Shown piece after piece: positions 1-64,000 of a stretch of DNA of 64,000 bases. Every line of letters starts with the position of its first letter. The first letter of the stretch is position 1. The translations under genes and the position numbers were made by a program. Source of the DNA: Peptoniphilus genitalis (GTDB lineage: Bacteria > Bacillota > Clostridia > Tissierellales > Peptoniphilaceae); the NCBI RefSeq assembly GCF_023614525.1, contig NZ_CP097885.1, positions 990,501 through 1,054,500 on the forward strand, given 5' to 3'. The notes below the pieces were generated by a model. That model worked only from the letters and a program-made list of their open reading frames with translations, was not told where the DNA came from and made no database searches.

Positions 1-295
1 TAGAAGAGTCTGGAGTTGAGAAAAACTTCAAAGAGTCTTCCTTGTGTATGTATGTAAATCCGTTGTTGACATCAACCAACTTATCGCCTTTCTTGATTTC
101 TCCACGTGGGTGAGTTACAAGTCTCATAGTCCTATTTCTTTGGTAGTCTTCAGTTCTTCCAAAGATAAAAGAACCATCAGTAGTTAGGTCTTTACCAACG
201 ATAATACCTGTGCAGGCAAAAGTTGGAACTGCCATGGATAAGACCATGCTAGATGCAAGACCTGCTATCAATAATCTCTTCTTGCTATTTTTCAT
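1..295 (-). CDS. C69-family dipeptidase, secreted, 3' part outside window
   Basis: Only the first 98 codons are present; the gene runs off the left edge. The product starts MKNSKKRLLIAGLASS, a typical signal peptide, and then reads TFACTGIIVGKDLTTDGS and FGRTEDY. In C69 (PepD-type) N-terminal-nucleophile dipeptidases the Cys exposed just after the leader is the catalytic residue, and an ACT..(V/I)G....DGS block followed by R.ED/N is the family start. I therefore read Cys27 as the nucleophile, exposed by signal-peptide removal. The ATG at 293-295 follows an AAGGAGG-type site. A likely role is extracellular or envelope dipeptide hydrolysis. It is separated from the zinc operon by a terminator. 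Confidence 0.8.
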   Translation of the reverse strand, partial: MKNSKKRLLIAGLASSMVLSMAVPTFACTGIIVGKDLTTDGSFIFGRTEDYQRNRTMRLVTHPRGEIKKGDKLVDVNNGFTYIHKEDSLKFFSTPDSS

Positions 296-455
296 AAATA
301 CCTCCTTGCTCCCTTTTATAAAAATGTTTTCTTTATCTAAATAAAGATGATGGGAGCGTTTTTATAAATATAAATTAACACCTGAGAATATAATAAGTCA
401 ATGTTTTAATTTTGTACAAAATTTTGTCGATATATCACTTAAAACCACAAAAGAA

Positions 456-481
456 AAGTCTGCAAGTTATCTTGCAGACTT
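456..481 (-). terminator. Intrinsic terminator of the zinc uptake operon
   Basis: Perfect 11-bp inverted repeat (AAGTCTGCAAG / CTTGCAGACTT) around a 4-nt loop. On the minus strand it is followed by a T-rich stretch, and it lies directly after the permease stop codon at 485. Confidence 0.85.
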
Positions 482-484
482 AAC

Positions 485-1282
485 TTATTTCTTGTTTTTT
501 AGTTTTGAAATCAAGAGGCAAACTAGCATTCCTAGGGAGGCAATAACTACTATTGCTCCACCTGGTTTTAGGTCAAAGTAGTAGGACAGAATGACACCAC
601 TTAGGGTGTAAATAAGTCCAAGGACCAGGGTGTTTAGGAAGGTTGCCTTGTAGGATTTACTTATTAATAGTGATGATGCCACTGGCAAAACTATGAGTGA
701 TGTCACCATGAGGGCACCAATTATTTTGGCTGAAAGGGCAATGGTAAGGGCAGATAAAAGTGTGAAGATTGAATTTATTCTCGCCACATTTACCCCACTC
801 ATCTTGGCAAGTTGTGGATCAACTGCAATGGAGAGGAGACCAAAATAATAAATTAAAGAAATTGCAACAACAAGTATAAAGGTTATGAGGACGATTATAA
901 CGTCAGCCTTTGATACTGATGCAATACTTCCAAAGAGATAGGCGTCAAAGCTGCTTCCTCCTGGCGAAAAATCTGACAAGAGGGCAGCAAGTCCCAGCCC
1001 CATAGAGGTTATTATGGCTGTTGCCATGTCACCAAACTGTGGGAACTTCTTCCTGATTTTTTCAATGGAAAAGGCTCCAATGACACAGGCAAAGATGGCA
1101 CCAATTAGGGGGTTGATTGAAAGGATTAGTCCCAAGGCAACCCCAGCTAGTGAAACGTGAGATAGGGCATCTCCCATCATAGAAGTTCCACGATTTACTA
1201 TTACAATCCCAATTAGGGGAATTATTATGGAAATCATGAGGGAAACTAAGATGGTCCTAATCATAAAGCTATACTGCAACAA
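485..1282 (-). CDS. znuB: Zinc/manganese-type ABC transporter permease
   Basis: ABC-3 family integral membrane subunit of about 265 residues with some eight or nine hydrophobic segments, as expected for ZnuB/MtsC/AdcB. Conserved stretches include MGDALSHVSLAGVALG near the N-terminus and a long hydrophobic C-terminal half (TSLIVLPVASSLLI). It would form the membrane channel served by the ATPase and lipoprotein encoded just upstream. The reading frame overlaps the ATPase gene. A GGGAGG site inside the end of the ATPase gene sits 8 nt before a TTG at 1280-1282, which I take as the start. The first ATG (1262-1264) is too far from it, and the frame is open to 1288. Zinc rather than manganese is inferred from the linked ZinT gene. 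Confidence 0.88.
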   Translation of the reverse strand: MLQYSFMIRTILVSLMISIIIPLIGIVIVNRGTSMMGDALSHVSLAGVALGLILSINPLIGAIFACVIGAFSIEKIRKKFPQFGDMATAIITSMGLGLAALLSDFSPGGSSFDAYLFGSIASVSKADVIIVLITFILVVAISLIYYFGLLSIAVDPQLAKMSGVNVARINSIFTLLSALTIALSAKIIGALMVTSLIVLPVASSLLISKSYKATFLNTLVLGLIYTLSGVILSYYFDLKPGGAIVVIASLGMLVCLLISKLKNKK

Positions 1283-1943
1283 GTTCAAGACCTCCCTTCT
1301 TTAGTTCATAAAACTTATCCATTTGCAAATTATTTTTCACCCAGTCTAGTTCGTGGGTTATTAAAATTATGGAAACGTCAAAATTTTTGTTTAGGTCTTC
1401 AAGGGTTTTGGCAAACTGCCTCTTTGAATTTTCGTCGACACCAGATGTTGGCTCGTCAAAAATTAAAATTTCAGGATTGTTCATAAGGGCCCTTGTGATT
1501 ACAACCCTTTGTCTCAAACCACCAGACAGGTCCCTTATAGGATAGTCTGCGTACTTCTCAAGATTCATCTTCTTTAAAAGCTCCATAGTTTTGTCGTAGT
1601 GAATCTTTCTTGGAATTTTTATCATCCCCATGCTCTCATAGAGTTGTAGGGTTACAAGCTCCTTGACAGAAATTGGGAAAGTATATAAGTTTTCCTTTTG
1701 TGATTGAGGAACGTAGCCGATTTTTTTCAGTGAATCTATATTTAGGTCTTCTTCAAAAATTTTTATTTCTCCAGACCTTAGCTTGAGCTCCCCAATAATT
1801 ATTTTTATTAAAGTTGTCTTGCCAACTCCGTTGCCACCGATTATAGTGATCTTCTCCTTGTTCATCAGGGTTAGGTTTAAGTCCCTGAGAACTGGGTCCC
1901 TATCGTAGGCAAAGTTGGCATTTTTTATTTCAATAGCCTTCAT
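1269..1943 (-). CDS. znuC: Zinc/manganese-type ABC transporter ATP-binding protein
   Basis: ABC ATPase of 224 residues. Walker A is GGNGVGKTT (residues 36-44), the signature is LSGGLRQRV, Walker B is ILIFDEPTSGVD and the switch His is in ITHELDWV. Length and sequence fit the ZnuC/AdcC/MtsA-like metal-uptake group. It powers the permease encoded downstream, whose frame overlaps its 3' end. The start ATG at 1941-1943 follows GAGGTGATAT and lies 3 nt after the stop of the binding-protein gene, so the two are probably translationally coupled. Confidence 0.9.
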   Translation of the reverse strand: MKAIEIKNANFAYDRDPVLRDLNLTLMNKEKITIIGGNGVGKTTLIKIIIGELKLRSGEIKIFEEDLNIDSLKKIGYVPQSQKENLYTFPISVKELVTLQLYESMGMIKIPRKIHYDKTMELLKKMNLEKYADYPIRDLSGGLRQRVVITRALMNNPEILIFDEPTSGVDENSKRQFAKTLEDLNKNFDVSIILITHELDWVKNNLQMDKFYELKKGGLELVAV

Positions 1944-1946
1944 ATA

Positions 1947-3242
1947 TCACCTCAATGATTCATATATATTTTTCAAATTGTATTCCATCATGTCTATAAA
2001 GTCGTCTCCAACGTCCCTTTCGATATCCCTGTTAATATATTCCATGGATATTAGGCCTTTTAGGTCAGCACCAATTTCTTCTGCGATTATGTCTGCCCCA
2101 TTTTTTGGCATCCCATATTCGTAAAAGATTGTATTGATCTTTCTATCCCTTGCGTCATCTATGGCGCTGGTGATCTTCTTTATACTTGGAGAATCTGTAC
2201 TTGTTAGACCTTGGAGAGGATATTGGATGAGGTCAAAGTCCTTTGCAAGGTAGGCAAAGGCAAAGTGACTCACAATAAATTCCTTCCTCTTAGTTTTCTT
2301 AAAGAGGTCCCTGTACTTGTAGTCAAGCTCTGTAAGCTTTCTCAAAGTCTTTGAAGCATTCTTCCTGTAGAGGCTTTTATTCTCTGGATAGAGCTTGGAC
2401 ATCTTGTATTCAATATCATTTACATATCTCTTGGCATTTCTAATACTCATCCAAGAGTGAGGATCGTAGGTTATCTTGTCCTCGTTAGTAGTTGAAGTAT
2501 CACGAAGGACATCAAGTTTCATAGGATCTCCATGGGCATCAAGCATCTTATAAGAAAGAAGGTCTGTGGAAATTCTGTCGCTAAACATAATCCACCTTCC
2601 CTTCTTAGGAAGCTTGTAATAAATTTCTCCATGCTCGTGGCCCATCTCAAGCTTGTAAGTCTTTCTGTCCTCAACCTTAATTAAAGATTTTTGTGGAATA
2701 TCTTCTCCGGGGTCCTCCATGATCTTTCGTCCCATCTTAACAAGGTCCTTTTCAGAGTAGTCCTTGTCGCAATAGAGGAAGGCAATCCTCATGTTGTCTT
2801 CGTGAGTGTGACCAAAGTCAAAGGAGTAGGTTTCCTTGTCAAAGTCGCCAGCCAGCATGTATTGGAAGTCTCCAATGGCAGCAGCCCCCTTGTAGGAAAT
2901 TAAATTTACCCCGCTGGCAAGATTTAGGATATCCAAATTTGGAAGGGTATTTGCAATTGAGTCTGCCCAGTGTTCCATATTTGCTCCATTTATAATCAAA
3001 AGGTCAGACTTTGACAGATCCTTTATCCTTCTTGGAGTTGGCTCCCAGAGGTGGGGATCCTGGTTTTTTGGCATGAGGATCCTTAGGTCCACAGTGTCAC
3101 CAACTACGCTTTTAGTTAAGCTGTAGACTGGATAAAAGGAAGTGTAGACGACAGGTTTTGCCTTGTCATCCTTTTCTGCCTTACAGGCAACTAGAGAAAA
3201 AGCCAAGAGAAATACAGTCATAATTTTTATTATTTTTGACAT
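1947..3242 (-). CDS. znuA: Zinc-binding lipoprotein of ABC transporter (ZnuA/AdcA-like) with an inserted domain
   Basis: Cluster A-I metal-binding protein of 431 residues. Lipobox LVAC ends at Cys20. Likely metal ligands are His64 (QDPHLWEP), His262 (DPHSW), His327 (VSHFAF) and an acidic residue near Glu375 (FYEYG), which match the ZnuA pattern. Residues about 116-255 are an extra segment where ZnuA proteins normally carry a short His-rich loop. It contains HTH, HEH and AHGDP motifs but no CxxC or ZinT signature. The mature protein should sit on the outer face of the membrane and hand metal to the permease. It follows zinT and a weak internal terminator. The start follows AAAGGAG. Confidence 0.88.
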   Translation of the reverse strand: MSKIIKIMTVFLLAFSLVACKAEKDDKAKPVVYTSFYPVYSLTKSVVGDTVDLRILMPKNQDPHLWEPTPRRIKDLSKSDLLIINGANMEHWADSIANTLPNLDILNLASGVNLISYKGAAAIGDFQYMLAGDFDKETYSFDFGHTHEDNMRIAFLYCDKDYSEKDLVKMGRKIMEDPGEDIPQKSLIKVEDRKTYKLEMGHEHGEIYYKLPKKGRWIMFSDRISTDLLSYKMLDAHGDPMKLDVLRDTSTTNEDKITYDPHSWMSIRNAKRYVNDIEYKMSKLYPENKSLYRKNASKTLRKLTELDYKYRDLFKKTKRKEFIVSHFAFAYLAKDFDLIQYPLQGLTSTDSPSIKKITSAIDDARDRKINTIFYEYGMPKNGADIIAEEIGADLKGLISMEYINRDIERDVGDDFIDMMEYNLKNIYESLR

Positions 3243-3259
3243 AAAGTCTCCTTTCTCTT

Positions 3260-3306
3260 AAAAAAATTTATCCCCGATGAACATCAAGAGATGAAACATC
3301 GAGGAT
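3260..3306 (-). terminator. Hairpin plus T-run between zinT and the znuA-like gene
   Basis: On the minus strand ATCCTCGATG pairs with CATCGGGGAT (one wobble) around a loop of about 17 nt, and is followed by AAATTTTTTT. It lies inside the operon, so it probably reduces but does not block read-through, giving more ZinT than transporter. Confidence 0.6.
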
Positions 3307-3323
3307 AGAAAAAAATAGAAATA

Positions 3324-3959
3324 TTATTCAGCAACTTCTTCGTAAACTTGATCGATAGTTACTGTTGGACTAACAAATGTTGGGTACCAGTCATCCTTAG
3401 CTAACATTTCTTCAGCACTTCCTCCAACTCTTAAGTGGAAGTGTGGCATGTGGTCTTCGCCGTGAACTGGCATTAATAAAATTGTTGGATATTTTCCATT
3501 AGAAGTAAACTCGTACCAATAAAGAGTTTTTCCACCGTGTTCCATTGGGTGTTTGTCTACAAGCTTGTAGTCAGCCTTGTCAATTTCGTCTCCTTCAGGT
3601 CCAGTTAAGAAAGTTATGCTATCTCCATCAACCTTTAGGGCTCCAAAATCAACTGCAACGTGATCAGCAAAATTCTTTTTAGCTTGATCTTCTGTGATCT
3701 TGTCTCTCTTAGCAACTTCCTCGTAAGCTCCCTTTAGTCCAGGATCATCAAGATAGTTGGCAATATTATTCCATTCTCCGTCCCAGTCAGAAAGAGCAAC
3801 TTCATCAGTAGCCTTATCTTCAGCCTTAGCCTCTACATTTTGTTCAACCTTAGTGTTGTTCTCTTTAGGCTCATTCTTAGTTTCTTCCTTATTGCAAGCA
3901 ACAAGAAGTGTTGCAGATAGGGCCAATAGGCCTAGTGACAGTCTAAATTTTTTATTCAT
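3324..3959 (-). CDS. zinT: ZinT-family zinc-binding lipoprotein
   Basis: 211 residues with a lipoprotein signal (LLVAC, Cys22), a charged Lys/Glu/Asn-rich linker to about residue 55, then a ZinT (YodA) domain. Diagnostic parts are LSDWDGEWNNIANYL at its start and the His-rich HGEDHMPHFHLRVGG near its end, where ZinT ligands lie. In known systems ZinT captures zinc outside the cell and passes it to ZnuA. In streptococcal AdcA the two are fused, whereas here they are adjacent separate genes. It is first in the operon, behind a Fur/Zur-type palindrome. AAGGAGG precedes the ATG. Confidence 0.9.
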   Translation of the reverse strand: MNKKFRLSLGLLALSATLLVACNKEETKNEPKENNTKVEQNVEAKAEDKATDEVALSDWDGEWNNIANYLDDPGLKGAYEEVAKRDKITEDQAKKNFADHVAVDFGALKVDGDSITFLTGPEGDEIDKADYKLVDKHPMEHGGKTLYWYEFTSNGKYPTILLMPVHGEDHMPHFHLRVGGSAEEMLAKDDWYPTFVSPTVTIDQVYEEVAE

Positions 3960-4336
3960 AATTCCTCCTTAATATAAGTTATCTAATATTTTGCGAAGAA
4001 TTAAAGAAATTGTAGGGAAAAATTTCTTTTATATGAAGGATTTACAAAACATTAATAACTTGCAAATGATAAGTGTTATCATTTTTATAAAACTAGTATA
4101 ACAAGTAGAAAAATTTTGTTTTAAAGAACTTATCCAGTTTTATTTAATAAACACTAAAGATTATTGTTTATAAAAATTATTTTGATCTAAATATTTAATC
4201 AACTCACAAAAATTAAGAAATAAGCATGAGTCCAAGCATAGAAATATTATTAATGACAAAGCTCTCCCCTAAAAGGAGTCCAAGAAGACCTTATATTTAT
4301 TTATTAGTTTTGGGTAAAGGTAGCTTAGGTGATAAA
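3960..4336. other. Divergent intergenic region between zinT and msrAB
   Basis: AT-rich region holding the 21-bp Fur/Zur-type palindrome and promoter-like sequences for both directions. The msrAB frame is open back to 4226, but no ribosome site precedes that ATG and the stretch reads unlike MsrA. I see no separate gene here. Confidence 0.5.
4064..4084. promoter_or_regulatory. Fur/Zur-family operator palindrome
   Basis: Perfect 9-bp arms AAATGATAA and TTATCATTT separated by GTG. The core fits the 7-1-7 Fur-superfamily consensus (TGATAAT-n-ATTATCA) at 12 of 14 positions. It sits about 105-125 nt upstream of zinT, just downstream of a TATACT -10 candidate on the minus strand. On the plus strand it falls in the spacer of a possible TTGCAA promoter for msrAB. 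Zur is the natural candidate because of the genes controlled. Confidence 0.7.
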
Positions 4337-5278
4337 ATGAAAAACATAAAAATTATTTATCTTGCAGGTGGATGCTTCTGGGGGACTGAAGGCTACTTCA
4401 AAAGAATAAAGGGAATAAAGAAGACCATGGTTGGTTATGCCAATGGAATTAGCGACGAAACAAATTATGAATCTGTAGCAAGGACAGACCATGCAGAGAC
4501 AGTAAAGATTTATTACGACTTATCCCGCATCTCCCTTACAGAGATCCTATTCCACTACTTCAGAATTATTGATCCCAAGTCTATTAACAGACAAGGTAAT
4601 GATGTAGGAAGACAATACAGGACAGGAATTTATTGGGAAGAGGGAGACGAGGAGTCAGAAAATCTTGTCAGAGACTTCATGGCCTATGAAGAAGAAAGGC
4701 TTGGCAAGCTGGCAGTGGAAATCTCTCCTATTAAAAACTTTGTTAAGGCAGAGGACTACCACCAAGACTATCTCGACAAGAACCCCTTGGGCTATTGTCA
4801 CGTCAATTTGAGCTTAGCTGATGATCCAATAATTGATGACAAGAGAGAATTTTTAAACAAGAACAAGAGAGAAGTACTTGATGACATCTCCTATGAAGTC
4901 ATGGCAAATTCTGGAACGGAAAGGCCCTTCACAAGTGACTTAAACCATGAATATAGGAAGGGAATCTATGTAGACAAGCTTTCAAGAAAGCCCCTCTTTG
5001 TCTCATCAGATAAGTTTGATGCAGGTTGCGGCTGGCCATCCTTCTCAAGACCAATCATCTCAACCTATCTTGATGAAGAAGTTGACACATCCTATGGAAT
5101 GGTTAGGACAGAGGTAAGGTCTAAGTCATCAGACTCCCACCTTGGCCACGTCTTTCCTGATGGACCAATAGACATGGGTGGACTTAGGTACTGCATCAAC
5201 GGCGCAGCTCTTGACTTCATCCCCTATGAGGACATGGATGAAAAAGGTTATACTGACTACAAGATATTTGTTAAATAA
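4337..5278 (+). CDS. msrAB: Bifunctional methionine sulfoxide reductase MsrA-MsrB
   Basis: 313 residues. The N-terminal MsrA domain (about 1-155) has the catalytic GGCFWG (Cys13). The C-terminal MsrB domain (about 170-305) has NSGTERPF, CGWPSF, SDSHLGHVF and the catalytic RYC (Cys286). The enzyme reduces both S- and R-methionine sulfoxide and repairs oxidised proteins. The CxxC pairs that bind structural zinc in many MsrBs are absent; YVDKLSRKPLF stands where the first pair would be. I chose the start at 4337 because AGGTG lies 8 nt upstream and homology begins there. It is monocistronic with a terminator, and divergent from the zinc operon. Confidence 0.92.
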   Translation: MKNIKIIYLAGGCFWGTEGYFKRIKGIKKTMVGYANGISDETNYESVARTDHAETVKIYYDLSRISLTEILFHYFRIIDPKSINRQGNDVGRQYRTGIYWEEGDEESENLVRDFMAYEEERLGKLAVEISPIKNFVKAEDYHQDYLDKNPLGYCHVNLSLADDPIIDDKREFLNKNKREVLDDISYEVMANSGTERPFTSDLNHEYRKGIYVDKLSRKPLFVSSDKFDAGCGWPSFSRPIISTYLDEEVDTSYGMVRTEVRSKSSDSHLGHVFPDGPIDMGGLRYCINGAALDFIPYEDMDEKGYTDYKIFVK

Positions 5279-5287
5279 AAATTTTTT

Positions 5288-5320
5288 GGACCTAATTTAA
5301 TATTAGGTTCTTTTATTTTG
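5288..5320 (+). terminator. Intrinsic terminator after msrAB
   Basis: ACCTAAT pairs with ATTAGGT around a 5-nt loop, extended by two more pairs, followed by TTTTATTTT. Confidence 0.8.
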
Positions 5321-5406
5321 CAAAAAGAAAAAAATAATTAAAAAATTAAATAAGGGCTAAAGTAAAGACAAATAAAAAATTTGAAAAATGAAAGAAGTAA
5401 AAATGA

Positions 5407-5501
5407 TTTCCCGTAAGCCAGTTTAAATGGAAGACACACTACAATGTTAAATTAGTAATTGAAAAAGACGGTTTATTGTGATAATCTAAATACACGGGAA
5501 A
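5407..5501 (+). promoter_or_regulatory. Candidate structured leader of glsA
   Basis: TTTCCCGT at 5407-5414 is perfectly complementary to ACGGGAAA at 5494-5501. This would enclose about 79 nt and end about 20 nt before the glsA ribosome site. A possible inner ACAAT/ATTGT pairing lies at 5440-5444 and 5474-5478. I recognise no known riboswitch class. Confidence 0.35.
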
Positions 5502-5535
5502 ACAATTCCAAAAATAAAAAGAGGAGGTGATATTG

Positions 5536-6459
5536 ATGATTTACTCAGAAGAAGTTTTGGGGAAGGCTCTTAATTTAGGTAGAAAATATATACACGAAGG
5601 AGCTGTTGCAGATTATATTCCTGAACTTGCAAAGGTAGATGCAAATAAGCTTGCAATTTCTACAATAGAAGATGGAAACATTTATAGTGTTGGGGATTCT
5701 AAGGTTAGATATTCTATTCAGTCAATTGTAAAGGTAATTCTATATGCTCTTGCCATGGAGAACTACAAGGTTTCAGAACTAAAGAAATACGTTGGAGTTA
5801 GACCGTCGGCTAAACCTTTTAACTCTGTAATTGAGTTGGAACTTTCAGAAAAGAAAATACCAGTCAACCCTTTTATCAATGCTGGCGCAATTATTATAGT
5901 AGCTATTTTATATAACGTTTATAGAGAAAAAACCTTTGATGTAATACTAGAAAAGGCCAGCCAATTTTTAGGTGAAGACGTAGATTACAGCAGAGAAATT
6001 GCCCAGTCAGAAAAGGAATCTTCCTTTACAAACAGGACCCTAATCTACTTGATGTTAGCTAAGGGAATCCTGCCAAGTGATACAAAGGTAGAAGAAGTAT
6101 TAGATACATATTTTAAGGCTTGTTCAATCCTTGTAAACACAGAAAACCTAGCACACATGTCCTATGTTATTTCTAATAATGGACTTGATATAGAAGGTAA
6201 AAAAGTAATAAGTCCAAACGAAGCTAGAGTTCTAAGATCCTTGATGGCAACTTGTGGAACCTATGACTACTCAGGCGACTTTGCCATAAGAGTTGGGCTT
6301 CCTGCCAAGTCAGGAGTTGGTGGCGGCATTGTAACTGCATCCAACAACAAAACTGGCCTTGCAGTATATGCACCAAGGCTTGACACTCACGGCAACTCCT
6401 ACTCTGGAGTTAGGATGTTAGAATACTTATCACAAGAATTAGACTTATCAATTTATTAG
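5536..6459 (+). CDS. glsA: Glutaminase A
   Basis: Serine-dependent beta-lactamase-fold glutaminase of 307 residues, the usual family length. It converts glutamine to glutamate and ammonia in the cytoplasm. The catalytic SxxK is Ser63-Ile-Val-Lys66 (YSIQSIVK). Other conserved parts are PFINAGAI, NGLD and the glycine-rich LPAKSGVGGGIV near the C-terminus. The start is set by AGGAGG at 5522-5527, 8 nt before ATG 5536; the frame is also open from a GTG at 5527 that lies inside the ribosome site. The next gene starts 11 nt downstream and encodes an AGCS symporter. The pair looks like a glutamine uptake and deamidation unit, as in glutaminase-based acid resistance. Confidence 0.92.
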   Translation: MIYSEEVLGKALNLGRKYIHEGAVADYIPELAKVDANKLAISTIEDGNIYSVGDSKVRYSIQSIVKVILYALAMENYKVSELKKYVGVRPSAKPFNSVIELELSEKKIPVNPFINAGAIIIVAILYNVYREKTFDVILEKASQFLGEDVDYSREIAQSEKESSFTNRTLIYLMLAKGILPSDTKVEEVLDTYFKACSILVNTENLAHMSYVISNNGLDIEGKKVISPNEARVLRSLMATCGTYDYSGDFAIRVGLPAKSGVGGGIVTASNNKTGLAVYAPRLDTHGNSYSGVRMLEYLSQELDLSIY

Positions 6460-6470
6460 AGAGGTAAAAT

Positions 6471-7874
6471 ATGAGAGAATTATTATCTGCCGTTAATGGC
6501 GTTTTATATTATCCAATATTAATCATAGTATTACTTGCTTGTGGATTTTATTTCACAATTAGAACAAAATTTATACAATTTGGACTTTTAGGAGAAGCCT
6601 TTAAAGTTATAACAGAAAAGCCAGAAGGAAAAGACGACGTATCTTCCTTCCAAGCACTAATGGTATCAACAGCATCAAGAGTTGGTACAGGTAATATCGT
6701 TGGTGTTGCCAACGCAATCTGCCTTGGTGGACCTGGTGCAGTATTCTGGATGTGGATCATCGCCCTAATCGGTGGTGCATCAGCCTTTATAGAATCAACA
6801 CTAGCACAAATTTATAAAAAACGTGGTTCCGATGGAGTATCCTACGGTGGACCATCTTACTACATTGAAAACGCACTTGGCTCAAGAGGTATTGGCGTTC
6901 TATTTGCAGTAGCACTTATTGCAACATACGCAGTAGGATTTAACATGCTTGCATCCTTCAACCTTCAAGACTCCTTTAGAGTATATGACTTCTACGTTCC
7001 AGGAAAAACTTCTTGGATGATAGGTGCAGTTCTTGCAGTATTAGCAGGATATTGTATCCTTGGTGGTGGAAAGAGAATTATAAAATACACATCTTTACTA
7101 GTACCAGTAATGGGCGTTATCTTCGTAATTATGGCCCTTATAATGATCCTTATAAATGCAAAAAATATTCCAGCAATGTTTGGTATGATCTTTGAAGATG
7201 CCTTTAACTTCAAGGCAATCTTTGGTGGAGTTGCAGGTTCAGCTTTAGTACAAGGTATTAAGAGAGGACTTTACTCTAACGAAGCTGGTATGGGTTCTGC
7301 TCCAAACGCAGCAGCATCAGCATCAGTATCTCACCCTGTTAAACAAGGTCTAGTACAAATGATATCTGTATTCCTAGATACACTTGTTATCTGTTCAGCA
7401 ACAGCTTTTATGTCACTTGCATCAGGCATTGCTCCAACAGAAGAATTAGCAGGAGCACCATTTGTTCAAGCATCACTAGCAACAGTATTTGGAAGATATG
7501 GAAACCTATTTATCACAGTTTCCCTTGCACTATTTGCCTTTACAACCCTACTTGGTAACCTATACTATGTAGACTCTTGCTTAACATACCTTAACAAGAA
7601 AACACCTTCAAAGACATTCATGCTTTGCTACAGAATTATAGCAACAATCCTAATCTTTGTAGGCGCTGGTATGGAAATGTCACTTGCATGGGACATCGCA
7701 GACTTCTTAATGGGAGTTATGTGCTTAATCAACATCCCAACAATCATTATCCTTGGTGGAACAGCACTTAAGGCACTTGACGACTACAAGAAACAAAGAG
7801 AAGAAGGCAAGAACCCAGTATTCAAAGCAGAAACAATTGGCATCGACACTTCAAAATTAGACTACTGGAAATAA
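6471..7874 (+). CDS. AGCS-family sodium:amino acid symporter (alanine/glycine/glutamine)
   Basis: 467 residues with about ten or eleven membrane segments. AGCS hallmarks include STASRVGTGNIVGVANAI near residue 65, WMWIIALIGGASAFIESTLAQ and GLYSNEAGMGSAPNAAA. These transporters bring in alanine, glycine or glutamine with Na+ or H+. It is co-transcribed with glsA 11 nt upstream, so glutamine is the best guess for substrate. GAGAGG precedes the ATG, and a strong terminator follows. Confidence 0.9.
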   Translation: MRELLSAVNGVLYYPILIIVLLACGFYFTIRTKFIQFGLLGEAFKVITEKPEGKDDVSSFQALMVSTASRVGTGNIVGVANAICLGGPGAVFWMWIIALIGGASAFIESTLAQIYKKRGSDGVSYGGPSYYIENALGSRGIGVLFAVALIATYAVGFNMLASFNLQDSFRVYDFYVPGKTSWMIGAVLAVLAGYCILGGGKRIIKYTSLLVPVMGVIFVIMALIMILINAKNIPAMFGMIFEDAFNFKAIFGGVAGSALVQGIKRGLYSNEAGMGSAPNAAASASVSHPVKQGLVQMISVFLDTLVICSATAFMSLASGIAPTEELAGAPFVQASLATVFGRYGNLFITVSLALFAFTTLLGNLYYVDSCLTYLNKKTPSKTFMLCYRIIATILIFVGAGMEMSLAWDIADFLMGVMCLINIPTIIILGGTALKALDDYKKQREEGKNPVFKAETIGIDTSKLDYWK

Positions 7875-7914
7875 ATAATATAAGAATAATTGTAAAATAA
7901 AATAATTTATTAGT

Positions 7915-7945
7915 GACCTAAGCCAAGCTTAGGTCCATTTTTTGT
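7915..7945 (+). terminator. Intrinsic terminator of glsA operon
   Basis: Perfect 9-bp stem GACCTAAGC / GCTTAGGTC with a CAA loop, followed by CATTTTTTG. Confidence 0.9.
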
Positions 7946-7961
7946 GGTTTTTTATTGCGGT

Positions 7962-8003
7962 TAAAAAAATAGAAAATGCCAGAGAGGGTTAAGTCTCTGG
8001 CAT
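7962..8003 (-). terminator. Intrinsic terminator of the hydrolase gene
   Basis: Perfect 10-bp stem ATGCCAGAGA / TCTCTGGCAT with an 8-nt loop. The minus-strand tail is T-rich (TTTTCTATTTTTTT). It starts 4 nt beyond the stop codon. Confidence 0.88.
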
Positions 8004-8006
8004 CTT

Positions 8007-8903
8007 TTATTTTAAAATATTTATAATTTCCTCTTGGGCCTTTTTGCCTTCTGGGAAGATTGACAAGAGTGGATAGCAGTGGCAAAGTCCTTCTCCCACT
8101 ATTATCTTGTAATCCACATTATATTTTTTTAGGGCTTCTTCAAAAAGTGGTGCAAAGGCATAGATAACTTCGTAAGACCCATAATAGAGGTAGGTCATAG
8201 GGAAGTTGCTAAAGTCTCCCCTGTAGGGATAAAGCATGTAGTCAGGGATGCTTTCTCCCTTAGTCATAATTTCTCGCGCAGTGTCAAAATACTTGTAGTC
8301 AACCATTATGTCCTTCTTGTTCAATTCCTTGAGCCTATCCATGTCGAGGTCCTGAGATAGACAGCCGCCGGCAGATGATGCGATGATTTCTCTCGGCATA
8401 TTCAAGCTCAACTTATTTGCATTTATATAAAGGCCGAGACCCAGGGCAAGTGATGCTCCAGATGAAAAGCCCAAAATAGAAAGGGGCTCTTCCCCATAGG
8501 TTTTTGTCATTTCTTCATAGACTCCTGCAGTGGCAGCATAAGTTTCCACTATGGTCTTGTCGATGCAAAGGGGGTAAAAATAAAACCAGACGTCTTTTCC
8601 AGTCTCGCGACAAATTTTCTTAGCAAGACTTAAGTCCCTCTTGTCTGGATTTGTTATGTAGCCGCCGCCAAAGAGGTACAAAATTGCCCCGGGATTTTTA
8701 TTTTTTGAATGTATTAAAATTAATCTTTGGGACAAAAAAGTCCTATCCTCATAATAAATATCAGCTTCATCTTTTAGCTTGAAGCTTGGCTTTTGATTTT
8801 GCCTTCTGGCATAATTTAAAATCTTATCCTTTGGCAAGAGAAAAATTTTTTTAATTCTAAGTGCCCTTACTAGACCTGCTATAACCTTATAAGAAATGCT
8901 CAT
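8007..8903 (-). CDS. Alpha/beta hydrolase of the HSL/acetyl-esterase type
   Basis: 298 residues. The nucleophile elbow is GFSSG (in SILGFSSGASLALG). The oxyanion region is LFGGGYI, corresponding to the HGGG of hormone-sensitive-lipase-like esterases but with Phe in place of His. The late CHCYPL supplies the probable catalytic His, and the acid is probably the Glu in YYGSYEVIY. Substrate unknown; a small acyl ester is likely. It has no signal peptide, although the first 25 residues are basic and hydrophobic. The start at 8903 is fixed by GGAGGG 6 nt upstream; an in-frame GTG at 8927 lacks such a site. It stands alone with its own terminator. Confidence 0.78.
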   Translation of the reverse strand: MSISYKVIAGLVRALRIKKIFLLPKDKILNYARRQNQKPSFKLKDEADIYYEDRTFLSQRLILIHSKNKNPGAILYLFGGGYITNPDKRDLSLAKKICRETGKDVWFYFYPLCIDKTIVETYAATAGVYEEMTKTYGEEPLSILGFSSGASLALGLGLYINANKLSLNMPREIIASSAGGCLSQDLDMDRLKELNKKDIMVDYKYFDTAREIMTKGESIPDYMLYPYRGDFSNFPMTYLYYGSYEVIYAFAPLFEEALKKYNVDYKIIVGEGLCHCYPLLSIFPEGKKAQEEIINILK

Positions 8904-9044
8904 AACAACCCTCCTATCTTCAATCACATATTATCACTTTAACAAGAAAAAGATTAAAAATTTTAAGAAAAAGGTTCTTCAAAATAAATTTTTTATAAAA
9001 ACTAGGGAAAAAGCCTCCGCAACCAAAAGTTGCTGCCCATTCGC

Positions 9045-9073
9045 TTGTTAGACAAGTATATTTTTGTTATCAT
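9045..9073 (+). promoter_or_regulatory. Promoter of the XRE regulator gene
   Basis: TTGTTA (9045-9050) and TATCAT (9068-9073) with a 17-nt spacer, 47 nt before the start codon. The elements match the consensus only moderately. Confidence 0.4.
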
Positions 9074-9120
9074 TTCTTACATAAAATGAAATTTTAAGAG
9101 AATAAAAGCGAGTGAAAATT

Positions 9121-9693
9121 ATGTACGGAGAAAAAATAAAAGCAAAGAGACGAGAATTAAATCTCTCCCAAGAAGATCTAGCCGACAAACTTTTTGTAAC
9201 AAGGCAGGCAATTTCAAAATGGGAAAATGATAAGGCCACACCAACAATGACTAACTTGAGAGAACTCTCTGAAGTCTTTGGTCTTGATATGGCATACTTT
9301 ATCGGTCAAGCTGTGGAAGAAAAGAAAGAAGTAACAAGAGACAAAGTTGAAGAAATAAGTGACGATAAAAGAAGCAAGAAAAAAGTTCTTGGAGAGGGCC
9401 TCTGGGACATCTTCATCTATGCCTGCCTTTGTGGTCTAGGAATATTCTTTTTCTCAGTCTACTACTTCCTCTTTGTAGAAAGTTATCTGGGCAAGGACCC
9501 AAAAGAAATGCCCTACCTTGTCTTTACAATCTACGTGATAGTGGCCCTAATAGCCTTCCCCCAAGCCTACAAAGATATAAGCGACAAATTAGATGACTTT
9601 GATTACAACTTGTTCTCCAAAGTAGCCTTTCCCCTAGTCTACCTTTTCTCTCCCCTAATAGTCTTCTATCACATAATAAAAAATAAAAAATAA
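9121..9693 (+). CDS. XRE-family HTH regulator with C-terminal membrane segments
   Basis: 190 residues. Residues about 3-58 form a Cro/C1-type helix-turn-helix (LSQEDLADKLFVTRQAISKWE). A charged linker follows (about 65-95), then three hydrophobic stretches (about 101-124, 135-153 and 168-186), so the DNA-binding part is tethered to the membrane. Such architectures occur in small stress or envelope sensors of Firmicutes; the signal and targets are unknown. The start at 9121 is preferred over an in-frame GTG at 9112 because GAG lies a suitable distance upstream and homology begins with MYGEKIK. A terminator follows directly. Confidence 0.75.
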   Translation: MYGEKIKAKRRELNLSQEDLADKLFVTRQAISKWENDKATPTMTNLRELSEVFGLDMAYFIGQAVEEKKEVTRDKVEEISDDKRSKKKVLGEGLWDIFIYACLCGLGIFFFSVYYFLFVESYLGKDPKEMPYLVFTIYVIVALIAFPQAYKDISDKLDDFDYNLFSKVAFPLVYLFSPLIVFYHIIKNKK

Positions 9694-9694
9694 G

Positions 9695-9720
9695 TCCACC
9701 CCAGGAGGTGGATTTTTCTT
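9695..9720 (+). terminator. Intrinsic terminator after XRE regulator
   Basis: TCCACC pairs with GGTGGA around CCAGGA, followed by TTTTTCTTT. Confidence 0.85.
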
Positions 9721-9773
9721 TAGGAAAATTAAAAATAGTTTAATAAGTCAATATATGTTAAAATCATTTTATA

Positions 9774-9912
9774 TGGAGGTGTTTACATGGATACCAGTCG
9801 ACCCTGGAAAATATGTATGTGCCTATGCGATAAAGAAAGTCTTGTGATCTATACTTAGAGTCTTAAGTGCATGTATCTTTACCGCTAGGCAGCGAATTTT
9901 TATGCAAAAATT
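9774..9912 (+). promoter_or_regulatory. Structured 5' leader of mgtE, candidate Mg2+-responsive RNA
   Basis: Two strong helices can be drawn. Hairpin 1 (9784-9817) pairs TACAT/ATGTA and CCAG/CTGG across an internal loop. Helix 2 pairs GCCTA-GCG-TAAAG (9821-9835) with CTTTA-CGC-TAGGC (9877-9890) and encloses an ACTTA/TAAGT hairpin (9853-9868). A -10-like TAAAAT at 9759-9764 would start the RNA just upstream. Mg2+ transporter genes of this type commonly follow the M-box (ykoK) riboswitch, and short stretches resemble it (ACATGGATAC, CCTATGC). I cannot fit the whole sequence to the M-box fold by eye, so the class is open. Confidence 0.6.
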
Positions 9913-9941
9913 TATGATATTTGCTGAAATTAGGAGGTTAC

Positions 9942-11264
9942 ATGAACAACTTAGATAGAGAAAGATTAAAAATCTTGCAAGGCAAGATCAACAGGATGGA
10001 CCCTGTTGACATTGCAGAAAGACTAGAAGACCTATCCAAAGAAGACACAGCCATTTGGATAAAACTTCTAAAAAAAGACCTCTTGGCAGACGCTTTTTCA
10101 CTCTTGCCAAGGGATAAGAAAATAGAAATGATAGGCTCATTATCCGAAGATAGGATTATGAGCCTTATGAAAGAACTTGAAGAAGACGAGGTTGTAGATA
10201 CCTTGCAAGAACTTCCTGCCAACATGGTTAGAAAGTTTATGAACCAATACATCGAAGAGGACAGAAGACCAATCATCAACGAACTACTAGGCTTCCCTAA
10301 GGATTCTGTTGGTTCCATCATGTCCGTTGGATTCATCTTTGTTAAATCAACAGCTACACCAACACAAGCCTTGGAAAAAATTATTCACTCAGACCTAGAT
10401 GCAGATAGACTAGAACAAGTTTGGGTTACAAACCAGTCCCTAGTCCTAATAGGCTATGTAAATCTAGCCGACCTTCTTCGTAATAAAAACAAGAACATCG
10501 AAGAATTTATGCACCCAATTAACGCCAGCGTTTATGCAACAGATGACCAAGAAGTTGTTGCTAAGCTGGCCTTTAAGTACGACTTATCAGAAATCCCTGT
10601 AACAGATTCTGAAGGCAGACTTGTGGGTATTGTCCCAGCAGAATGGGCAATCGACGTTATGCACGAAGAATACGAAGAAGACTTGGGTAACATCCACGGT
10701 ATTAGCGAGTCGTCACCAGAACACTACTGGGATAAGTCTGTATTTAGACTTGCAAAGGACAGGACAATGTGGCTAATTATTTGTCTTGTAACAGCAACCT
10801 TCACAAGCTTTATTATAAAAAGATATGAGACCCTCTTGGCATCATCAGTTGCCCTTGCAGCCTATATCCCTATGCTAATGGACTCAGGCGGAAACGCAGG
10901 TACACAGTCATCAACAACTGTTATACGTGGAATTTATACTGGCGAAATTGAATTCAAAGAATTTGTCCAAGTAATGTTTAAGGAACTTCGAATTGGAATA
11001 ATAGTTGGTCTTATACTTGTAATAGTAAATATTATTAGGATGTCCATCCTCGACAGCGTTAGCCTAGGAGTGACACTAACAGTTTCAGTTACCCTTCTTA
11101 CAACAATAGTCCTATCAAAAATTATTGGAGGAATCCTTCCTCTTATCGCGGAAAAAACTCACGTAGACCCAACAATAATGGCGGGACCACTTATCACAAC
11201 AATAGTAGATACCTTGGTACTATTCGTCTATTTCGAAGTGGCAACAATTTTATTAGGCGTTTAA
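9942..11264 (+). CDS. mgtE: Magnesium transporter MgtE
   Basis: 440 residues in the classic order: an N-terminal helical domain (about 1-125) with the EEDEVVDTLQELP repeat region, a pair of CBS domains (about 130-250), a plug helix, then five membrane segments (about 280-440) containing the family signature PMLMDSGGNAGTQSST. It is a Mg2+ channel gated by Mg2+ binding to the cytosolic domains. The start at 9942 has AGGAGG 4 nt upstream; the frame is open from a TTG at 9921 that lacks a site. It is alone behind a structured leader and before a strong terminator, so RNA-level control by Mg2+ is likely. Confidence 0.95.
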   Translation: MNNLDRERLKILQGKINRMDPVDIAERLEDLSKEDTAIWIKLLKKDLLADAFSLLPRDKKIEMIGSLSEDRIMSLMKELEEDEVVDTLQELPANMVRKFMNQYIEEDRRPIINELLGFPKDSVGSIMSVGFIFVKSTATPTQALEKIIHSDLDADRLEQVWVTNQSLVLIGYVNLADLLRNKNKNIEEFMHPINASVYATDDQEVVAKLAFKYDLSEIPVTDSEGRLVGIVPAEWAIDVMHEEYEEDLGNIHGISESSPEHYWDKSVFRLAKDRTMWLIICLVTATFTSFIIKRYETLLASSVALAAYIPMLMDSGGNAGTQSSTTVIRGIYTGEIEFKEFVQVMFKELRIGIIVGLILVIVNIIRMSILDSVSLGVTLTVSVTLLTTIVLSKIIGGILPLIAEKTHVDPTIMAGPLITTIVDTLVLFVYFEVATILLGV

Positions 11265-11274
11265 AAAATATTTT

Positions 11275-11301
11275 GAAGAAGCACAGGCTTCTTCTTTTTT
11301 T
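11275..11301 (+). terminator. Intrinsic terminator after mgtE
   Basis: Perfect 8-bp stem GAAGAAGC / GCTTCTTC with an ACAG loop and a T7 tail. Confidence 0.92.
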
Positions 11302-11396
11302 ATGCTTATTAAGATTATTTTTATAACAAAACAATACTTTTGGCAAATATAATTAAATTTATTCTTATATATATATCAAAAAGTATAGTTCTGTTG

Positions 11397-11402
11397 TATA
11401 AT
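11397..11402 (+). promoter_or_regulatory. -10 element of the giant surface-protein gene
   Basis: Consensus TATAAT at 11397-11402, in TTGTATAAT context. The -35 region 17 nt upstream (TATCAA) is weak. It predicts a leader of about 70 nt before the AGGAAGGAG ribosome site. Confidence 0.55.
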
Positions 11403-11477
11403 ACAGGTATAAAACGTTTTTATAATAAATTAGAAACAAAAAATTTTTCATTGAGAAAATATAGGAAGGAGAAAAAA

Positions 11478-14400
11478 ATGAAAAATTATTTAAAGAGGAC
11501 AACGACATTTTTCTTAGCAATATTAATGCTAGTGTCAGTCCCACTACAAGCCTTTGCCCAAGTTAATTTTGATGACTTAACAAAGGATAAGCCAGAAATT
11601 ATTAACAAAGATGACCCACCGCTTAAGGTTGCAAAGCCTGATAAAGGTAAGACGGCATCGGATTTAATAAAAAATCCCGACCAGCCAGCTATCTACACCC
11701 TAAGGACAGACTACAAGGTCCAAAGAGGTGAGAAGTATGAGGTTAACTACCAACCATACATTGCAAGTGTAGGTGCAGGAGCTACGCAAGCAGAAAAAGA
11801 TAAGGTCAAGCAAACAGTTAAACTTCCAGATCTTACAGGCTACGAAAAGCCAGATGACGATTATAAAATCGACTACGATACAGTAAAAAACGCTGCAAAT
11901 GGTAATAATAAAACAGGTAATGATACTAATGGCATAAGATACCAAGCTAACAAAGACTTTAAATACAAGGCCAAGTCCAACAAAATAAAAATCAAACACG
12001 TCTTCCAAAACCTAGAAGACTTTAGTAAATACACAAATCCAGATGGAAGCGTTGGGGATAAAACTGCACTTTTCACATCTCAAAACGGCAACACTGGATC
12101 TACCATGGAAGTCAGTCCCTTGAATGAAAATGATCCTCAAAGAAAAGGCTTTGTTCCAGAAGCTGACTCTATCACAATGAAAGTTCCAGAAAACGCTACG
12201 AACTTTATCTTGGAATACCGTTACAACCGTGCACACTACGATGTAGTTTTCGACACTGCAGGCGGATCAGAACTTCCGGCTCGTACCCTTTACTACGGAC
12301 AAGTGATTCCTAAAATTGCCGATGAATCTTTTCCTACAAAAGTCGGCGGAGAGTTCCAAGGCTGGAAACCATCTGTTGATTTAAAGGGCACTTTAAATGG
12401 TGTTGAAAGAACATTTAAGGCAAATGAAATAATTTCAGTTGGCACTGGCTCTCCTATCAAAAATCTTGATGCTAATTTGGTTATGCCAGCAAGCAAAGTT
12501 ACTTTCACAGCTGTGTGGAAGGACAAGGAAAAGGCTGACTATGCAGTACAATTCTGGGCAGAAAAGGCAGACCATGCTGATGATGCATCTCTTTTAGATA
12601 AGTACGACTATATAGGCACTCGTGTCTATAATGACGAGCCAACAGGCTTTAGACCGAACTTAGATAACGTGTCTGTAAAAGACATAGTCTTTCCGGATTT
12701 AGACAAAGCTCGTCTAGCCAAGATATGGGCTAACGCAACATTTAATCGTGGCAAAGATCTTTATCTAAATAAATTCTATGTATACAACCAAGCCTTAACT
12801 CATGAACAAAATACGGACCCTTCAAATGTAAACTTAGTTAAGTCTGTGGATGCAACAGGTAAGACTGTCTACAATATTTACTACGATAGACAAGAATACG
12901 ACCTCTACTTCACCAAGTCGAATGCTCTACCTGCTGAAAACACCTTTTATCCTGAAATTTGGGGATATGATAAAGCTAAAGAGGAGCAAGTGAAATTAGG
13001 CGGCCCTGGCAATCCATACCATTACAAGGCAAGATTCAACCAGCTAATGCTAGGCTGGCCAAACGACGCAATGCAAACTAAAGGCTTTAGCGAAGGCATG
13101 CAATCCTTTGGCTGGGGACCAAACTACAGTAATCCAAGTTGGCCTACTCACTTAGACACACCTCCTTATAGATTAAATGCCGATGAATTCCTGGACATGG
13201 CAAACTACGATAACTTGGGAGGCTATACGAAAAAGATAGATAAGGGTGATGGAACAAGCATAGATTTAAAGTGGTACGATTATAAAATTCTATCCTTTGG
13301 TATAAAACAAGCTAAAGACTCCATGCCTCACCACATGGACTTTTGGATGGACGGCTTTAAGGACGGAGAAACAATTATTCGCTACGACCTATACAGGTAT
13401 AAGGCAGATACAAATGCCAAAACTTATTCGCCTAGTTACCCTAAGGTTCAAGGCTTTACTGGCAAGAGAGGAAATGAAACACCGGAATATCTTGATTCGG
13501 ATGGCATAGATGCTAAAAACGATGAGCGTGCAGATGTAACACCATTCCCTGATAAGACCTATACAGATATGTATGGAGCACGCCCTGTAGGTGAGATGAA
13601 ATTTATTAAGGCCTTCTTTAATAATGCCGATGACTGGGGCGACCCTGACGGATGGGACGGATTTGGCACAAATGGCTACCTTAAATTTGAATACACTCGT
13701 AATAAGTATCCACTAAGGTTTAACTACGACCCATCAAAGATTAAGGGCGATAGTGAGTTTGGAACAACTAACTCAATAGATACCTTCTACGAGTTTCCTC
13801 TAAAGGCTCTAAGCCCTGATGCGGATACGGAAGAAAGCTACAAAACAGGAAATCCGAAAAACATATTGGATAATCCGGAAAAGTTACAAGAATTAAACCT
13901 TACTGACCTTGTTTTTACAGATCCTAAAGATGGCAAGTTAAAAGTTAAGCGTCCGGAAAACCTTTCAGATCAAATGGTCTTCAAGGGCTGGGCATTAGAC
14001 CCTGCTGGCACTAAGCTTATCAGGGATAACGGAGGCGAGAAGATGCCTTCTCATCCAGTAAACCTATATGCTAAGTGGGGCGAACCTGATTATCAATGGA
14101 AGGTAACTTTCGATCCGAACGGTGGAAACTTAAGAAATATTAAAGAAGAAAATTTAACTACAGAGCGCAAAACAATACAAGAAGGCGACATTGGTCAAGA
14201 AAAGACTAAAACTTTTGCGCAAAAAGAAAAAAACGATGGCGATAAGCAAATCTTTACAGTTATTCAAAGACAAAAACTTGTAGAGCCGAAGAACAAGCCT
14301 ACAAGGAAGGGCTACGACTTTATGGGTTGGGAAGTCATTCGTTACAAGAAAGATGCCACAACAGGCGACTATACTAACGAGCAAGACACAAGCTATAGAG

Positions 14401-17400
14401 ACACTTATAAAGTTCCAGAGCTTTACTCCTTTGGTAACGATGTAGTTGCGCCAGTCTATCTAAAGGCAATTTGGGTTCCCAACAATAGAGTAGACGTTAA
14501 AGTTGAACATTATTTCTTGGACAAGGACTTTAAGCTAGATACAAATATAAGCCAAAATCCAGACCCAGATATACTAGAAGACAAACGTGCTAACTATTTA
14601 GTTGCTACAACAGGTGACAAGCAAGATGACAAATATATCTTGGCAACTAATGAAGAGCTTGAAGCTCACAAGGATACTTCAGACGTTTATAGTATTTACA
14701 AAGGTTATAACGACCGAGTAAAGGCTGATAACACCTTCTTCCAACAATTCCGTGTTGAACCTGCACAGATTCTAAATACAGAAACTAATAAGCTAGAAGA
14801 TAATCCTAAAGTAAAAGACAATGTCTTTAAATTCTTCTACAAGCCATTTAGAACTCGTGAGTATAAGGTTAACTATATAGATGAAAGATTTAAAGACGAT
14901 CCAGCAAATGGAAAGATTATAGACCAAGAATTAGTTGAAAATGGTAACCGTCACTTTGACGCAAGAAACTATAGACAAATACCAGGCTGGAAACTTGTAA
15001 GTGCTCCACAACAACAACTATTCTTTGATGTAGATGAAGATACAAATGAATTCTTAGGAATCAACGGCACAAAGTCAGATGAAATTACCTTCTATTATAA
15101 GGACGTAAGAGTAATCGAAGTTCCAGGAGATAAAGAACCACCAGAAGGTTATGTAAGAGTGACATTCAAAGCCGAAAACGGTGGATCGTTCACTGACAAG
15201 GCCGGAAAACCTGTAAAAGAATTACACTACGATGTAATAGAAGGACTTAAATCTGATCTACTTCCAGTTCCACAAGAACTTAAGGATGGTGAAGAAAAAG
15301 CTGCTGACAAGTACTATATCACACCAGATACTGGCAAGAAATTTACTAAGTGGGACAAGGATCCACTATTAAATAAAAACACAATTATCAACGAAAACCA
15401 CACTTTCACTGCATACTTTGAATGGTCAGGCCTAAGCGCAACAGGCCTAGTAAGAACAGAAGCCTTTAAAGATCCAAAGGGTACTTGGACAAATAATTTT
15501 GCTCCAACAATTGATCAATTAAAAGCACAATTAGTATGGAAAGAAAAAGACCAAGTCAAAGATCTTCCAGCAGGAACTGAAATAAAACTATTCTACACTG
15601 GTGAAGATGGAATTGAAAAAGAAATAACAACCAATGATCAAGTATATGACTTAGTAACTGAAAAGAAAGCTGCCGACAAGGATGAACTTGTTCGCACAGT
15701 GAATGTCAAGGCTAAAGTTACTTTCAAAGACGGCAAAGAGCCACAAGAGCTAACTATACCGATTACAGTTTACAAAAATGTCTACGAAGCCCTTAACAAG
15801 GAAGGCGACAAGCCACTATTCTTAACAGAAGCTGAAGGAAAAGACGCTAAAGACGGCGGATTGAAAGACGTAACTGGTAACTATGTAAAAGTTACAGTTC
15901 AACCTACTGAAAAGAATACAAATAAAGATGTTAAGGTTTACTATGTTAATCCAAAAGCTTGGGTTAATATTCCTGAAATTGAGTGGTCACAAGATGACAA
16001 GGATAAGACTGACTTCTTAAAGTGGACAGCAGATAAAGATGCTCAAAATGAAAATGGAGTTTATGACTTCGCTAAACGTCACAAGTTTACAGAAGACACA
16101 GTAATTTCACCAAAATTTGCCAAGGACGTAGTAGAACAAAAACAAGGCGAAGACAAACCAAAAGTTCCAGACAACTTCGTAAAAGTTATTGTTAAGACAA
16201 CAGACAAGGCTACAAGTGAATCAACACAAACATTCTGGGTTAACCCAACTAAGGAAGTAACAATACCAGTTACAGAACCAACAGGTAAGGAAAATCAAAA
16301 AGTTACAATTGATGGCCTTGGAGAAAAAACTGTTAACTATATCTTTAAAGAATGGCAAAAAGTTCAAACTGGTGAAGCAGACGATAGTTTAACTAAAGTT
16401 AATCCAGTAGAAAAAATTGAATTAGCTAGCCATAAATATACGGACAAAGTAACAGTAATCGAAGCTGCTTATAAAAAATCAATTCAACCAGGAAAAATTG
16501 AAAATCCATTAAAGACTACTAAACTAGATACACCACAAGGCAAAGAAATTACTAATGACGATTTAATTAAACAAATCACACCACAAGAAGGTAAAGAAAT
16601 TGCATCAATAGAAGTTATTTCTAAACCAGATGGCAATACAGTTGGCGATACACCAGCAAAAGTTATCGTTAAATACAAAGACGGTACTACACAAGGAACA
16701 AATGACGATCCAGTTGTAATACCAGTTGAAGTACACGAAAATATCATTCCAGCTGGACCAAATGGAGAAAAGCCTGAAAAAGCACTTGATAATTATGTAA
16801 AAATAATCTTTAAGGCAGGCGAAGGCGGAAGCTTATCAGGCGACCTAGTTTACTATGTATCACCAGAAGTTGAAGTTGATATGACAGAATCAGCTGGTAA
16901 TATTACAAAGAAACCAGATGTTGGATATATTAGCGGAGATTGGGACACAAGCGAAACTAAAAAATTAAAAGCAACATTCACTGCTAAAGAAACTGAATTT
17001 ACTTTTAACTTTACAAAGACAGAAGATATAGTAGAAAAAATTGACGAAAACACTAAAAAACCAGAAGGCTATGTAACTGTAAAACTTATTCCAACAGATA
17101 AGGCAACAGATCCAACAGAAAAAGTTTACTTTGTAAATCCTAAGGCAAAAAATGTTACAATAACAAACAAACCAGAAGGTAAGAATGAAACAGTTGGTGG
17201 TATTGAATACACTTACGTTTTCAATGGTTGGACAGTTACAAAAGGTACAGTAGCTTCTTGGGCTAATGAAAATATCAATGGTAAATTTACTCAAGATACA
17301 GAAATTACAGCTAAGTATCTTAAAAAAGTTGGTTTGGGAGACTTGATACCTGCACCAGTGCCAAAGAGAGACCTAGTAATAGCAAAAGGCGATACACCAA

Positions 17401-19538
17401 AACCAGAAGATTTGATTAAGAACGTTCCTGGAAGTGAAAATGATCCATTACCAGAAGGAACAACTTTCAAATACACTGATGACGGTACACCTGATGTAAA
17501 TAATCCTGGAAAGGCTACTGCAAAAGTTGAAGTTAAATATCCTAATGGTAAGACTGTTGTTGTTGAAGTTCCAATTACTGTTGTTGACAATGTAGTTCCA
17601 CAAGTAGGAAATGACAAGCCACTTGTACCTGAATCTTATGTTAAGGTAACAGTTGACACAACAGATAAGGCAACAGACAATACTAAGTTTACAAAAGTAT
17701 TCTGGGTTAAACCAGGTGTAGAAGTTACAATACCAGACATACTTGCTCCTACTGGAAAAACAGAAATAATTGATGGAGTAACTAAGAAAAACAACTTTGT
17801 TAAATGGCAATTAGAAGGAACTCCGGAAAAAACTTATGGCAAAGAAATTAAAGATACGTTCACTGCCAAGGAATCTAAAATAATTGCAACTTATGAATTT
17901 GGTAAAAATGTAGAAGCAAAAGGCAAGAACAATCAATGGATACCACAAGGATCAAATCCATTACCAAAAGATTTTATCGAAAATCCATATAACGATGATG
18001 ATCCTAATAACAAAGATAACTTGCCATCAGGAACTAAAATTGAATTTGTTAAAGGAAAAGAACCTGACACTAAAACACCAGGAAAAGATAAGGAAACAAC
18101 TATTAAAATAACTTATCCAAATGGTGAAACTAAGGAAGTTCCCGTTAAGTACAATGTAATTGGTGATGTAGTCGAACAAAAAGATGGAGAAAACAAACCA
18201 GCTGTTCCAGACAATTATGTAAAAGTTATAGTTGATAAGACAGATAAAGCAAAACTTCAACCAGGGGAACAACAAACTCAAACATTCTGGGTAAATCCTG
18301 AAAAAGTTGTTAAAATTCCTGCGAGCGAACCAGAAGTTAAAGATGACCTTAAAAAAGATAATTGGAAATTCTCTCGATGGAATAAACCTTTGACTGGAAC
18401 ATTTACAAGGGAAACTACAATCACAGCAATATATGTTAGAGAAGCTGCTCCAATTGTTCCACAACCAAATGTTAAATATGTAATAACAGATGTGGATGTA
18501 CAACCTACTAAGGATAAGTACCTTGAAAAAATAACTCCACCTCTTGGAAAAGAAATTGCTGATATTGAAATTGTCAATAAACCAGATGTTAGTATGAGAG
18601 GAGAAAGTTTTGCAACTATAAAGGTAACTTATAAAGATGGAACAAGTGTGACTGTAAGAATTGATGTAATTGTTCAAGATAAGAATATACCACCAACACC
18701 AGAACCAGGTTATCCAGGTGGACCTGATTATCCATCTTATCCAGGCGGACCTATACCAATGTATCCTGAAGTAAGGTACGAAACTATTATTCAAGAAAAG
18801 ATTGTTAAGGTTCCTGTACCTGTTTCTGACAACTACTTCAAAGAAGTAAGATACATGCAAGGCTTTAATGGTTACTTCAGACCTAATGATGGTCTTACTC
18901 GTGCTGAGGCTGCGCAAATTCTTGCCAACGCATTAGTTGAGGATGGCTACAAGTACAATCCTAACTTCAAGATTTCTTACAAGGACGTTGGAGAAGCTTG
19001 GTACACTAGGGCTGTTAAGATTGTAACTGAAGCAAAGGTATTTGCTGGTTATGATGATGGAAACTTTAAGCCACAAGCTAAGATTACAAGGAACGAATGG
19101 ATTGCAACTCTTAAGAGGTTCCAAGAACTTGGCGATGCTAGTGGCAACAATATGAACTTAAGTGATAATCACTGGGCTAAGGCCGAAATCCAAGCTGCTT
19201 TCAATGAAGGTTGGCTAAAGATTTACACTGATGGGCTTGCAACTTATAAGGGAGACGAGTTTATCCCAAGACAAGAAGTTGCAGCTGTATCTAACAAGGC
19301 CTTTAAGCGAATTGTCGACAAGACTTACATTGGCAAGAACAACTTGAGTCTTGTAACTTACAAGGATGTTAATACATCTATGTGGGCATATGAAGATATT
19401 CTTTGTGCAAGTAACACTTTCTTAGATAGAAAAGACCGTTACATTGCTCACTGGGTTAAGGAAGACAAGAACCAATTTAATATTGACACTAGTGATCTTA
19501 AGATTGTTCAAAAGAACTTCCAAAGAAATCCTAGATAA
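11478..19538 (+). CDS. Giant modular SLH-anchored surface protein (2,686 residues)
   Basis: Signal peptide MKNYLKRTTTFFLAILML... is cleaved after Ala27 (QAFA). The first half (about 30-1300) contains internalin/Listeria-Bacteroides-type beta modules, for example VVFDTAGGS near 253 and VTFDPNGGN near 873. The second half alternates about six copies of a YVKV.V.TTDKAT...FWVNP...IP module (starting at DNA about 15880, 16170, 16790, 17065, 17630 and 18210) with Rib-like domains ending in (Y/F)xxGxxxxxxxPxxV. A Tyr/Pro/Gly linker (PGYPGGPDYPSYPGG) precedes three C-terminal SLH repeats (about 2450-2640), which bind pyruvylated wall polymer. There is no LPxTG motif. Adhesin or S-layer-associated function is inferred. 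The ATG at 11478 follows AGGAAGGAG; the frame is also open from 11340 but lacks signals there. Confidence 0.85.
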   Translation: MKNYLKRTTTFFLAILMLVSVPLQAFAQVNFDDLTKDKPEIINKDDPPLKVAKPDKGKTASDLIKNPDQPAIYTLRTDYKVQRGEKYEVNYQPYIASVGAGATQAEKDKVKQTVKLPDLTGYEKPDDDYKIDYDTVKNAANGNNKTGNDTNGIRYQANKDFKYKAKSNKIKIKHVFQNLEDFSKYTNPDGSVGDKTALFTSQNGNTGSTMEVSPLNENDPQRKGFVPEADSITMKVPENATNFILEYRYNRAHYDVVFDTAGGSELPARTLYYGQVIPKIADESFPTKVGGEFQGWKPSVDLKGTLNGVERTFKANEIISVGTGSPIKNLDANLVMPASKVTFTAVWKDKEKADYAVQFWAEKADHADDASLLDKYDYIGTRVYNDEPTGFRPNLDNVSVKDIVFPDLDKARLAKIWANATFNRGKDLYLNKFYVYNQALTHEQNTDPSNVNLVKSVDATGKTVYNIYYDRQEYDLYFTKSNALPAENTFYPEIWGYDKAKEEQVKLGGPGNPYHYKARFNQLMLGWPNDAMQTKGFSEGMQSFGWGPNYSNPSWPTHLDTPPYRLNADEFLDMANYDNLGGYTKKIDKGDGTSIDLKWYDYKILSFGIKQAKDSMPHHMDFWMDGFKDGETIIRYDLYRYKADTNAKTYSPSYPKVQGFTGKRGNETPEYLDSDGIDAKNDERADVTPFPDKTYTDMYGARPVGEMKFIKAFFNNADDWGDPDGWDGFGTNGYLKFEYTRNKYPLRFNYDPSKIKGDSEFGTTNSIDTFYEFPLKALSPDADTEESYKTGNPKNILDNPEKLQELNLTDLVFTDPKDGKLKVKRPENLSDQMVFKGWALDPAGTKLIRDNGGEKMPSHPVNLYAKWGEPDYQWKVTFDPNGGNLRNIKEENLTTERKTIQEGDIGQEKTKTFAQKEKNDGDKQIFTVIQRQKLVEPKNKPTRKGYDFMGWEVIRYKKDATTGDYTNEQDTSYRDTYKVPELYSFGNDVVAPVYLKAIWVPNNRVDVKVEHYFLDKDFKLDTNISQNPDPDILEDKRANYLVATTGDKQDDKYILATNEELEAHKDTSDVYSIYKGYNDRVKADNTFFQQFRVEPAQILNTETNKLEDNPKVKDNVFKFFYKPFRTREYKVNYIDERFKDDPANGKIIDQELVENGNRHFDARNYRQIPGWKLVSAPQQQLFFDVDEDTNEFLGINGTKSDEITFYYKDVRVIEVPGDKEPPEGYVRVTFKAENGGSFTDKAGKPVKELHYDVIEGLKSDLLPVPQELKDGEEKAADKYYITPDTGKKFTKWDKDPLLNKNTIINENHTFTAYFEWSGLSATGLVRTEAFKDPKGTWTNNFAPTIDQLKAQLVWKEKDQVKDLPAGTEIKLFYTGEDGIEKEITTNDQVYDLVTEKKAADKDELVRTVNVKAKVTFKDGKEPQELTIPITVYKNVYEALNKEGDKPLFLTEAEGKDAKDGGLKDVTGNYVKVTVQPTEKNTNKDVKVYYVNPKAWVNIPEIEWSQDDKDKTDFLKWTADKDAQNENGVYDFAKRHKFTEDTVISPKFAKDVVEQKQGEDKPKVPDNFVKVIVKTTDKATSESTQTFWVNPTKEVTIPVTEPTGKENQKVTIDGLGEKTVNYIFKEWQKVQTGEADDSLTKVNPVEKIELASHKYTDKVTVIEAAYKKSIQPGKIENPLKTTKLDTPQGKEITNDDLIKQITPQEGKEIASIEVISKPDGNTVGDTPAKVIVKYKDGTTQGTNDDPVVIPVEVHENIIPAGPNGEKPEKALDNYVKIIFKAGEGGSLSGDLVYYVSPEVEVDMTESAGNITKKPDVGYISGDWDTSETKKLKATFTAKETEFTFNFTKTEDIVEKIDENTKKPEGYVTVKLIPTDKATDPTEKVYFVNPKAKNVTITNKPEGKNETVGGIEYTYVFNGWTVTKGTVASWANENINGKFTQDTEITAKYLKKVGLGDLIPAPVPKRDLVIAKGDTPKPEDLIKNVPGSENDPLPEGTTFKYTDDGTPDVNNPGKATAKVEVKYPNGKTVVVEVPITVVDNVVPQVGNDKPLVPESYVKVTVDTTDKATDNTKFTKVFWVKPGVEVTIPDILAPTGKTEIIDGVTKKNNFVKWQLEGTPEKTYGKEIKDTFTAKESKIIATYEFGKNVEAKGKNNQWIPQGSNPLPKDFIENPYNDDDPNNKDNLPSGTKIEFVKGKEPDTKTPGKDKETTIKITYPNGETKEVPVKYNVIGDVVEQKDGENKPAVPDNYVKVIVDKTDKAKLQPGEQQTQTFWVNPEKVVKIPASEPEVKDDLKKDNWKFSRWNKPLTGTFTRETTITAIYVREAAPIVPQPNVKYVITDVDVQPTKDKYLEKITPPLGKEIADIEIVNKPDVSMRGESFATIKVTYKDGTSVTVRIDVIVQDKNIPPTPEPGYPGGPDYPSYPGGPIPMYPEVRYETIIQEKIVKVPVPVSDNYFKEVRYMQGFNGYFRPNDGLTRAEAAQILANALVEDGYKYNPNFKISYKDVGEAWYTRAVKIVTEAKVFAGYDDGNFKPQAKITRNEWIATLKRFQELGDASGNNMNLSDNHWAKAEIQAAFNEGWLKIYTDGLATYKGDEFIPRQEVAAVSNKAFKRIVDKTYIGKNNLSLVTYKDVNTSMWAYEDILCASNTFLDRKDRYIAHWVKEDKNQFNIDTSDLKIVQKNFQRNPR

Positions 19539-19544
19539 GTAAAG

Positions 19545-19573
19545 AGAGAAGGCTTAGTCCTTCTCTTTTTTAT
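19545..19573 (+). terminator. Intrinsic terminator after the giant surface gene
   Basis: AGAGAAGG pairs with CCTTCTCT around CTTAGT, followed by TTTTTATTTTTT. Confidence 0.9.
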
Positions 19574-19888
19574 TTTTTGTTTTCTTAATCTTGTTTTGCT
19601 TTAAGATCTCTGTGAATGCCTTAATAAAATTTTATGATTTTTATTGAGCTTAGTTGAATAAACTATCAAGGATATCTGATAAGCTTATAAAAAATTTTTT
19701 CTAATGTAATAAAAATTTTTAGGAATTAATTATGGATAGGAGAGTTAATTAAGGGTTATCAAATTTTGTCTAAGAAGATTTTTATGAAAAAGTATTGATG
19801 ACAAAAAACTATTTGATAATTAATGAGTTTAGATGAAAAACTATATTTAATAAAAATAAGAAGGTAAATCAAAGTAAAAGAAGCACAA
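19574..19888. other. AT-rich intergenic stretch without recognised gene
   Basis: About 315 nt between the terminators of two converging genes. It contains many short A/T palindromes but no ORF with a ribosome site and no promoter I trust. Confidence 0.5.
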
Positions 19889-19932
19889 AAAAGAGAAGGT
19901 CTTATGTAGTTACTACTACAACCTTCTCTTTT
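19889..19932 (-). terminator. Terminator of the DUF4825-type lipoprotein gene, possibly bidirectional
   Basis: Twelve-base arms AAAAGAGAAGGT / ACCTTCTCTTTT with an inner TGTAGT/ACTACA helix. Both strands read into T-rich sequence. The stem core GAGAAGG repeats that of the converging terminator at 19545. Confidence 0.8.
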
Positions 19933-20410
19933 ATTTATTCCAATTATTTACAAAGTCCTCGAAGCTTTCTCTGTCCTTTGATATTGCTTCTAGGCTTGTG
20001 TTTTTTTCTTCTAGGATTTCTTCTATCTCCTTCCTGTAGAAGATGAAGATCTTGTCCTTTAGTTCTTTATTTTTTTCTGCCTCAAAGTCTCTGCCACTTT
20101 CTACATAATAGATCCTGTCGAGGTTGCCTATTAGGGCAAAGCTCTCAATGGCATTGATGAAGAGGTCTTCTCTATTGATGCTAGTGGTGTCCTTCACAAA
20201 TATTTTAAGTCCATAGGGTGACTTGCTTGAAAGTATTTCAATGGCGCCCACTTGGAAGCCCTTGGGATAGTCTTGGTTTGAAACTATGTGTGAGACCTTT
20301 GAGTTGTCGCCGACAAAGTCTGTCTTGTAGTTGTAGAGACTATCTATTCTTTTATTTTGACAGCCGCAAAGGATTAGAACTAGGCCCAAAAAAATATATA
20401 ATTTTTTCAA
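19931..20410 (-). CDS. Lipoprotein with DUF4825-like domain
   Basis: About 160 residues. It has a lipoprotein signal ending in ILCGC (Cys17 of this start), then YKTDFVGDNSKVSHIVSN and SPYGLKIFV, which match the conserved K-T-x-[YF]-[VI]-G-D-N-S-K...PYGL pattern of DUF4825 as I remember it. The function of that domain is unknown. The AGAGGTGATG site is 8 nt from a TTG at 20408-20410, but only 2 nt from ATG 20414-20416, so TTG is the better start. It stands alone, with terminators on both sides. Confidence 0.65.
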   Translation of the reverse strand: MKKLYIFLGLVLILCGCQNKRIDSLYNYKTDFVGDNSKVSHIVSNQDYPKGFQVGAIEILSSKSPYGLKIFVKDTTSINREDLFINAIESFALIGNLDRIYYVESGRDFEAEKNKELKDKIFIFYRKEIEEILEEKNTSLEAISKDRESFEDFVNNWNK

Positions 20411-20446
20411 ATTCATCACCTCTTTATTTGATTATATCAAAAAAAT

Positions 20447-20467
20447 AAAAAGTCACGAGGACTTTTT
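20447..20467 (-). terminator. Terminator of the lrp-wal-surE operon
   Basis: AAAAAGTC / GACTTTTT 8-bp stem with a 5-nt loop. The minus-strand tail TTTTTATTTTTTT is ideal. It lies just beyond the small membrane-peptide ORF that follows surE. Confidence 0.75.
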
Positions 20468-20478
20468 AAATTCTTTAT

Positions 20479-20550
20479 TTACATTATTGTTCTAAAAAAT
20501 ATTCCAAAGATTAATAAGATTAGAAATAGTAAGGTAAATTTATAGTTCAC
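20479..20550 (-). CDS. Small membrane peptide (23 aa) downstream of surE
   Basis: A 23-codon ORF starting GTG at 20548-20550, 6 nt after GAGAGG, and ending TAA 12 nt before the operon terminator. The product begins MNYKFTLLFLILLIFGIFF and is one hydrophobic helix with a basic Arg near its C-terminus. Position, ribosome site and composition support translation; no homology is known to me. It could be a small inner-membrane regulator of the linked WalK/YycHI complex, but that is speculation. Confidence 0.45.
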   Translation of the reverse strand: MNYKFTLLFLILLIFGIFFRTIM

Positions 20551-20568
20551 GTTTTTCCTCTCAGATTT

Positions 20569-21315
20569 TTACTTTAACATTTGGCTTAACTCATTTATAA
20601 GAGTTAGGTTAGTTACATCGTACAAGAGTGGGCTCACTGTTGCGTAGCCTTGACCTAAGAAGTGGATGTCTGAATCCTTTTCGTTGTTGTCCTTTGGAAA
20701 GCCCTTTAGTCTCATGTTGTAGCCTTCTCCTTCTTCGGAGATGTCATAGATTGACATGACATCGGCACCAACCTTACAAACTTCTATCCCTTTTAATTCT
20801 TCATAGTCAAGGTAAGGGACATTAATATTTAGGACTTGGAGTCTTTTAAAGTCGTCGAGTTTGTTAAAGACTTCCATTGCAACTCTTGCTCCTGTGTCAA
20901 ACTTTGAGTGACCCTTTACCCATTGAGATGAGACTGCTATGGCAGGTATGTTAAATAGGTTGGCTTCGATGGCTGCTGAAACTGTGCCTGAGTAGAGGAC
21001 ATTTGTAGCTGCGTTAAAGCCAGAGTTTATTCCTGAGAAGCAGAAGTCGAATTTTTCATCTAGTAGGTGGACTGCTGCTCTTACGCAGTCAGCAGGTGTC
21101 CCATAGACGCAAAGACTTTTTACATCTTCTAGGCCTTCTAGTTTTGTTTCTTGGACCATAAGTGGACTCTTAAAAGTAATGGCGTGGGACTTGCCAGAGT
21201 TCTCAACATTTGGTGCTGCAATTGTTACTTTGTGGCCTTCCTTTAGGAGAGCCTTGGCAAGGACTTCTATGCCCTCAGCATTTATTCCGTCATCATTTGT
21301 AAGTAGTATGTTCAA
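20569..21315 (-). CDS. surE: 5'/3'-nucleotidase SurE
   Basis: 248 residues, the normal SurE length. The metal site is LLTNDDG at the N-terminus. Other conserved motifs are SGKSHAIT, YGTPADCV and SGINSGFN. The enzyme dephosphorylates nucleoside monophosphates. The start is a TTG at 21313-21315 with GGGAGG 6 nt upstream. It matches exactly where SurE homology begins (NILLTNDDG); longer frames would overlap walJ. It lies 19 nt after walJ and is part of the wal operon here, an unusual neighbour for it. Confidence 0.92.
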   Translation of the reverse strand: MNILLTNDDGINAEGIEVLAKALLKEGHKVTIAAPNVENSGKSHAITFKSPLMVQETKLEGLEDVKSLCVYGTPADCVRAAVHLLDEKFDFCFSGINSGFNAATNVLYSGTVSAAIEANLFNIPAIAVSSQWVKGHSKFDTGARVAMEVFNKLDDFKRLQVLNINVPYLDYEELKGIEVCKVGADVMSIYDISEEGEGYNMRLKGFPKDNNEKDSDIHFLGQGYATVSPLLYDVTNLTLINELSQMLK

Positions 21316-21334
21316 ATTTTTCCTCCCTTGTTTA

Positions 21335-22120
21335 TTAAAGTTCAAAGACTTTTGATGGGTCCGATCTTGGAGCCACATCTATGGTGTAGTCTGTGTTTTC
21401 CTTTTTATGTTCTGATGCAAGCAAGTCATTTATTGTCTTAAGTGCTAGGTCTGGCAAGTTGTTGTCTGTAGACAAGTGACCTAGGATTACCTGTTCTTGT
21501 TTCTTTTTTAATATCATAGCAAGAACTTCGCCTGCATTTTCGTTTGAGAGGTGGCCCTTAGTAGAAAGGATCCTCTGTTTTGTTGGATAGGGGTAGGTCC
21601 CATTTATTAGCATGTCCACGTCGTGGTTGGACTCAAGATATATTAAGTCTGACCCATCCATTTTCTCCATGGCTTCTTGGTTGACCCAGCCTGTATCTGT
21701 GAGAAGAGAAAGTTTTTTGTCTCCCTTGATGACAAAGCCGCAGCCACTTGCACAGTCGTGGAAGGTGGATATGGGCATGATGTCTAAGTCCTTAAAGGTG
21801 AAGGCTTTGCCATTTTCAAAGATAAAAGTATTCTTTGGGTCCAACTTTTTCACAGTTGGGAGCATGGCATCAAGGGTCATCATGTTGGAAAAGACTTTTA
21901 AGTTGTGCCTTCTTGATAGGACACCAACTCCCTTGATGTGGTCTATGTGTTCATGAGTTACAAAGACTGCATCAATATCAGAGGGGTTTACTCCTATCTT
22001 TTTTAAGTTCTCTTCGATTTTTTTGCCAGATAGTCCAGCATCTATAATAATTTTTGTATTTTTATATTCAATGTATTGGCAGTTGCCACTGGAGCCACTT
22101 GCCAAAGAGCAAAATTTCAT
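21335..22120 (-). CDS. walJ: WalJ (YycJ) metallo-beta-lactamase-fold hydrolase
   Basis: 261 residues. MKFCSLASGSSGNCQYI at the start and the metal motif THEHIDHIKG define the YycJ/WalJ group of metallo-beta-lactamase proteins. Further ligands lie in STFHD, LTDTG and GHLS. WalJ is the last classical member of wal operons and has been linked to coordinating cell division with replication and to cell-wall homeostasis; its substrate is unsettled (nuclease activity has been reported). The start at 22120 is preceded by GGAGG. It lies between yycI and surE. Confidence 0.92.
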   Translation of the reverse strand: MKFCSLASGSSGNCQYIEYKNTKIIIDAGLSGKKIEENLKKIGVNPSDIDAVFVTHEHIDHIKGVGVLSRRHNLKVFSNMMTLDAMLPTVKKLDPKNTFIFENGKAFTFKDLDIMPISTFHDCASGCGFVIKGDKKLSLLTDTGWVNQEAMEKMDGSDLIYLESNHDVDMLINGTYPYPTKQRILSTKGHLSNENAGEVLAMILKKKQEQVILGHLSTDNNLPDLALKTINDLLASEHKKENTDYTIDVAPRSDPSKVFEL

Positions 22121-22178
22121 AAAAACCTCCAACTTTTATTGTAACACAGGTACCTAAAATTGTTAAGCTTAGGGATCC

Positions 22179-23027
22179 TTAATAGTTGGATAGAACTGTG
22201 TATTCCCCGTCAGAAAATTTGACCTTCCAGCCTGGTATGGCACGACCGTTTACTGCACGGGTGATGTCTTCGATGTAACCTTGGTCTTCTGGGTTAAAGT
22301 AAAAGCAAGGAGTGATCTTTTCTATGGTCTTGTCATAGTAGTCTGTCTTATTTAACAAGGAGAGGAGGGCCCTTGGGGCAGGCGACAAGTATATCTTCTG
22401 GTCAGACTTATCCAAGACATTGAGCCAGAGCCTATCCATAGACATGACTCCCCTCTTGTCGATGATAAAGTTGGTGTAAGAGGACTCTACAGGTATGTTT
22501 TCAAAGACCTTGGTGTAGTTCAAGATGTACTCGCCATCACTTTCGTCGTAATAGCTTAGGTAGATGTCCCTGGTGTCGTACTTCTTGTCCAACAAAAACT
22601 TTTTGGCAATTTTTTGAGCTTCATCTAGGCTCTTGATGTCGTATTTGTTTTCTGCCTTCCTATTTTCATAGTAAACCCTGCGACCATTAACGAGGTTTAT
22701 ATATTCGTCGCCTAGAGAAATCTCTGCCAGGTCAGTACTTGGTCTTTCCACCCTTCCCTTGCCTCCAAAGTATCTCTCTTTGATGTCTTCTTCTGATGAA
22801 GTTTCAAAGGCAACTAGGACTGAAGGGAGTTTCCTTCTCCTTCTTGGGATCTTTGTGTCCAAAGTTATATTTTTTTCTTTTAAGAGGGCTGTTACTTCTC
22901 TTACAAAGTCAATTCTTGTGGACTCGTTTCTCATCTTAAACTTGTTGTAGTTGCTGTAGCAAAACAAGACTACGTTGGCAATCACAAGGGCAATTATTAA
23001 AATTTTTTTAATTCTATTCCAATCCAT
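22179..23027 (-). CDS. yycI: YycI-type regulator of WalK
   Basis: 282 residues. One N-terminal membrane helix (KKILIIALVIANVVLFC, residues about 7-23), then an extracytoplasmic domain with two YycH/YycI-like halves. In Bacillus and Staphylococcus YycI and YycH contact the WalK sensor through their helices and tune its activity. Sequence conservation is low, so assignment rests on length, topology and the fixed gene order walR-walK-yycH-yycI-walJ. GAGGTAATT precedes the ATG, 2 nt after the yycH stop. Confidence 0.85.
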   Translation of the reverse strand: MDWNRIKKILIIALVIANVVLFCYSNYNKFKMRNESTRIDFVREVTALLKEKNITLDTKIPRRRRKLPSVLVAFETSSEEDIKERYFGGKGRVERPSTDLAEISLGDEYINLVNGRRVYYENRKAENKYDIKSLDEAQKIAKKFLLDKKYDTRDIYLSYYDESDGEYILNYTKVFENIPVESSYTNFIIDKRGVMSMDRLWLNVLDKSDQKIYLSPAPRALLSLLNKTDYYDKTIEKITPCFYFNPEDQGYIEDITRAVNGRAIPGWKVKFSDGEYTVLSNY

Positions 23028-23029
23028 AA

Positions 23030-24370
23030 TTACCTCACCATCATTAGACTTCCATTTTCCACATTAAAGTAATAGAAGTTACCCATGTATGTCATTTCAT
23101 AGACTAGGGTAGGTTCTTCTGCCTCGTCGCTAGAAAAAATTAAATAAACAAGGTTTAAGTTTTCTATGGAAGATAGGATCTCCATGACAGGCTTGTTGTT
23201 AAAGTGTCTCCTATTCTTCCTTAAAATCTTGTGGATGCCTTCAATAGAAATTTTTTCCTTTTTATAAATTGGGTTGTCGTCCTTACGGATGTAGTATTCC
23301 CTATAATTTTTTACATACTCGGAGTAGACGTCGATTTCAATAAAGCTGTGGTCCTTGGAAGGAAGAACTAGGGGAATCTGACCGTCTTTTAAGTTGAAGA
23401 AAAATCTGTAGCCGAGACTGTCGTTGTAGTCGCAAGGCTCAATTTTTTCAAGATAAATTCCAGAGCTTATGCCAGTTTTTTGGGCAATAAATTCCACAGC
23501 CCTATCAAGGGACTTGTTGAGGTCTCTTGACTTGACGTCAAAGAGGGACTCAAGGGAGTACTCGATTATACCGTCGCTGGAAAGTGATAGATATTCGTTT
23601 TCATAGACATAGGTATTTTTTCCATCAACGGACATTTCCCTGATGTAGTCAATGGGGATGCCCAAAAACCTCTCAGCCAAGTTGGACTTCATACCTTCTT
23701 CAAGCTTGCTTAAGCCAGAGACATAGGCAACTTTTTGAAGGGATAGGTAGTCCTCGTCAGGAATGTAGATGTCCTTCTTTATCCCATAGGCCTCGTAGAA
23801 GTTCACTGCATGGATTCCCTTGACCTTAACTTCATCTAAAATTTCATTTATGTCAAAGTCAACTTTAATATCTACTAGCTTATAAAAATTCTTGCTACCA
23901 GAGATATAAATTTCTCCAAGGCTGGAAATGTAAATGGAGTCCACGCTTAGGTTGATGTCGTTGGAGTTTCTCTTGTCCCCAATTAGGTTCACAAAAACAG
24001 AACCTGATAAAGGTGAGTTAAATTTAAAAACTAAGGACTTTTGCTTTTGAAGATTTAAGTACTCTTCTGTGTCAATTAGTTTTAGGTTTTCTGAGGTTGC
24101 CTTTTGAAGCTTTTCAGAAATATTTTCTCCCGTCATCTTCCAGTAAGAGCCCAAGTTTGTAGTCATGTAGTGGTCTCTCTCGCCAAAGTTTGCAATAAGC
24201 CTTTGGGGAGTTAAAATTTCTTGCAAGAATTCATCTACATCACCAATCTTAACCTGGTCCTCAGACTTTGTGTCAAAGGATAGCCAGAGGTTTTTTGATT
24301 GAAAGACCAAGAGGAGGACTAGGCCTATGAGGATATAGGTTGACGTTGCTTTAGGCAAGTTCTTCATCAT
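23030..24370 (-). CDS. yycH: YycH-type regulator of WalK
   Basis: 446 residues with a single N-terminal membrane helix (TYILIGLVLLLVFQSKNLW, about 11-29) and a large outer domain. It corresponds by position and topology to YycH, the partner of YycI in controlling WalK. The start at 24370 lies 20 nt inside the walK gene and follows AAGGTG at a good distance; a second Met is the next codon. The overlap suggests coupled translation with walK. Confidence 0.83.
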   Translation of the reverse strand: MMKNLPKATSTYILIGLVLLLVFQSKNLWLSFDTKSEDQVKIGDVDEFLQEILTPQRLIANFGERDHYMTTNLGSYWKMTGENISEKLQKATSENLKLIDTEEYLNLQKQKSLVFKFNSPLSGSVFVNLIGDKRNSNDINLSVDSIYISSLGEIYISGSKNFYKLVDIKVDFDINEILDEVKVKGIHAVNFYEAYGIKKDIYIPDEDYLSLQKVAYVSGLSKLEEGMKSNLAERFLGIPIDYIREMSVDGKNTYVYENEYLSLSSDGIIEYSLESLFDVKSRDLNKSLDRAVEFIAQKTGISSGIYLEKIEPCDYNDSLGYRFFFNLKDGQIPLVLPSKDHSFIEIDVYSEYVKNYREYYIRKDDNPIYKKEKISIEGIHKILRKNRRHFNNKPVMEILSSIENLNLVYLIFSSDEAEEPTLVYEMTYMGNFYYFNVENGSLMMVR

Positions 24371-26159
24371 TGTTATCACCTTCGCTTGCTTTAAAGAGGA
24401 GGGTAATAGTAGTTCCCTCTCCAAAGACAGAATCAACCTTTAGACTGCCTCCAAAGGATTTTATCATCTCATTTGCAATGGAAAGACCAAGACCTGTTCC
24501 ACCCATTTGCCTGCTCCTGCCCTTTTCAACCCTGTAAAATCTTTCAGTTATCCTTGGCAGGTCTTCCTTAGGGATTCCAATACCATTGTCAGTTACCTTA
24601 ATCTCTACAAGGTCTCCCTTATTTGTTGCATCAATAACAATTTTCCCATTTTCAGGTGTGTACTTGCAGGCGTTGGAAATAATGTTTGTAAGGATTTGAT
24701 CTGCTCCGCTTCTGTCTGCGTAAATATCTTTTATATCCATATCAATATTTAATTCAATCTTGTGATTTTTTTGAACTATTAAGATTGATTGAGATTCTAT
24801 GGCCTCGGCAATAAACTCATAGGTGTCAATGCTTGATAAAGTTAGATTGTCCTTGTTGTAGTCAATGTTGGAAAGATACAAGAGGTCTGTAACAATTCTA
24901 GACATCCTGGAGTTTTCCCTGTCGATAATCTTTAAGAAGTTTCTTTGCGATTTCTTGTCAAGGTCGCTATCAAGTAGGGTCTCAGTGTAGGACTTTATAG
25001 TTGTTATAGGCGTCTTTAACTCGTGAGAGACATTGGCAACAAATTCCTTACGCATAATGTCTAACATGTGCTCCTTGTCTACGTCTTGCAAAACTATAAT
25101 TAGCCCAGAGTTAATAAAGGCATCGGACTTGTAGGGTGCGTACTTGATCTTGTAGAAGGAGTTGGCAATTTTTGTCAGCTCTTCTCCTCGGAGGCTCTCT
25201 TCATTTTTGTAGTCGATATTGTATAGGTTAATGGACTTTAAGTTGATGACCCTGTTAAAGTCCTTCTCTGAAATATTTAAAATCTTCTTGGCAATGGAAT
25301 TGGCATGGATAAGTCTGTTTTTCCTATCAATGGCAATGACACCTTCTGCCATGTAGTTAAAGATTGTGTCAAGCTTTGACCTCTCCAGATCCATCTTTTC
25401 TATGGACTCACGGAGCTCCTTAGTCAAGAAGTTAAACATCATACCAAGCTCGCCAATTTCATCCTTGCTCTTGACCTCAATGCTTTGATTAAAGTTACCC
25501 TTAGCAAGGGCCTTGGCCTTCTTAGTGAGGGTACGGATGGGACCAGTGATGGAGTTGGCAATAAAATATCCCAATATAGAAGTTGTCAAAAGAGAAATCA
25601 AAGTTGCGTAAGTAATAATTACCTTGGAGTCCTCTATTACGGAGTAAATTGAATTTAGGTTCCTGGTCATATAAATTATGGCAAGTATGTCCCCATCGCC
25701 AGATAAGATTGGCCTTGCAATATGTTTTTCCACATCGCCTAGGTTTTTGTACTCCACAATTTTTTCGCGAGTCTTGCCTCCTGCTGCATCCATAACAAGC
25801 TTTGGCTCGATAAATTTCACTGAGTAGGCATCTTCAGCCTCCTTGGGAGAAATATTTTGCGTGCTTGCAAGGATCTTTGGAGCCTTGTCTGGTGAAATTA
25901 CATAGGCAGTTTCTTCACTGGAAATACCCCAGTCTTTAAGCGTTACGTCAAGCTGGGGTAGATTTCTATAATTATTATCTTTAAAAAATGCCGATGTTGT
26001 TGTGGCAAGTGTGTCCATGGTCTTAACCATAGAGGAAGTGGCAGTTTCTATTTGGACATTTTCCAGTCTATCGATGATAAAGGTAGATGCGATAAACATG
26101 GAAATAAGAACTAGGACCACATAAATTAAAATAAATCTAGACTTAATGGAGTGGTTCAT
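24351..26159 (-). CDS. walK: Sensor histidine kinase WalK
   Basis: 602 residues. Membrane helix about 8-28, extracellular sensor domain about 30-178, second helix about 181-203, HAMP about 204-256, PAS about 260-365, HisKA with the phospho-accepting His379 (NVSHELKTP), and an HATPase with NACKYTPENGK, DNGIGIP and GGTGLGLSI. This is the full WalK/YycG plan. It controls cell-wall turnover genes through WalR. The ATG overlaps the walR stop (TAATG). Confidence 0.95.
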   Translation of the reverse strand: MNHSIKSRFILIYVVLVLISMFIASTFIIDRLENVQIETATSSMVKTMDTLATTTSAFFKDNNYRNLPQLDVTLKDWGISSEETAYVISPDKAPKILASTQNISPKEAEDAYSVKFIEPKLVMDAAGGKTREKIVEYKNLGDVEKHIARPILSGDGDILAIIYMTRNLNSIYSVIEDSKVIITYATLISLLTTSILGYFIANSITGPIRTLTKKAKALAKGNFNQSIEVKSKDEIGELGMMFNFLTKELRESIEKMDLERSKLDTIFNYMAEGVIAIDRKNRLIHANSIAKKILNISEKDFNRVINLKSINLYNIDYKNEESLRGEELTKIANSFYKIKYAPYKSDAFINSGLIIVLQDVDKEHMLDIMRKEFVANVSHELKTPITTIKSYTETLLDSDLDKKSQRNFLKIIDRENSRMSRIVTDLLYLSNIDYNKDNLTLSSIDTYEFIAEAIESQSILIVQKNHKIELNIDMDIKDIYADRSGADQILTNIISNACKYTPENGKIVIDATNKGDLVEIKVTDNGIGIPKEDLPRITERFYRVEKGRSRQMGGTGLGLSIANEMIKSFGGSLKVDSVFGEGTTITLLFKASEGDNNDEELA

Positions 26160-26860
26160 TAGGCTTCACCGTTATCTGATGCAAAGAAATAGCCAACTCC
26201 CCTTTTAGTCTTGATGTATTTAAAACCCTTTTTCTCATCTTCAATTTTTTCACGGAGTCTTCTAACAGTAACATCAACTGTTCTTATGTCGCCATAGTAT
26301 TCATACTCCCAAACCTCTTCAAGGAGCTCTTCCCTAGAGAAGACCCTTCCTGGGTAGGAAGCTAAGAACTTTAAGAGTTCAAACTCACGTAGGGTAAGTT
26401 CAATTACCTCATCGCCCCTTAGGACTTGGTACTTGTTTAAATCAATTTCAAGATCCATGACCTTTAAGATAGATGAATCATCCTTCTTGTCTGGGCTATC
26501 AAACCTTCTTAGGACGGCCTTGACCCTTGCAAGTAGCTCCCTCATAGAGAAGGGTTTTACAACGTAGTCGTCTGCTCCAAGCTCAAGACCCAAGACCTTA
26601 TCAACTTCTTCTTCTCTTGCTGTCAGCATGATGACAGGAACATCAGAAGTTTTTCTTATTTCCCTTAGAGCTTCAAAGCCATTTAGCTTTGGCATCATTA
26701 TGTCTAGAAGGATTAGGTCGTAATTATTTTCTTTTGCAAGAGCAATAGCTTCTTTGCCATTGCAAGCTGTTTCAACAAGGTAGCCTTCCTTCTCAAAATT
26801 AAACTTTATAATATCAGAGATTGCAGATTCGTCGTCTACAACTAGTATTTTTTCTTCCAT
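26159..26860 (-). CDS. walR: Response regulator WalR
   Basis: 233 residues of the OmpR/PhoB class. Receiver domain with the acidic DD pair (residues 9-10), phospho-acceptor Asp53 (LLDIMMP) and Lys in YVVKPFS. C-terminal winged helix ending RTVDVTVRRLREKIE...GVGYFF. WalR is the essential regulator of autolysins and wall metabolism in Firmicutes. It is followed directly by walK and preceded by an Lrp-type gene only 18 nt upstream. Confidence 0.95.
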   Translation of the reverse strand: MEEKILVVDDESAISDIIKFNFEKEGYLVETACNGKEAIALAKENNYDLILLDIMMPKLNGFEALREIRKTSDVPVIMLTAREEEVDKVLGLELGADDYVVKPFSMRELLARVKAVLRRFDSPDKKDDSSILKVMDLEIDLNKYQVLRGDEVIELTLREFELLKFLASYPGRVFSREELLEEVWEYEYYGDIRTVDVTVRRLREKIEDEKKGFKYIKTKRGVGYFFASDNGEA

Positions 26861-26878
26861 AAAATCATCCTTTGTTAA

Positions 26879-27364
26879 CTATTCAGTATCAACCCTTGTA
26901 AAAATTTCGTCATTTCCCTTTTCGGAGTATAGAATAAGAAGGGTTTTAGTATCAAGTATACCATCGATTTTTAAAATCATATCATAAAACCTTGTGAGGT
27001 CTGAAGTATTTATTGTTTTAATCCTAAGCATGATACAGTGTTCGCCTGTGACCCTGTAGCATTCAAATATTTTAAATTTCTCATCTTGGATTCCCATTAT
27101 CTTAGCGATAAGGCTCTTGAAGTCGTTGGTGTTGACCTTGCAGAGGACATAGGTGTCCACGTTGTAGCCAATCTTTTGCCAATCAACTAGGACCTTGTAG
27201 CCCTTGATGTAACCAGCGTCTTCCATTTTATATATTCTTCTATGGATAGCAGGCCTTGTTAGATTCAATTTTTTTGAAATGTCTTCGTGGCTCATGCGTC
27301 CATTCTTTCTCAAGAGCTCAAGAATCTCAACATCAATTTCATCTAAATTGTCATTTTTTCTCAT
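26879..27364 (-). CDS. Lrp/AsnC-family transcriptional regulator
   Basis: 161 residues. N-terminal AsnC helix-turn-helix (LDEIDVEILELLRKNGR...LTRPAIHRRIYKMEDAGYI, residues 7-56) and a C-terminal RAM-type effector domain (about 70-150). Such proteins sense amino acids as octamers and regulate amino-acid metabolism. It starts the transcription unit that continues into walR 18 nt downstream, an uncommon arrangement. AGGAGAG precedes the ATG. It is divergent from a GNAT gene, and the shared region is AT-rich. Confidence 0.88.
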   Translation of the reverse strand: MRKNDNLDEIDVEILELLRKNGRMSHEDISKKLNLTRPAIHRRIYKMEDAGYIKGYKVLVDWQKIGYNVDTYVLCKVNTNDFKSLIAKIMGIQDEKFKIFECYRVTGEHCIMLRIKTINTSDLTRFYDMILKIDGILDTKTLLILYSEKGNDEIFTRVDTE

Positions 27365-27554
27365 AAAAATTCTCTCCTGTTACGAATTGTATAAAATTTA
27401 TTAATAACCTTACTTTATTTTATCATAAAAGCTTAAAATTTAAAGAAATTTAAACAATGTAAATTAAGTAATTTATCTTTTTGCACAATGAGAATAAGTC
27501 TTATTCATAAATTTGAAAATTCTTATACTCCTTTATAGACAAGTTAAAATAGTA

Positions 27555-27560
27555 TATAAT
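27555..27560 (+). promoter_or_regulatory. -10 element of the GNAT/dnaD/dnaC operon
   Basis: Consensus TATAAT at 27555-27560, 19 nt before the ATG. The -35 is weak (TTTATA 17 nt upstream). It predicts a very short leader beginning just before AAAGGAGG. Confidence 0.5.
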
Positions 27561-27578
27561 AATAAAAGGAGGCTCTTT

Positions 27579-28151
27579 ATGGAAAATTATCCAGACCTTA
27601 GTTTTAGGAAGATGAACTTAAGAGATGTCTTTACTTTTAGAAATTGGGGACGTCATGAATCGCCACTTTTTTTGGAGTATAATTTTATTGAAGAGTCTGA
27701 AGAAGATATAATAGAGTGGTTTAAGTGGAAGACGAGAAGGCCCCTATCAGAATATTTTGTAATCGAAAGCGATGAAAAAATTATTGGCTACTTGTCTCTT
27801 AAAAATATAAATAAATTTTTAAAGAAGGCAGAGCTTGGCATTGTATTAGATCCCAATTACATAAACCAAGGGATTGGCAAAAGGATACTTGAGCTCTTCC
27901 TCACTTACTTAAAGGAAAGAGGCTTCAAGAAAATATTTTTATTTGCAGCCCACTACAACAAGAGGGCTATAAGGGTTTATGAAGAGCTTGGTTTTAAAAA
28001 GAGATACAGCTTTCTCATGAAGTTTCCCAATGGAAGCTATGATGAAAGCCTTCCTGACTTTTATGAAAATAAGTCTTCCTTTAAGATAATTTTAAACAAG
28101 ACTTTTAACTATGCTATAAAGATGGACTTAGATCTGGAAAGAGATTGGTGA
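27579..28151 (+). CDS. GNAT-family N-acetyltransferase
   Basis: 190 residues. Acetyl-CoA motif A is ELGIVLDPNYINQGIGKRIL (pattern Q-x-x-G-x-G). It is followed by the beta-bulge region and a C-terminal YEELGFKKRY motif typical of RimJ/RimL-like acetyltransferases. The acceptor is unknown; a protein N-terminus, amino sugar or antibiotic is possible. The ATG at 27579 follows AAAGGAGG; the frame is open from 27513 but without signals. The gene ends 3 nt before the dnaD-like gene. Confidence 0.82.
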   Translation: MENYPDLSFRKMNLRDVFTFRNWGRHESPLFLEYNFIEESEEDIIEWFKWKTRRPLSEYFVIESDEKIIGYLSLKNINKFLKKAELGIVLDPNYINQGIGKRILELFLTYLKERGFKKIFLFAAHYNKRAIRVYEELGFKKRYSFLMKFPNGSYDESLPDFYENKSSFKIILNKTFNYAIKMDLDLERDW

Positions 28152-28154
28152 AAT

Positions 28155-29168
28155 ATGTTTTTACTTGAAAATAATAAATACGACCTTGGAGAAACTTCCA
28201 TTGAGAATATTTTTATAAATGATTTTATGCCAGGAGCCAATGGCGAGTTTGTAAAAGTTTATCTCTTGGGTTATAAGTTTGCCAAGGAAAATAGGACTGA
28301 TATTACTAACGAAAAGCTCGCCGATTATCTTGGTATTCTTGAGTCCGATGTCAATAGGGCATGGGCCTATTGGAAGAAGATGGGCATAGTTGAAATGGAA
28401 GACGATAAGCTTAAGTTTGTAAACCTTAAGGAACTCTATATCAAAAATGTCTACAACCTAAAGGCAGAGGAAAAGAAAAAGGACAAGGGTTATTCAGAAG
28501 TTGTGGCAAACCCAACCTATGCCAACCTACTTACTAGGGCAGAGTTCCTCATGAGAGAGCCCATTGCCCCTATGAAAAAAATCGACATAATAAATTGGAT
28601 CACAGCTTACAATATGCCAGCTGATTTAATTGAAGAGGCCTTTTTCTACACAACAGAGATCAAGGGAATTTACAACATTTCCTATGTAGAGCAAGTTGTG
28701 AGAAACTGGTCCAGAGACAACATCAGGACCATGGAAGATGTTGAGCAGTCCTACATTGAGCACGACATAAAATATTATAGGTACAAGAAAATCATGCGAT
28801 ACATTGGAGTGGACAAGCAGTTTAGTCAAGTTGACTTTAACATTATCAACTCCTGGTTTGATGAATTTAAATTTTCTAAAGACTTAATCTTGGAGGCCTG
28901 CAAGAGGACTTCGAAGATTTCCAAACCCAATGTCAATTATGTTGATGCCATCCTCATGAAGTGGAAGGACTTGGATATAAAGTCACCTGAAGATGTTGAA
29001 GAAAAGGATCAAAAGAAAAAGAAGAGAAAGCCCACAGCTTTTCACAACTTTAAGCAAATAACAGCAAATTATTCAGAAGATGACCTCTTTGATGTTGCCA
29101 TGAGAAAACAAAAAGAGGGTTTTAAAAAGCTAGGTGTTGATTATGGAACTGACGGCAAAGATAAGTAA
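28155..29168 (+). CDS. DnaD-domain replication protein
   Basis: 337 residues. An N-terminal winged-helix region (about 10-90, with LADYLGILESDVNRAWAYWKKMGI) is followed by two DnaD-type helical domains, around 115-195 and 205-280. The second carries NYVDAILMKWKD, the conserved C-terminal YxxxIxxxW-like motif. A basic Lys-rich stretch and a short tail follow. DnaD/DnaB proteins help load the replicative helicase at oriC or restart sites. The next gene overlaps it and encodes the DnaC-type loader ATPase, confirming the role. Confidence 0.85.
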   Translation: MFLLENNKYDLGETSIENIFINDFMPGANGEFVKVYLLGYKFAKENRTDITNEKLADYLGILESDVNRAWAYWKKMGIVEMEDDKLKFVNLKELYIKNVYNLKAEEKKKDKGYSEVVANPTYANLLTRAEFLMREPIAPMKKIDIINWITAYNMPADLIEEAFFYTTEIKGIYNISYVEQVVRNWSRDNIRTMEDVEQSYIEHDIKYYRYKKIMRYIGVDKQFSQVDFNIINSWFDEFKFSKDLILEACKRTSKISKPNVNYVDAILMKWKDLDIKSPEDVEEKDQKKKKRKPTAFHNFKQITANYSEDDLFDVAMRKQKEGFKKLGVDYGTDGKDK

Positions 29169-30099
29169 TTATTATGAAGAATTGAGGAGAAAAAATTCTG
29201 TAGTCCACGAGAAAAGGCTAGAGGAAATTTATAAAAAAATTCCTGAAGTTAGGCAAATTGATGGGCTAATAAGGGACATTGCCCTTAGGGCCTCCATGGA
29301 TCAGATAACAAATCCAGATGCTGACAAGTCTCTTGAGGCATCAGAAAAAATTTACAATTTAAAGATACAAAAGATGGACTATCTTGAAAAGAATGGCTAT
29401 CCAAGAGATTACCTAGAAGAAATTTATACTTGTAAGGACTGCCACGACACTGGCATAAATGAAGATGACGAGAAGTGCCACTGCCTCAAGAAGTTAATTG
29501 TGTCAGAATTATACGACATGTCCTCAATTTCCTATATGCTAGACAAGGAGAACTTTGACAAGTTTGACTTAAATGTCTTTTCTGAAAAAGTTTATGAAAA
29601 GTATGAAATGTCGCCAAGAGAAAACATGAGAAATATTTTGGCGATTTCTAAAAAATACATCAGGGACTTCAAGGAAGAAAATGATTTAAACCTCCTCCTT
29701 TGGGGACCAACAGGTCAAGGCAAGACCTTTCTTCTAAATTGCATTGCGGCAGAACTTATAAAGAGCGACGTCATAGTAATTTATCAAACAGCCTACGAGA
29801 TTTTAAAGACCATAGAAGACAGAAAGTTTAAAAATATAGAAGATGACAAGTACAATCTTTATTTTGAGGCAGACCTCTTAATAGTTGATGACTTGGGAAT
29901 TGAGTTTGTAAATTCCTTTACAGCTTCAGAGATTTTTAACATAATAAATACTAGACTTTTACGTGGCAAGAAGACATTAATTTCTACAAACTTGTCGCCA
30001 AAGGAATTGTCAGAGACCTACACAGACAGGGTCTTTTCAAGAGTTTTTCAAAAATTTGTCCCAATTAAATTTTTTGGACCAGACTTAAGATGGCAATGA
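29143..30099 (+). CDS. DnaC/DnaI-type helicase loader ATPase
   Basis: 318 residues. A zinc-binding CKDCHDTG...CHC motif (about 90-110) is followed by an AAA+ ATPase with Walker A WGPTGQGKTF, Walker B LLIVDDLG, sensor 1 ISTNLSP and an arginine region DRVFSRVF. It loads the hexameric helicase during initiation or restart. ATG 29143 follows AGGTG at the right distance and overlaps the end of the dnaD-like gene by 26 nt. An in-frame GTG at 29134 lies within that site. Confidence 0.9.
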   Translation: MELTAKISNYYEELRRKNSVVHEKRLEEIYKKIPEVRQIDGLIRDIALRASMDQITNPDADKSLEASEKIYNLKIQKMDYLEKNGYPRDYLEEIYTCKDCHDTGINEDDEKCHCLKKLIVSELYDMSSISYMLDKENFDKFDLNVFSEKVYEKYEMSPRENMRNILAISKKYIRDFKEENDLNLLLWGPTGQGKTFLLNCIAAELIKSDVIVIYQTAYEILKTIEDRKFKNIEDDKYNLYFEADLLIVDDLGIEFVNSFTASEIFNIINTRLLRGKKTLISTNLSPKELSETYTDRVFSRVFQKFVPIKFFGPDLRWQ

Positions 30100-30124
30100 G
30101 ATAGAGGGATTGAAGGGAGAAAAC

Positions 30125-31321
30125 ATGAAATTATCAAAGAGAATTCAAGAAGTAGAATATTCAGCAGTTAGGAAGTTGACGCCCTATGCAGATGCTGCAA
30201 AGGCAAGGGGAATAAAAATTTACGAATTAAACATTGGGGCACCAGACATTGAAGTGCCAGATGTTTATTTTGAGACCTTTAGAGATGTAAAGAAGGGACC
30301 TCTTCCTTATGCCCATGCCCAAGGACTTATTGAACTTAGGGAAGCGACTGCTAAATACTACAAAAACAGGGGAATAAATTTTGATGCCAAGGACATCTAC
30401 ATCACTGATGGTGCCAGCGAGGCCCTTGTGTTTACCTTTCAAACAATTTGTGACGAAGGAGACCAAGTTCTAACAACTGATCCCTTCTACACAAACTACA
30501 GGACAGTTTTCCAACAACTTGGTATTGAAGTTGAGGCCTTTAAGACTGATCCAAAAGAAGGTTTTGCCCTTCCAGAAATTGAAGAAATTGAAAAACACAT
30601 AAATGACAAGACTGTAGCAATCCTACTTTCAAACCCAACTAATCCAACAGGAGCTCTTTACTCAGAAGAGGAAATTATGAGAATAGTTGAGCTTGCAAAA
30701 AAACACGACCTATATATAGTTGCAGATGAAGTTTATAGGGAATTTGTCTACGATGGCAACGACTATAAGTCCTTTGGAGAAGTCCAAGGAATTGAAGATA
30801 ATTTAATTTTACTTGACTCCATCTCCAAGAGGTTTGGAGCTTGTGGGGCAAGAATTGGTTCTATTGCATCAAAGAATCCAGAAATAAAGGATGCCATAAA
30901 TAAACTTTGTAACTGCAGACTTGCTGCTCCAACTCTTGAACAAAAGGCAGCAGCAAAATTATATGGAATAGACCCCTCTTACCTTGAAGAAGTGAACAAG
31001 GAATACCAAAAGAGACGTGACGTTATCTACGAAGAACTTATAAAAATTCCTGGAGTTACTGTAGAAAAACCAAAGGGAGCCTTTTATGTCATGCCAAAGC
31101 TTCCTGTTGACGACACAGAAAAATTTGCAATTTGGCTAATCGAAAATTTCCAAATAGATGGAGAGACTTTGATGTTTGCACCTGCTGCAGGTTTCTTTAA
31201 GAACAAGGAAGAAGGAAGACAAATGGTAAGACTTGCCTTTGTGTTAAATGTTGACGATATTAGAAAGAGTATGAGGATTTTAAGAGAAGGCATTGAAGCC
31301 TATGCGAGGGAAAATGAATAA
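30125..31321 (+). CDS. PLP-dependent aminotransferase, class I (aspartate aminotransferase-like)
   Basis: 398 residues, fold type I. Substrate motif NIGAPDIEVP near the N-terminus, cofactor contacts SNPTNPTGALY and VADEVYREFVYDG, Schiff-base Lys in LLDSISKRFG, and a C-terminal RLAF arginine that binds the substrate carboxylate. It transfers amino groups between amino and keto acids; exact substrate unknown. The ATG at 30125 follows AGGGAG. It is the fourth gene of the run beginning with the GNAT gene. Confidence 0.88.
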   Translation: MKLSKRIQEVEYSAVRKLTPYADAAKARGIKIYELNIGAPDIEVPDVYFETFRDVKKGPLPYAHAQGLIELREATAKYYKNRGINFDAKDIYITDGASEALVFTFQTICDEGDQVLTTDPFYTNYRTVFQQLGIEVEAFKTDPKEGFALPEIEEIEKHINDKTVAILLSNPTNPTGALYSEEEIMRIVELAKKHDLYIVADEVYREFVYDGNDYKSFGEVQGIEDNLILLDSISKRFGACGARIGSIASKNPEIKDAINKLCNCRLAAPTLEQKAAAKLYGIDPSYLEEVNKEYQKRRDVIYEELIKIPGVTVEKPKGAFYVMPKLPVDDTEKFAIWLIENFQIDGETLMFAPAAGFFKNKEEGRQMVRLAFVLNVDDIRKSMRILREGIEAYARENE

Positions 31322-31595
31322 GGACAAAATTTTAAAAATTTTAGAAAAAATAATAATCTTTTTAGTTACCCTAATAATGGTTTCTGTCCTTGCCAACAAT
31401 TATCTAAGGGTTAGTGAGGGGGCAATAAATGACGGTCTTAGGATGGCGCAGATTGTCCTAGCAATTGCTATAATTATCCTAACTCTTATTATGGCAGTCC
31501 TCACTAAGAACAAGAGACTTTTCTTTGTATTAATTGGATTTTATATTTTAACTGGCGTGCTCTTTTATATCTTTAAATCAGCAAACAGAATTTGA
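31314..31595 (+). CDS. Small three-helix membrane protein, unknown function
   Basis: 93 residues with three hydrophobic segments (about 11-28, 40-60 and 67-86) and basic ends. I recognise no family. The ATG overlaps the last 8 nt of the aminotransferase gene, and GAGGG lies a few bases upstream, so it is translated with that operon. An earlier frame start at 31293 exists but is less well placed. Confidence 0.6.
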   Translation: MNKDKILKILEKIIIFLVTLIMVSVLANNYLRVSEGAINDGLRMAQIVLAIAIIILTLIMAVLTKNKRLFFVLIGFYILTGVLFYIFKSANRI

Positions 31596-31611
31596 AAAAG
31601 GTTGAGATTAT

Positions 31612-31643
31612 TTGACGCTTTAACTAGATAAAAATGTTATAAT
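31612..31643 (+). promoter_or_regulatory. Promoter of the antiporter gene
   Basis: TTGACG at 31612-31617 and perfect TATAAT at 31638-31643. The spacer is 20 nt, longer than usual. Transcription would begin near 31650. Confidence 0.5.
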
Positions 31644-31654
31644 CACATTAAATG

Positions 31655-31681
31655 GGGACTGTCACAGGGCAGTTCCTTTTT
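31655..31681 (+). terminator. Terminator-like hairpin at the very 5' end of the antiporter transcript
   Basis: GGGACTG pairs with CAGTTCC (one wobble) around 8 nt, followed by TTTTT. It begins about 5 nt after the predicted start site and precedes the gene's ribosome site by about 30 nt, so it could be an attenuator or a 5'-stabilising stem. Confidence 0.45.
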
Positions 31682-31717
31682 AAAAATAGATTTTTCAAAT
31701 TAGAAAGAGGAGAGCTT

Positions 31718-33321
31718 ATGAATCTATTACTAATAACAGTGATTCTTTTACTGGCAATGATCGCCACTAAAATATCCAACAAGTCGGGCCTGCCTGCCCT
31801 ATTGCTTTTCTTGATTCTAGGAGTTTTGTTCTCGGGACTAGGCTATGACTTTAACAATTATAAAATTTCAGAGAATATTGCAACAATAGCACTTATGATA
31901 ATAATTTTTTATGGGGGCTTTGGTACCAACTGGAACATGGGCCGAGAGAGAGCAAGGGAATCAATTATACTTGCCAGCCTTGGAGTTCTTGCAACAGCCT
32001 TGATAACAGGAGCCTTCTGCCACTATGTCTTGAAGTTTGACTTCTTAGAGTCAATGCTACTTGGATCAGTTGTGGCATCGACAGACTATGCCTCTGTATC
32101 AAACATACTTGTATCAAAGAACCTAAACTTAAAATATAAGACAGCATCCCTACTTGAAATCGAAAGTGGGTCCAACGACCCCACGGCCTACACCATGACC
32201 ATGGTCTTCTTGTCACTTCTATCAGGCTATAGCGTCTCCATTCCAATAATAATTTTGCAACAAGTTGTCCTTGGCATAATTGGAGGATTTTTGCTGGCTT
32301 TGTCTTTATGAAACTTATAGAAAAATTATCCCTTGATGAAGATGGACTTTTTTCAGTATTCATTGCAACCTTGATGATAGGAACTTATGCCCTTACTCAA
32401 AGCCTTGGCGGAAATGGATTCTTGGCACTTTACGTTCTTGGAATTTATATTGGCAACCACGAGTTCAAGAAGAAGAGAGACATTGTATTTTTCTTCGATG
32501 GCCTTTCAACAATTTTTCAAATTGCCATGTTCTTCCTCTTGGGACTTTTATCAGACATCCACTTAATAGTGGATGCCCTTCCTATAGGCTTTATACTTGC
32601 AATCTTTATGCTAATAATAGCAAGGCCACTTTCAGTCTTTGGACTAATGGCACCCTTTAAGATGAAGAAAAACCAACTTGCAATAATTTCCCTGGCAGGA
32701 CTTAGGGGAGCAGCTGCCATTGCCTTTGCCATAATGGTGGTAAACTCTGGAGTGAGCCTATCCATAGACATCTTCCACATAGTTTTTGTAATTTGTATTT
32801 TTTCACTTCTCATCCAGGGAACAGCTCTTCCCTTTGCAACGAAAAAAGTTGATATGTACGACCCTGATGATACAGTCCTAAGGACCTTTAACTATTATTC
32901 AGACAAGACAGACATTGGATTTATTAAGACCCATGTTACAAAAATTTCTCCATGGGTTAATAAAAAAATATCAGATATTGAACTTGCCTTTAACGTTATA
33001 ATCGCCAAGATAGAAAGAGACCATAAGAGTATAGTCCCAAGGGGCAACACATATCTTAGGGATGGGGACATACTTGTTCTTGGAGGAGAAACTTACTTCG
33101 ACTACACAGGTGAGGACCTCCATGAAATAAAAATTTCTGAGACTCATCCTTGGGCAGGCAGGATGGTAAAGGACCTCCACATAAGAAAAGATGAACTTAT
33201 AATAATGGTGCAAAGACCTAATGGAGAAATAATTGTCCCAAGGGGCAACACACTTTTAAAGTCTGGGGACAGGGCGATAATCTCTAGGGAGACAAATGAA
33301 ATAGAAGACCCAGCTAAGTAA
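31718..33321 (+). pseudogene. NhaP2/CvrA-type K+(Na+)/H+ antiporter, split by a frameshift
   Basis: Two adjoining frames together make one CPA1 antiporter with about twelve membrane helices and two C-terminal TrkA-C (RCK_C) domains. Frame 1 (31718-32311) ends IGGFLLALSL; frame 2 continues at once with FVFMKLIEKLSLDEDG and runs to 33321. One added base near the T5 run at 32288-32292 restores a continuous protein of about 535 residues. SDPTAYTMT-like (SNDPTAYTM) and LRGAAAIAFA motifs and the RCK repeats (IVPRGNTYLRDGD, IVPRGNTLLKSGD) are intact. The second half has no ribosome site. It is a true inactivation, a slippage switch or a sequencing error. AGAGGAG precedes the start. Confidence 0.8.
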
Positions 33322-33343
33322 AAAAAGTATAAAGGAGAATTTT

Positions 33344-33748
33344 ATGTCACAAGAAAAAGAATTAAAAGAAGCTCACCAAGCCTTACTTGACCTTAAAAAT
33401 GAAATTGACAAGACCATAAAGCTTACAGAGAGTGCATCAAGATGGGGACTTTTTGATCTCTTCGCAGACTCTGGCCTAGTTGGACTTGTAAAAAGAGGAA
33501 AGATAAAAGACATCAACAGTAACTTAAAGATAGTTAGAGATAAATTGGAAGTTGCGAAAAGAGAACTAAATGATATTAGGATTGATCTCGACGAAGAAAT
33601 CCCTGACTCAACTTATGATTTTTTTGTTGATGTAATCTTTGACAACATCTTTACAGACCTACGTGTAAACAGAGAAATCAAAGAAATTAGAGAAAAATTA
33701 GAAGACCTTGGAGACAGGGTTGATGAACTCTTGAGAAAAATAAATTAA
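33344..33748 (+). CDS. Small alpha-helical protein of unknown function
   Basis: 134 residues, mainly charged helices with heptad-like Leu/Ile spacing at both ends (about 1-30 and 105-133). The central glycine-containing segment ASRWGLFDLFADSGLVGLVKRGKIKDIN could be a membrane-binding helix. It has no signal peptide or catalytic motif. AAAGGAG precedes the ATG, 22 nt after the antiporter gene, so it is probably in the same transcript. I do not recognise the family. Confidence 0.6.
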   Translation: MSQEKELKEAHQALLDLKNEIDKTIKLTESASRWGLFDLFADSGLVGLVKRGKIKDINSNLKIVRDKLEVAKRELNDIRIDLDEEIPDSTYDFFVDVIFDNIFTDLRVNREIKEIREKLEDLGDRVDELLRKIN

Positions 33749-33756
33749 AAATTTTC

Positions 33757-33785
33757 TTGACAGGTAAAATTAATGATGCTAACAT
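33757..33785 (+). promoter_or_regulatory. Promoter of the T-box-controlled methionine genes
   Basis: Perfect -35 TTGACA (33757-33762), 17-nt spacer and -10 TAACAT (33780-33785), just upstream of the T-box leader. Confidence 0.65.
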
Positions 33786-33799
33786 AAAATAAAATTTAA

Positions 33800-34047
33800 A
33801 CCATTTGAAGAGAAGAGTAATCCATTTTGGAATTTTACAGAGAAGCCCGTTTAGCTGAGAGGGTCAAAGGAAGATTTGGGTGAACATGGCCTCTGATGGG
33901 ATTAGTCGATATTAGACTTTTCCGGGAGCTCCCGTTATAGAGATAGAGTATGTTGGTACTTGAGAGTGGCATTCCATATGCAAAATAGGTGGTAACGCGG
34001 AAATAATTCGTCCTTATTGTTTTTATAAACAGTAAGGACTTTTTTTA
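33800..34047 (+). promoter_or_regulatory. T-box riboswitch, probably tRNA-Met specific
   Basis: The conserved T-box core is AGGTGGTAACGCGG at 33987-34000. Its TGGT would pair with ACCA, matching a tRNA with discriminator A. The Stem I region lies at about 33843-33930 (CCCG at 33846-33849 with CGGG near 33925). In the expected specifier position after CCTCT, ATG at 33896-33898 is the likely codon. A terminator with 13-bp stem (34010-34022 / 34027-34039) and T-run ends it. Uncharged tRNA would favour the antiterminator and express the two MetE-like genes downstream. Confidence 0.88.
34010..34047 (+). terminator. T-box terminator hairpin
   Basis: GTCCTTATTGTTT pairs with AAACAGTAAGGAC (one wobble), loop TTAT, then T8. 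Its 5' arm overlaps the alternative antiterminator region that begins with the T-box core. Confidence 0.9.
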
Positions 34048-34086
34048 TACATTCTCAAGATGGATTTAAGAAAAAGGAGAAAGAAA

Positions 34087-35199
34087 ATGACAAAAATTTT
34101 AGCACCAAGTAAGTTTGACGTAGTAGGATCTTTTTTGAGACCAAGAGATTTAAAAATCGCAAGAGAAAAGTTTTCTAAGGGAGAAATTTCAGGTGAAGAA
34201 CTTAAAAAAGTTGAAGACAGAGAAATAGAAAAACTTGTGAAGAAGCAAAAGGAAGCTGGCCTAAAAATAATTTCTGATGGAGAATTTAGGAGGTCCTGGT
34301 GGCACTACGACTTCTTTTGGGGACTTGAAGGAATAGAAAAATATACTTTAAGTCAAGATGAACTCATCCACTTTCATGGAGAAACCCTAAGACCTGATGG
34401 GATAAAAATTGTTGGAAAGCTTGGAGGTAAAAACCATCCCTTCTTAGACCACTACAAATTTGTAAAAGGATTTGAAGATGAAAATACTGTGGCAAAACAA
34501 ACAATTCCATCACCAGCTCAACTCCTAAGAGGAGTTTACAATCAAATCAAAGCTGGTAATCCCTACGAAGATGAAGGTAAGTTTGTGGACGACCTTGCAA
34601 GAGCATATGGCGAATTCTTCCAAGAAATTTATGACTTAGGATGCAGAAACTTACAAATAGATGATTGCACTTGGGGAGCCCTAGTAGATGAAGATGCAAC
34701 AAGACTTTATGAAAAAGATGGCAAAAACATCGAAGACCTTAAGAAGATCTACTTAGAAATAAACAACAAGGCCATAGCCTATGCACCAGAAGGACTAAAT
34801 ATTACAACTCACATCTGCAAGGGAAACTACAAGTCTTCCTTCCACTTCAAGGGAGCCTACGACGCAGTTGCAGATTATGTCCTAGCAAGAGAAAATGTGA
34901 AGGCCTTCTATCTTGAATACGATGACGAAAGATCTGGTGACTTCAAGGCCCTTGCCAAAATTCCAGCAGGCAAGAAAGTTGTCCTTGGCATTGTGACAAG
35001 CAAGAGACCAGAGCTTGAAGATAAGGAAGAGTTAATTGCAAGAATTAAAGATGCGGCAAACTACATTCCACTAGAAAATATTTGTATCTCACCCCAATGT
35101 GGATTCTCATCAACAGAAGAAGGCAACGCAGTGACAGAAGAAGACCAATGGAAGAAGATAGCCCTTTTAAAAGAAGTAGCAGAAGAAGTTTTGATTTAA
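34087..35199 (+). CDS. MetE-like (YxjG/YxjH family) cobalamin-independent methionine synthase-type protein, copy 1
   Basis: 370 residues, the length of the catalytic MetE C-terminal barrel alone, without the N-terminal MetE domain. It starts with KFDVVGSFLRP and carries DGEFRRSWWHYDFFWG, IDDCTWG, the zinc ligands His and Cys in THICKGN, and a further Cys in ISPQCGF. Such short forms (YxjG/YxjH) are thought to methylate homocysteine, perhaps with a donor other than polyglutamyl methyl-THF. Control by a methionine-type T-box supports a methionine role. The ATG at 34087 follows AAGGAG. A second copy follows 21 nt downstream. Confidence 0.85.
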   Translation: MTKILAPSKFDVVGSFLRPRDLKIAREKFSKGEISGEELKKVEDREIEKLVKKQKEAGLKIISDGEFRRSWWHYDFFWGLEGIEKYTLSQDELIHFHGETLRPDGIKIVGKLGGKNHPFLDHYKFVKGFEDENTVAKQTIPSPAQLLRGVYNQIKAGNPYEDEGKFVDDLARAYGEFFQEIYDLGCRNLQIDDCTWGALVDEDATRLYEKDGKNIEDLKKIYLEINNKAIAYAPEGLNITTHICKGNYKSSFHFKGAYDAVADYVLARENVKAFYLEYDDERSGDFKALAKIPAGKKVVLGIVTSKRPELEDKEELIARIKDAANYIPLENICISPQCGFSSTEEGNAVTEEDQWKKIALLKEVAEEVLI

Positions 35200-35220
35200 G
35201 GATTTAAAAGGAGAAATAAG

Positions 35221-36333
35221 ATGACAAAAAATTTAGCGCCAGGTAAGTTCGAAGTAGTAGGATCCTTTTTGAGACCAGAGATCTTAAAAAAAGCTAGAAG
35301 AGATTTTGAAGATGGAAAAATCAAGGCAGAGTGCCTAAGACAAGTTGAAGATGAGGCAATAAGAGAGCTTGTGGAAAAAGAAAAAAATGCAGGATTAAAG
35401 TTTTATACAGATGGAGAATTTAGGAGGTCTTGGTGGCACTTTGATTTTTGGTGGGGCTTTGAAGGTTTAGAAAGAGAAATAGATAAAAATGATAGTTTTG
35501 ATTTTAATGGAAAAAAACTGAGAAGAGAAAATATCAGAGTAAAATCTAAAGTCTCATCTAAGAATCATCCCTTCCTAGACCACTTTAAGTTTATACAAAA
35601 ATTTGAAGAAGACGACTTCACACCAAAGCTAACAATACCAGCCATAGCAGTTTTCTTGGCCCAATCAATTGATTCAACTATAGGTATAGAGGATGTATAT
35701 GATTCTACAAGAGAATTTATTGATGACCTTGTAAAGGCATATGTAGAATTTGTAGATGAATTTTACAAGATTGGAGGCAGGGTCCTACAATTTGATGATG
35801 TAAGCTGGATTGGAACAGTTGACGAAAACTACAGGAAGAAATACGAAAATTCTGGCAAGACTATTGATGAACTTAGACAAGAATTCTTAGACTACAACAA
35901 TAAAATTTATGAAAGAGCTCCAAAGGACTTGCAAATCTTAACTCACATCTGCAGGGGAAATTTCATGAGTCACTGGCTTTACCAAGGAGCCTATGATGAT
36001 GTTGCCGACTATGTATTTGCAAAAGAGGACATCGATGGATTTTTCTTAGAATACGACGATGAAAGATCTGGAGACTTCAAGGCCCTTGCAAAAATACCAG
36101 AAGGCAAGAAAGTTGTCCTAGGTCTTGTAACAAGTAAGAGACCAGAGCTTGAAGACAAGGATGAGTTAATTGCAAGAATTAAAGAAGCCTCAAATTATAT
36201 TCCTCTAGAAAATATTTGTATCTCACCCCAATGTGGCTTCTCATCAACAGAAGAAGGCAACGCAGTGACAGAAGAAGACCAATGGAAGAAGATAGCCCTA
36301 CTAAAAGAAGTAGCAGAAGAAGTTTTTATTTAA
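35221..36333 (+). CDS. MetE-like (YxjG/YxjH family) protein, copy 2
   Basis: 370 residues, same length and motifs as copy 1 (FRRSWWHFDFWWG, FDDVSWIG, THICRGN, ISPQCGF), so both probably bind zinc. It differs widely from copy 1 in its first 280 residues, including the middle segment LAQSIDSTIG in place of the copy 1 loop. The last 40 codons are almost identical even at silent positions. The pair may differ in methyl donor or thiol acceptor. AAAGGAG precedes the start. Expressed from the same T-box leader. Confidence 0.85.
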   Translation: MTKNLAPGKFEVVGSFLRPEILKKARRDFEDGKIKAECLRQVEDEAIRELVEKEKNAGLKFYTDGEFRRSWWHFDFWWGFEGLEREIDKNDSFDFNGKKLRRENIRVKSKVSSKNHPFLDHFKFIQKFEEDDFTPKLTIPAIAVFLAQSIDSTIGIEDVYDSTREFIDDLVKAYVEFVDEFYKIGGRVLQFDDVSWIGTVDENYRKKYENSGKTIDELRQEFLDYNNKIYERAPKDLQILTHICRGNFMSHWLYQGAYDDVADYVFAKEDIDGFFLEYDDERSGDFKALAKIPEGKKVVLGLVTSKRPELEDKDELIARIKEASNYIPLENICISPQCGFSSTEEGNAVTEEDQWKKIALLKEVAEEVFI

Positions 36334-36452
36334 TAATTGACAATAAAAAAAGATAACACAATTGATTTAATAAGTTAAATAAGCACTGCTTCAAACTATA
36401 TGTATTATTAAATTAACTTTTGTATAAAAGATAAGTTTGGAAGGATGGTTTA

Positions 36453-37670
36453 ATGTATAACTTTGATGAAAGAATTGACAGAAAAAATACTAACGCACTA
36501 AAGATAGATGGATTTAGAGATTATATATTTCATGCTGATGATAGTATGAAGTTTCCCTACGCTGATGATGAATTTATTCATATGTGGGTAGCTGATATGG
36601 AATTCGCAACACCTGATGTTGTAATTGAGGGAATTAAAAAAAGATTAGATAAAAAAATTTTAGGTTATACAAGAGTATTTACAGATGATTTTTATGAATC
36701 TTTATTATCTTGGTGTCAAAGAAGATATGGATGGAGTTTTGCAAGAGAAGAACTTGTTACAAGCAATGGAATTATTCCAGCCTTGTTTGAATTGGTAGAC
36801 TACATTTTAAAAGAAGATGAAAAAGTACTCTTCCTTACACCTTCCTATGCATATTTTAAATATGCAGCAGATTCTTCTAATAAAGAATCTGTTTGTTCAG
36901 ATTTAAAGCTTGAAAATGGTTACTATACAATTGATTTTAAAGATTTAGAAGACAAGGCAAGGGATTCAAAAACAAAGTTGTTTATTTTTTGCAATCCTCA
37001 CAACCCTACAGGAAGAGTTTGGAAAGAAGAAGAGCTAAAAAAAGTAGCAAATATAATAGAAGAAAATGATTTGTGGGTAATTTCTGATGAAATTCATTGT
37101 GATATTTTAAGAGAAGGACAAAAACACATACCTCTAGGTAAGATCTTAGGTGATTATGACAAGCTAGTAACATGCATGGCTGCTAGTAAAACCTTTAATA
37201 TAGCGGGACTAATGTTTTCAAGTATCATAATTAGAAACGAAAATTTGAGAAAAGTTTGGAACAAAAATCATTATAACTTTGACAATCCTCTTAGCATAGC
37301 AGCTAGTCAAGCAGCTTATGAAGAAGGTGAAGATTGGTTAAAAGAAATGAGTAAGTATTTGGATGAAAATTTTAAATTTACCAAGGATTACTTAGAAAAG
37401 AATTTACCAAAGGTTAGAATTAACATTTCTGAAGCAACTTATTTAGCTTGGGCAGACTTTGGAGAATATTTTGATGAAGATGAAGCGATAACAATGTTTT
37501 TTGCATATAAAGCTGGTGTTTTATTAGAAGCAGGAAACATGTTTGTTAAAAACTCTGGAAGTTTTGTAAGACTTAATTTAGCTTGTCCAAGATCTTATTT
37601 AAAAGAAGGAATAGACAGGATTATTTATGCAGTAAAAAATAAGCACAAGGAAAAGTATTATGGAGAATAA
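36453..37670 (+). CDS. MalY/PatB-type cystathionine beta-lyase (PLP enzyme)
   Basis: 405 residues, fold type I. Residues near the start read NALKIDGFRDY and MWVADMEFATPD, which is the MalY/PatB beginning. Cofactor motifs are NPHNPTGRVW, ISDEIHCDIL and the Schiff-base Lys in MAASKTFNIAGL; RLNLACPR supplies the carboxylate Arg. It would cleave cystathionine or cysteine to pyruvate, ammonia and a thiol, feeding homocysteine to the MetE-like enzymes. GGAAGGATGG precedes the ATG. The gene and its neighbour downstream look more AT-rich at third positions than the flanking genes. Confidence 0.85.
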   Translation: MYNFDERIDRKNTNALKIDGFRDYIFHADDSMKFPYADDEFIHMWVADMEFATPDVVIEGIKKRLDKKILGYTRVFTDDFYESLLSWCQRRYGWSFAREELVTSNGIIPALFELVDYILKEDEKVLFLTPSYAYFKYAADSSNKESVCSDLKLENGYYTIDFKDLEDKARDSKTKLFIFCNPHNPTGRVWKEEELKKVANIIEENDLWVISDEIHCDILREGQKHIPLGKILGDYDKLVTCMAASKTFNIAGLMFSSIIIRNENLRKVWNKNHYNFDNPLSIAASQAAYEEGEDWLKEMSKYLDENFKFTKDYLEKNLPKVRINISEATYLAWADFGEYFDEDEAITMFFAYKAGVLLEAGNMFVKNSGSFVRLNLACPRSYLKEGIDRIIYAVKNKHKEKYYGE

Positions 37671-37697
37671 AATAGACATCATTAAGGAGTATTCAGC

Positions 37698-39068
37698 ATG
37701 ACTAATAAAAAACAACTTGGTGTGATTAATATTATTGGGCTCGGTGTAGGCGGAGCCATTGGATCAGGAATATTTGTTACTTTAGGATCAGCCATGGCCA
37801 GGACTGGCAGGTCTATATTGCCTATTACAGTTATCAGTGTCTTTTATATGCTTTTAGCCTATTGGTATAATATGGCAATTTCGGGAGTATTTGTTATAGA
37901 AGGCGGAGATTACAGCATGAAGGGCATGCTTCTTCCTCCTATATTAACAGGATTTGGTGGATGGACTAATATTATCTGGGCATTTGGGTTTACAGGATAT
38001 GCCTTGGCTCTTACTCAATATTTGGGTGATTTATGGCCAATATTTACAGATAATTTGAAGTTATCAAGTTCAATAATTTTAACTATTTTCTTTCTATTAA
38101 CTATAAGAGGAAACAGGTTTGTAACCATATTTCAAAATATAGTTACAGGATTATTAATTTTAGCTTTAGTTATTTTTGTATTTTTAGGAATTCCAAAAGT
38201 TAATATTAATAATTATTTCAATATGAGTTACGATGGAGGATTTTTCCGAAATGGGATTCCAGGAGTTATAGGCGCTATAGCTGTGATGGGATGGGCTTGT
38301 CAAGGAACAACTATGGGACCAGTAGGAGTCATTCCAATAACAAAAAAACCAAAAAGAAATATACCTTTGGGAATTTTATTAACTTGTATTGTAGTTTCTA
38401 TAATTTATGGATTTATGTCCTTTGTTGCTTCAGGTGTACTCACATTTGATCAGTATGCTGGTAATAATTTGAGTGTTACAGCAAAAGCTATTTTAAGTCC
38501 AGGACTATTTGCTTTCTTTGTTATTGGTGGAGGAATATGTGCAATCATATCTTCTTTTTTATCAGTTCTTGTTATGATACGAAATCCCTTAGCGCAAATG
38601 GCAGATGATGGATGGTTACCAGAAATTTTTAAAAAGAAGTCTAGTGATGGTTATCCATATTACTGTTATTTGTTGGTCTATGTTATTGCACTTATACCAA
38701 TCCTTACAGGTATGAATGTAGATAATGCAATATCCATGCTTATGATTCCAACAATGGTTATTAATGCTTACTTAAATATAAAATGTATGTATATACCCAA
38801 AAATTATCCAGAGCAGTTTGAAAATAGAGGATTTAGGATTCCAAAACTTCTATTTATTTCATCAAGTGTATTGGGCGGAATATGTGCTGCGGTAATAGCG
38901 ATAACTTTATTTAAAGAATTAAATCTTAACAACGCAATAATTGCTGCCTGTGTAGTAATTATTCCTATGTTTTTCTCATACCTTGCATTAAGAACTAACT
39001 CGGTAAATGAAAACAAATTAGAAAATCAAAAAAAATTGATTGTTGAGCAAGCCCTAGCTAATAATTGA
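37698..39068 (+). CDS. APC-family amino acid permease
   Basis: 456 residues with about twelve membrane segments. It starts with GVINIIGLGVGGAIGSGIFVTLGS, the APC helix-1 motif, and has PLAQMADDGWLPEIF in the middle loop, typical of the LAT/ApcT-like group. Substrate unknown; being 27 nt behind a cystathionine lyase-type gene suggests a sulfur amino acid. AAGGAG lies upstream of the ATG. Confidence 0.85.
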   Translation: MTNKKQLGVINIIGLGVGGAIGSGIFVTLGSAMARTGRSILPITVISVFYMLLAYWYNMAISGVFVIEGGDYSMKGMLLPPILTGFGGWTNIIWAFGFTGYALALTQYLGDLWPIFTDNLKLSSSIILTIFFLLTIRGNRFVTIFQNIVTGLLILALVIFVFLGIPKVNINNYFNMSYDGGFFRNGIPGVIGAIAVMGWACQGTTMGPVGVIPITKKPKRNIPLGILLTCIVVSIIYGFMSFVASGVLTFDQYAGNNLSVTAKAILSPGLFAFFVIGGGICAIISSFLSVLVMIRNPLAQMADDGWLPEIFKKKSSDGYPYYCYLLVYVIALIPILTGMNVDNAISMLMIPTMVINAYLNIKCMYIPKNYPEQFENRGFRIPKLLFISSSVLGGICAAVIAITLFKELNLNNAIIAACVVIIPMFFSYLALRTNSVNENKLENQKKLIVEQALANN

Positions 39069-39512
39069 GAAAATAAATTTAAGCATCAAATCTATATAAA
39101 AAGAAAATATAAAAATATTTTCCTGATAGAAAAAGCCCTCCTAATTTTTCCAACAAAAGATCTCCGATAAAAAATCGGGGATTTTTTGTTGGAAAAATTT
39201 TTATAAAAATTTAAAAATATAATAGAAATTAATGATAAAAGACAATGTTAAACTCTCTTAAAAATTGTATTTATTAATAGGTCAAGATTAATCAAAATTA
39301 TTTCAAATGAAGATCCTCTTATGCTTAAAAGCAATATAGACTTGTATTTTTAAAGGTTCAAAAATTTAGTACCAAACTAGTATAAAGTGGAACAATTTAA
39401 AAATCAAAATAGTAAAATGTTTTTCTTATTTTTTAAATACACTAGATGGTCTATTTTTTTAAGGTTATAATTAAATTAATCATGCAATTATTTTTTTGAG
39501 AGGAGAGTTAAA
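39069..39512. other. 444-nt intergenic region
   Basis: Contains the long palindrome and terminator at 39143-39199. After that there is AT-rich sequence with no ORF that has a ribosome site. A TATAAT at about 39464 (in GGTTATAATT) may be the -10 of the next gene; I find no convincing -35. Confidence 0.5.
39143..39199 (+). terminator. Long-stem terminator after the APC permease
   Basis: A 26-bp near-perfect inverted repeat (two mismatches, in arms 39143-39168 and 39174-39199) with an AAAAA loop. The inner part, ATCTCCGAT / ATCGGGGAT followed by TTTTTTG, is a normal intrinsic terminator. The outer arms TTTTTCCAACAAAA / TTTTGTTGGAAAAA extend it unusually. Confidence 0.75.
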
Positions 39513-40949
39513 ATGCAAGATTCACAAAAGAAAATTAAGTGGTATATGCTGGCATTCATGGCCTTTTCCACTTTATGGGGTTTTGGAAATGTTGTTAACG
39601 GTTTCGTATTCTTTAACGGAATCCAAGTAATATTTTCATGGATCCTAATGTTCGCACTTTATTTTATTCCAAACGCACTTATGGTTGGGGAACTTGGTTC
39701 TTCCTTCAAGGACGAAGGTGGTGGAGTTACATCATGGATAAGAGCAACTTCTAGTGATAAGTTAGCTTATTACGCAGGTTGGACTTATTGGGCATGTCAC
39801 ATCACTTACATTGCTTCAAAGGGTTCTGGTGGACTAAAGGCTATGTCTTGGATGTTCTTCCAAAACGCAGAAGTTTATGATTCCCTACCAACTGTTTATG
39901 TACAAATCGCAACTCTAGCAGTATTTTTAATTTTCTGCTGGGTAGCAAGTAGAGGTCTTAACCCACTTAAAAACCTTGCAACTATTGCAGGTTCAAGTAT
40001 GTTTGTCATGGGTATTCTTTACATCTTAATGATGCTTGCTGCACCAAAGATTAATCCAGATGGTGGTTACCAAGCTATGGACTGGTCCCTTGACAACTTG
40101 ATTCCAACTTTTGATATGAAGTATTTCACTTCTTTATCAATTCTTGTATTTGCTGTTGGTGGTATTGAAAAGATGAGTCCTTATGTAAACCACATGGAAG
40201 GTAACTCTTCAAAGGAATTCCCTAAGGCAATGATTTTCGCTGCTGTAATGGTAATTATTTCAGCTATCTTTGGTACTATTGCTATGGGTATGATGTTTGA
40301 TCCTGCTATTATCAACGCAGACTCAGCAACTTTTGACTCTTACGCAGCTAATGGTGCTTACTGGGCCTTCGAAAGAGTTGGAGAATATTATGGCCTTGGA
40401 AACAAGATTATGATTGTTTACGCTCTATGTAATATGATTGGTCAATTCTCTACACTTGTTGTAAGTATTGACGCACCACTAAGAATGCTACTTGATGATG
40501 ACAAGACAAATAAATACATCCCAAGAAAGCTTCTTAAGAAAAATAAATACGGTGCTTACATCAATGGTATTAAACTTATAATTGTTCTTGCAGGCTCAAT
40601 TATCCTTGCACAAATCCTTGTGCCAGGTGCTGCAACTGTATTAAGACAATTAACAAAGCTTAACTCAATCACAATGCCACTTCGTTACCTATGGGTATTC
40701 TTGGCTTATATCTTCTTGAGAAAGAACAGGGGCGACGTAAAAAGAGAATTCTACTTTACTCGTAACCAAGGAATTGCTCTATTCTTTGGCTTCTGGTGCT
40801 TCATATTAACAGCTGCTTGCTGTATGCTAGGAATGATTTCAGACGATCCAATGCAAATGGCACTTAACGTAATTACACCACTTGTACTTGTTGCACTTGG
40901 AGTAATCCTACCAATGATTAGGGCAAAGGAAGATAAAAAACTTAGCTAA
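39513..40949 (+). CDS. APC-superfamily amino acid permease/antiporter
   Basis: 478 residues with about twelve to fourteen membrane helices. It begins MQDSQKKIKWYMLAFMAFSTLWGFGNVVNGF and has FAVGGIEKMSPYVNHM in the helix 6 region, resembling the glutamate/GABA antiporter branch of APC proteins. Substrate unknown. It is followed 18 nt later by an M18 aminopeptidase gene, so uptake or exchange of peptide-derived amino acids is likely. GAGAGGAGAG precedes the ATG. Confidence 0.82.
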   Translation: MQDSQKKIKWYMLAFMAFSTLWGFGNVVNGFVFFNGIQVIFSWILMFALYFIPNALMVGELGSSFKDEGGGVTSWIRATSSDKLAYYAGWTYWACHITYIASKGSGGLKAMSWMFFQNAEVYDSLPTVYVQIATLAVFLIFCWVASRGLNPLKNLATIAGSSMFVMGILYILMMLAAPKINPDGGYQAMDWSLDNLIPTFDMKYFTSLSILVFAVGGIEKMSPYVNHMEGNSSKEFPKAMIFAAVMVIISAIFGTIAMGMMFDPAIINADSATFDSYAANGAYWAFERVGEYYGLGNKIMIVYALCNMIGQFSTLVVSIDAPLRMLLDDDKTNKYIPRKLLKKNKYGAYINGIKLIIVLAGSIILAQILVPGAATVLRQLTKLNSITMPLRYLWVFLAYIFLRKNRGDVKREFYFTRNQGIALFFGFWCFILTAACCMLGMISDDPMQMALNVITPLVLVALGVILPMIRAKEDKKLS

Positions 40950-40967
40950 ATTCTAAAAGGAGGAAGT

Positions 40968-42287
40968 ATGAATTATTTAGAAACTTCAAAGGAATTGTTA
41001 GAATTTATTAGAAAATCTGCAAGTATGTTCCACACAATTGACACTGTGAAGACATATCTTGACAAGGAAGACTTTATAGAATTAAAGGAAGGCGAAAGCT
41101 GGACTATTGAAAAGGGCAAGAACTATTACACTACAAGAAACGACTCAAGTATTATTGCCTTTAAGGTAGGTAGTGATCTTTCAGATTACCACTACCAACT
41201 TGTGGCTTCTCACTCTGACTCACCAACTTACAAGGTGAAAAGTATGCCAGAGCTTGATGGCCCAGGAGACTATGTAAAATTAAATGTAGAAGTTTATGGT
41301 GGACCAATTGATTGGACATGGTTTGACAAGCCTCTTACCCTAGGTGGAAGAGTCTTAGTTGAAGAAGATGGCGCAATTGTATCAAAACTTTTATACATTG
41401 ACAAAGACATCTTAATCATACCTGATGTAGCCATCCACATGAATAGGGAAGTAAACAACGGTTATAAGTTTAATAGACAAGTTGACCTTCTTCCACTATT
41501 TACAAGTGGCTCTATGAAAAAAGGCGACTACAACAAGATGATAGCTGAAGAACTTGGAGTTAAGGAAGAACAAATTATTTCTAAGGACCTATTCTTAGTA
41601 AATAGACAAGAAGGAAAAATCTGGGGCTATAAGGATGAATTTGTTTCATCACCAAAACTTGACGACCTAGAATGTGCCTTCACTTCACTTAAGGCCTTTA
41701 TAGCTGGTTCAAACGACAAGGTAGTAAATGTTTACTGCTGCTTCGACAACGAAGAAGTTGGATCAAACACAAAACAAGGTGCTATGTCAACACTTCTTCA
41801 CGACACATTAAAAAGACTTAATGCTGGTCTTGGTTTTGAAGAAGAAGAGTACCACAAGGCTGTTGCAAAATCCTTCCTAGTAAGTGCAGACAATGCTCAC
41901 GCAGTTCATCCAAACCACAAGGAATTAACTGATGACGAAAACAGAACTTTCATGAACCAAGGTATTGTAATCAAAGAAGCTGCTAACCAAAAGTACACAT
42001 CAGATGCCTTTTCACAAGCAGTATTCAAAAAGATTTGTGCCCTTGCTGATGTACCAGTTCAACACTTTGCCAACAGATCTAACATGCAAGGTGGTTCAAC
42101 TCTTGGAAACTTATCAAACACACAAGTTTCCCTTCACGCAGTTGACATTGGACTTCCACAACTAGCAATGCACTCTAGTTATGAAACAGCTGGAGCAAAA
42201 GACCCAGCTTACATGATTAAGGCACTTACAAAATATTACAACTCAAATGTAAAAATTGAGGGAGCATCAAAAATTACTGTTGAATAA
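40968..42287 (+). CDS. M18-family aminopeptidase
   Basis: 439 residues. Metal ligands of the aspartyl aminopeptidase family are visible: VASHSDSPTYKVK (His, Asp), SSPKLDDLEC, CFDNEEVGSNTKQGA and SADNAHAVHPNH. It is a cytoplasmic two-zinc enzyme removing N-terminal residues, often acidic ones, from peptides. In the same operon as the APC permease. AAAAGGAGG precedes the ATG, and a terminator follows about 100 nt later. Confidence 0.92.
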   Translation: MNYLETSKELLEFIRKSASMFHTIDTVKTYLDKEDFIELKEGESWTIEKGKNYYTTRNDSSIIAFKVGSDLSDYHYQLVASHSDSPTYKVKSMPELDGPGDYVKLNVEVYGGPIDWTWFDKPLTLGGRVLVEEDGAIVSKLLYIDKDILIIPDVAIHMNREVNNGYKFNRQVDLLPLFTSGSMKKGDYNKMIAEELGVKEEQIISKDLFLVNRQEGKIWGYKDEFVSSPKLDDLECAFTSLKAFIAGSNDKVVNVYCCFDNEEVGSNTKQGAMSTLLHDTLKRLNAGLGFEEEEYHKAVAKSFLVSADNAHAVHPNHKELTDDENRTFMNQGIVIKEAANQKYTSDAFSQAVFKKICALADVPVQHFANRSNMQGGSTLGNLSNTQVSLHAVDIGLPQLAMHSSYETAGAKDPAYMIKALTKYYNSNVKIEGASKITVE

Positions 42288-42384
42288 TAAATTTTCATTA
42301 GAAAATAGTATTTAAGAAATAAAATTTGTGAAAGCAAAAAATTAAAATCGCGACAACACATTTAAATAAATACTTTTTTGGAAA

Positions 42385-42412
42385 GAGAGTAGGCTTAGGC
42401 CTGCTCTTTTTT
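42385..42412 (+). terminator. Terminator of the permease-aminopeptidase operon
   Basis: GAGTAGGC pairs with GCCTGCTC (one wobble) around TTAG, followed by T6. Confidence 0.85.
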
Positions 42413-42450
42413 CTTTGCCATGAAAATGATTGGGATTAGATAAAGTATGA

Positions 42451-42485
42451 ATAAAAAAATAGTGCCAGTTTTATCTGACACTATT
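42451..42485 (-). terminator. Terminator of the second giant surface gene
   Basis: AATAGTG / CACTATT and CAG / CTG arms around a short loop. The minus-strand tail is TTTTTTTAT. It lies about 30 nt beyond the stop codon. Confidence 0.75.
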
Positions 42486-42514
42486 AGGAGTAATTACTAT
42501 ATTATTTGTTTTAT

Positions 42515-45500
42515 TTAGAGGTTTGGCTTTTCTATTTGAACTAGCTGATAGCTTTGACCATTTTTTATAGCCTTTAGATAAACATCTTCAAAACCATCTA
42601 GTGATATTTTTATAATATCACCTGCTTTTAAATTATAAATACTTATAGATTTTGTAGAGGTCTTATTATAGATTTTAATGTTACCTTTATTTAGATCTAC
42701 AAAAGTATTATTTTCTAGCTTCTTAACGAGGGCTTTTTCTTCTATTTGGCTTAGCCAGTCACCATTATCTGGGTGATCTTTTTTTAGCCTTATCTTTCTA
42801 TTTTCAGATTCTGCAAAAATAATTTTTTTAAGTTGAGTGTTTGGCTTAGGATTTTTTCCTTCGCTTGGTTGTACATTATTATTTTCGGAACTTGGATTAT
42901 TATTTTCTTTAGTTTCAGGATTTTCAATTTGAACTAAGTTGTAGCTTCTTCCAAATTTTTCAGCCTTAACAAAGACGTCCTTATAACCAGGGACAATTAT
43001 CTTCACTATATCCCCGATATTTATACCTCTAACTCCAAGAGAAGAATTAGTATATACATAGTAGCCTCTTTCTAAAGAATTAGTTGTCGTAAAATTTAGT
43101 TTTTCTCCACTAAGATATATAGAAAGAGTAACAGTAGACCCTTTTAGAAGGTTAAGCCAAGTTTTAGTCTCTTCATTATTTCTGTCTATGGCAATTGCCT
43201 TATTTTTCTTATCTGTAAGGAGTTTAGGTGTCTTAGCATCCTCTTGTGAAGGCTTGACTTCATCTTTAAACTCAGCAGAAATATTTATTCTTCCGTCCTT
43301 AACCATATCCTGTGTAATGACTTTTGATTTTAAGGCATCACTTGATAAAATTTCTGAGCCATCATTTATTTTCCATCCAAGGAAGACTTTACCACTTATA
43401 CTTGGATCTTCAATCTTGTAGCTTCCAGAATCACTTGTCAAGTCTGCGAAAGTTTTTCCAAGAATTCCCTTTAGATTATCGCTTGAAGAGCCACCCATAT
43501 TAACTAACACTTCTACTATCACTTGGCTTGGTTTTTTTACAAGCTTATTAACTGCTTCTTCAACTAGTTTTAAATCATGCTTAATATCATCTTCTGTAGC
43601 ATTATCGAAGTCATATCCTGCAAATCTATTTAAGAAGTTTTCTAAAGTTTTCCTTGAATCTTCTGTGTAAGATTCATCTTTTGTTAGTTTTAAAGCTTCT
43701 TCTAGCTTTTTCTCTAGTATTGATGAATCGCCAATTGTTATCAAAGAGTCAAGTGAATTTTGCAAGTCTTTTAAGGCCACTTTTAAAGCTTCCTTATCAT
43801 TAGAATCTTTTAAGGAGTCTGCTTTTGCTATCTCGGCTTTCAAGGCATCAAAGGATTTTTTTGTAAACTTAGTTTCATCTTTTTCCTTTGCAAGATCAAT
43901 TTTTTCTTGGAGTTGTTTCTTTAGATTTACAAGTTCCTTATCAACTTTATCCTTTTCGACTATAACAACAAAAGGTGATAGGCTATCTACTTCAAAGCTT
44001 ACGCTGCCCTTTTCGACAGTTGATGTATAAGTTTTTAAACCATTCTTTGAAAGGTGCTTTATAATAGCCTTTCTTCCATTGTTTTCTTCACCAACAGGCA
44101 AGCTTATTTTAAGTTTTCCTTGATAGTCACCAAGTATTTTTATATCAAAGGATTTTACGATTTCATAAAGCTTGTCTTGTGTAGGTTTTAAAGTTTTATA
44201 ATCCTTTAAAATAGTTTCAGGAACTGTTATTGTAACCTTACCATCCTTTTTAGTGGATTTATCTACAACCACAAGCTTTGCATCTTTCGTAAGTTTTCCT
44301 TCTATATTAACATTAGAAGTTTTGTCATCTAATTTACTTTCAATATAATCCTTTTTTGTATTTGAATCTGGTTTATTATTTTGGTCCTTATCTTCAGTAA
44401 CTTCTTTAGAATTTTCAACCCAAACCTTGTCCCAAGATTCTTCATATCCATCCTTATAAGTGTAATAAGTTTCTGTAACTTCATTTATGATAGGGTAGTT
44501 TACAGCTGACATAATTTGCAAGTATGCCCAATGAGATTTTTGAACATCAGAAAATTCTTTTATTTTAGAATTATTTTTCTTTAGGTCATCTAATGTCAAA
44601 TATCTATTAGATAATTTGTTTAGCATAGTAACTGTTTCCGCTCTAGTGACTTTTCCATCAGGTTTAAAGCTTCCATCTGGATAGCCCTTTATTATTCCAT
44701 TGGCACTAGCTCTTAATATTGCGGCTTCAAACTCATGACCTGCAATATCATTAAATCTTGGTCCACCTGACTTATCTGCTAGAAGGGGATATAACATTCT
44801 AACAAATTCTCCCCTAGTCATAGGGACATCAGGTCTAATGTTGCCATTCTTAGCAAGCAACATTCCCTTAGATATTGTATAGTTGAGAGCTTGGTTGTAC
44901 CAAGAGTCTTTTGCGTCCTTAAAGTCTGCTTTTAAGTTTGATGCAGTGGCATTTTCTAAGACCCAAAGCATTTGAGCAGCTTCAGCTCTTGTGACAGAAC
45001 TGTCTGGTTTAAATAATCCATTAGGATAGCCAGCTATAAAAGATTTTTGAGAAGTCTTTTTAGTATGCTTAACTTTTGTTGGCGAATATTTTTTTGTTAG
45101 CCTGTATTCATAATGACCTGTGGATTCTATCTTTGGCTTGGCAATATTTTTATTTGATTCTTCCTTAATAGGATCTTTTTCTTCTACAATTGAAGTATTG
45201 TTATCAGCAGGTGTATTGTTATTTTCTGTTGATGGATTTTCACTAGGCTTATCTTCAGGCTTTGTGTCATTTAGAAATACAAAGTCAGAGCTTTTTGCTT
45301 CAATGCCATTAGCAAGTTCTACAGAGAAAACAATTTTTAAAAGTTTCGTTTCTGGGAAGTCTCTTTTTATATCATTTTCTTTAATATCAATTTCGTATTT
45401 GTTATTTGGCACAGAAGTCCTATCTTGATTGTTATTTGGAAGCTTCTTAATGTCATAGTATTTTTCATCTAAAATGTGATCTTCAAATTTTGGAACAGTT

Positions 45501-48325
45501 GCTCTAGTAGTTGCATCTAAATCTTGTCTTGTTTCATAAGAACTTTTATCAATCCTATAAATTGTAAGCTTAGGATAAGCAGTTTTAGAAAGGTTTTGCA
45601 ACTCAGAGGAGTAATTTACTTTTCCGTTATTTAATTTTGCATGGAGCCTAGTGTTATCATATTTATTAGCTATAACTTTTTTATCATCTAGATTCATATC
45701 CAGTTTGATATTTTTTGTTTGCTCCTCAAACTTATTATTGAAGTAAGAAACAAGTTCCTTCTTTTCTTCATTGTTAAGACTTGCTTTGTTAGCAAGTTCT
45801 TTAGCTTTTTTAATTGCTTCTTTGAAAGCATCTATAGTTGAAGAATTTTTACCAATATTTACACCTGCTTGATTTAGGGCAGATTCATTGATTGTAATAT
45901 CATTAATATAATTTTTTGCAGCATTGACACTTTCATCTGAAATATCTAGCTCTTTTTCAGGAAGATAAGGTCTTTCTTCCTTTTCTCCCTTAAAGGCAAC
46001 TAATAAATATGGTATTTTTGGGTAGTTACTTGCAACAGCCTTTAAGCTAAGGGGCACATATCCATCAAGCTTAATATCTATTTTATCGTCTACTTTTAAT
46101 CCGTAGATATATAAGAAGTTTCCATCAACCTTATAGCCCTTTTGTCCAAGAATCTCATCTTGAACAAGATTTAACTTTTCCTCTCCAAGTTTGACCTCTC
46201 CTTCGCCCTTAGCTAATTTTTCTAGCCAAGCCTTGGAGTCCTCGCTTCTATTATTGATTTGAGTTGATTTGTTGTGGAAAGAATTAGTAACAAGTTCAAC
46301 TCTTTTTAGGAATTTGCCTGGTTTTTTATCTTCAAAAACAGGTGGGGTTTCACCCTCAACCTTATCTTTACCATTAGGGTTTATAAGAGTTTTTCCAATT
46401 TTTTCATCATCTAACTTTTTAGGAAGAGAGCTATGTCCCCAGAATTCAGGATATTCTTCTGCTATTCTTCCGGTTCCTTTTTTACCATTATGGACACTTC
46501 CAACAACATTTTTTGTTATTTCAATGCCATCTTCCTTAGCAAGTGTTTCAATGCTACCATTACCAGCTCTTAGGTAAGCAGACTTTGTTGATATGATTCC
46601 ATCTCCACAAGCCGCATATCCACCTTCTCCACTTTGACCAGTTCCACCCATAAGGGCAAGACCTCCGTCACCTAGAACTTTACCCTTATTTTTAAGAACA
46701 AGAGCATTACCACCACGAGATGTAGTTGCAGTAGTTCCACCACCATATACATAAAGATTTGAATCTTTTAAGACAGTAAGAGATCCACCATCAATTTCCA
46801 TACCGGTTTGACCTCTATAAGGCAAGCCATTTGCTTCACTTCCTGTTGGAGATTCATCTCCTTTTACAAACACATTTCCCTTTATAAAGGCCTTACCCTT
46901 AACAAGGACAACAGGTCTTGTATTTTTTATAGCCTTATTGGCATCTGTCAAATTATTTGTATTTGAATAAATATAAGAGCTTTCCAAAACCGCTCCATCA
47001 TTTAGGATAATTTGTCCTTGGATAGATGATCCAGAAACAACTTTTGCACCTGAAGACTTTCCAAACTCACCTTGAAAAGTCCCCTTAGGGTCGTAGTTTA
47101 TCCTAAGCCTACCGCCATTAACTGTTATTCTTCCATAAATTGATGAATCATGAACATTTAGAGTAGCCCCTTTTTTTACAATTATATTTACTCCAGAGAA
47201 GACCTTCATATTTACAAGTGTAAGATTAGTTCCTTCTTCTAGGACGAAATTTTGAATAGGAATTCTTTCTTCATCAGGTCTATATTGGAATTTATTTTTA
47301 TCTGGATTTTCACTTATTGGCAAAATCAATCCTAATTGTCCATAGGTTCCACTTTCATGAGATCCTTGCCATAGATTTATATTCTTGGGAACAGTAAAGG
47401 ATTGATTAGCTCCCCTATTGTTTTCATTGAAATAACCAATATACCAAGGCTCCTGATTAAATAATACCTTGTTATTTTGAGTTGTTTTAAGCTTTGTATT
47501 TACATCCTTCATAACCTTGTCGAGGTAAGTCGATTCTATATCAGAAACAGAGAACCAAGCGGCATTGCTAGTTGCCTTTCTGCCATATATATCAACTAGT
47601 TCAACCTTCACAGGATAGTCACCAACATTTTTTGGTTCACCTGCTAGAGTAATAGAAGAGTCTAGAGCGTTAAAGTTAGCTTTCATTCCAGACTTAGGGT
47701 CTAAAGTTATTTTTGTTAATCCCTTATCAACTTCTATATCAGATTTGGAAAGCTCTTTCCAAGCTTTTGGATTAGGAGCTTCATTTTCTTCAGTTATTTG
47801 ACCATAGACTTTTATGTCGGAGTTCTTGTTGTCACTTGCAGCTCCAGTTGATGCACTTACTGCATCATACTTTCTTTGTCCCACAAGAGCACCTTCAAAG
47901 TAACCCTCTAACTTTAAGTGAATTTTTCCCTTTGGTGGATGGGCTAAATCTATACTTTCGCATTTACCATCCTTTAGGATAAAATGAAGATCACTTCCGT
48001 CATTTAGATTAAGAGTTATTGTGTGTTTGTTCTTAATAGTCTCTATGTAAAGTTTTCCATTTTCAATAGCATAACCCTTTTTCCTAGAAGTCCAACCGAT
48101 GCTATTCTTTAGCATTTTTTCGTGAGTAAAAACTGTGTCAGTCTTTATTCCTGAAATTTTATCTATGGTCTCCTTTGGCTCGATGGAAAATTCCATATAT
48201 TTATCCGACGTCTTTTCTAGTTTTAAACTTACTTTTTTGTCATTTGTAGCTTGTGCAAATACACTTATTGAATTGAATAAAAGTGTTAAGCACAAGATAA
48301 AAATTACAGATGTTTTTTTTATCAT
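42515..48325 (-). CDS. Giant surface protein with internal SLH repeats (1,936 residues)
   Basis: Signal peptide MIKKTSVIFILCLTLLF... is cleaved after Ala24 (SVFA). Order: an N-terminal beta domain (about 28-115); a Gly/Asn-rich segment (about 340-600) of short repeats resembling a beta-helix; a copy of a roughly 95-residue domain (FLKRVELVTNSF...YIYGLKVDDKI); FIVAR-like helices; three SLH repeats (about 1090-1280, AGYPNGLFKPDSSVTRAEAAQ); a beta domain; two FIVAR-like bundles (about 1460-1595); an internalin-type repeat (about 1603-1690); and two more copies of the 95-residue domain (about 1703-1800 and 1828-1936), each ending (S/Q)YxLVQIE. SLH in mid-protein, rather than at an end, is unusual. 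AAGGAGG fixes the start. Confidence 0.82.
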   Translation of the reverse strand: MIKKTSVIFILCLTLLFNSISVFAQATNDKKVSLKLEKTSDKYMEFSIEPKETIDKISGIKTDTVFTHEKMLKNSIGWTSRKKGYAIENGKLYIETIKNKHTITLNLNDGSDLHFILKDGKCESIDLAHPPKGKIHLKLEGYFEGALVGQRKYDAVSASTGAASDNKNSDIKVYGQITEENEAPNPKAWKELSKSDIEVDKGLTKITLDPKSGMKANFNALDSSITLAGEPKNVGDYPVKVELVDIYGRKATSNAAWFSVSDIESTYLDKVMKDVNTKLKTTQNNKVLFNQEPWYIGYFNENNRGANQSFTVPKNINLWQGSHESGTYGQLGLILPISENPDKNKFQYRPDEERIPIQNFVLEEGTNLTLVNMKVFSGVNIIVKKGATLNVHDSSIYGRITVNGGRLRINYDPKGTFQGEFGKSSGAKVVSGSSIQGQIILNDGAVLESSYIYSNTNNLTDANKAIKNTRPVVLVKGKAFIKGNVFVKGDESPTGSEANGLPYRGQTGMEIDGGSLTVLKDSNLYVYGGGTTATTSRGGNALVLKNKGKVLGDGGLALMGGTGQSGEGGYAACGDGIISTKSAYLRAGNGSIETLAKEDGIEITKNVVGSVHNGKKGTGRIAEEYPEFWGHSSLPKKLDDEKIGKTLINPNGKDKVEGETPPVFEDKKPGKFLKRVELVTNSFHNKSTQINNRSEDSKAWLEKLAKGEGEVKLGEEKLNLVQDEILGQKGYKVDGNFLYIYGLKVDDKIDIKLDGYVPLSLKAVASNYPKIPYLLVAFKGEKEERPYLPEKELDISDESVNAAKNYINDITINESALNQAGVNIGKNSSTIDAFKEAIKKAKELANKASLNNEEKKELVSYFNNKFEEQTKNIKLDMNLDDKKVIANKYDNTRLHAKLNNGKVNYSSELQNLSKTAYPKLTIYRIDKSSYETRQDLDATTRATVPKFEDHILDEKYYDIKKLPNNNQDRTSVPNNKYEIDIKENDIKRDFPETKLLKIVFSVELANGIEAKSSDFVFLNDTKPEDKPSENPSTENNNTPADNNTSIVEEKDPIKEESNKNIAKPKIESTGHYEYRLTKKYSPTKVKHTKKTSQKSFIAGYPNGLFKPDSSVTRAEAAQMLWVLENATASNLKADFKDAKDSWYNQALNYTISKGMLLAKNGNIRPDVPMTRGEFVRMLYPLLADKSGGPRFNDIAGHEFEAAILRASANGIIKGYPDGSFKPDGKVTRAETVTMLNKLSNRYLTLDDLKKNNSKIKEFSDVQKSHWAYLQIMSAVNYPIINEVTETYYTYKDGYEESWDKVWVENSKEVTEDKDQNNKPDSNTKKDYIESKLDDKTSNVNIEGKLTKDAKLVVVDKSTKKDGKVTITVPETILKDYKTLKPTQDKLYEIVKSFDIKILGDYQGKLKISLPVGEENNGRKAIIKHLSKNGLKTYTSTVEKGSVSFEVDSLSPFVVIVEKDKVDKELVNLKKQLQEKIDLAKEKDETKFTKKSFDALKAEIAKADSLKDSNDKEALKVALKDLQNSLDSLITIGDSSILEKKLEEALKLTKDESYTEDSRKTLENFLNRFAGYDFDNATEDDIKHDLKLVEEAVNKLVKKPSQVIVEVLVNMGGSSSDNLKGILGKTFADLTSDSGSYKIEDPSISGKVFLGWKINDGSEILSSDALKSKVITQDMVKDGRINISAEFKDEVKPSQEDAKTPKLLTDKKNKAIAIDRNNEETKTWLNLLKGSTVTLSIYLSGEKLNFTTTNSLERGYYVYTNSSLGVRGINIGDIVKIIVPGYKDVFVKAEKFGRSYNLVQIENPETKENNNPSSENNNVQPSEGKNPKPNTQLKKIIFAESENRKIRLKKDHPDNGDWLSQIEEKALVKKLENNTFVDLNKGNIKIYNKTSTKSISIYNLKAGDIIKISLDGFEDVYLKAIKNGQSYQLVQIEKPNL

Positions 48326-48362
48326 TGTGTCCTCCTTAAATTGATAAATATTATCGATAGAT

Positions 48363-48391
48363 ATTTTAGCAAAATTATTTTTTGTAAGCAA
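48363..48391 (-). promoter_or_regulatory. Promoter of the second giant surface gene
   Basis: On the minus strand: TTGCTT, 17-nt spacer, TAAAAT, about 40 nt before the start codon. A TATCGATA palindrome lies just downstream of the -10. Confidence 0.6.
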
Positions 48392-48532
48392 TAAAGATAA
48401 AAGCATCTTAAAAAATCTTTAGATATTTATAATTTGATTCCTTATGACTAATAGAATATATGCTTCTTTTAAGAAAAAATAAGAAAATAGTGGTACAATA
48501 GGTCAAGTAGAGAGGGATACTCAGGTGATGGT

Positions 48533-49249
48533 ATGGAAAAATTTATTAGAGTTCGCGACGGCGCGAGGATTTATGTAAAAATTCTTGGAGAGGGCGAGGA
48601 CCTTCTTCTCCTTCACGGCAACGGCGACGATTCCAATTTTTTTGAAAAGCAAATAAAGGAATTTAAAAAATTTTACAGGGTCATAGCCATGGATACCAGG
48701 GGTCATGGAAAGAGCGACAGGTCTAAGGACTTAAACATGGAGGACCTATCTCTTGACGTCCTAGATGTCTTGGACTTTTTAAAAATAGATAAGATAAACC
48801 TGCTTGGCTTTTCTGATGGAGCAAATCTTGCCCTAACCTTTGCCAAGAATTTTCCAAATAGGGTGAAAAGACTTATTTTAAATTCTCCCAACAAAGAATT
48901 TTCTCAAGTAAAATTAATTCCAAGGCTTTTATCCTATATTTTTTACTACAACCTATTATTTTTATCCAAGATCTTTACAAGTCTTGAATATTATTCCTCT
49001 GTCTATTCATTAAATTTTAATAAGTTAAAGATAAAGGACTCGGACTACGAGAAGTTTGACTTCCCAGTTTTAATTTTGGCTGGAGAAAGGGACCTAATTT
49101 ATCTTGAAAATTTTTATAAAATTGCTAAAAAGATAAAAAAATCTAAGTTATACATTATAAAAAATCACGGCCACAAGGTTGCCAGGTCAAACCCCAAGGA
49201 ATACAACAGGGTGGTCCTTGATTTTCTAAAAAAAGAGGTTAAGAAATGA
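48533..49249 (+). CDS. Alpha/beta-fold hydrolase
   Basis: 238 residues. Oxyanion motif LLHGNGDDS (near residue 25), nucleophile elbow GFSDG (Ser in LLGFSDGANLAL), acid probably Asp in LAGERDLIY and His in NHGHKVAR. This is the general esterase/lipase plan; substrate unknown. Its stop codon overlaps the start of mprF (ATGA), so the two are translationally coupled, which suggests a lipid-related role. AGGTG precedes the ATG. Confidence 0.82.
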   Translation: MEKFIRVRDGARIYVKILGEGEDLLLLHGNGDDSNFFEKQIKEFKKFYRVIAMDTRGHGKSDRSKDLNMEDLSLDVLDVLDFLKIDKINLLGFSDGANLALTFAKNFPNRVKRLILNSPNKEFSQVKLIPRLLSYIFYYNLLFLSKIFTSLEYYSSVYSLNFNKLKIKDSDYEKFDFPVLILAGERDLIYLENFYKIAKKIKKSKLYIIKNHGHKVARSNPKEYNRVVLDFLKKEVKK

Positions 49250-51765
49250 AAAATTTAAAAAAAATATTGTCTTGGATAAGGCCTATCTTCCTAGGTGGTG
49301 TCATCTTACTTGTTGTCCTTGAATTTACAAAACTAAGGAAGGAGATTTCTCTCCAAGAAATTTCAGCAATCTTTCATCAACTTTCTTTGGTAAAAGTTTT
49401 TGCCATGGGTGTCTTGGGTTTTCTTGCCTTCTCTCCCATGATATTTTACGACATCTTGTTAAGTGACTTCTTGAATCTTGACAGAAAAAAATCCTACATA
49501 ATCAAGAGGTCCATTACAGTTAACTCCTTTAACAACCTAATAGGCTTTGGAGGAGTTATAAATCTTGGCTTAAGGATAAGGTACTACGGACAAGGCAAGG
49601 AGGACAAAAACCTTTTAAAGTTTTTAGTTAAATCTCTTCTTTTTGACATAGTAGGACTATCAAGCTTGGCACTCTTGTCCCTTGTTTATACCCTTGTATC
49701 AGGAGAGGAAGTCCTCCTCCACTACAGCCCTTGGCTTTTTGGAGCAATCCTCTACTATCCAGTTTTATTTTATGTTTCAAAATTTAAAAATGATGGAGAT
49801 TTTTCCATTTCAAAAAAATACGCAAGAGATGTGTCCTTGGTTTCCCTTATGGAATGGTCCTGTGCAAGTCTTTTCTTCTATATTATTGGAACTTTTCTTG
49901 GGGTAAGACTAAGCCTATTTAAGGTAATAGGAATTTTTGCGATTGGATGTATTCTTGGACTTGCTTCCTTTATACCAGGTGGACTTGGATCCTTTGAACT
50001 TGTTGTCTTGGGAGCCATGAAGTCCTTTGGGATTGAGACAGACTTGATTCTATCTTGGCTACTCTTGTATAGACTTTTTTACTACATCCTTCCCTTTATG
50101 CTTGGGGCAGTATTTTTTGTTCATGACTTGGGATCTATCTTTGATGAGAAGAATGACAAGATTCCCTCGAGAATTATAAAATCTCTGGGTCTTGATATCT
50201 TTTCCCTTATGCTCTATCTTGGCGGGTCCTTTATGATTTTTTCATCTACAATTCCCGACGAGTTGTCAAAGTTTCATTGGCTCAAGAATTTTTCTCCAAT
50301 AAATGCCAACTTGCTATACCAATTTCCAAGCATAATCTTTGGACTTGCCTTTATTATTTTGGGACGAGCCAAGAGGGAAAGAGTGAAGAGGGCAGGAAGC
50401 TTAAGCTTAATCATTTTAAGTCTAGCCCTAGTTTATTCAATCTTTTCAGGCTTTGGCTTAATTGAAATTTTCTACATCTTAATATTAATTTACCTAGGAG
50501 TGAAAACTAAAGACGTGGCAACAAGAGAGCAATTTGTTTACTCGCCAGAGGCCCTAACCTTGGACCTTCTTGTCCTTGCCTTCATCTCTCTTGTGACAAT
50601 TTATTTTATGGCTTTAAACTACAGGCTCACTCCTCTTAACTACAAGGACTTTCTATTGATTCCCTTTGAAAGGTCCTTCCTCAACTTTTTCTTCTTCTTC
50701 TTGATTTTGATTTGTATAATGAAGGTCTTGATAGGATATTTAAAGGGAGAAAAAATTAAGTTAGGCGAAGAGCTAGATAGGGACAAGGTCATGAAGATAT
50801 TATCAGACTACCAGTCTGGACCAGAAGCTCCCCTTGCCCTAGTCGGTGACAAGGAAATTTATTATTATGAAGAGGAAGGTCAGGCAACTTGTGGCATGTC
50901 CATTTACACCTACTGGGACAGGATCATTGTCATGGGGTCACCCTTTGGTAAGGAAGAGGACTACAAGAAGCTCCTTGAAAAATTTGTAAAGGAAGCAGAC
51001 CTCTATGGTTACAAGGCAATTTTTTATGAAGTTGGCGAAGAAGAAACTATTAAGCTCCATGACTTTGGCTTCTCCTTTATAAAGTTTGGAGAAACTGCAT
51101 CCATTGACCTAGAAGAATTTAGCCTAGAGGGTCGTGACCACAAGTCACAAAGAAATGTAATGTCAAAATTTGAAAAGAACTCTTATAGCTTTGAAGTTGT
51201 AAGTGGTCCCTTTGACAAGGACTTCTTAGATACTCTCGAAGAAATTTCCAATGACTGGCTTGGAGGAAGAAGGGAAAAGGGATTTTCTCTTGGCTATTTC
51301 GACAGGGATTACCTGGGACTTTGTGACATGGCAATAGTAAAAGATGAAGATGGAAAGATCCTTGCCTTTGCAAATATTATGCCCAACCCTGGAGATACTT
51401 GGGCAACCATTGACCTCATGAGGTATTACAGAGAGGGAACTCCCAACAGCATTATGGAATATTTATTTTTAAATCTCTTCCTATACTTTAAGGACAAGGG
51501 AAAAAAATATTTTGCAATGGGCATGGCGCCACTCTCCAATGTCGGCATCAATAGCAACAGTTTTGTGGAAGAAAAGATTGCTTACTTGGTTTATAAGTTT
51601 GGCTACAAGTTTTACTCCTTTGAAGGTCTTAGGGCCTACAAGGAAAAGTTCAAGCCAATCTGGCAGCCAATTTATCTTTCCTACCCAAAGAAGTCTTGGC
51701 TTCTTTACACAATGATTGCCATCTTCATGGTAGATAGCTTGGCAGCAAAGAAGAAGGATGAATAA
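49246..51765 (+). CDS. mprF: Phosphatidylglycerol lysyltransferase/flippase MprF
   Basis: 839 residues, full-length MprF. About fourteen hydrophobic segments form the N-terminal flippase part (residues 1-510, with FIPGGLGSFELV typical of the UPF0104 region). The C-terminal cytosolic synthase domain (DUF2156, about 535-830) has GxGxAPLS-like MGMAPLSNVG, a hallmark of lysyl-PG synthases. It transfers lysine or alanine from aminoacyl-tRNA to phosphatidylglycerol and flips it outward, lowering surface charge and protecting against cationic peptides. Overlaps the hydrolase gene by 4 nt. Confidence 0.92.
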   Translation: MKNLKKILSWIRPIFLGGVILLVVLEFTKLRKEISLQEISAIFHQLSLVKVFAMGVLGFLAFSPMIFYDILLSDFLNLDRKKSYIIKRSITVNSFNNLIGFGGVINLGLRIRYYGQGKEDKNLLKFLVKSLLFDIVGLSSLALLSLVYTLVSGEEVLLHYSPWLFGAILYYPVLFYVSKFKNDGDFSISKKYARDVSLVSLMEWSCASLFFYIIGTFLGVRLSLFKVIGIFAIGCILGLASFIPGGLGSFELVVLGAMKSFGIETDLILSWLLLYRLFYYILPFMLGAVFFVHDLGSIFDEKNDKIPSRIIKSLGLDIFSLMLYLGGSFMIFSSTIPDELSKFHWLKNFSPINANLLYQFPSIIFGLAFIILGRAKRERVKRAGSLSLIILSLALVYSIFSGFGLIEIFYILILIYLGVKTKDVATREQFVYSPEALTLDLLVLAFISLVTIYFMALNYRLTPLNYKDFLLIPFERSFLNFFFFFLILICIMKVLIGYLKGEKIKLGEELDRDKVMKILSDYQSGPEAPLALVGDKEIYYYEEEGQATCGMSIYTYWDRIIVMGSPFGKEEDYKKLLEKFVKEADLYGYKAIFYEVGEEETIKLHDFGFSFIKFGETASIDLEEFSLEGRDHKSQRNVMSKFEKNSYSFEVVSGPFDKDFLDTLEEISNDWLGGRREKGFSLGYFDRDYLGLCDMAIVKDEDGKILAFANIMPNPGDTWATIDLMRYYREGTPNSIMEYLFLNLFLYFKDKGKKYFAMGMAPLSNVGINSNSFVEEKIAYLVYKFGYKFYSFEGLRAYKEKFKPIWQPIYLSYPKKSWLLYTMIAIFMVDSLAAKKKDE

Positions 51766-51849
51766 AGTTCTCTGTTGAAACTCATAAGAGAAAATTTGTT
51801 AAGACATAAAAAACATTTAATTGATAAAAATTTAAAATTTAAAAGCTAT

Positions 51850-51879
51850 TTCCACATTATAAAAATTTTATGATATAAT
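51850..51879 (+). promoter_or_regulatory. Promoter of the purF-purL operon
   Basis: TTCCAC (51850-51855), 18-nt spacer, perfect TATAAT (51874-51879). Transcription would start near 51886, about 200 nt before purF. Confidence 0.55.
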
Positions 51880-51909
51880 TAATTCATTACATTATGGAGG
51901 TTATTAGCC

Positions 51910-52020
51910 ATGTTATCATGTCCTATGAATTCAAAATTTTTTATGGATAAAGCTCACGGCCGTATAGACTCTATATTTGCGACTAATTTTTTAATAGGTA
52001 TTTTTGGCTCATCTTTTTGA
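51910..52020 (+). CDS. Leader ORF of 36 codons upstream of purF
   Basis: ATG at 51910 preceded by GGAGG 9 nt away, ending TGA at 52020. The product starts MLSCPMNSKFFMDKAHGR and ends in a hydrophobic stretch, and I know no homologue. Its last codons form the 5' arm and loop of a terminator (52007-52031), so a ribosome at its end would affect the hairpin. This is the geometry of a translational attenuator, though no run of regulatory codons is evident. Confidence 0.4.
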   Translation: MLSCPMNSKFFMDKAHGRIDSIFATNFLIGIFGSSF

Positions 52021-52031
52021 TGAGCTTTTTT
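52007..52031 (+). terminator. Terminator/attenuator upstream of purF
   Basis: GCTCATC / GATGAGC perfect 7-bp stem, T5 loop, T6 tail. It lies between the promoter and purF, so it must be bypassed to express purF-purL. Confidence 0.75.
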
Positions 52032-52044
52032 AATTGGAGGAAGA

Positions 52045-52086
52045 ATGGAAGATTTTTATTTTAGGAAGAACGAGGTGGCAGAATAA
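52045..52086 (+). CDS. 13-codon ORF coupled to purF
   Basis: ATG at 52045 with GGAGG 5 nt upstream encodes MEDFYFRKNEVAE. Its stop TAA shares the A of the purF ATG (TAATG). The purF ribosome site AGGTGG lies within this ORF. Coupled leader translation is plausible; the peptide itself may have no function. Confidence 0.4.
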   Translation: MEDFYFRKNEVAE

Positions 52087-53447
52087 TGTGTGGCGTTATA
52101 GGAATCTACTCACAAAATGATGTGAGTAAAAAATTATTTTACGGACTCAATTCCCTTCAACATAGGGGACAAGAAGCATCAGGTATTTGTGTATTTAATG
52201 GAGAGGACATGATATTAGACAAGGGTATGGGACTTGTCTATGACAACTTTGATGATGAAAGCTTCTTGAAGCTAAAGGGAAATGTTGGGATTGGTCACGT
52301 TCGTTATGCAACAGCAGGCGGATCCTATAGGTACAACTCACAACCCCTACTTGCCTTTTCAAAGAACAGAGAGTTTGCTCTTGCTCACAATGGAAACCTT
52401 GTGAACCATCAATCAATTAGGGATGAGCTTGAAGAAGAAGGCATGCTTTTTCAAACTGCAATCGACACAGAAGTTATCCTTTCACTAGTTGCTAAATATT
52501 ACAAGGGCGACATTGTAGAAGCAGTTAAGAAGACCATGGCAAGAATCAAGGGAGCCTACAGCGTTGTAATGCTTTTTGAGGACAAGCTAATTGCCTTTAG
52601 GGACCCAAATGGTTTTAGACCACTTCTTATTGGCAGGGCAAAAAATGGAGAAGTAATAATTGCTTCTGAAAATGCTCCTCTTGAAATAATTGGAACTGAT
52701 GCCATAAGAAATGTTGAACCTTCAGAAATTATTGTTGTAGATAAGAAGGGAATCCACTCAGACTTTTTTGAAAAAGCTGAAAAGAAACACTGCATCTTTG
52801 AGTATGTTTACTTTGCAAGAACTGATGCCACTTTAGACGGAGTTAACTCCTACAACTTTAGGAGAAGGTGTGGAGAAATCTTATCGAGAGAAGCTCCTGT
52901 TGAGGCAGACCTTGTAATTGCAGTTCCAGACTCTGGTACCCCAGCTGCCATGGGTTATGCACAAGAATCTGGTATTCCTTTTGCAGAAGGTCTTGTTAAA
53001 AACAGGTACATGGGAAGGACCTTTATCAAACCAACTGCTGAAGAAAGAGAACTTTCTGTAAAATTAAAACTTAACCCTCTTGAAACTGTTTTAAAGGGAA
53101 AGAGAATTATCCTAGTTGATGACTCCATTGTAAGAGGAACAACTTCCAAAAATCTCATCAAGAGGATGAAGAAGGCTGGAGCCAAGGAAGTCCACATGAG
53201 GATAGTTTCTCCTCCAGTAAAATTCCCTTGTTATTATGGAATTAACACACCTTCCAGACAAAAACTTATTGCTGCAAACTATTCTGTAGAAGAAATGCGA
53301 AAGAAGATTGGAGCAGATTCCCTTGCCTTTATATCCATGGAGGGAATGTTAAATGCTACTTTGATGAAAGAAAATAAATTCTGCGAAGCTTGCTTTAATG
53401 GAACTTACGCAGTGGAGCCAAAGGAGTTAGTTCAAGATGAAAAATAA
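52086..53447 (+). CDS. purF: Amidophosphoribosyltransferase PurF
   Basis: 453 residues. The N-terminal nucleophile Cys2 directly follows Met1 (MCGVIGIYS), so no propeptide. The glutaminase domain has LQHRGQEASG, GHVRYAT and AHNGNLVN; the phosphoribosyltransferase domain has the PRPP loop ILVDDSIVRGTTSK. It makes phosphoribosylamine, the first committed step of purine synthesis. AGGTGG lies 7 nt upstream. It overlaps purL by 11 nt. Confidence 0.96.
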   Translation: MCGVIGIYSQNDVSKKLFYGLNSLQHRGQEASGICVFNGEDMILDKGMGLVYDNFDDESFLKLKGNVGIGHVRYATAGGSYRYNSQPLLAFSKNREFALAHNGNLVNHQSIRDELEEEGMLFQTAIDTEVILSLVAKYYKGDIVEAVKKTMARIKGAYSVVMLFEDKLIAFRDPNGFRPLLIGRAKNGEVIIASENAPLEIIGTDAIRNVEPSEIIVVDKKGIHSDFFEKAEKKHCIFEYVYFARTDATLDGVNSYNFRRRCGEILSREAPVEADLVIAVPDSGTPAAMGYAQESGIPFAEGLVKNRYMGRTFIKPTAEERELSVKLKLNPLETVLKGKRIILVDDSIVRGTTSKNLIKRMKKAGAKEVHMRIVSPPVKFPCYYGINTPSRQKLIAANYSVEEMRKKIGADSLAFISMEGMLNATLMKENKFCEACFNGTYAVEPKELVQDEK

Positions 53448-56400
53448 TGTTAAGAGAATTTATATCTGCAAGAAAAATGAATTTGACCACCAATCAAAGG
53501 CCCTAAGAGAAGAAATTAAAAACTCTCTTGGAATCGAAACTACTTATATAAAGACCTACAGGAGATACGACGTAGACATAAAAGATGAAAGCTTAGAAAA
53601 AACTTTGGCCAGCGTTTTTTATGAAGCTCCAGTAGAAGAAGTTTATTATGAAGACTACAAAAAATTAGAAGAGTCCTTTGAAAATCCTATTGGAATCCAA
53701 TACCAAGCAGGACAATTTGACAACAGGGAAGAGGGACTTATCCAAACTCTTGCCCTTTTCACTGATGAAAAGCTAAGAGCCAAGGTCACAGAAGTTTATG
53801 ACATTGGAGGAGTAAGCCAAGCTGACCTTGAAAAGATTAAGGCCTTCTTGATTAACCCAGTTGACTCTCAAGAAGTTGATGTATATAAGGAAACTGAACT
53901 TAGGGAAGATGCAAAGGAAAATCACGAAAATCTAGTTTATGATGGCTTCAATAAACTTGACAAGGATGGACTTATTAAATTTGTTGAAGAAAAGTCTCTT
54001 GCCATGAGTCCAGAAGACTTAGAGGTATTGCAAGACTACTTCAAGTCAGAAAACAGGGACCCCAATGAAACTGAAGTGGCAATAATTGATACTTATTGGT
54101 CTGACCACTGTAGGCACACAACTTTTAACACAGAACTTGACGTTGACTTTAACGTAGTGACTGAACTTGACAAGGAAATCAAGAGAGTTTTTTACGACTA
54201 CCTAAAGATGAGAGAAGAGCTTGGAGTTAAAAAGCCAGTTACCCTAATGGGACTTGGCACAATTTTATCCAAGGAACTTAGAAAAAATGGAAAACTAGAT
54301 GACCTAGAAGTTTCATCTGAAATAAATGCCTGCTCTGTAAAGATTAAGGTAAAGGTAGAAGTTGATGGCAAGATAGAAGACCGCGACTATCTACTTATGT
54401 TTAAGAACGAAACCCACAACCACCCAACAGAAATTGAACCTGTTGGCGGTGCCTCAACTTGTCTTGGTGGTGCCATAAGAGATCCACTTTCTGGTAGGTC
54501 CTATGTTTACCAAGCTATGAGGGTAACTGGAGCAGGAGATCCTTTCACTCCAATTGAAAAAACTCTTGAAGGAAAATTACCACAAAAGAAAATTGTCACA
54601 GAAGCAGCACTTGGCTACTCTTCTTATGGTAACCAAGTTGGAGTTGCAACTGGACTTGTTGACGAATTATACCACCCAGGCTATGTGGCAAAGAGGATGG
54701 AAACTGGTGCAGTTATAGCAGCTTGTCCTCTTGAAAATGTAAAGAGAATAGAACCTACTGAAGGAGATGTAGTTATTCTTCTTGGTGGAAGAACTGGTAG
54801 AGATGGAATTGGTGGAGCAACTGGCTCATCAAAGTCTCACAATGTTTCTTCTATTGAAACAGAATCTGCCCAAGTGCAAAAGGGTAACGCTCCAGAAGAA
54901 AGAAAGATTCAAAGACTATTTAGAAATCCAAAAGCAGCAAAGTTAATCAAAAAGTGTAACGACTTTGGTGCAGGTGGAGTTTCCGTTGCCATTGGCGAGC
55001 TTGCAGACTCCATCGAAGTAAAACTTGACAAGGTTCCACTAAAGTACATGGGACTAAAGCCAAGAGAAATTGCAATTTCAGAATCTCAAGAGAGAATGGC
55101 AGTTGTTATAGACAAAGACGACGTAGACAAATTTATGGAACTTGCTGACAAGGAAAATCTTGAAGCTACCTTAGTTGCTAGGGTAACTGGTGACAATAGA
55201 TTAAAGATGTACTACAAGGACGAACTTATCTGCGACATGAGTTACGACTTTGTAAACCAAACTGGTGCCAAGAGATTTGAAGAAGTTGAAGTTGTAAGCG
55301 AAGATCTTCCAAAATTCTTAAATAAGAAGGATGGACTAGAAGATCTTGAAAAATATTTACAAGACTTAAACATAACTTCTAAGAAGAATATGATTGAGCT
55401 CTTTGACTCATCAGTAGGAGCATCAACAGTTTTGCAACCTCTTGGAGGTAAAAAACAAAATACACCAGCCCAAGTTATGGCAGCCCTTATCCCAACAGAT
55501 GATGGCGAATCGAGAACAGCTTCAGTCATGTCTTACGGCTTTAATCCAAAATTATCTGAAGAATCACAATTTCTTGGCGGCTACTATGCAGTAGTTGAAT
55601 CTATTGCAAAACTTGTGGCAGCAGGTGCACCACTTGAAGGCATTAGACTTTCCTTCCAAGAATTTTATGAAAAGATGGACAACAAGAAGTCATGGTCAAA
55701 GCCACTTAAGTCACTTCTTGGAGCCCTAAAGGCATCAAGATTCTTTGACGCACCACCAATTGGGGGCAAGGACTCCATGAGTGGAAGCTTCGAGGACATA
55801 AATGTTCCACCAACATTAATTTCCTTTGCAGTAAATATTGTTGATGCGAAAAACATCATCAGCCCAGAATTTAAGGGCAAGGGTAAACTTGGACTTATAA
55901 GAACAAAGAGAGATGACATTGGAGCCCTTGACCTAGACATGGCAAAAGAAAACTTCCTAAGCCTACAAAAAGAAATTGAGGCAGGAAATGTAATTTCTGC
56001 TGCAGCTATAACTCATAAGGGTAGCCTTCCACAAATTTTTGAAATGGCAATAGACAATGTGGGCTTTGATATAAAATTAGATGACCTATACTCACCACTT
56101 TATGGATCCTTTATAGTTGAGTACCTAGAAGATAGGGACTTCATAGAAAAACTTGGTGAATTCACAGAAGATGAAATGATTGTCAATGGAGAAAAATTAG
56201 ATATAGAAAAACTATCTAAGGCATATCTAACTACAATGGATAAAATCTTCAAGCCACTTGACTCACATAAACTTGAAAAGATTGACCAAGCTAAGGCTCC
56301 AAAGAGAAGGATGAAGTCTAAGAAGCCAGTTGATGAAGTTAAGGTTGTTATCCCAGCCTTCCCTGGCACAAACTCAGAATACGACACAGCAAGAGCCTTT

Positions 56401-57105
56401 GAAAGAGCTGGGGCAAAACCAGAAGTTGTAATCTTTAGGAACAAGGACGACAAGGCTCTTCAAGAATCTATAGAGGAATTGGCAGAAAAAATTTCCAAGG
56501 CACAAATTCTTGCAATACCTGGAGGCTTCTCACTAGGAGATGAACCAGGTGGATCTGGTAAATTTATTGCCAATGTAATTAGGTCTGAAAAAGTTAAGAA
56601 GGCAATCGAAACACTATTAGATGACAACGACGGACTGATCCTTGGAATTTGTAACGGCTTCCAAGCTCTAGTTAAGACAGGACTTCTTCCTTATGGCAAG
56701 ATCAAAGACCTTGAAGAAGATGATTCAACTCTAACATACAACACTTGCTCAAGACACATTGCAAGAGTTGTAGACACAGTAGTAATGTCAAACAATTCAC
56801 CATGGCTTGCTAAACTTGACGAAGGCAAAACTTACAAGGTTCCAATTTCTCACGGAGAAGGAAGATTCATTGCAAGTGAAGAAGCTATCAAGGAAATCTT
56901 AGACAAGGAACAAGTTGCGCTTTGCTACGCAGATGCACCAAATGGCTCAGCATTAAATGTTGAAGCACTTATGTCAGAAGACGGAAAAATCCTTGGCAAG
57001 ATGGGCCACAGCGAAAGATTTATAGAAAATACTTTCAAGAACATCAGAGACATGGAACTTGAAGACATCTTCACAGCAGGAGTAGAATTCTTTAAGGCAG
57101 ACTAA
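53437..57105 (+). CDS. purL: Phosphoribosylformylglycinamidine synthase, single-chain PurL (PurL-PurQ fusion)
   Basis: 1,222 residues, large single-chain form. The N-terminal half has the FGAM synthase motifs YWSDHCRHTTF, KNETHNHPTEIEP and GIGGATG. A second AIRS-like half follows, with PLGGKKQNTPAQ and GGKDSMSG. The C-terminal glutaminase (about 965-1222) has PAFPGTNSEYD, the nucleophile Cys in LGICNGFQAL and HGEGRF. It converts FGAR plus glutamine to FGAM. The last 198 bp are repeated at 58643-58840, beyond a three-gene insert, so this 3' end may have been replaced during insertion. Confidence 0.96.
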   Translation: MKNNVKRIYICKKNEFDHQSKALREEIKNSLGIETTYIKTYRRYDVDIKDESLEKTLASVFYEAPVEEVYYEDYKKLEESFENPIGIQYQAGQFDNREEGLIQTLALFTDEKLRAKVTEVYDIGGVSQADLEKIKAFLINPVDSQEVDVYKETELREDAKENHENLVYDGFNKLDKDGLIKFVEEKSLAMSPEDLEVLQDYFKSENRDPNETEVAIIDTYWSDHCRHTTFNTELDVDFNVVTELDKEIKRVFYDYLKMREELGVKKPVTLMGLGTILSKELRKNGKLDDLEVSSEINACSVKIKVKVEVDGKIEDRDYLLMFKNETHNHPTEIEPVGGASTCLGGAIRDPLSGRSYVYQAMRVTGAGDPFTPIEKTLEGKLPQKKIVTEAALGYSSYGNQVGVATGLVDELYHPGYVAKRMETGAVIAACPLENVKRIEPTEGDVVILLGGRTGRDGIGGATGSSKSHNVSSIETESAQVQKGNAPEERKIQRLFRNPKAAKLIKKCNDFGAGGVSVAIGELADSIEVKLDKVPLKYMGLKPREIAISESQERMAVVIDKDDVDKFMELADKENLEATLVARVTGDNRLKMYYKDELICDMSYDFVNQTGAKRFEEVEVVSEDLPKFLNKKDGLEDLEKYLQDLNITSKKNMIELFDSSVGASTVLQPLGGKKQNTPAQVMAALIPTDDGESRTASVMSYGFNPKLSEESQFLGGYYAVVESIAKLVAAGAPLEGIRLSFQEFYEKMDNKKSWSKPLKSLLGALKASRFFDAPPIGGKDSMSGSFEDINVPPTLISFAVNIVDAKNIISPEFKGKGKLGLIRTKRDDIGALDLDMAKENFLSLQKEIEAGNVISAAAITHKGSLPQIFEMAIDNVGFDIKLDDLYSPLYGSFIVEYLEDRDFIEKLGEFTEDEMIVNGEKLDIEKLSKAYLTTMDKIFKPLDSHKLEKIDQAKAPKRRMKSKKPVDEVKVVIPAFPGTNSEYDTARAFERAGAKPEVVIFRNKDDKALQESIEELAEKISKAQILAIPGGFSLGDEPGGSGKFIANVIRSEKVKKAIETLLDDNDGLILGICNGFQALVKTGLLPYGKIKDLEEDDSTLTYNTCSRHIARVVDTVVMSNNSPWLAKLDEGKTYKVPISHGEGRFIASEEAIKEILDKEQVALCYADAPNGSALNVEALMSEDGKILGKMGHSERFIENTFKNIRDMELEDIFTAGVEFFKAD

Positions 57106-57150
57106 GTTAGTAAAAATATAAAAAAATTTTGGGCTACATTTGTAGTCCAC
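56908..57150 (+). repeat. Direct repeat copy A: purL 3' end and hairpin
   Basis: 56908-57105 matches 58643-58840 with only four differences in 198 bp. Weaker similarity extends about 20-25 bp upstream (IKEI..EQVAL in both). Downstream, a hairpin TGGGCTAC / GTAGTCCA (57130-57149) sits 24 nt after the stop, the same distance as the related hairpin in copy B, but it lacks a T-run. Confidence 0.85.
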
Positions 57151-57225
57151 AAATAATTTATATTTACTAAAAATTTGTGTAAGTTTATGAGATTTTATTA
57201 ATATTTCTGTTTTAGCTTAATTTAA

Positions 57226-57254
57226 TTGTAATTTATATGTCTAAGTTGTATACT
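57226..57254 (+). promoter_or_regulatory. Promoter of the inserted cassette
   Basis: TTGTAA (57226-57231), 17-nt spacer, TATACT (57249-57254), with a predicted start near 57261. The leader would be only about 17 nt, which supports ATG 57278 as start of the first gene. Confidence 0.6.
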
Positions 57255-57277
57255 AAAACAAAATAGGGATGGTGAAA

Positions 57278-57868
57278 ATGATTTTAGTAGATAACGATAT
57301 ACGAAAATATAAAAATATTATTGTTCCTTTTGACGAAGAAAGTTTGCAAAGTGAATCTTATGATTTACACATAGGTGAAAAAATTTATGTATTAAAAAAT
57401 GATGTTCAAACTATTGATTTAAGAGATAATGATATTTTAAAAAACTTGTATGAAGAAAAAGAACTAAGTGATTTTGGATATAGTATAGGACCAAACGAGT
57501 TTATTCTTGCATCTTTAAAAGAAAAGGTGGATATTCCGAATGGTGTAAGTGCACATATAATGCCTCGAACAAGATATATTAGAGCTGGGGTATATGTATC
57601 TGCTCAACATATCAATTCAACTTACTCAGGTAGATTGAGAATAGGTATTTATAACTTGCAAAATAGACCATTAAGAATATATCCAGACTTAGGAATTTGT
57701 CAAATTGTTTTTGAAAAACTTAATGAATTACCATCTGATAATAAATTATATAAAAATAAAATTGATGCAATTTATCATAATGAAGATATTAAATTTATTG
57801 GTCCTTTTTCTGATGAAGAAGATGATAAAATAGATAAAATTGTTGAAAAAATAAAAGATGGTAATTAA
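57278..57868 (+). CDS. dCTP deaminase/dUTPase-fold protein, probably non-catalytic
   Basis: 196 residues. SESYDLHIGE (25-34), PRTRYIRAGV (96-105), QHINSTYSGRLRIGIYN (110-126) and LRIYPDLGICQIVF (132-145) align with the RSSLARLG, ...DPGxxG...LEFxN and LxPGxxIgxLxF blocks of Dcd. The Dcd catalytic Glu of LEF corresponds to Gly123, and the dUTPase catalytic Asp to Asn113, so both acids seem lost. The C-terminal 35 residues are acidic and helical. It may bind a nucleotide as a sensor. Dcd-type enzymes act in phage defence by depleting dCTP, but this one may not. It is AT-rich compared with purL and sits first in the cassette. An in-frame ATG at 57269 lacks a site. Confidence 0.75.
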   Translation: MILVDNDIRKYKNIIVPFDEESLQSESYDLHIGEKIYVLKNDVQTIDLRDNDILKNLYEEKELSDFGYSIGPNEFILASLKEKVDIPNGVSAHIMPRTRYIRAGVYVSAQHINSTYSGRLRIGIYNLQNRPLRIYPDLGICQIVFEKLNELPSDNKLYKNKIDAIYHNEDIKFIGPFSDEEDDKIDKIVEKIKDGN

Positions 57869-57870
57869 TA

Positions 57871-58305
57871 ATGGGAAAAGAATTGGACAAACTTATTGAT
57901 TTAGCTATATCTAACAGCCAAGAATATAGCAAGCTAGATGCTAAGACCAAAGATTTAGTCGAGGAAAAATTGAAATCTGAAATTTTAGCAGAAATTAAAC
58001 AAGAAGTTTCTAGTAAGGCAATTAAGGATGCTAAGAGTAGATTAGATGAAGAAAGAGCTATGAATAAATTAAGAGATTATAAAGAACTCACTGTTATAGG
58101 TATTGTTTTAGCTTTTCTTATAGGTCTTTCTGTAAATCAAGTTAGTGATTTTATAGGGTATATAAAAAATATAGGCAAATTAATTGATAAAGAACCTTGG
58201 GTTAGTGTAACCTTTGCTCTAATAATAATTGGTATTTGCATAGGTATTATTAATTTTGGAATCTTTAAAGAAATTAATAATCTATCAAAAAATAAAAAGG
58301 TGTAG
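57871..58305 (+). CDS. Coiled-coil protein with two membrane helices
   Basis: 144 residues. Residues 1-70 are charged and helical with Leu/Ile heptads (coiled-coil likely). TM1 is about 73-91 ([16 protein letters not shown]), TM2 about 110-131 ([23 protein letters not shown]), and the C-terminus is short and basic. It has no signal peptide or enzyme motif and no family I know. It starts 2 nt after the Dcd-like stop and ends 2 nt before the DUF1653 gene, so the three form one unit. A small membrane protein paired with a nucleotide-binding protein would fit an effector-sensor pair, which is a hypothesis only. Confidence 0.65.
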
Positions 58306-58307
58306 TT

Positions 58308-58541
58308 ATGAATAGGCAAATTTTTATAAATAGGACTTATAGACATTTTAAAGGTAATTACTATGAGGTTCTTAATATTGCAACACATAGCGAAACAGGA
58401 GAGTTATTTGTAGTATATAAAGCGTTGTATGGAGACTTTAAAATTTATGTTAGACCATTCGATATGTTTATATCTAAAGTGGACAAAGTTAAATATCCTG
58501 AAGCCAAACAAGTCTATAGATTTGAATTAGTATTAGAATAA
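58308..58541 (+). CDS. DUF1653 domain protein
   Basis: 77 residues. [22 protein letters not shown] followed by [20 protein letters not shown] is a close match to the DUF1653 consensus (YrHFKGn.YeVl.iA.hSET.E..VvY.alYgd...wvRP..mF). The domain is a small beta barrel of unknown role, found widely in Firmicutes. AAGGTG precedes the ATG. Third and last gene of the cassette; very AT-rich. Confidence 0.8.
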
Positions 58542-58642
58542 TATGGATATAAATTATTAGTAAATTGTGTTTCGTAGTTAATAGTGTAAAATATATACTT
58601 TTTGCAAATAATATTAGTAAAATAAAGGAAATTTTTGGAAAC

Positions 58643-58840
58643 GAACAAGTTGCACTTTGCTACGCAGATGCACCAAACGGCTCAGCATTAAATGTTGAAG
58701 CACTTATGTCAGAAGACGGAAAAATCCTTGGCAAGATGGGCCACAGCGAAAGATTTGTAGAAAATACATTCAAGAACATCAGAGACATGGAACTTGAAGA
58801 CATCTTCACAGCAGGAGTAGAATTCTTTAAGGCAGACTAA
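58643..58840 (+). pseudogene. Duplicated purL 3' fragment (direct repeat copy B)
   Basis: Encodes EQVALCYADAPNGSALNVEA... to the purL C-terminus FFKAD and stop, 65 codons. It is identical to the end of purL except for four base changes, one of them Ile to Val. No start or ribosome site; it is a remnant. Upstream, about 20 nt still resemble purL (KIKEIFGNEQVAL against AIKEILDKEQVAL). This is either the original chromosomal end displaced by insertion or the end brought in with it. Confidence 0.88.
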
Positions 58841-58864
58841 TTAAAAATAAATATATAAATATCT

Positions 58865-58893
58865 AGGGGCTAGTTTTCTAGTCCCTTTAAAAT
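58865..58893 (+). terminator. purL terminator, copy B
   Basis: AGGGGCTAG / CTAGTCCCT 9-bp stem (one wobble), TTTT loop, followed by TTTAAAAT. It lies 24 nt after the stop of the purL fragment. The homologous but altered hairpin is at 57130-57149. Confidence 0.65.
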
Positions 58894-58946
58894 ACAAATT
58901 TTTAGGAGTATAATTTAGTAAAATAAAAATTAAAGAGGGGGAGAAT

Positions 58947-60128
58947 ATGTTACTTAAAGAGATTTTTGACGAGATAGATAAGAGACAAGATGAGATGGTA
59001 AAACACCGTCGCCACATTCACGAGAACCCAGAGCTTTCCTTTGAAGAGGTTGAGACTGCGAAGTACCTTGCCGACTACTACAAGAGCAAGGACGTAGAGG
59101 TCACAAAAAATATGGGAGGCAATGGACTTAGAGTTGTCATTGACACAGGTAAGCCTGGCAAGACTATTGCCCTTAGGGCAGACTTTGACGCTTTGCCAAT
59201 TCAGGAAGAGACAGGGCTTCCCTTTGCATCAAAAAATCCTGGCGTAATGCACGCTTGTGGTCATGATGCTCATACAGGCTACCTCATGGTTTTGGCAGAC
59301 ATCTTGCGAGAAAAGAAAGACCAACTAAGGGGCAAGATTGTAATTATCCACCAACACGCAGAAGAGACACCACCAGGGGGAGCAAAGCAAATGATTGAAG
59401 CTGGAGTTCTTGATGGAGTGGACAATGTCATTGGTATTCACGTAATGTCAGCCGTGGACTATGGAGATGTTCAATACCACAAGGGCAACACCCAAACTAG
59501 TAGGTCAAAGTTTTCTATTAAGTTCCAAGGTGTAGGCGGTCATGGATCTATGCCCCACCTAGCAAATGATTCTATAGTTGCAGCTTCACACTTCGTAACA
59601 GCAGTTCAAACTATTGTATCAAGAAGGCTGTCTCCCTTTGAAAACGGAGTTGTTACAATTGGATCCTTTGAAGGTGAAGGAAGTTTTAATATAATAAAGG
59701 ACTCTGTGAGACTAGTAGGAGACATAAGGTCCATGTCAGATGAAACAAGAGAAAAAATTGAAAAAGAAATAGAAAGAATTGCCAAGGGAATTGGCGAAAC
59801 TTTTGGCATGGAAGTCCAAGTAGAATGCAAAAACGACTACCCAGTCCTCTACAACGACCCAGCCATGACAGACCTAGTAGTAGATGCAATTAAAGAAGCA
59901 GATATAAAAGAAGTCAAAAAAATTTATGATGGTGGACCTCAAACAGCATCAGAAGATTTTGCCTACTACGCAAAGGAAAGACCATCTTGTTTTTATTTCG
60001 TTGGAGCAAAAAAAGAAGACGCACCCTATGCAAACCACAATCCAAAATTTGACATCAGAGAAGATGCAATGGTTATTTGTGCAAAGACCATGGCAGCAGT
60101 AACAGTGAAGTATTTAATGGAAGACTAA
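58947..60128 (+). CDS. M20-family amidohydrolase (N-acyl amino acid hydrolase type)
   Basis: 393 residues. RRHIHENPELSFEE at the start, the metal motif MHACGHDAHT (Cys/His/Asp), HQHAEETPPGGA and a central GVGGHGSMPHLANDSI dimerisation region place it in the IAA-amino-acid hydrolase/hippurate hydrolase group (M20D). It cleaves N-acyl groups from amino acids; substrate unknown. GAGGGGGAG precedes the ATG. A single-gene unit with its own terminator. Confidence 0.9.
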   Translation: MLLKEIFDEIDKRQDEMVKHRRHIHENPELSFEEVETAKYLADYYKSKDVEVTKNMGGNGLRVVIDTGKPGKTIALRADFDALPIQEETGLPFASKNPGVMHACGHDAHTGYLMVLADILREKKDQLRGKIVIIHQHAEETPPGGAKQMIEAGVLDGVDNVIGIHVMSAVDYGDVQYHKGNTQTSRSKFSIKFQGVGGHGSMPHLANDSIVAASHFVTAVQTIVSRRLSPFENGVVTIGSFEGEGSFNIIKDSVRLVGDIRSMSDETREKIEKEIERIAKGIGETFGMEVQVECKNDYPVLYNDPAMTDLVVDAIKEADIKEVKKIYDGGPQTASEDFAYYAKERPSCFYFVGAKKEDAPYANHNPKFDIREDAMVICAKTMAAVTVKYLMED

Positions 60129-60134
60129 TAAAGA

Positions 60135-60160
60135 GATAGGCCATAGGTCTATCTTTTTTT
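60135..60160 (+). terminator. Intrinsic terminator after amidohydrolase gene
   Basis: GATAGGCC / GGTCTATC (one wobble), ATA loop, T7 tail. Confidence 0.88.
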
Positions 60161-60188
60161 GTAATAATATTTTCTAAAGAGGCAAAAA

Positions 60189-60217
60189 CTCAAGGTATAT
60201 GATAAAATTGTCTTGAG
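60189..60217 (+). promoter_or_regulatory. Inverted repeat over the promoter of the AraC gene
   Basis: CTCAAG (60189-60194) and CTTGAG (60212-60217) flank a -10-like TAAAAT (60203-60208). The 3' arm overlaps the GAGG ribosome site, so the repeat could be an autoregulatory operator. Confidence 0.35.
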
Positions 60218-60226
60218 GTTGATATT

Positions 60227-61270
60227 ATGAAAGAGCTTAATTTTTCCTATGACAGGAAGATTGAAAATGAAAAAATAAATATAAAATGCTACGCCTACTA
60301 TGTAGGTGCCTTTAATTATAATTGGCACGAAGACGTTGAGTGCTTGGTGGTAATAAATGGGAGCCTTGAGGCCTGCGTCAATGGAAAAATTTATAAACTC
60401 TCAAAAGATGACATAATTTTCTTTAATAGCAATGAGGGCCACGCAACTCTTGCTAAGGAGAGAGAAACTATTGCCCTTGTCTTTCACTTTAGTCCCAAAA
60501 TCTTAAATGCCTTCGGGAAAAATAGAGATAGGTATTTTTGGCAGGGAGCAACAGATGACTTGACAAGAAACAGTGACTATGCAAGGGAAATTAGAAAATC
60601 TATTGTCAACATCATTACTTCTTTTGAAGATGATTCTCTGGAAAAAATCATGATGAGGTCTCTTGCAAGTGATGAAGTTGTGTTAAATTCCTTGTTGTAC
60701 TTTGCAGAGAAAGAAGTAAGAAGCAAGAGTGAAAAGTTTGGGGCAGACAGCGATGAAGCTATGAGGAAGATAATAAAGTACCTAGACGAGAATTACAGGG
60801 AGAAAATTAGTCTTCAGGACTTGGCTGACCTTGTTGGCTACCATCCAAACTACACTTCTGAAATTGTTTCAAAGAATCTTGGGATTTCTTTTACAGAATA
60901 CTTGCAGAGGAAGAGACTTTCAAATGCAACAAAGGACCTCAAGCAAAGTGAGAAAAAAATTTCTGATATAGCCTTTGATCATGGCTTTTCTAATGTTAGG
61001 AGCTTTAACAATGCCTTTAGAGAAAGCTTTGGCAGGTCACCCTCTGAATACAGGGAAAGTTTGGACAAGGAAACTCTTGAGATAGATGCCCAGTTTAAAA
61101 AAGTCTTCTTAAGCGAAGACAATCCACATTGGTTGAGGGCAAAAAGAGACTGGTCCATGCCAAGAGAAAATAAGGAAGAGGATAAGATAAAGTTAAGGAC
61201 TCAAGACATTGAGAGAGAAGTTTACGAGAGAATAATTAAAAACTTAGAAGAGGAAATGAAAAATTTATAA
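60227..61270 (+). CDS. AraC-family transcriptional regulator
   Basis: 347 residues. N-terminal cupin-type sensing domain (about 10-95, with YNWHEDVECLVVINGSL). C-terminal double HTH (about 183-285; ISLQDLADLVGYHPNYTSEIVSKNLG and ISDIAFDHGFSNVRSFNNAFRESFGRSPSEYR). A further 60-residue helical tail with HWLRAKRDWSMP follows the HTH. It may control the downstream transporter and tartrate dehydratase genes, with a dicarboxylate as ligand (inference from position only). Confidence 0.88.
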   Translation: MKELNFSYDRKIENEKINIKCYAYYVGAFNYNWHEDVECLVVINGSLEACVNGKIYKLSKDDIIFFNSNEGHATLAKERETIALVFHFSPKILNAFGKNRDRYFWQGATDDLTRNSDYAREIRKSIVNIITSFEDDSLEKIMMRSLASDEVVLNSLLYFAEKEVRSKSEKFGADSDEAMRKIIKYLDENYREKISLQDLADLVGYHPNYTSEIVSKNLGISFTEYLQRKRLSNATKDLKQSEKKISDIAFDHGFSNVRSFNNAFRESFGRSPSEYRESLDKETLEIDAQFKKVFLSEDNPHWLRAKRDWSMPRENKEEDKIKLRTQDIEREVYERIIKNLEEEMKNL

Positions 61271-61275
61271 AATTA

Positions 61276-61304
61276 GAAGCTTCGGTTATGCCGAAGTTTT
61301 TTAT
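61276..61304 (+). terminator. Intrinsic terminator after the AraC gene
   Basis: CTTCGG / CCGAAG with TTATG loop, extendable by GAAG-TTTT wobbles and pairs, T6 tail. Confidence 0.85.
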
Positions 61305-61344
61305 TTGAAATTAAAAAATATAAATTTTCAAATCTTAAAATTTT

Positions 61345-61374
61345 ACCTATCAAAAATTTAAGATAGGTTTTTTT
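61345..61374 (+). terminator. Second, tandem terminator
   Basis: ACCTATC / GATAGGT perfect 7-bp stem, 10-nt loop, T7 tail, about 40 nt after the first terminator. Confidence 0.75.
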
Positions 61375-61579
61375 ATTAAAAATATAAAGAAGGGGCAATT
61401 TATGGGATAAAATAGGACTAAAGATGTAAAATCTTAAGATTAAATGGAAAAGCTTTTCTTAAAAATTTTTAAAAATTTAAAAATTTTTGTTTTCATGACA
61501 AAATTTTTACTTAAGATAGGGATAGATTAGCTAGAATGCCTTCCATATAATGGAATCAACAAAGTTTAAGGAGGCTATT

Positions 61580-62854
61580 ATGAATACGCAAACAATTACA
61601 CTTGGATTTTTACTTTTTGCAATAGTTATGTTTGCATGGGAAAAAATTCCACTATGGGTTACTGCTATGATCGTTGCAGTGGGCCTAACACTAACAAATA
61701 TACTAGAAGCTAAGGATGCCTTTGCTGGTTTCACTGACTCAAATGTACTCCTATTTATGGCAATGTTTATCATTGGAGCTGCCTTCTTCGAAACAGGAAT
61801 GGCACAAAAAGTTGGTGGACTTGTTACAAAGTTTGCCAAAACTGAAAGGCAACTTATCGCTGCAGTTATGATTATAACTGGTTTGATGTCGGGGATTTTA
61901 TCAAACACAGGAACAGCTGCAGTTTTAATTCCAGTTTTAATTGGGATTTCTCAATCGACAAAGTTCCCAAAATCAAAAATTTTGCTGCCACTTGTTTTTG
62001 CAGCAGCTATGGGTGGAAATTTGAGTTTAATTGGAGCACCAGGTAACATGATCGCCCAATCAGGACTTGAAACTATTGGAGAGTCCTTTGGATTTTTTGA
62101 GTATGCGAAGATTGGACTACCTATTTTGATTGTTGGAATAATATTTTTCGTGACAATTGGATTTAAACTTCTTCCTGACAATGCAGCTAATGAAGATGCA
62201 GATTCAATTTACTCACAAGAAAAATCCTACGATGACATTCCTGAATGGAAGGGATGGGTTTCACTTATAGTTTTAATTTTCACTGTACTTGCCATGGTAT
62301 TTGAAAAGAAAATAGGAATAAAACTTTTTGTTTCAGCTTGGATTGGAGCCCTAGTTCTTGTAGTTACAAGAGTTATTTCATCATCAGATGCTATAAAATC
62401 AATTGACATGAACACAATTCTCTTATATGTTGGATCACTTGCACTTGCATCAGCCTTAAAGGAAACAGGCACAGGTGACTTAATTGCCAACACAATTGTG
62501 TCAAAGTTAGGAGATAATCCTTCTCCAACAGCACTTATGATTATAATTTTTATAATCTGCGCAATACTTACAAACTTCATGTCAAACACAGCGACTACTG
62601 CCCTTATGGTTCCAATTTCCATTTCCATATCACAGGCAATTGGAGCAGACCCAAGAGCAGTCCTAATGGCAACAGTAATTGGTGGATCCATGGCTTACGC
62701 AACGCCAATAGGAATGCCAGCTAACACAATGGTTTATAACATTGGGGGATATAAGTTTAACGATTATGTAAAGGCAGGCTTGCCACTTATTATAGTTTGT
62801 GGAATATTTGCCCTAATCCTACTACCAATATTCTTCCCTTTCTTCCCAAATTAA
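61580..62854 (+). CDS. SLC13/DASS-family dicarboxylate transporter
   Basis: 424 residues with about eleven membrane segments. Both family SNT motifs are present: SNTGTAAVLIPV near residue 112 and SNTATTALMVPI near 335. These transporters import dicarboxylates such as succinate, malate, fumarate, tartrate or citrate with Na+ or H+, or by exchange. It lies 12 nt upstream of tartrate dehydratase genes, so tartrate (possibly against succinate) is the likely substrate. ATG 61580 follows AAGGAGG; an in-frame ATG at 61550 has none. Confidence 0.88.
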   Translation: MNTQTITLGFLLFAIVMFAWEKIPLWVTAMIVAVGLTLTNILEAKDAFAGFTDSNVLLFMAMFIIGAAFFETGMAQKVGGLVTKFAKTERQLIAAVMIITGLMSGILSNTGTAAVLIPVLIGISQSTKFPKSKILLPLVFAAAMGGNLSLIGAPGNMIAQSGLETIGESFGFFEYAKIGLPILIVGIIFFVTIGFKLLPDNAANEDADSIYSQEKSYDDIPEWKGWVSLIVLIFTVLAMVFEKKIGIKLFVSAWIGALVLVVTRVISSSDAIKSIDMNTILLYVGSLALASALKETGTGDLIANTIVSKLGDNPSPTALMIIIFIICAILTNFMSNTATTALMVPISISISQAIGADPRAVLMATVIGGSMAYATPIGMPANTMVYNIGGYKFNDYVKAGLPLIIVCGIFALILLPIFFPFFPN

Positions 62855-62866
62855 AAGGAGTATAAA

Positions 62867-63763
62867 ATGAACAAAGAAAATTTAGAAAAAAAATTAATAG
62901 ACGAAATGTCAGCTTTTGTTGGATTAGTTAGTATGAAACTTCCAAAGGATGTTGAAGACAAACTTGAAGAGCTTTCAAAGAAGGAAACTAGTCCACTAGC
63001 AAAAACTATTTACGAAACAATGAAAAAGAACCAAGAACTTGCTTGGGAAATGAAGAGACCTTCTTGCCAAGACACTGGAGTCCTACAATTCTTCTGTGAA
63101 GTTGGAGAAGACTTCCCACTAAGAGGAAACTTAGAAGAACTTCTAAGAGAAGCAACTTACAAGGCAACTATGGAAACTCCACTAAGACACAACAGTGTTG
63201 AAACTTTTGAAGAGTACAACACAGGCAAAAACATTGGTAAGGGAACACCAACAGTATTTACAAAAACTGTTCCAGGTTCATCAGCAAAAATTTACACTTA
63301 CATGGCAGGAGGTGGCTGTTCACTTCCAGGTGCAGGTGTAACTCTTATGCCAGGTGAAGGCTACGAAGCAGTTGTAAAATTCATTCTTGATAGGATGACT
63401 TCCTATGGACTTAATGCTTGCCCACCACTTTTAGTTGGAGTTGGAATTGGTACATCAATTGAAACTGCAGCAGTAAACTCCAAGCTTGCCCTTATGAAAA
63501 AAGTTGGAGAAGAAAACGAAGACAAAAGAGCTAGAGACTTAGAGAAAAGATTAGAAGAAGGAATTAATAAAATTGGAATTGGACCTCAAGGTTTTGGAGG
63601 AGAAAACTCTGTAATGGGAGTTAACATTGTTAACACAGCTAGACACCCAAGTGTACTATCTGTTGCACTTAATGTTGGATGTTGGTCACACAGAAGAGGT
63701 CTAATTGTACTTGACGAAGAAATGAATTATGAAATACTAAGTCATGAGGGGATAGAACTATGA
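62867..63763 (+). CDS. ttdA: L(+)-tartrate dehydratase alpha subunit (class I fumarase type)
   Basis: 298 residues, near the 300 of TtdA. The three cysteines of the oxygen-sensitive [4Fe-4S] cluster are in [14 protein letters not shown] and VGCWSHRRG. TtdA with TtdB dehydrates L-tartrate to oxaloacetate. Class I two-subunit fumarases are close relatives, so fumarase activity is possible. AAAAGGAG precedes the ATG. It overlaps ttdB (ATGA). Confidence 0.85.
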
Positions 63764-64000
63764 GTAAAAAAATTTTAACAACACCTATATCAGCTGAAGA
63801 TATAAAAGACTTAAAGGTTGGAGATATTGTTTATTTAACAGGAAGAATGGTAACTTGTCGTGACGTTGCTCACAGAAGGGTAATAGAAGAAGGACTTGAA
63901 CTTCCAGTTGATGTAAAGGACAAGGCAATCCTACACGCAGGTCCAATTATTGCTGAAAAAGATGGCAAGTACGAAATGATTTCTGTTGGACCAACAACTT
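63760..64000 (+). CDS. ttdB: L(+)-tartrate dehydratase beta subunit, 3' end outside window
   Basis: First 80 codons only. [39 protein letters not shown] and ILHAGPII match the start of TtdB and the fumarase C-terminal domain very closely. It completes the tartrate dehydratase with the alpha subunit, whose stop codon overlaps its ATG. The gene continues beyond position 64000. Confidence 0.85.

Follow-up and report, generated by a model that had tools for sequence, protein, structure and literature searches.

A three-gene cassette bracketed by a duplicated purL 3' end in Peptoniphilus genitalis belongs to a conserved module and is a candidate anti-phage system

We analysed a window of 64,000 nucleotides from Peptoniphilus genitalis (contig NZ_CP097885.1, positions 990,501 to 1,054,500) and found that three small genes downstream of purL are enclosed by a duplication of that gene's 3' end. 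These genes form a conserved module: the first two, encoding a DCD/dUTPase-fold protein and a protein with two transmembrane segments (two-TM), are paired in all nine distinct loci, and the third, encoding DUF1653, is present in eight of the nine. We propose that the block, with a repeat at each end, is a non-autonomous genomic element, either a relic like a cis-mobilizable element (CIME) or a satellite, which inserted at the purL 3' end and carries an anti-phage module as its cargo; we give this reading a probability of roughly 0.45.

The purL gene is intact (53437..57105, + strand; 1222 aa; TIGR01857, 1528 bits). As a preliminary description of this DNA had claimed, its final 198 nt (56908-57105) are found again 1,735 bp further downstream, at 58643-58840. 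The copies are identical at 194 of 198 bases, and the four differences reported earlier were counted at 56919, 56943, 57022 and 57033. With its surroundings, the repeat extends over 56887-57148 and 58622-58884 at 91% identity. The change of junction described upstream of the right copy reflects, at least in part, a purL extension that has diverged, as the preceding 21 nt still match purL at 15/21 positions. This score was reached by none of 1,496 windows of the cassette (shuffle p about 1e-4), and the extension reads IKEIFGN, versus IKEILDK in purL. The right copy (58622..58840, + strand) consists of about 20 diverged nt and then the 198 nt with four differences, with the stop at its end; there are 10 mismatches between the copies over 219 sites when the extension is included. 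The hairpin said to follow both purL ends is there twice (GGGCTA...TAGTCC), with dissimilar loops and flanks, and a terminator scan flagged neither instance (0 sites versus 0.3 expected).

The block is an insertion, because the purL site is empty in five of 13 congeners, no cassette was found in the 13 congeners, and the left post-stop DNA is foreign. In the empty sites, 75-111 bp separate purL from the next gene. The DNA after the left stop, which includes the hairpin (57106..57148, + strand), matches the purL spacer of another species (G004) at 41 of 46 positions counting the stop, and that spacer was its best non-self match in a genus-wide search. The right flank is native: the spacer and the gene that follow purL in empty sites occupy 58841..60128 (+ strand), with an M20-type peptidase gene identified by eye at 58947-60128 (+ strand). 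Among the 115 family genomes having a match, one showed the doubled purL end. Together, these data support the scenario first suggested, in which insertion at the 3' end of the gene also rebuilt that end: the incoming element would have made purL whole again, with the end of the gene now present twice. The empty sites, the failure to find the cassette in the 13 congeners and the genus-wide search also led us to reject a block ancestral to the genus. That one copy came from a different purL allele is plausible; the four sites behind this idea are compatible with two models.

Between the repeats, the AT-rich 1.5-kb block noted previously has a GC content of 25.2%, the lowest of any 1.5-kb stretch in the window (sampled every 100 nt). 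It contains three ORFs, none of them recombinase-like by ORF and profile searches, which confirms the lack of an integrase or transposase. A promoter of the block's own had been proposed; hexamers TTGTAA-17-TATACT do precede gene 1 (57226-57254, + strand), but such sites are no commoner than in shuffles (12 versus 13.4 +/- 3.6), and we dropped this element as evidence. A known RNA in the block was likewise rejected, the search giving one sub-threshold snoRNA match.

The block may have moved as a satellite mobilised in trans, may be a decayed element, or may have spread by homologous recombination. The last is a credible, though not our preferred, explanation: the duplication would have arisen, for example, when DNA taken up from relatives was joined at purL, with no att-type element and with the cargo as a passenger. 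The 198-263 bp of near-identity are ample for RecA, att cores are usually shorter than the purL repeat, and recombination through 198 bp would produce nearly the same arrangement as insertion of an element. The four-site pattern fits either model, and both the likeness of the left post-stop DNA to another species' purL spacer and the absence of an integrase from the block agree with recombination. However, the diverged extension of the right copy is unexpected from a simple end-join at 198 bp, and a comparable bracket elsewhere in the genome has only 38 nt of coding homology. That bracket encloses a second gene-end-bracketed block, which we found in a 464-kb sample of the genome and which carries AbiD. 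With two such blocks in 464 kb, each bracketed by repeats and lacking an obvious recombinase, duplicated gene 3' ends may offer an easy way to locate cargo of this kind. Four tyrosine recombinases are encoded elsewhere in the genome, and blocks at a RumA-like site in the same genus are larger, as judged by eye.

Insertion of a non-autonomous element, the reading we prefer, can be compared with known kinds of element. CIMEs have gene-end repeats and have lost their integration and transfer genes (PMC5704250). The purL block similarly has attL/attR-like repeats around a restored gene end and no integration or transfer genes; this putatively mobile block differs in its very small size (1.7 kb) and its unusually long repeat, and in that no integrase-bearing relative was seen at purL in the 13 congeners. 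PICI-like phage satellites encode an integrase of their own together with replication or regulation functions (PMC13376191), whereas the purL block has no integrase, replication or regulation ORF.

All three cassette genes lie on the + strand. Gene 2 (57871..58305; 144 aa) is predicted, from its sequence and a weak structure model, to form a long charged helix followed by two hydrophobic segments. Searches of Pfam, NCBIfam and PADLOC assigned it to no family scoring above cut-off, a PDB search gave no entry below E 2, and its profile matched its own genome alone among 398 genomes of the phylum. Gene 3 (58308..58541; 77 aa) encodes DUF1653 (PF07866, 9.1e-26). Stand-alone DUF1653 genes exist; the domain is present in 4 of 130 family genomes, and its neighbours are unrelated in the three of these other than the present genome and in two or more of the three phage-contig copies inspected. 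We therefore rejected DUF1653 as a specific marker of the module.

The module was found in seven other genomes and a gut phage contig. Its members show correlated divergence across seven of the nine loci, and the cassette is lower in GC than its flanks in all eight loci outside the window. Because relatives were sought with two short peptide patterns in a collection of one genome per species, their number is a lower bound. MT835477.1 was the sole family member among the phage matches listed (best 25 of 110 and best 12 of 125). Scans of IMG/VR with gene 1, gene 2, a two-sequence alignment and a purL fragment gave no relatives, and an eight-sequence alignment matched 10 loci there, two of which were partial and none of which showed the family motif in the stretches displayed. 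Among the matches listed from plasmid and E. coli searches (8 of 8; best 12 of 35) there was no family member, and two of these searches had no match.

The presence of the trio in phages and next to known defence genes makes it, in our view, a candidate anti-phage system. One Anaerotignum genome has three trio loci with prophage-like ends, the phage contig carries the trio in its lysogeny region, and in two other genomes type I RM or TIR genes lie next to it. Of the eight loci outside the window, three (L093, L095, L096) have a neighbourhood that is metabolic or unclear. PADLOC 2.0.0 assigned no family at E <= 1 to the three window proteins, and among relatives it matched gene 2 of L089 to TmtA at E 0.029 only and gene 3 of L097 to nothing. 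The preliminary interpretation stands in part: insertion with restoration and the lack of a recombinase hold, the allele claim is plausible, and defence is supported by association only. It is rather unlikely that the trio is instead an accessory of prophages or mobile elements, acting in superinfection exclusion at the membrane or in toxin-antitoxin-like maintenance with gene 2 toxic and genes 1 and 3 restraining it. The trio's place at prophage ends and in a lysogeny region, the combination of a small membrane protein with small partners, and a HicB-like gene adjoining L094 agree with such a role, but the copies near type I RM and TIR genes lie outside recognisable prophages, and a nucleotide-enzyme fold is, to our knowledge, unusual for an antitoxin.

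Gene 1 (57278..57868; 196 aa; start chosen to agree with relatives, alternative 57269) has a predicted DCD/dUTPase fold, supported by its Pfam match (PF22769, 1.7e-29) and by structure comparison. Among its best fold matches is the E138A variant of the E. coli dCTP deaminase, whose structure was determined with dCTP and dTTP. Canonical Dcd and bifunctional DCD-DUT enzymes (4a6a, 2qxx, 4xjc, 1xs1) share its fold and a good part of its nucleotide site; gene 1 differs from them in its operon with gene 2 and DUF1653 and in its active site. In all 11 copies, Gly replaces the catalytic Glu of DCD, Asn the catalytic Asp of dUTPases (motif III) and Thr the active-site Ser, while the active-site Arg is kept. 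Among 71 other DCD-like proteins, Glu is present in 51 and Asp in 52; five lack both, so the double loss is not unique to this family. Against 391 genomes of the class, gene 1 gave 21 matches at E <= 1e-8, all except its own genome at 22-30% identity. Judged by the replaced residues, gene 1 seems to be a putatively nucleotide-binding pseudoenzyme whose enzyme activity is apparently lost. A plain housekeeping dcd was rejected, given the replaced residues, the conserved partners and a score of 90.8 bits, below the 92.8 cut-off of the NCBIfam dCTP-deaminase family (TIGR02274).

That gene 1 is still an active enzyme, depleting or remodelling dNTPs in infection like the dCTP-deaminase defence proteins, is improbable: its fold, the retained Arg, the mild Ser-to-Thr change and the occurrence of Gly (seven) or Ala (two) in place of Glu in nine other DCD-like proteins would allow it, but every copy has substitutions at the two known catalytic acids and the family cut-off is missed. 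Those defence proteins have a zinc-dependent deaminase fold, unlike gene 1. They (as dXTPases) deplete dCTP enzymatically (PMC11124354, PMC12409349). They resemble the trio in linking a dNTP-related protein to phage defence, and differ in that gene 1 has its catalytic residues replaced and always has a two-TM partner.

We tentatively hypothesize that the trio is an undescribed form of immunity that spreads on integrase-less elements duplicating and restoring the 3' ends of housekeeping genes. Gene 1 would bind a deoxynucleotide without turnover and so read the dNTP pool; infection would shift this pool, gene 1 would act on gene 2, and the two-TM protein would disrupt the membrane, with the DUF1653 protein as an accessory or restraining partner. 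CBASS/Pycsar-type systems likewise join a nucleotide-reading part to a small two-TM membrane effector; the trio differs in having no cyclase, and its proposed sensor would read dNTPs directly. PADLOC and PDB searches found no sequence relation between them. In the dUTPase-Stl switch of SaPI satellites, a dUTPase-fold protein serves as a signal and not for catalysis; gene 1 has this fold and a proposed signalling role, and the dUTPase-Stl structure 8p8o is among its matches, but the block has no Stl-like repressor. The module is a defined set of three genes and is directly testable. If the hypothesis is correct, bacteria and phages have made a dead sensor of nucleotide-pool damage from a housekeeping dNTP enzyme, and DUF1653 gains what would be, within the literature searched, its first functional setting.

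An assembly artefact or chance repeat has nothing in its favour beyond the repeat itself and a negligible probability: we rejected an artefact because the genome is one contig, 99.98% complete, and the two copies differ, and the trio also occurs in other organisms.

As a separate observation, the DNA 5' of the right copy resembles the promoter region of the M20 gene at 29 of 40 positions, a match reached by 1 of 200 shuffles.

The final 198 nt of purL (56908-57105) are repeated at 58643-58840 with four differences, as the preliminary description had claimed, and with their surroundings the two copies (56887-57148 and 58622-58884) share 91% identity; the window comprises bases 990501-1054500 of a 1.92-Mb genome in a single contig. 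For ~20 nt upstream of the 198-nt repeat the right copy retains its likeness to purL (15/21, equalled by 0 of 1,496 cassette windows), and the translated extension reads IKEIFGN, the purL counterpart being IKEILDK. The 1.5 kb between the copies is the lowest-GC stretch of that length in the window (25.2%; purL has 38.9% and the next gene 41.9%) and contains three ORFs, the last ending 80 bp upstream of the right repeat; the description of an AT-rich, three-gene block likewise holds.

To place this block, we compared the region downstream of purL across 13 congeners. We found empty sites with a single purL end in five (G013, the nearest species, and G003, G004, G010 and G001): purL is followed after ~75-111 bp by an M20-type peptidase gene (named by eye), the same gene that lies 3' of the right copy in the window. 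The next gene differs in seven of the other eight; in G007, the M20-type gene lies 3.6 kb after purL, and a 695-aa ORF without a second purL end sits between them (L028). Among 130 family genomes, 115 gave a purL-end match (E <= 0.001) and only this genome had two true copies; a second end that is very short or has diverged strongly would escape this search. An apparent double end in G011 was rejected, as its two pieces flank a 220-N gap (L027, G011:C3) that splits purL in the duplicated region. None of the 13 congeners yielded gene 1 or gene 2 (G011 gave a match of 24 bits and 25% identity, to gene 1 alone), and the block used as a DNA query returned nothing from them beyond 23-74-nt matches, in seven.

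The two flanks differ in their relatives. DNA 3' of the right stop aligns with G013 and G003 at scores of 156 and 147, where shuffled sequences reach at most 37 and 32. On the left, 41 of the 46 nt that begin at the stop agree with the G004 purL spacer (score 67, shuffle maximum 36), and with G013 this DNA scores 35 against a shuffle maximum of 31; the same spacer is the block's top non-self match genus-wide (38 nt, 92%, E 4e-8). Because the right side is native by alignment and the left resembles the G004 spacer, we take the right post-stop DNA to be the old flank, and the left post-stop DNA probably arrived with the insert. Together with the five empty sites, these results support the claimed insertion at the 3' end of the gene.

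How the insert entered can be weighed at the four differing sites. The left copy agrees with G013 at 56943 and the right copy at 57022 and 57033; at 56919 neither does, the right copy having A, as in the other eight aligned congeners. This pattern is compatible with a circle that entered by crossover within the repeat. A wholly donor-derived left copy would account for it about equally well, so the earlier suggestion that one copy came from a different purL allele is allowed by these sites, though not singled out. The coding parts of both copies may also have been homogenised by gene conversion.

In 464 kb of this genome (the window plus 20 other stretches), a scan for direct repeats 50-700 bp long and spaced 0.5-10 kb apart found one gene-end repeat besides that of purL, behind a U5-methyltransferase gene (PF05958) in stretch L191 (1817-6558; G000:C1 1146816-1151557). 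Its unit runs from the final 38 nt of the methyltransferase gene through a 30-nt spacer into the first cargo gene, of which it includes 122 nt, and its copies lie 4.55 kb apart at 91.6% identity; the block (27% GC) encodes an HNH protein, AbiD (PADLOC, 6e-90) and a PDC-S50 that is split between two ORFs. The 464-kb sample thus contains two cases in which a duplicated gene end encloses cargo that lacks a recognised recombinase. In G011, the gene that lies right of the block here comes immediately after the methyltransferase gene; G013 has the AbiD block and a 30-nt gene-end fragment, and G003, G006 and G012 have bigger blocks, conjugative- or phage-like by eye. Judged by these arrangements, one of the two sites, that of the methyltransferase gene, is a multi-element hotspot. 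A stretch near the methyltransferase 3' end also has 41-nt matches (83-85%) in G011 (L212 5810-5850) and G012 (L216 5171-5211), at places away from the methyltransferase gene. Other direct repeats from the scan, some within ORFs, lie in L183, L189 and L191 (12043-16535); in L183 (6249-10314 and 11030-12265), three copies of 200-300 bp (small charged protein) lie near a Tn916-type integrase.

Gene 1 matches DCD (PF22769, 1.7e-29) and gene 3 matches DUF1653 (PF07866, 9.1e-26); gene 2 has no family match above cut-off. An unverified phage contig of 84.7 kb, from human faeces, also carries the trio as adjacent genes (identities of 46%, 32% and 68% for genes 1, 2 and 3), close to repressor-like and antirepressor-like ORFs (by eye). 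A two-sequence alignment scanned against 84,980 species genomes gave 52 DCD-like loci, nine of which, in seven genomes, belong to the gene 1 family: three in Anaerotignum sp. MB30-C6, three in Lachnospiraceae-titled records, and one each in Eubacteriaceae, Clostridia and Oscillospiraceae. With the family profile, scores are 295-346 bits for these nine and for the phage locus, and at most 102 for all other DCDs in the search loci L063-L147. In all ten, gene 1 is followed by a small gene whose product has two hydrophobic segments, and DUF1653 is present in nine, being absent from L094. With the Anaerotignum copies counted as one and the window added, gene 1 is present in 9/9 distinct loci (by selection), gene 2 in 9/9 and gene 3 in 8/9. 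Measured against the window's proteins, gene 2 has diverged most (18-33% identity) and DUF1653 least (51-67%). Across seven of the nine loci, the pairwise identities of each of the three proteins track those of the others (r 0.76-0.89, Mantel p 0.0004-0.012), as would be expected of genes travelling together; common descent of the hosts could contribute.

Cassette GC is below that of the flanks in all eight distinct loci outside the window. In all three Anaerotignum loci, phage tail-like and NlpC/P60-like genes (by eye) lie upstream. Because their common DNA stops 80-140 bp beyond the cassette, and in two of the three a tRNA-Gly or tRNA-Pro follows after another 200-300 bp, the module there looks to occupy prophage ends. 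Elsewhere, the trio is flanked by HsdS/HsdM and a YhcG-type PDDEXK nuclease (PADLOC candidate PDC-S02; L097), or precedes genes for an N6-methylase/specificity protein and a spbK-like TIR protein (E 3e-15; L092); L094 has a HicB-like neighbour, and neighbours in L093, L095 and L096 are metabolic or unclear. In L092, from a Lachnospiraceae genome, a 59-bp direct repeat (~7753-7811 and 11857-11915, 98%) encloses the cassette along with the methylase and the greater part of the TIR gene, within which its downstream copy lies.

We aligned 11 family copies of gene 1 with 71 other proteins. At the position of the DCD catalytic Glu (E129 of the M. tuberculosis and E138 of the E. coli enzyme), all 11 have Gly (Glu in 51/71 others); the dUTPase catalytic Asp is Asn in all 11 (Asp in 52/71), the active-site Ser is Thr (Ser in 67/71), and the active-site Arg is retained (11/11 and 68/71). 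Both acids are also missing from five others (L129, L133, L136, L139 and L146), and seven non-family proteins have Gly at the Glu site; therefore, in this alignment, their loss is not unique to the family. The motif reads QHINSTYSG in the window and QHCNSTYSG in the closest relatives, and the identical Asp-to-Asn change (INSDY) occurs in the E. coli dUTPase chain 1rnj/1syl, reportedly an inactive, substrate-trapping variant. An AlphaFold model built for gene 1 from eight sequences (pLDDT 81, falling below 50 at residues 159-177; pTM 0.70) resembles DCD-DUT structures (best E 5e-12, TM 0.72), including E138A E. coli dCTP deaminase variants solved with dCTP and dTTP. Gene 1 thus looks like a dead enzyme whose pocket is still live, and the simplest reading of residues and model is nucleotide binding without turnover. 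In a Helicobacter trogontum prophage (BK070155; L146 3001-3859), the gene for a DCD-like protein lacking both acids precedes one for a 94-aa non-membrane protein, and the two may form a further pseudo-DCD pair.

Gene 2 has a long charged helix followed by two hydrophobic segments, the first with an invariant AxxxGxxVNQ; it is modelled as helical, with low confidence (pLDDT 69, pTM 0.33), and no relatives were found in the PDB. We propose that gene 1 would be a nucleotide sensor and gene 2 a membrane effector acting with it, that the outcome would be abortive infection, and that the trio would be carried on a CIME-like (cis-mobilizable) element, a reading to which we give slightly less than an even chance (about 0.45). 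To the observed insertion, bracket, trio, residue changes and predicted fold, it would add nucleotide binding, signalling, membrane damage, immunity and a mode of transfer. No PADLOC 2.0.0 model matched any of the three window proteins. Earlier reports treat CIMEs (PMC5704250) and dCTP-deaminase anti-phage proteins (PMC11124354, PMC12409349). In the literature searched, DUF1653 is rarely named, and dCTP deaminase does co-occur with phage defense, transmembrane and nucleotide; dCTP deaminase, dUTPase and abortive infection were not found together. Because that literature excluded subscription papers and most preprints, the novelty of the trio is provisional.

Elsewhere in the window, tandem related genes of 379 and 370 aa (34060-36333) share a 300-nt part at 80% identity. 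Two very large ORFs, at 11340-19538 (2732 aa) and 42515-48406 (1963 aa), are surface-protein-like by eye, and the former contains a 51-nt repeat in four copies.
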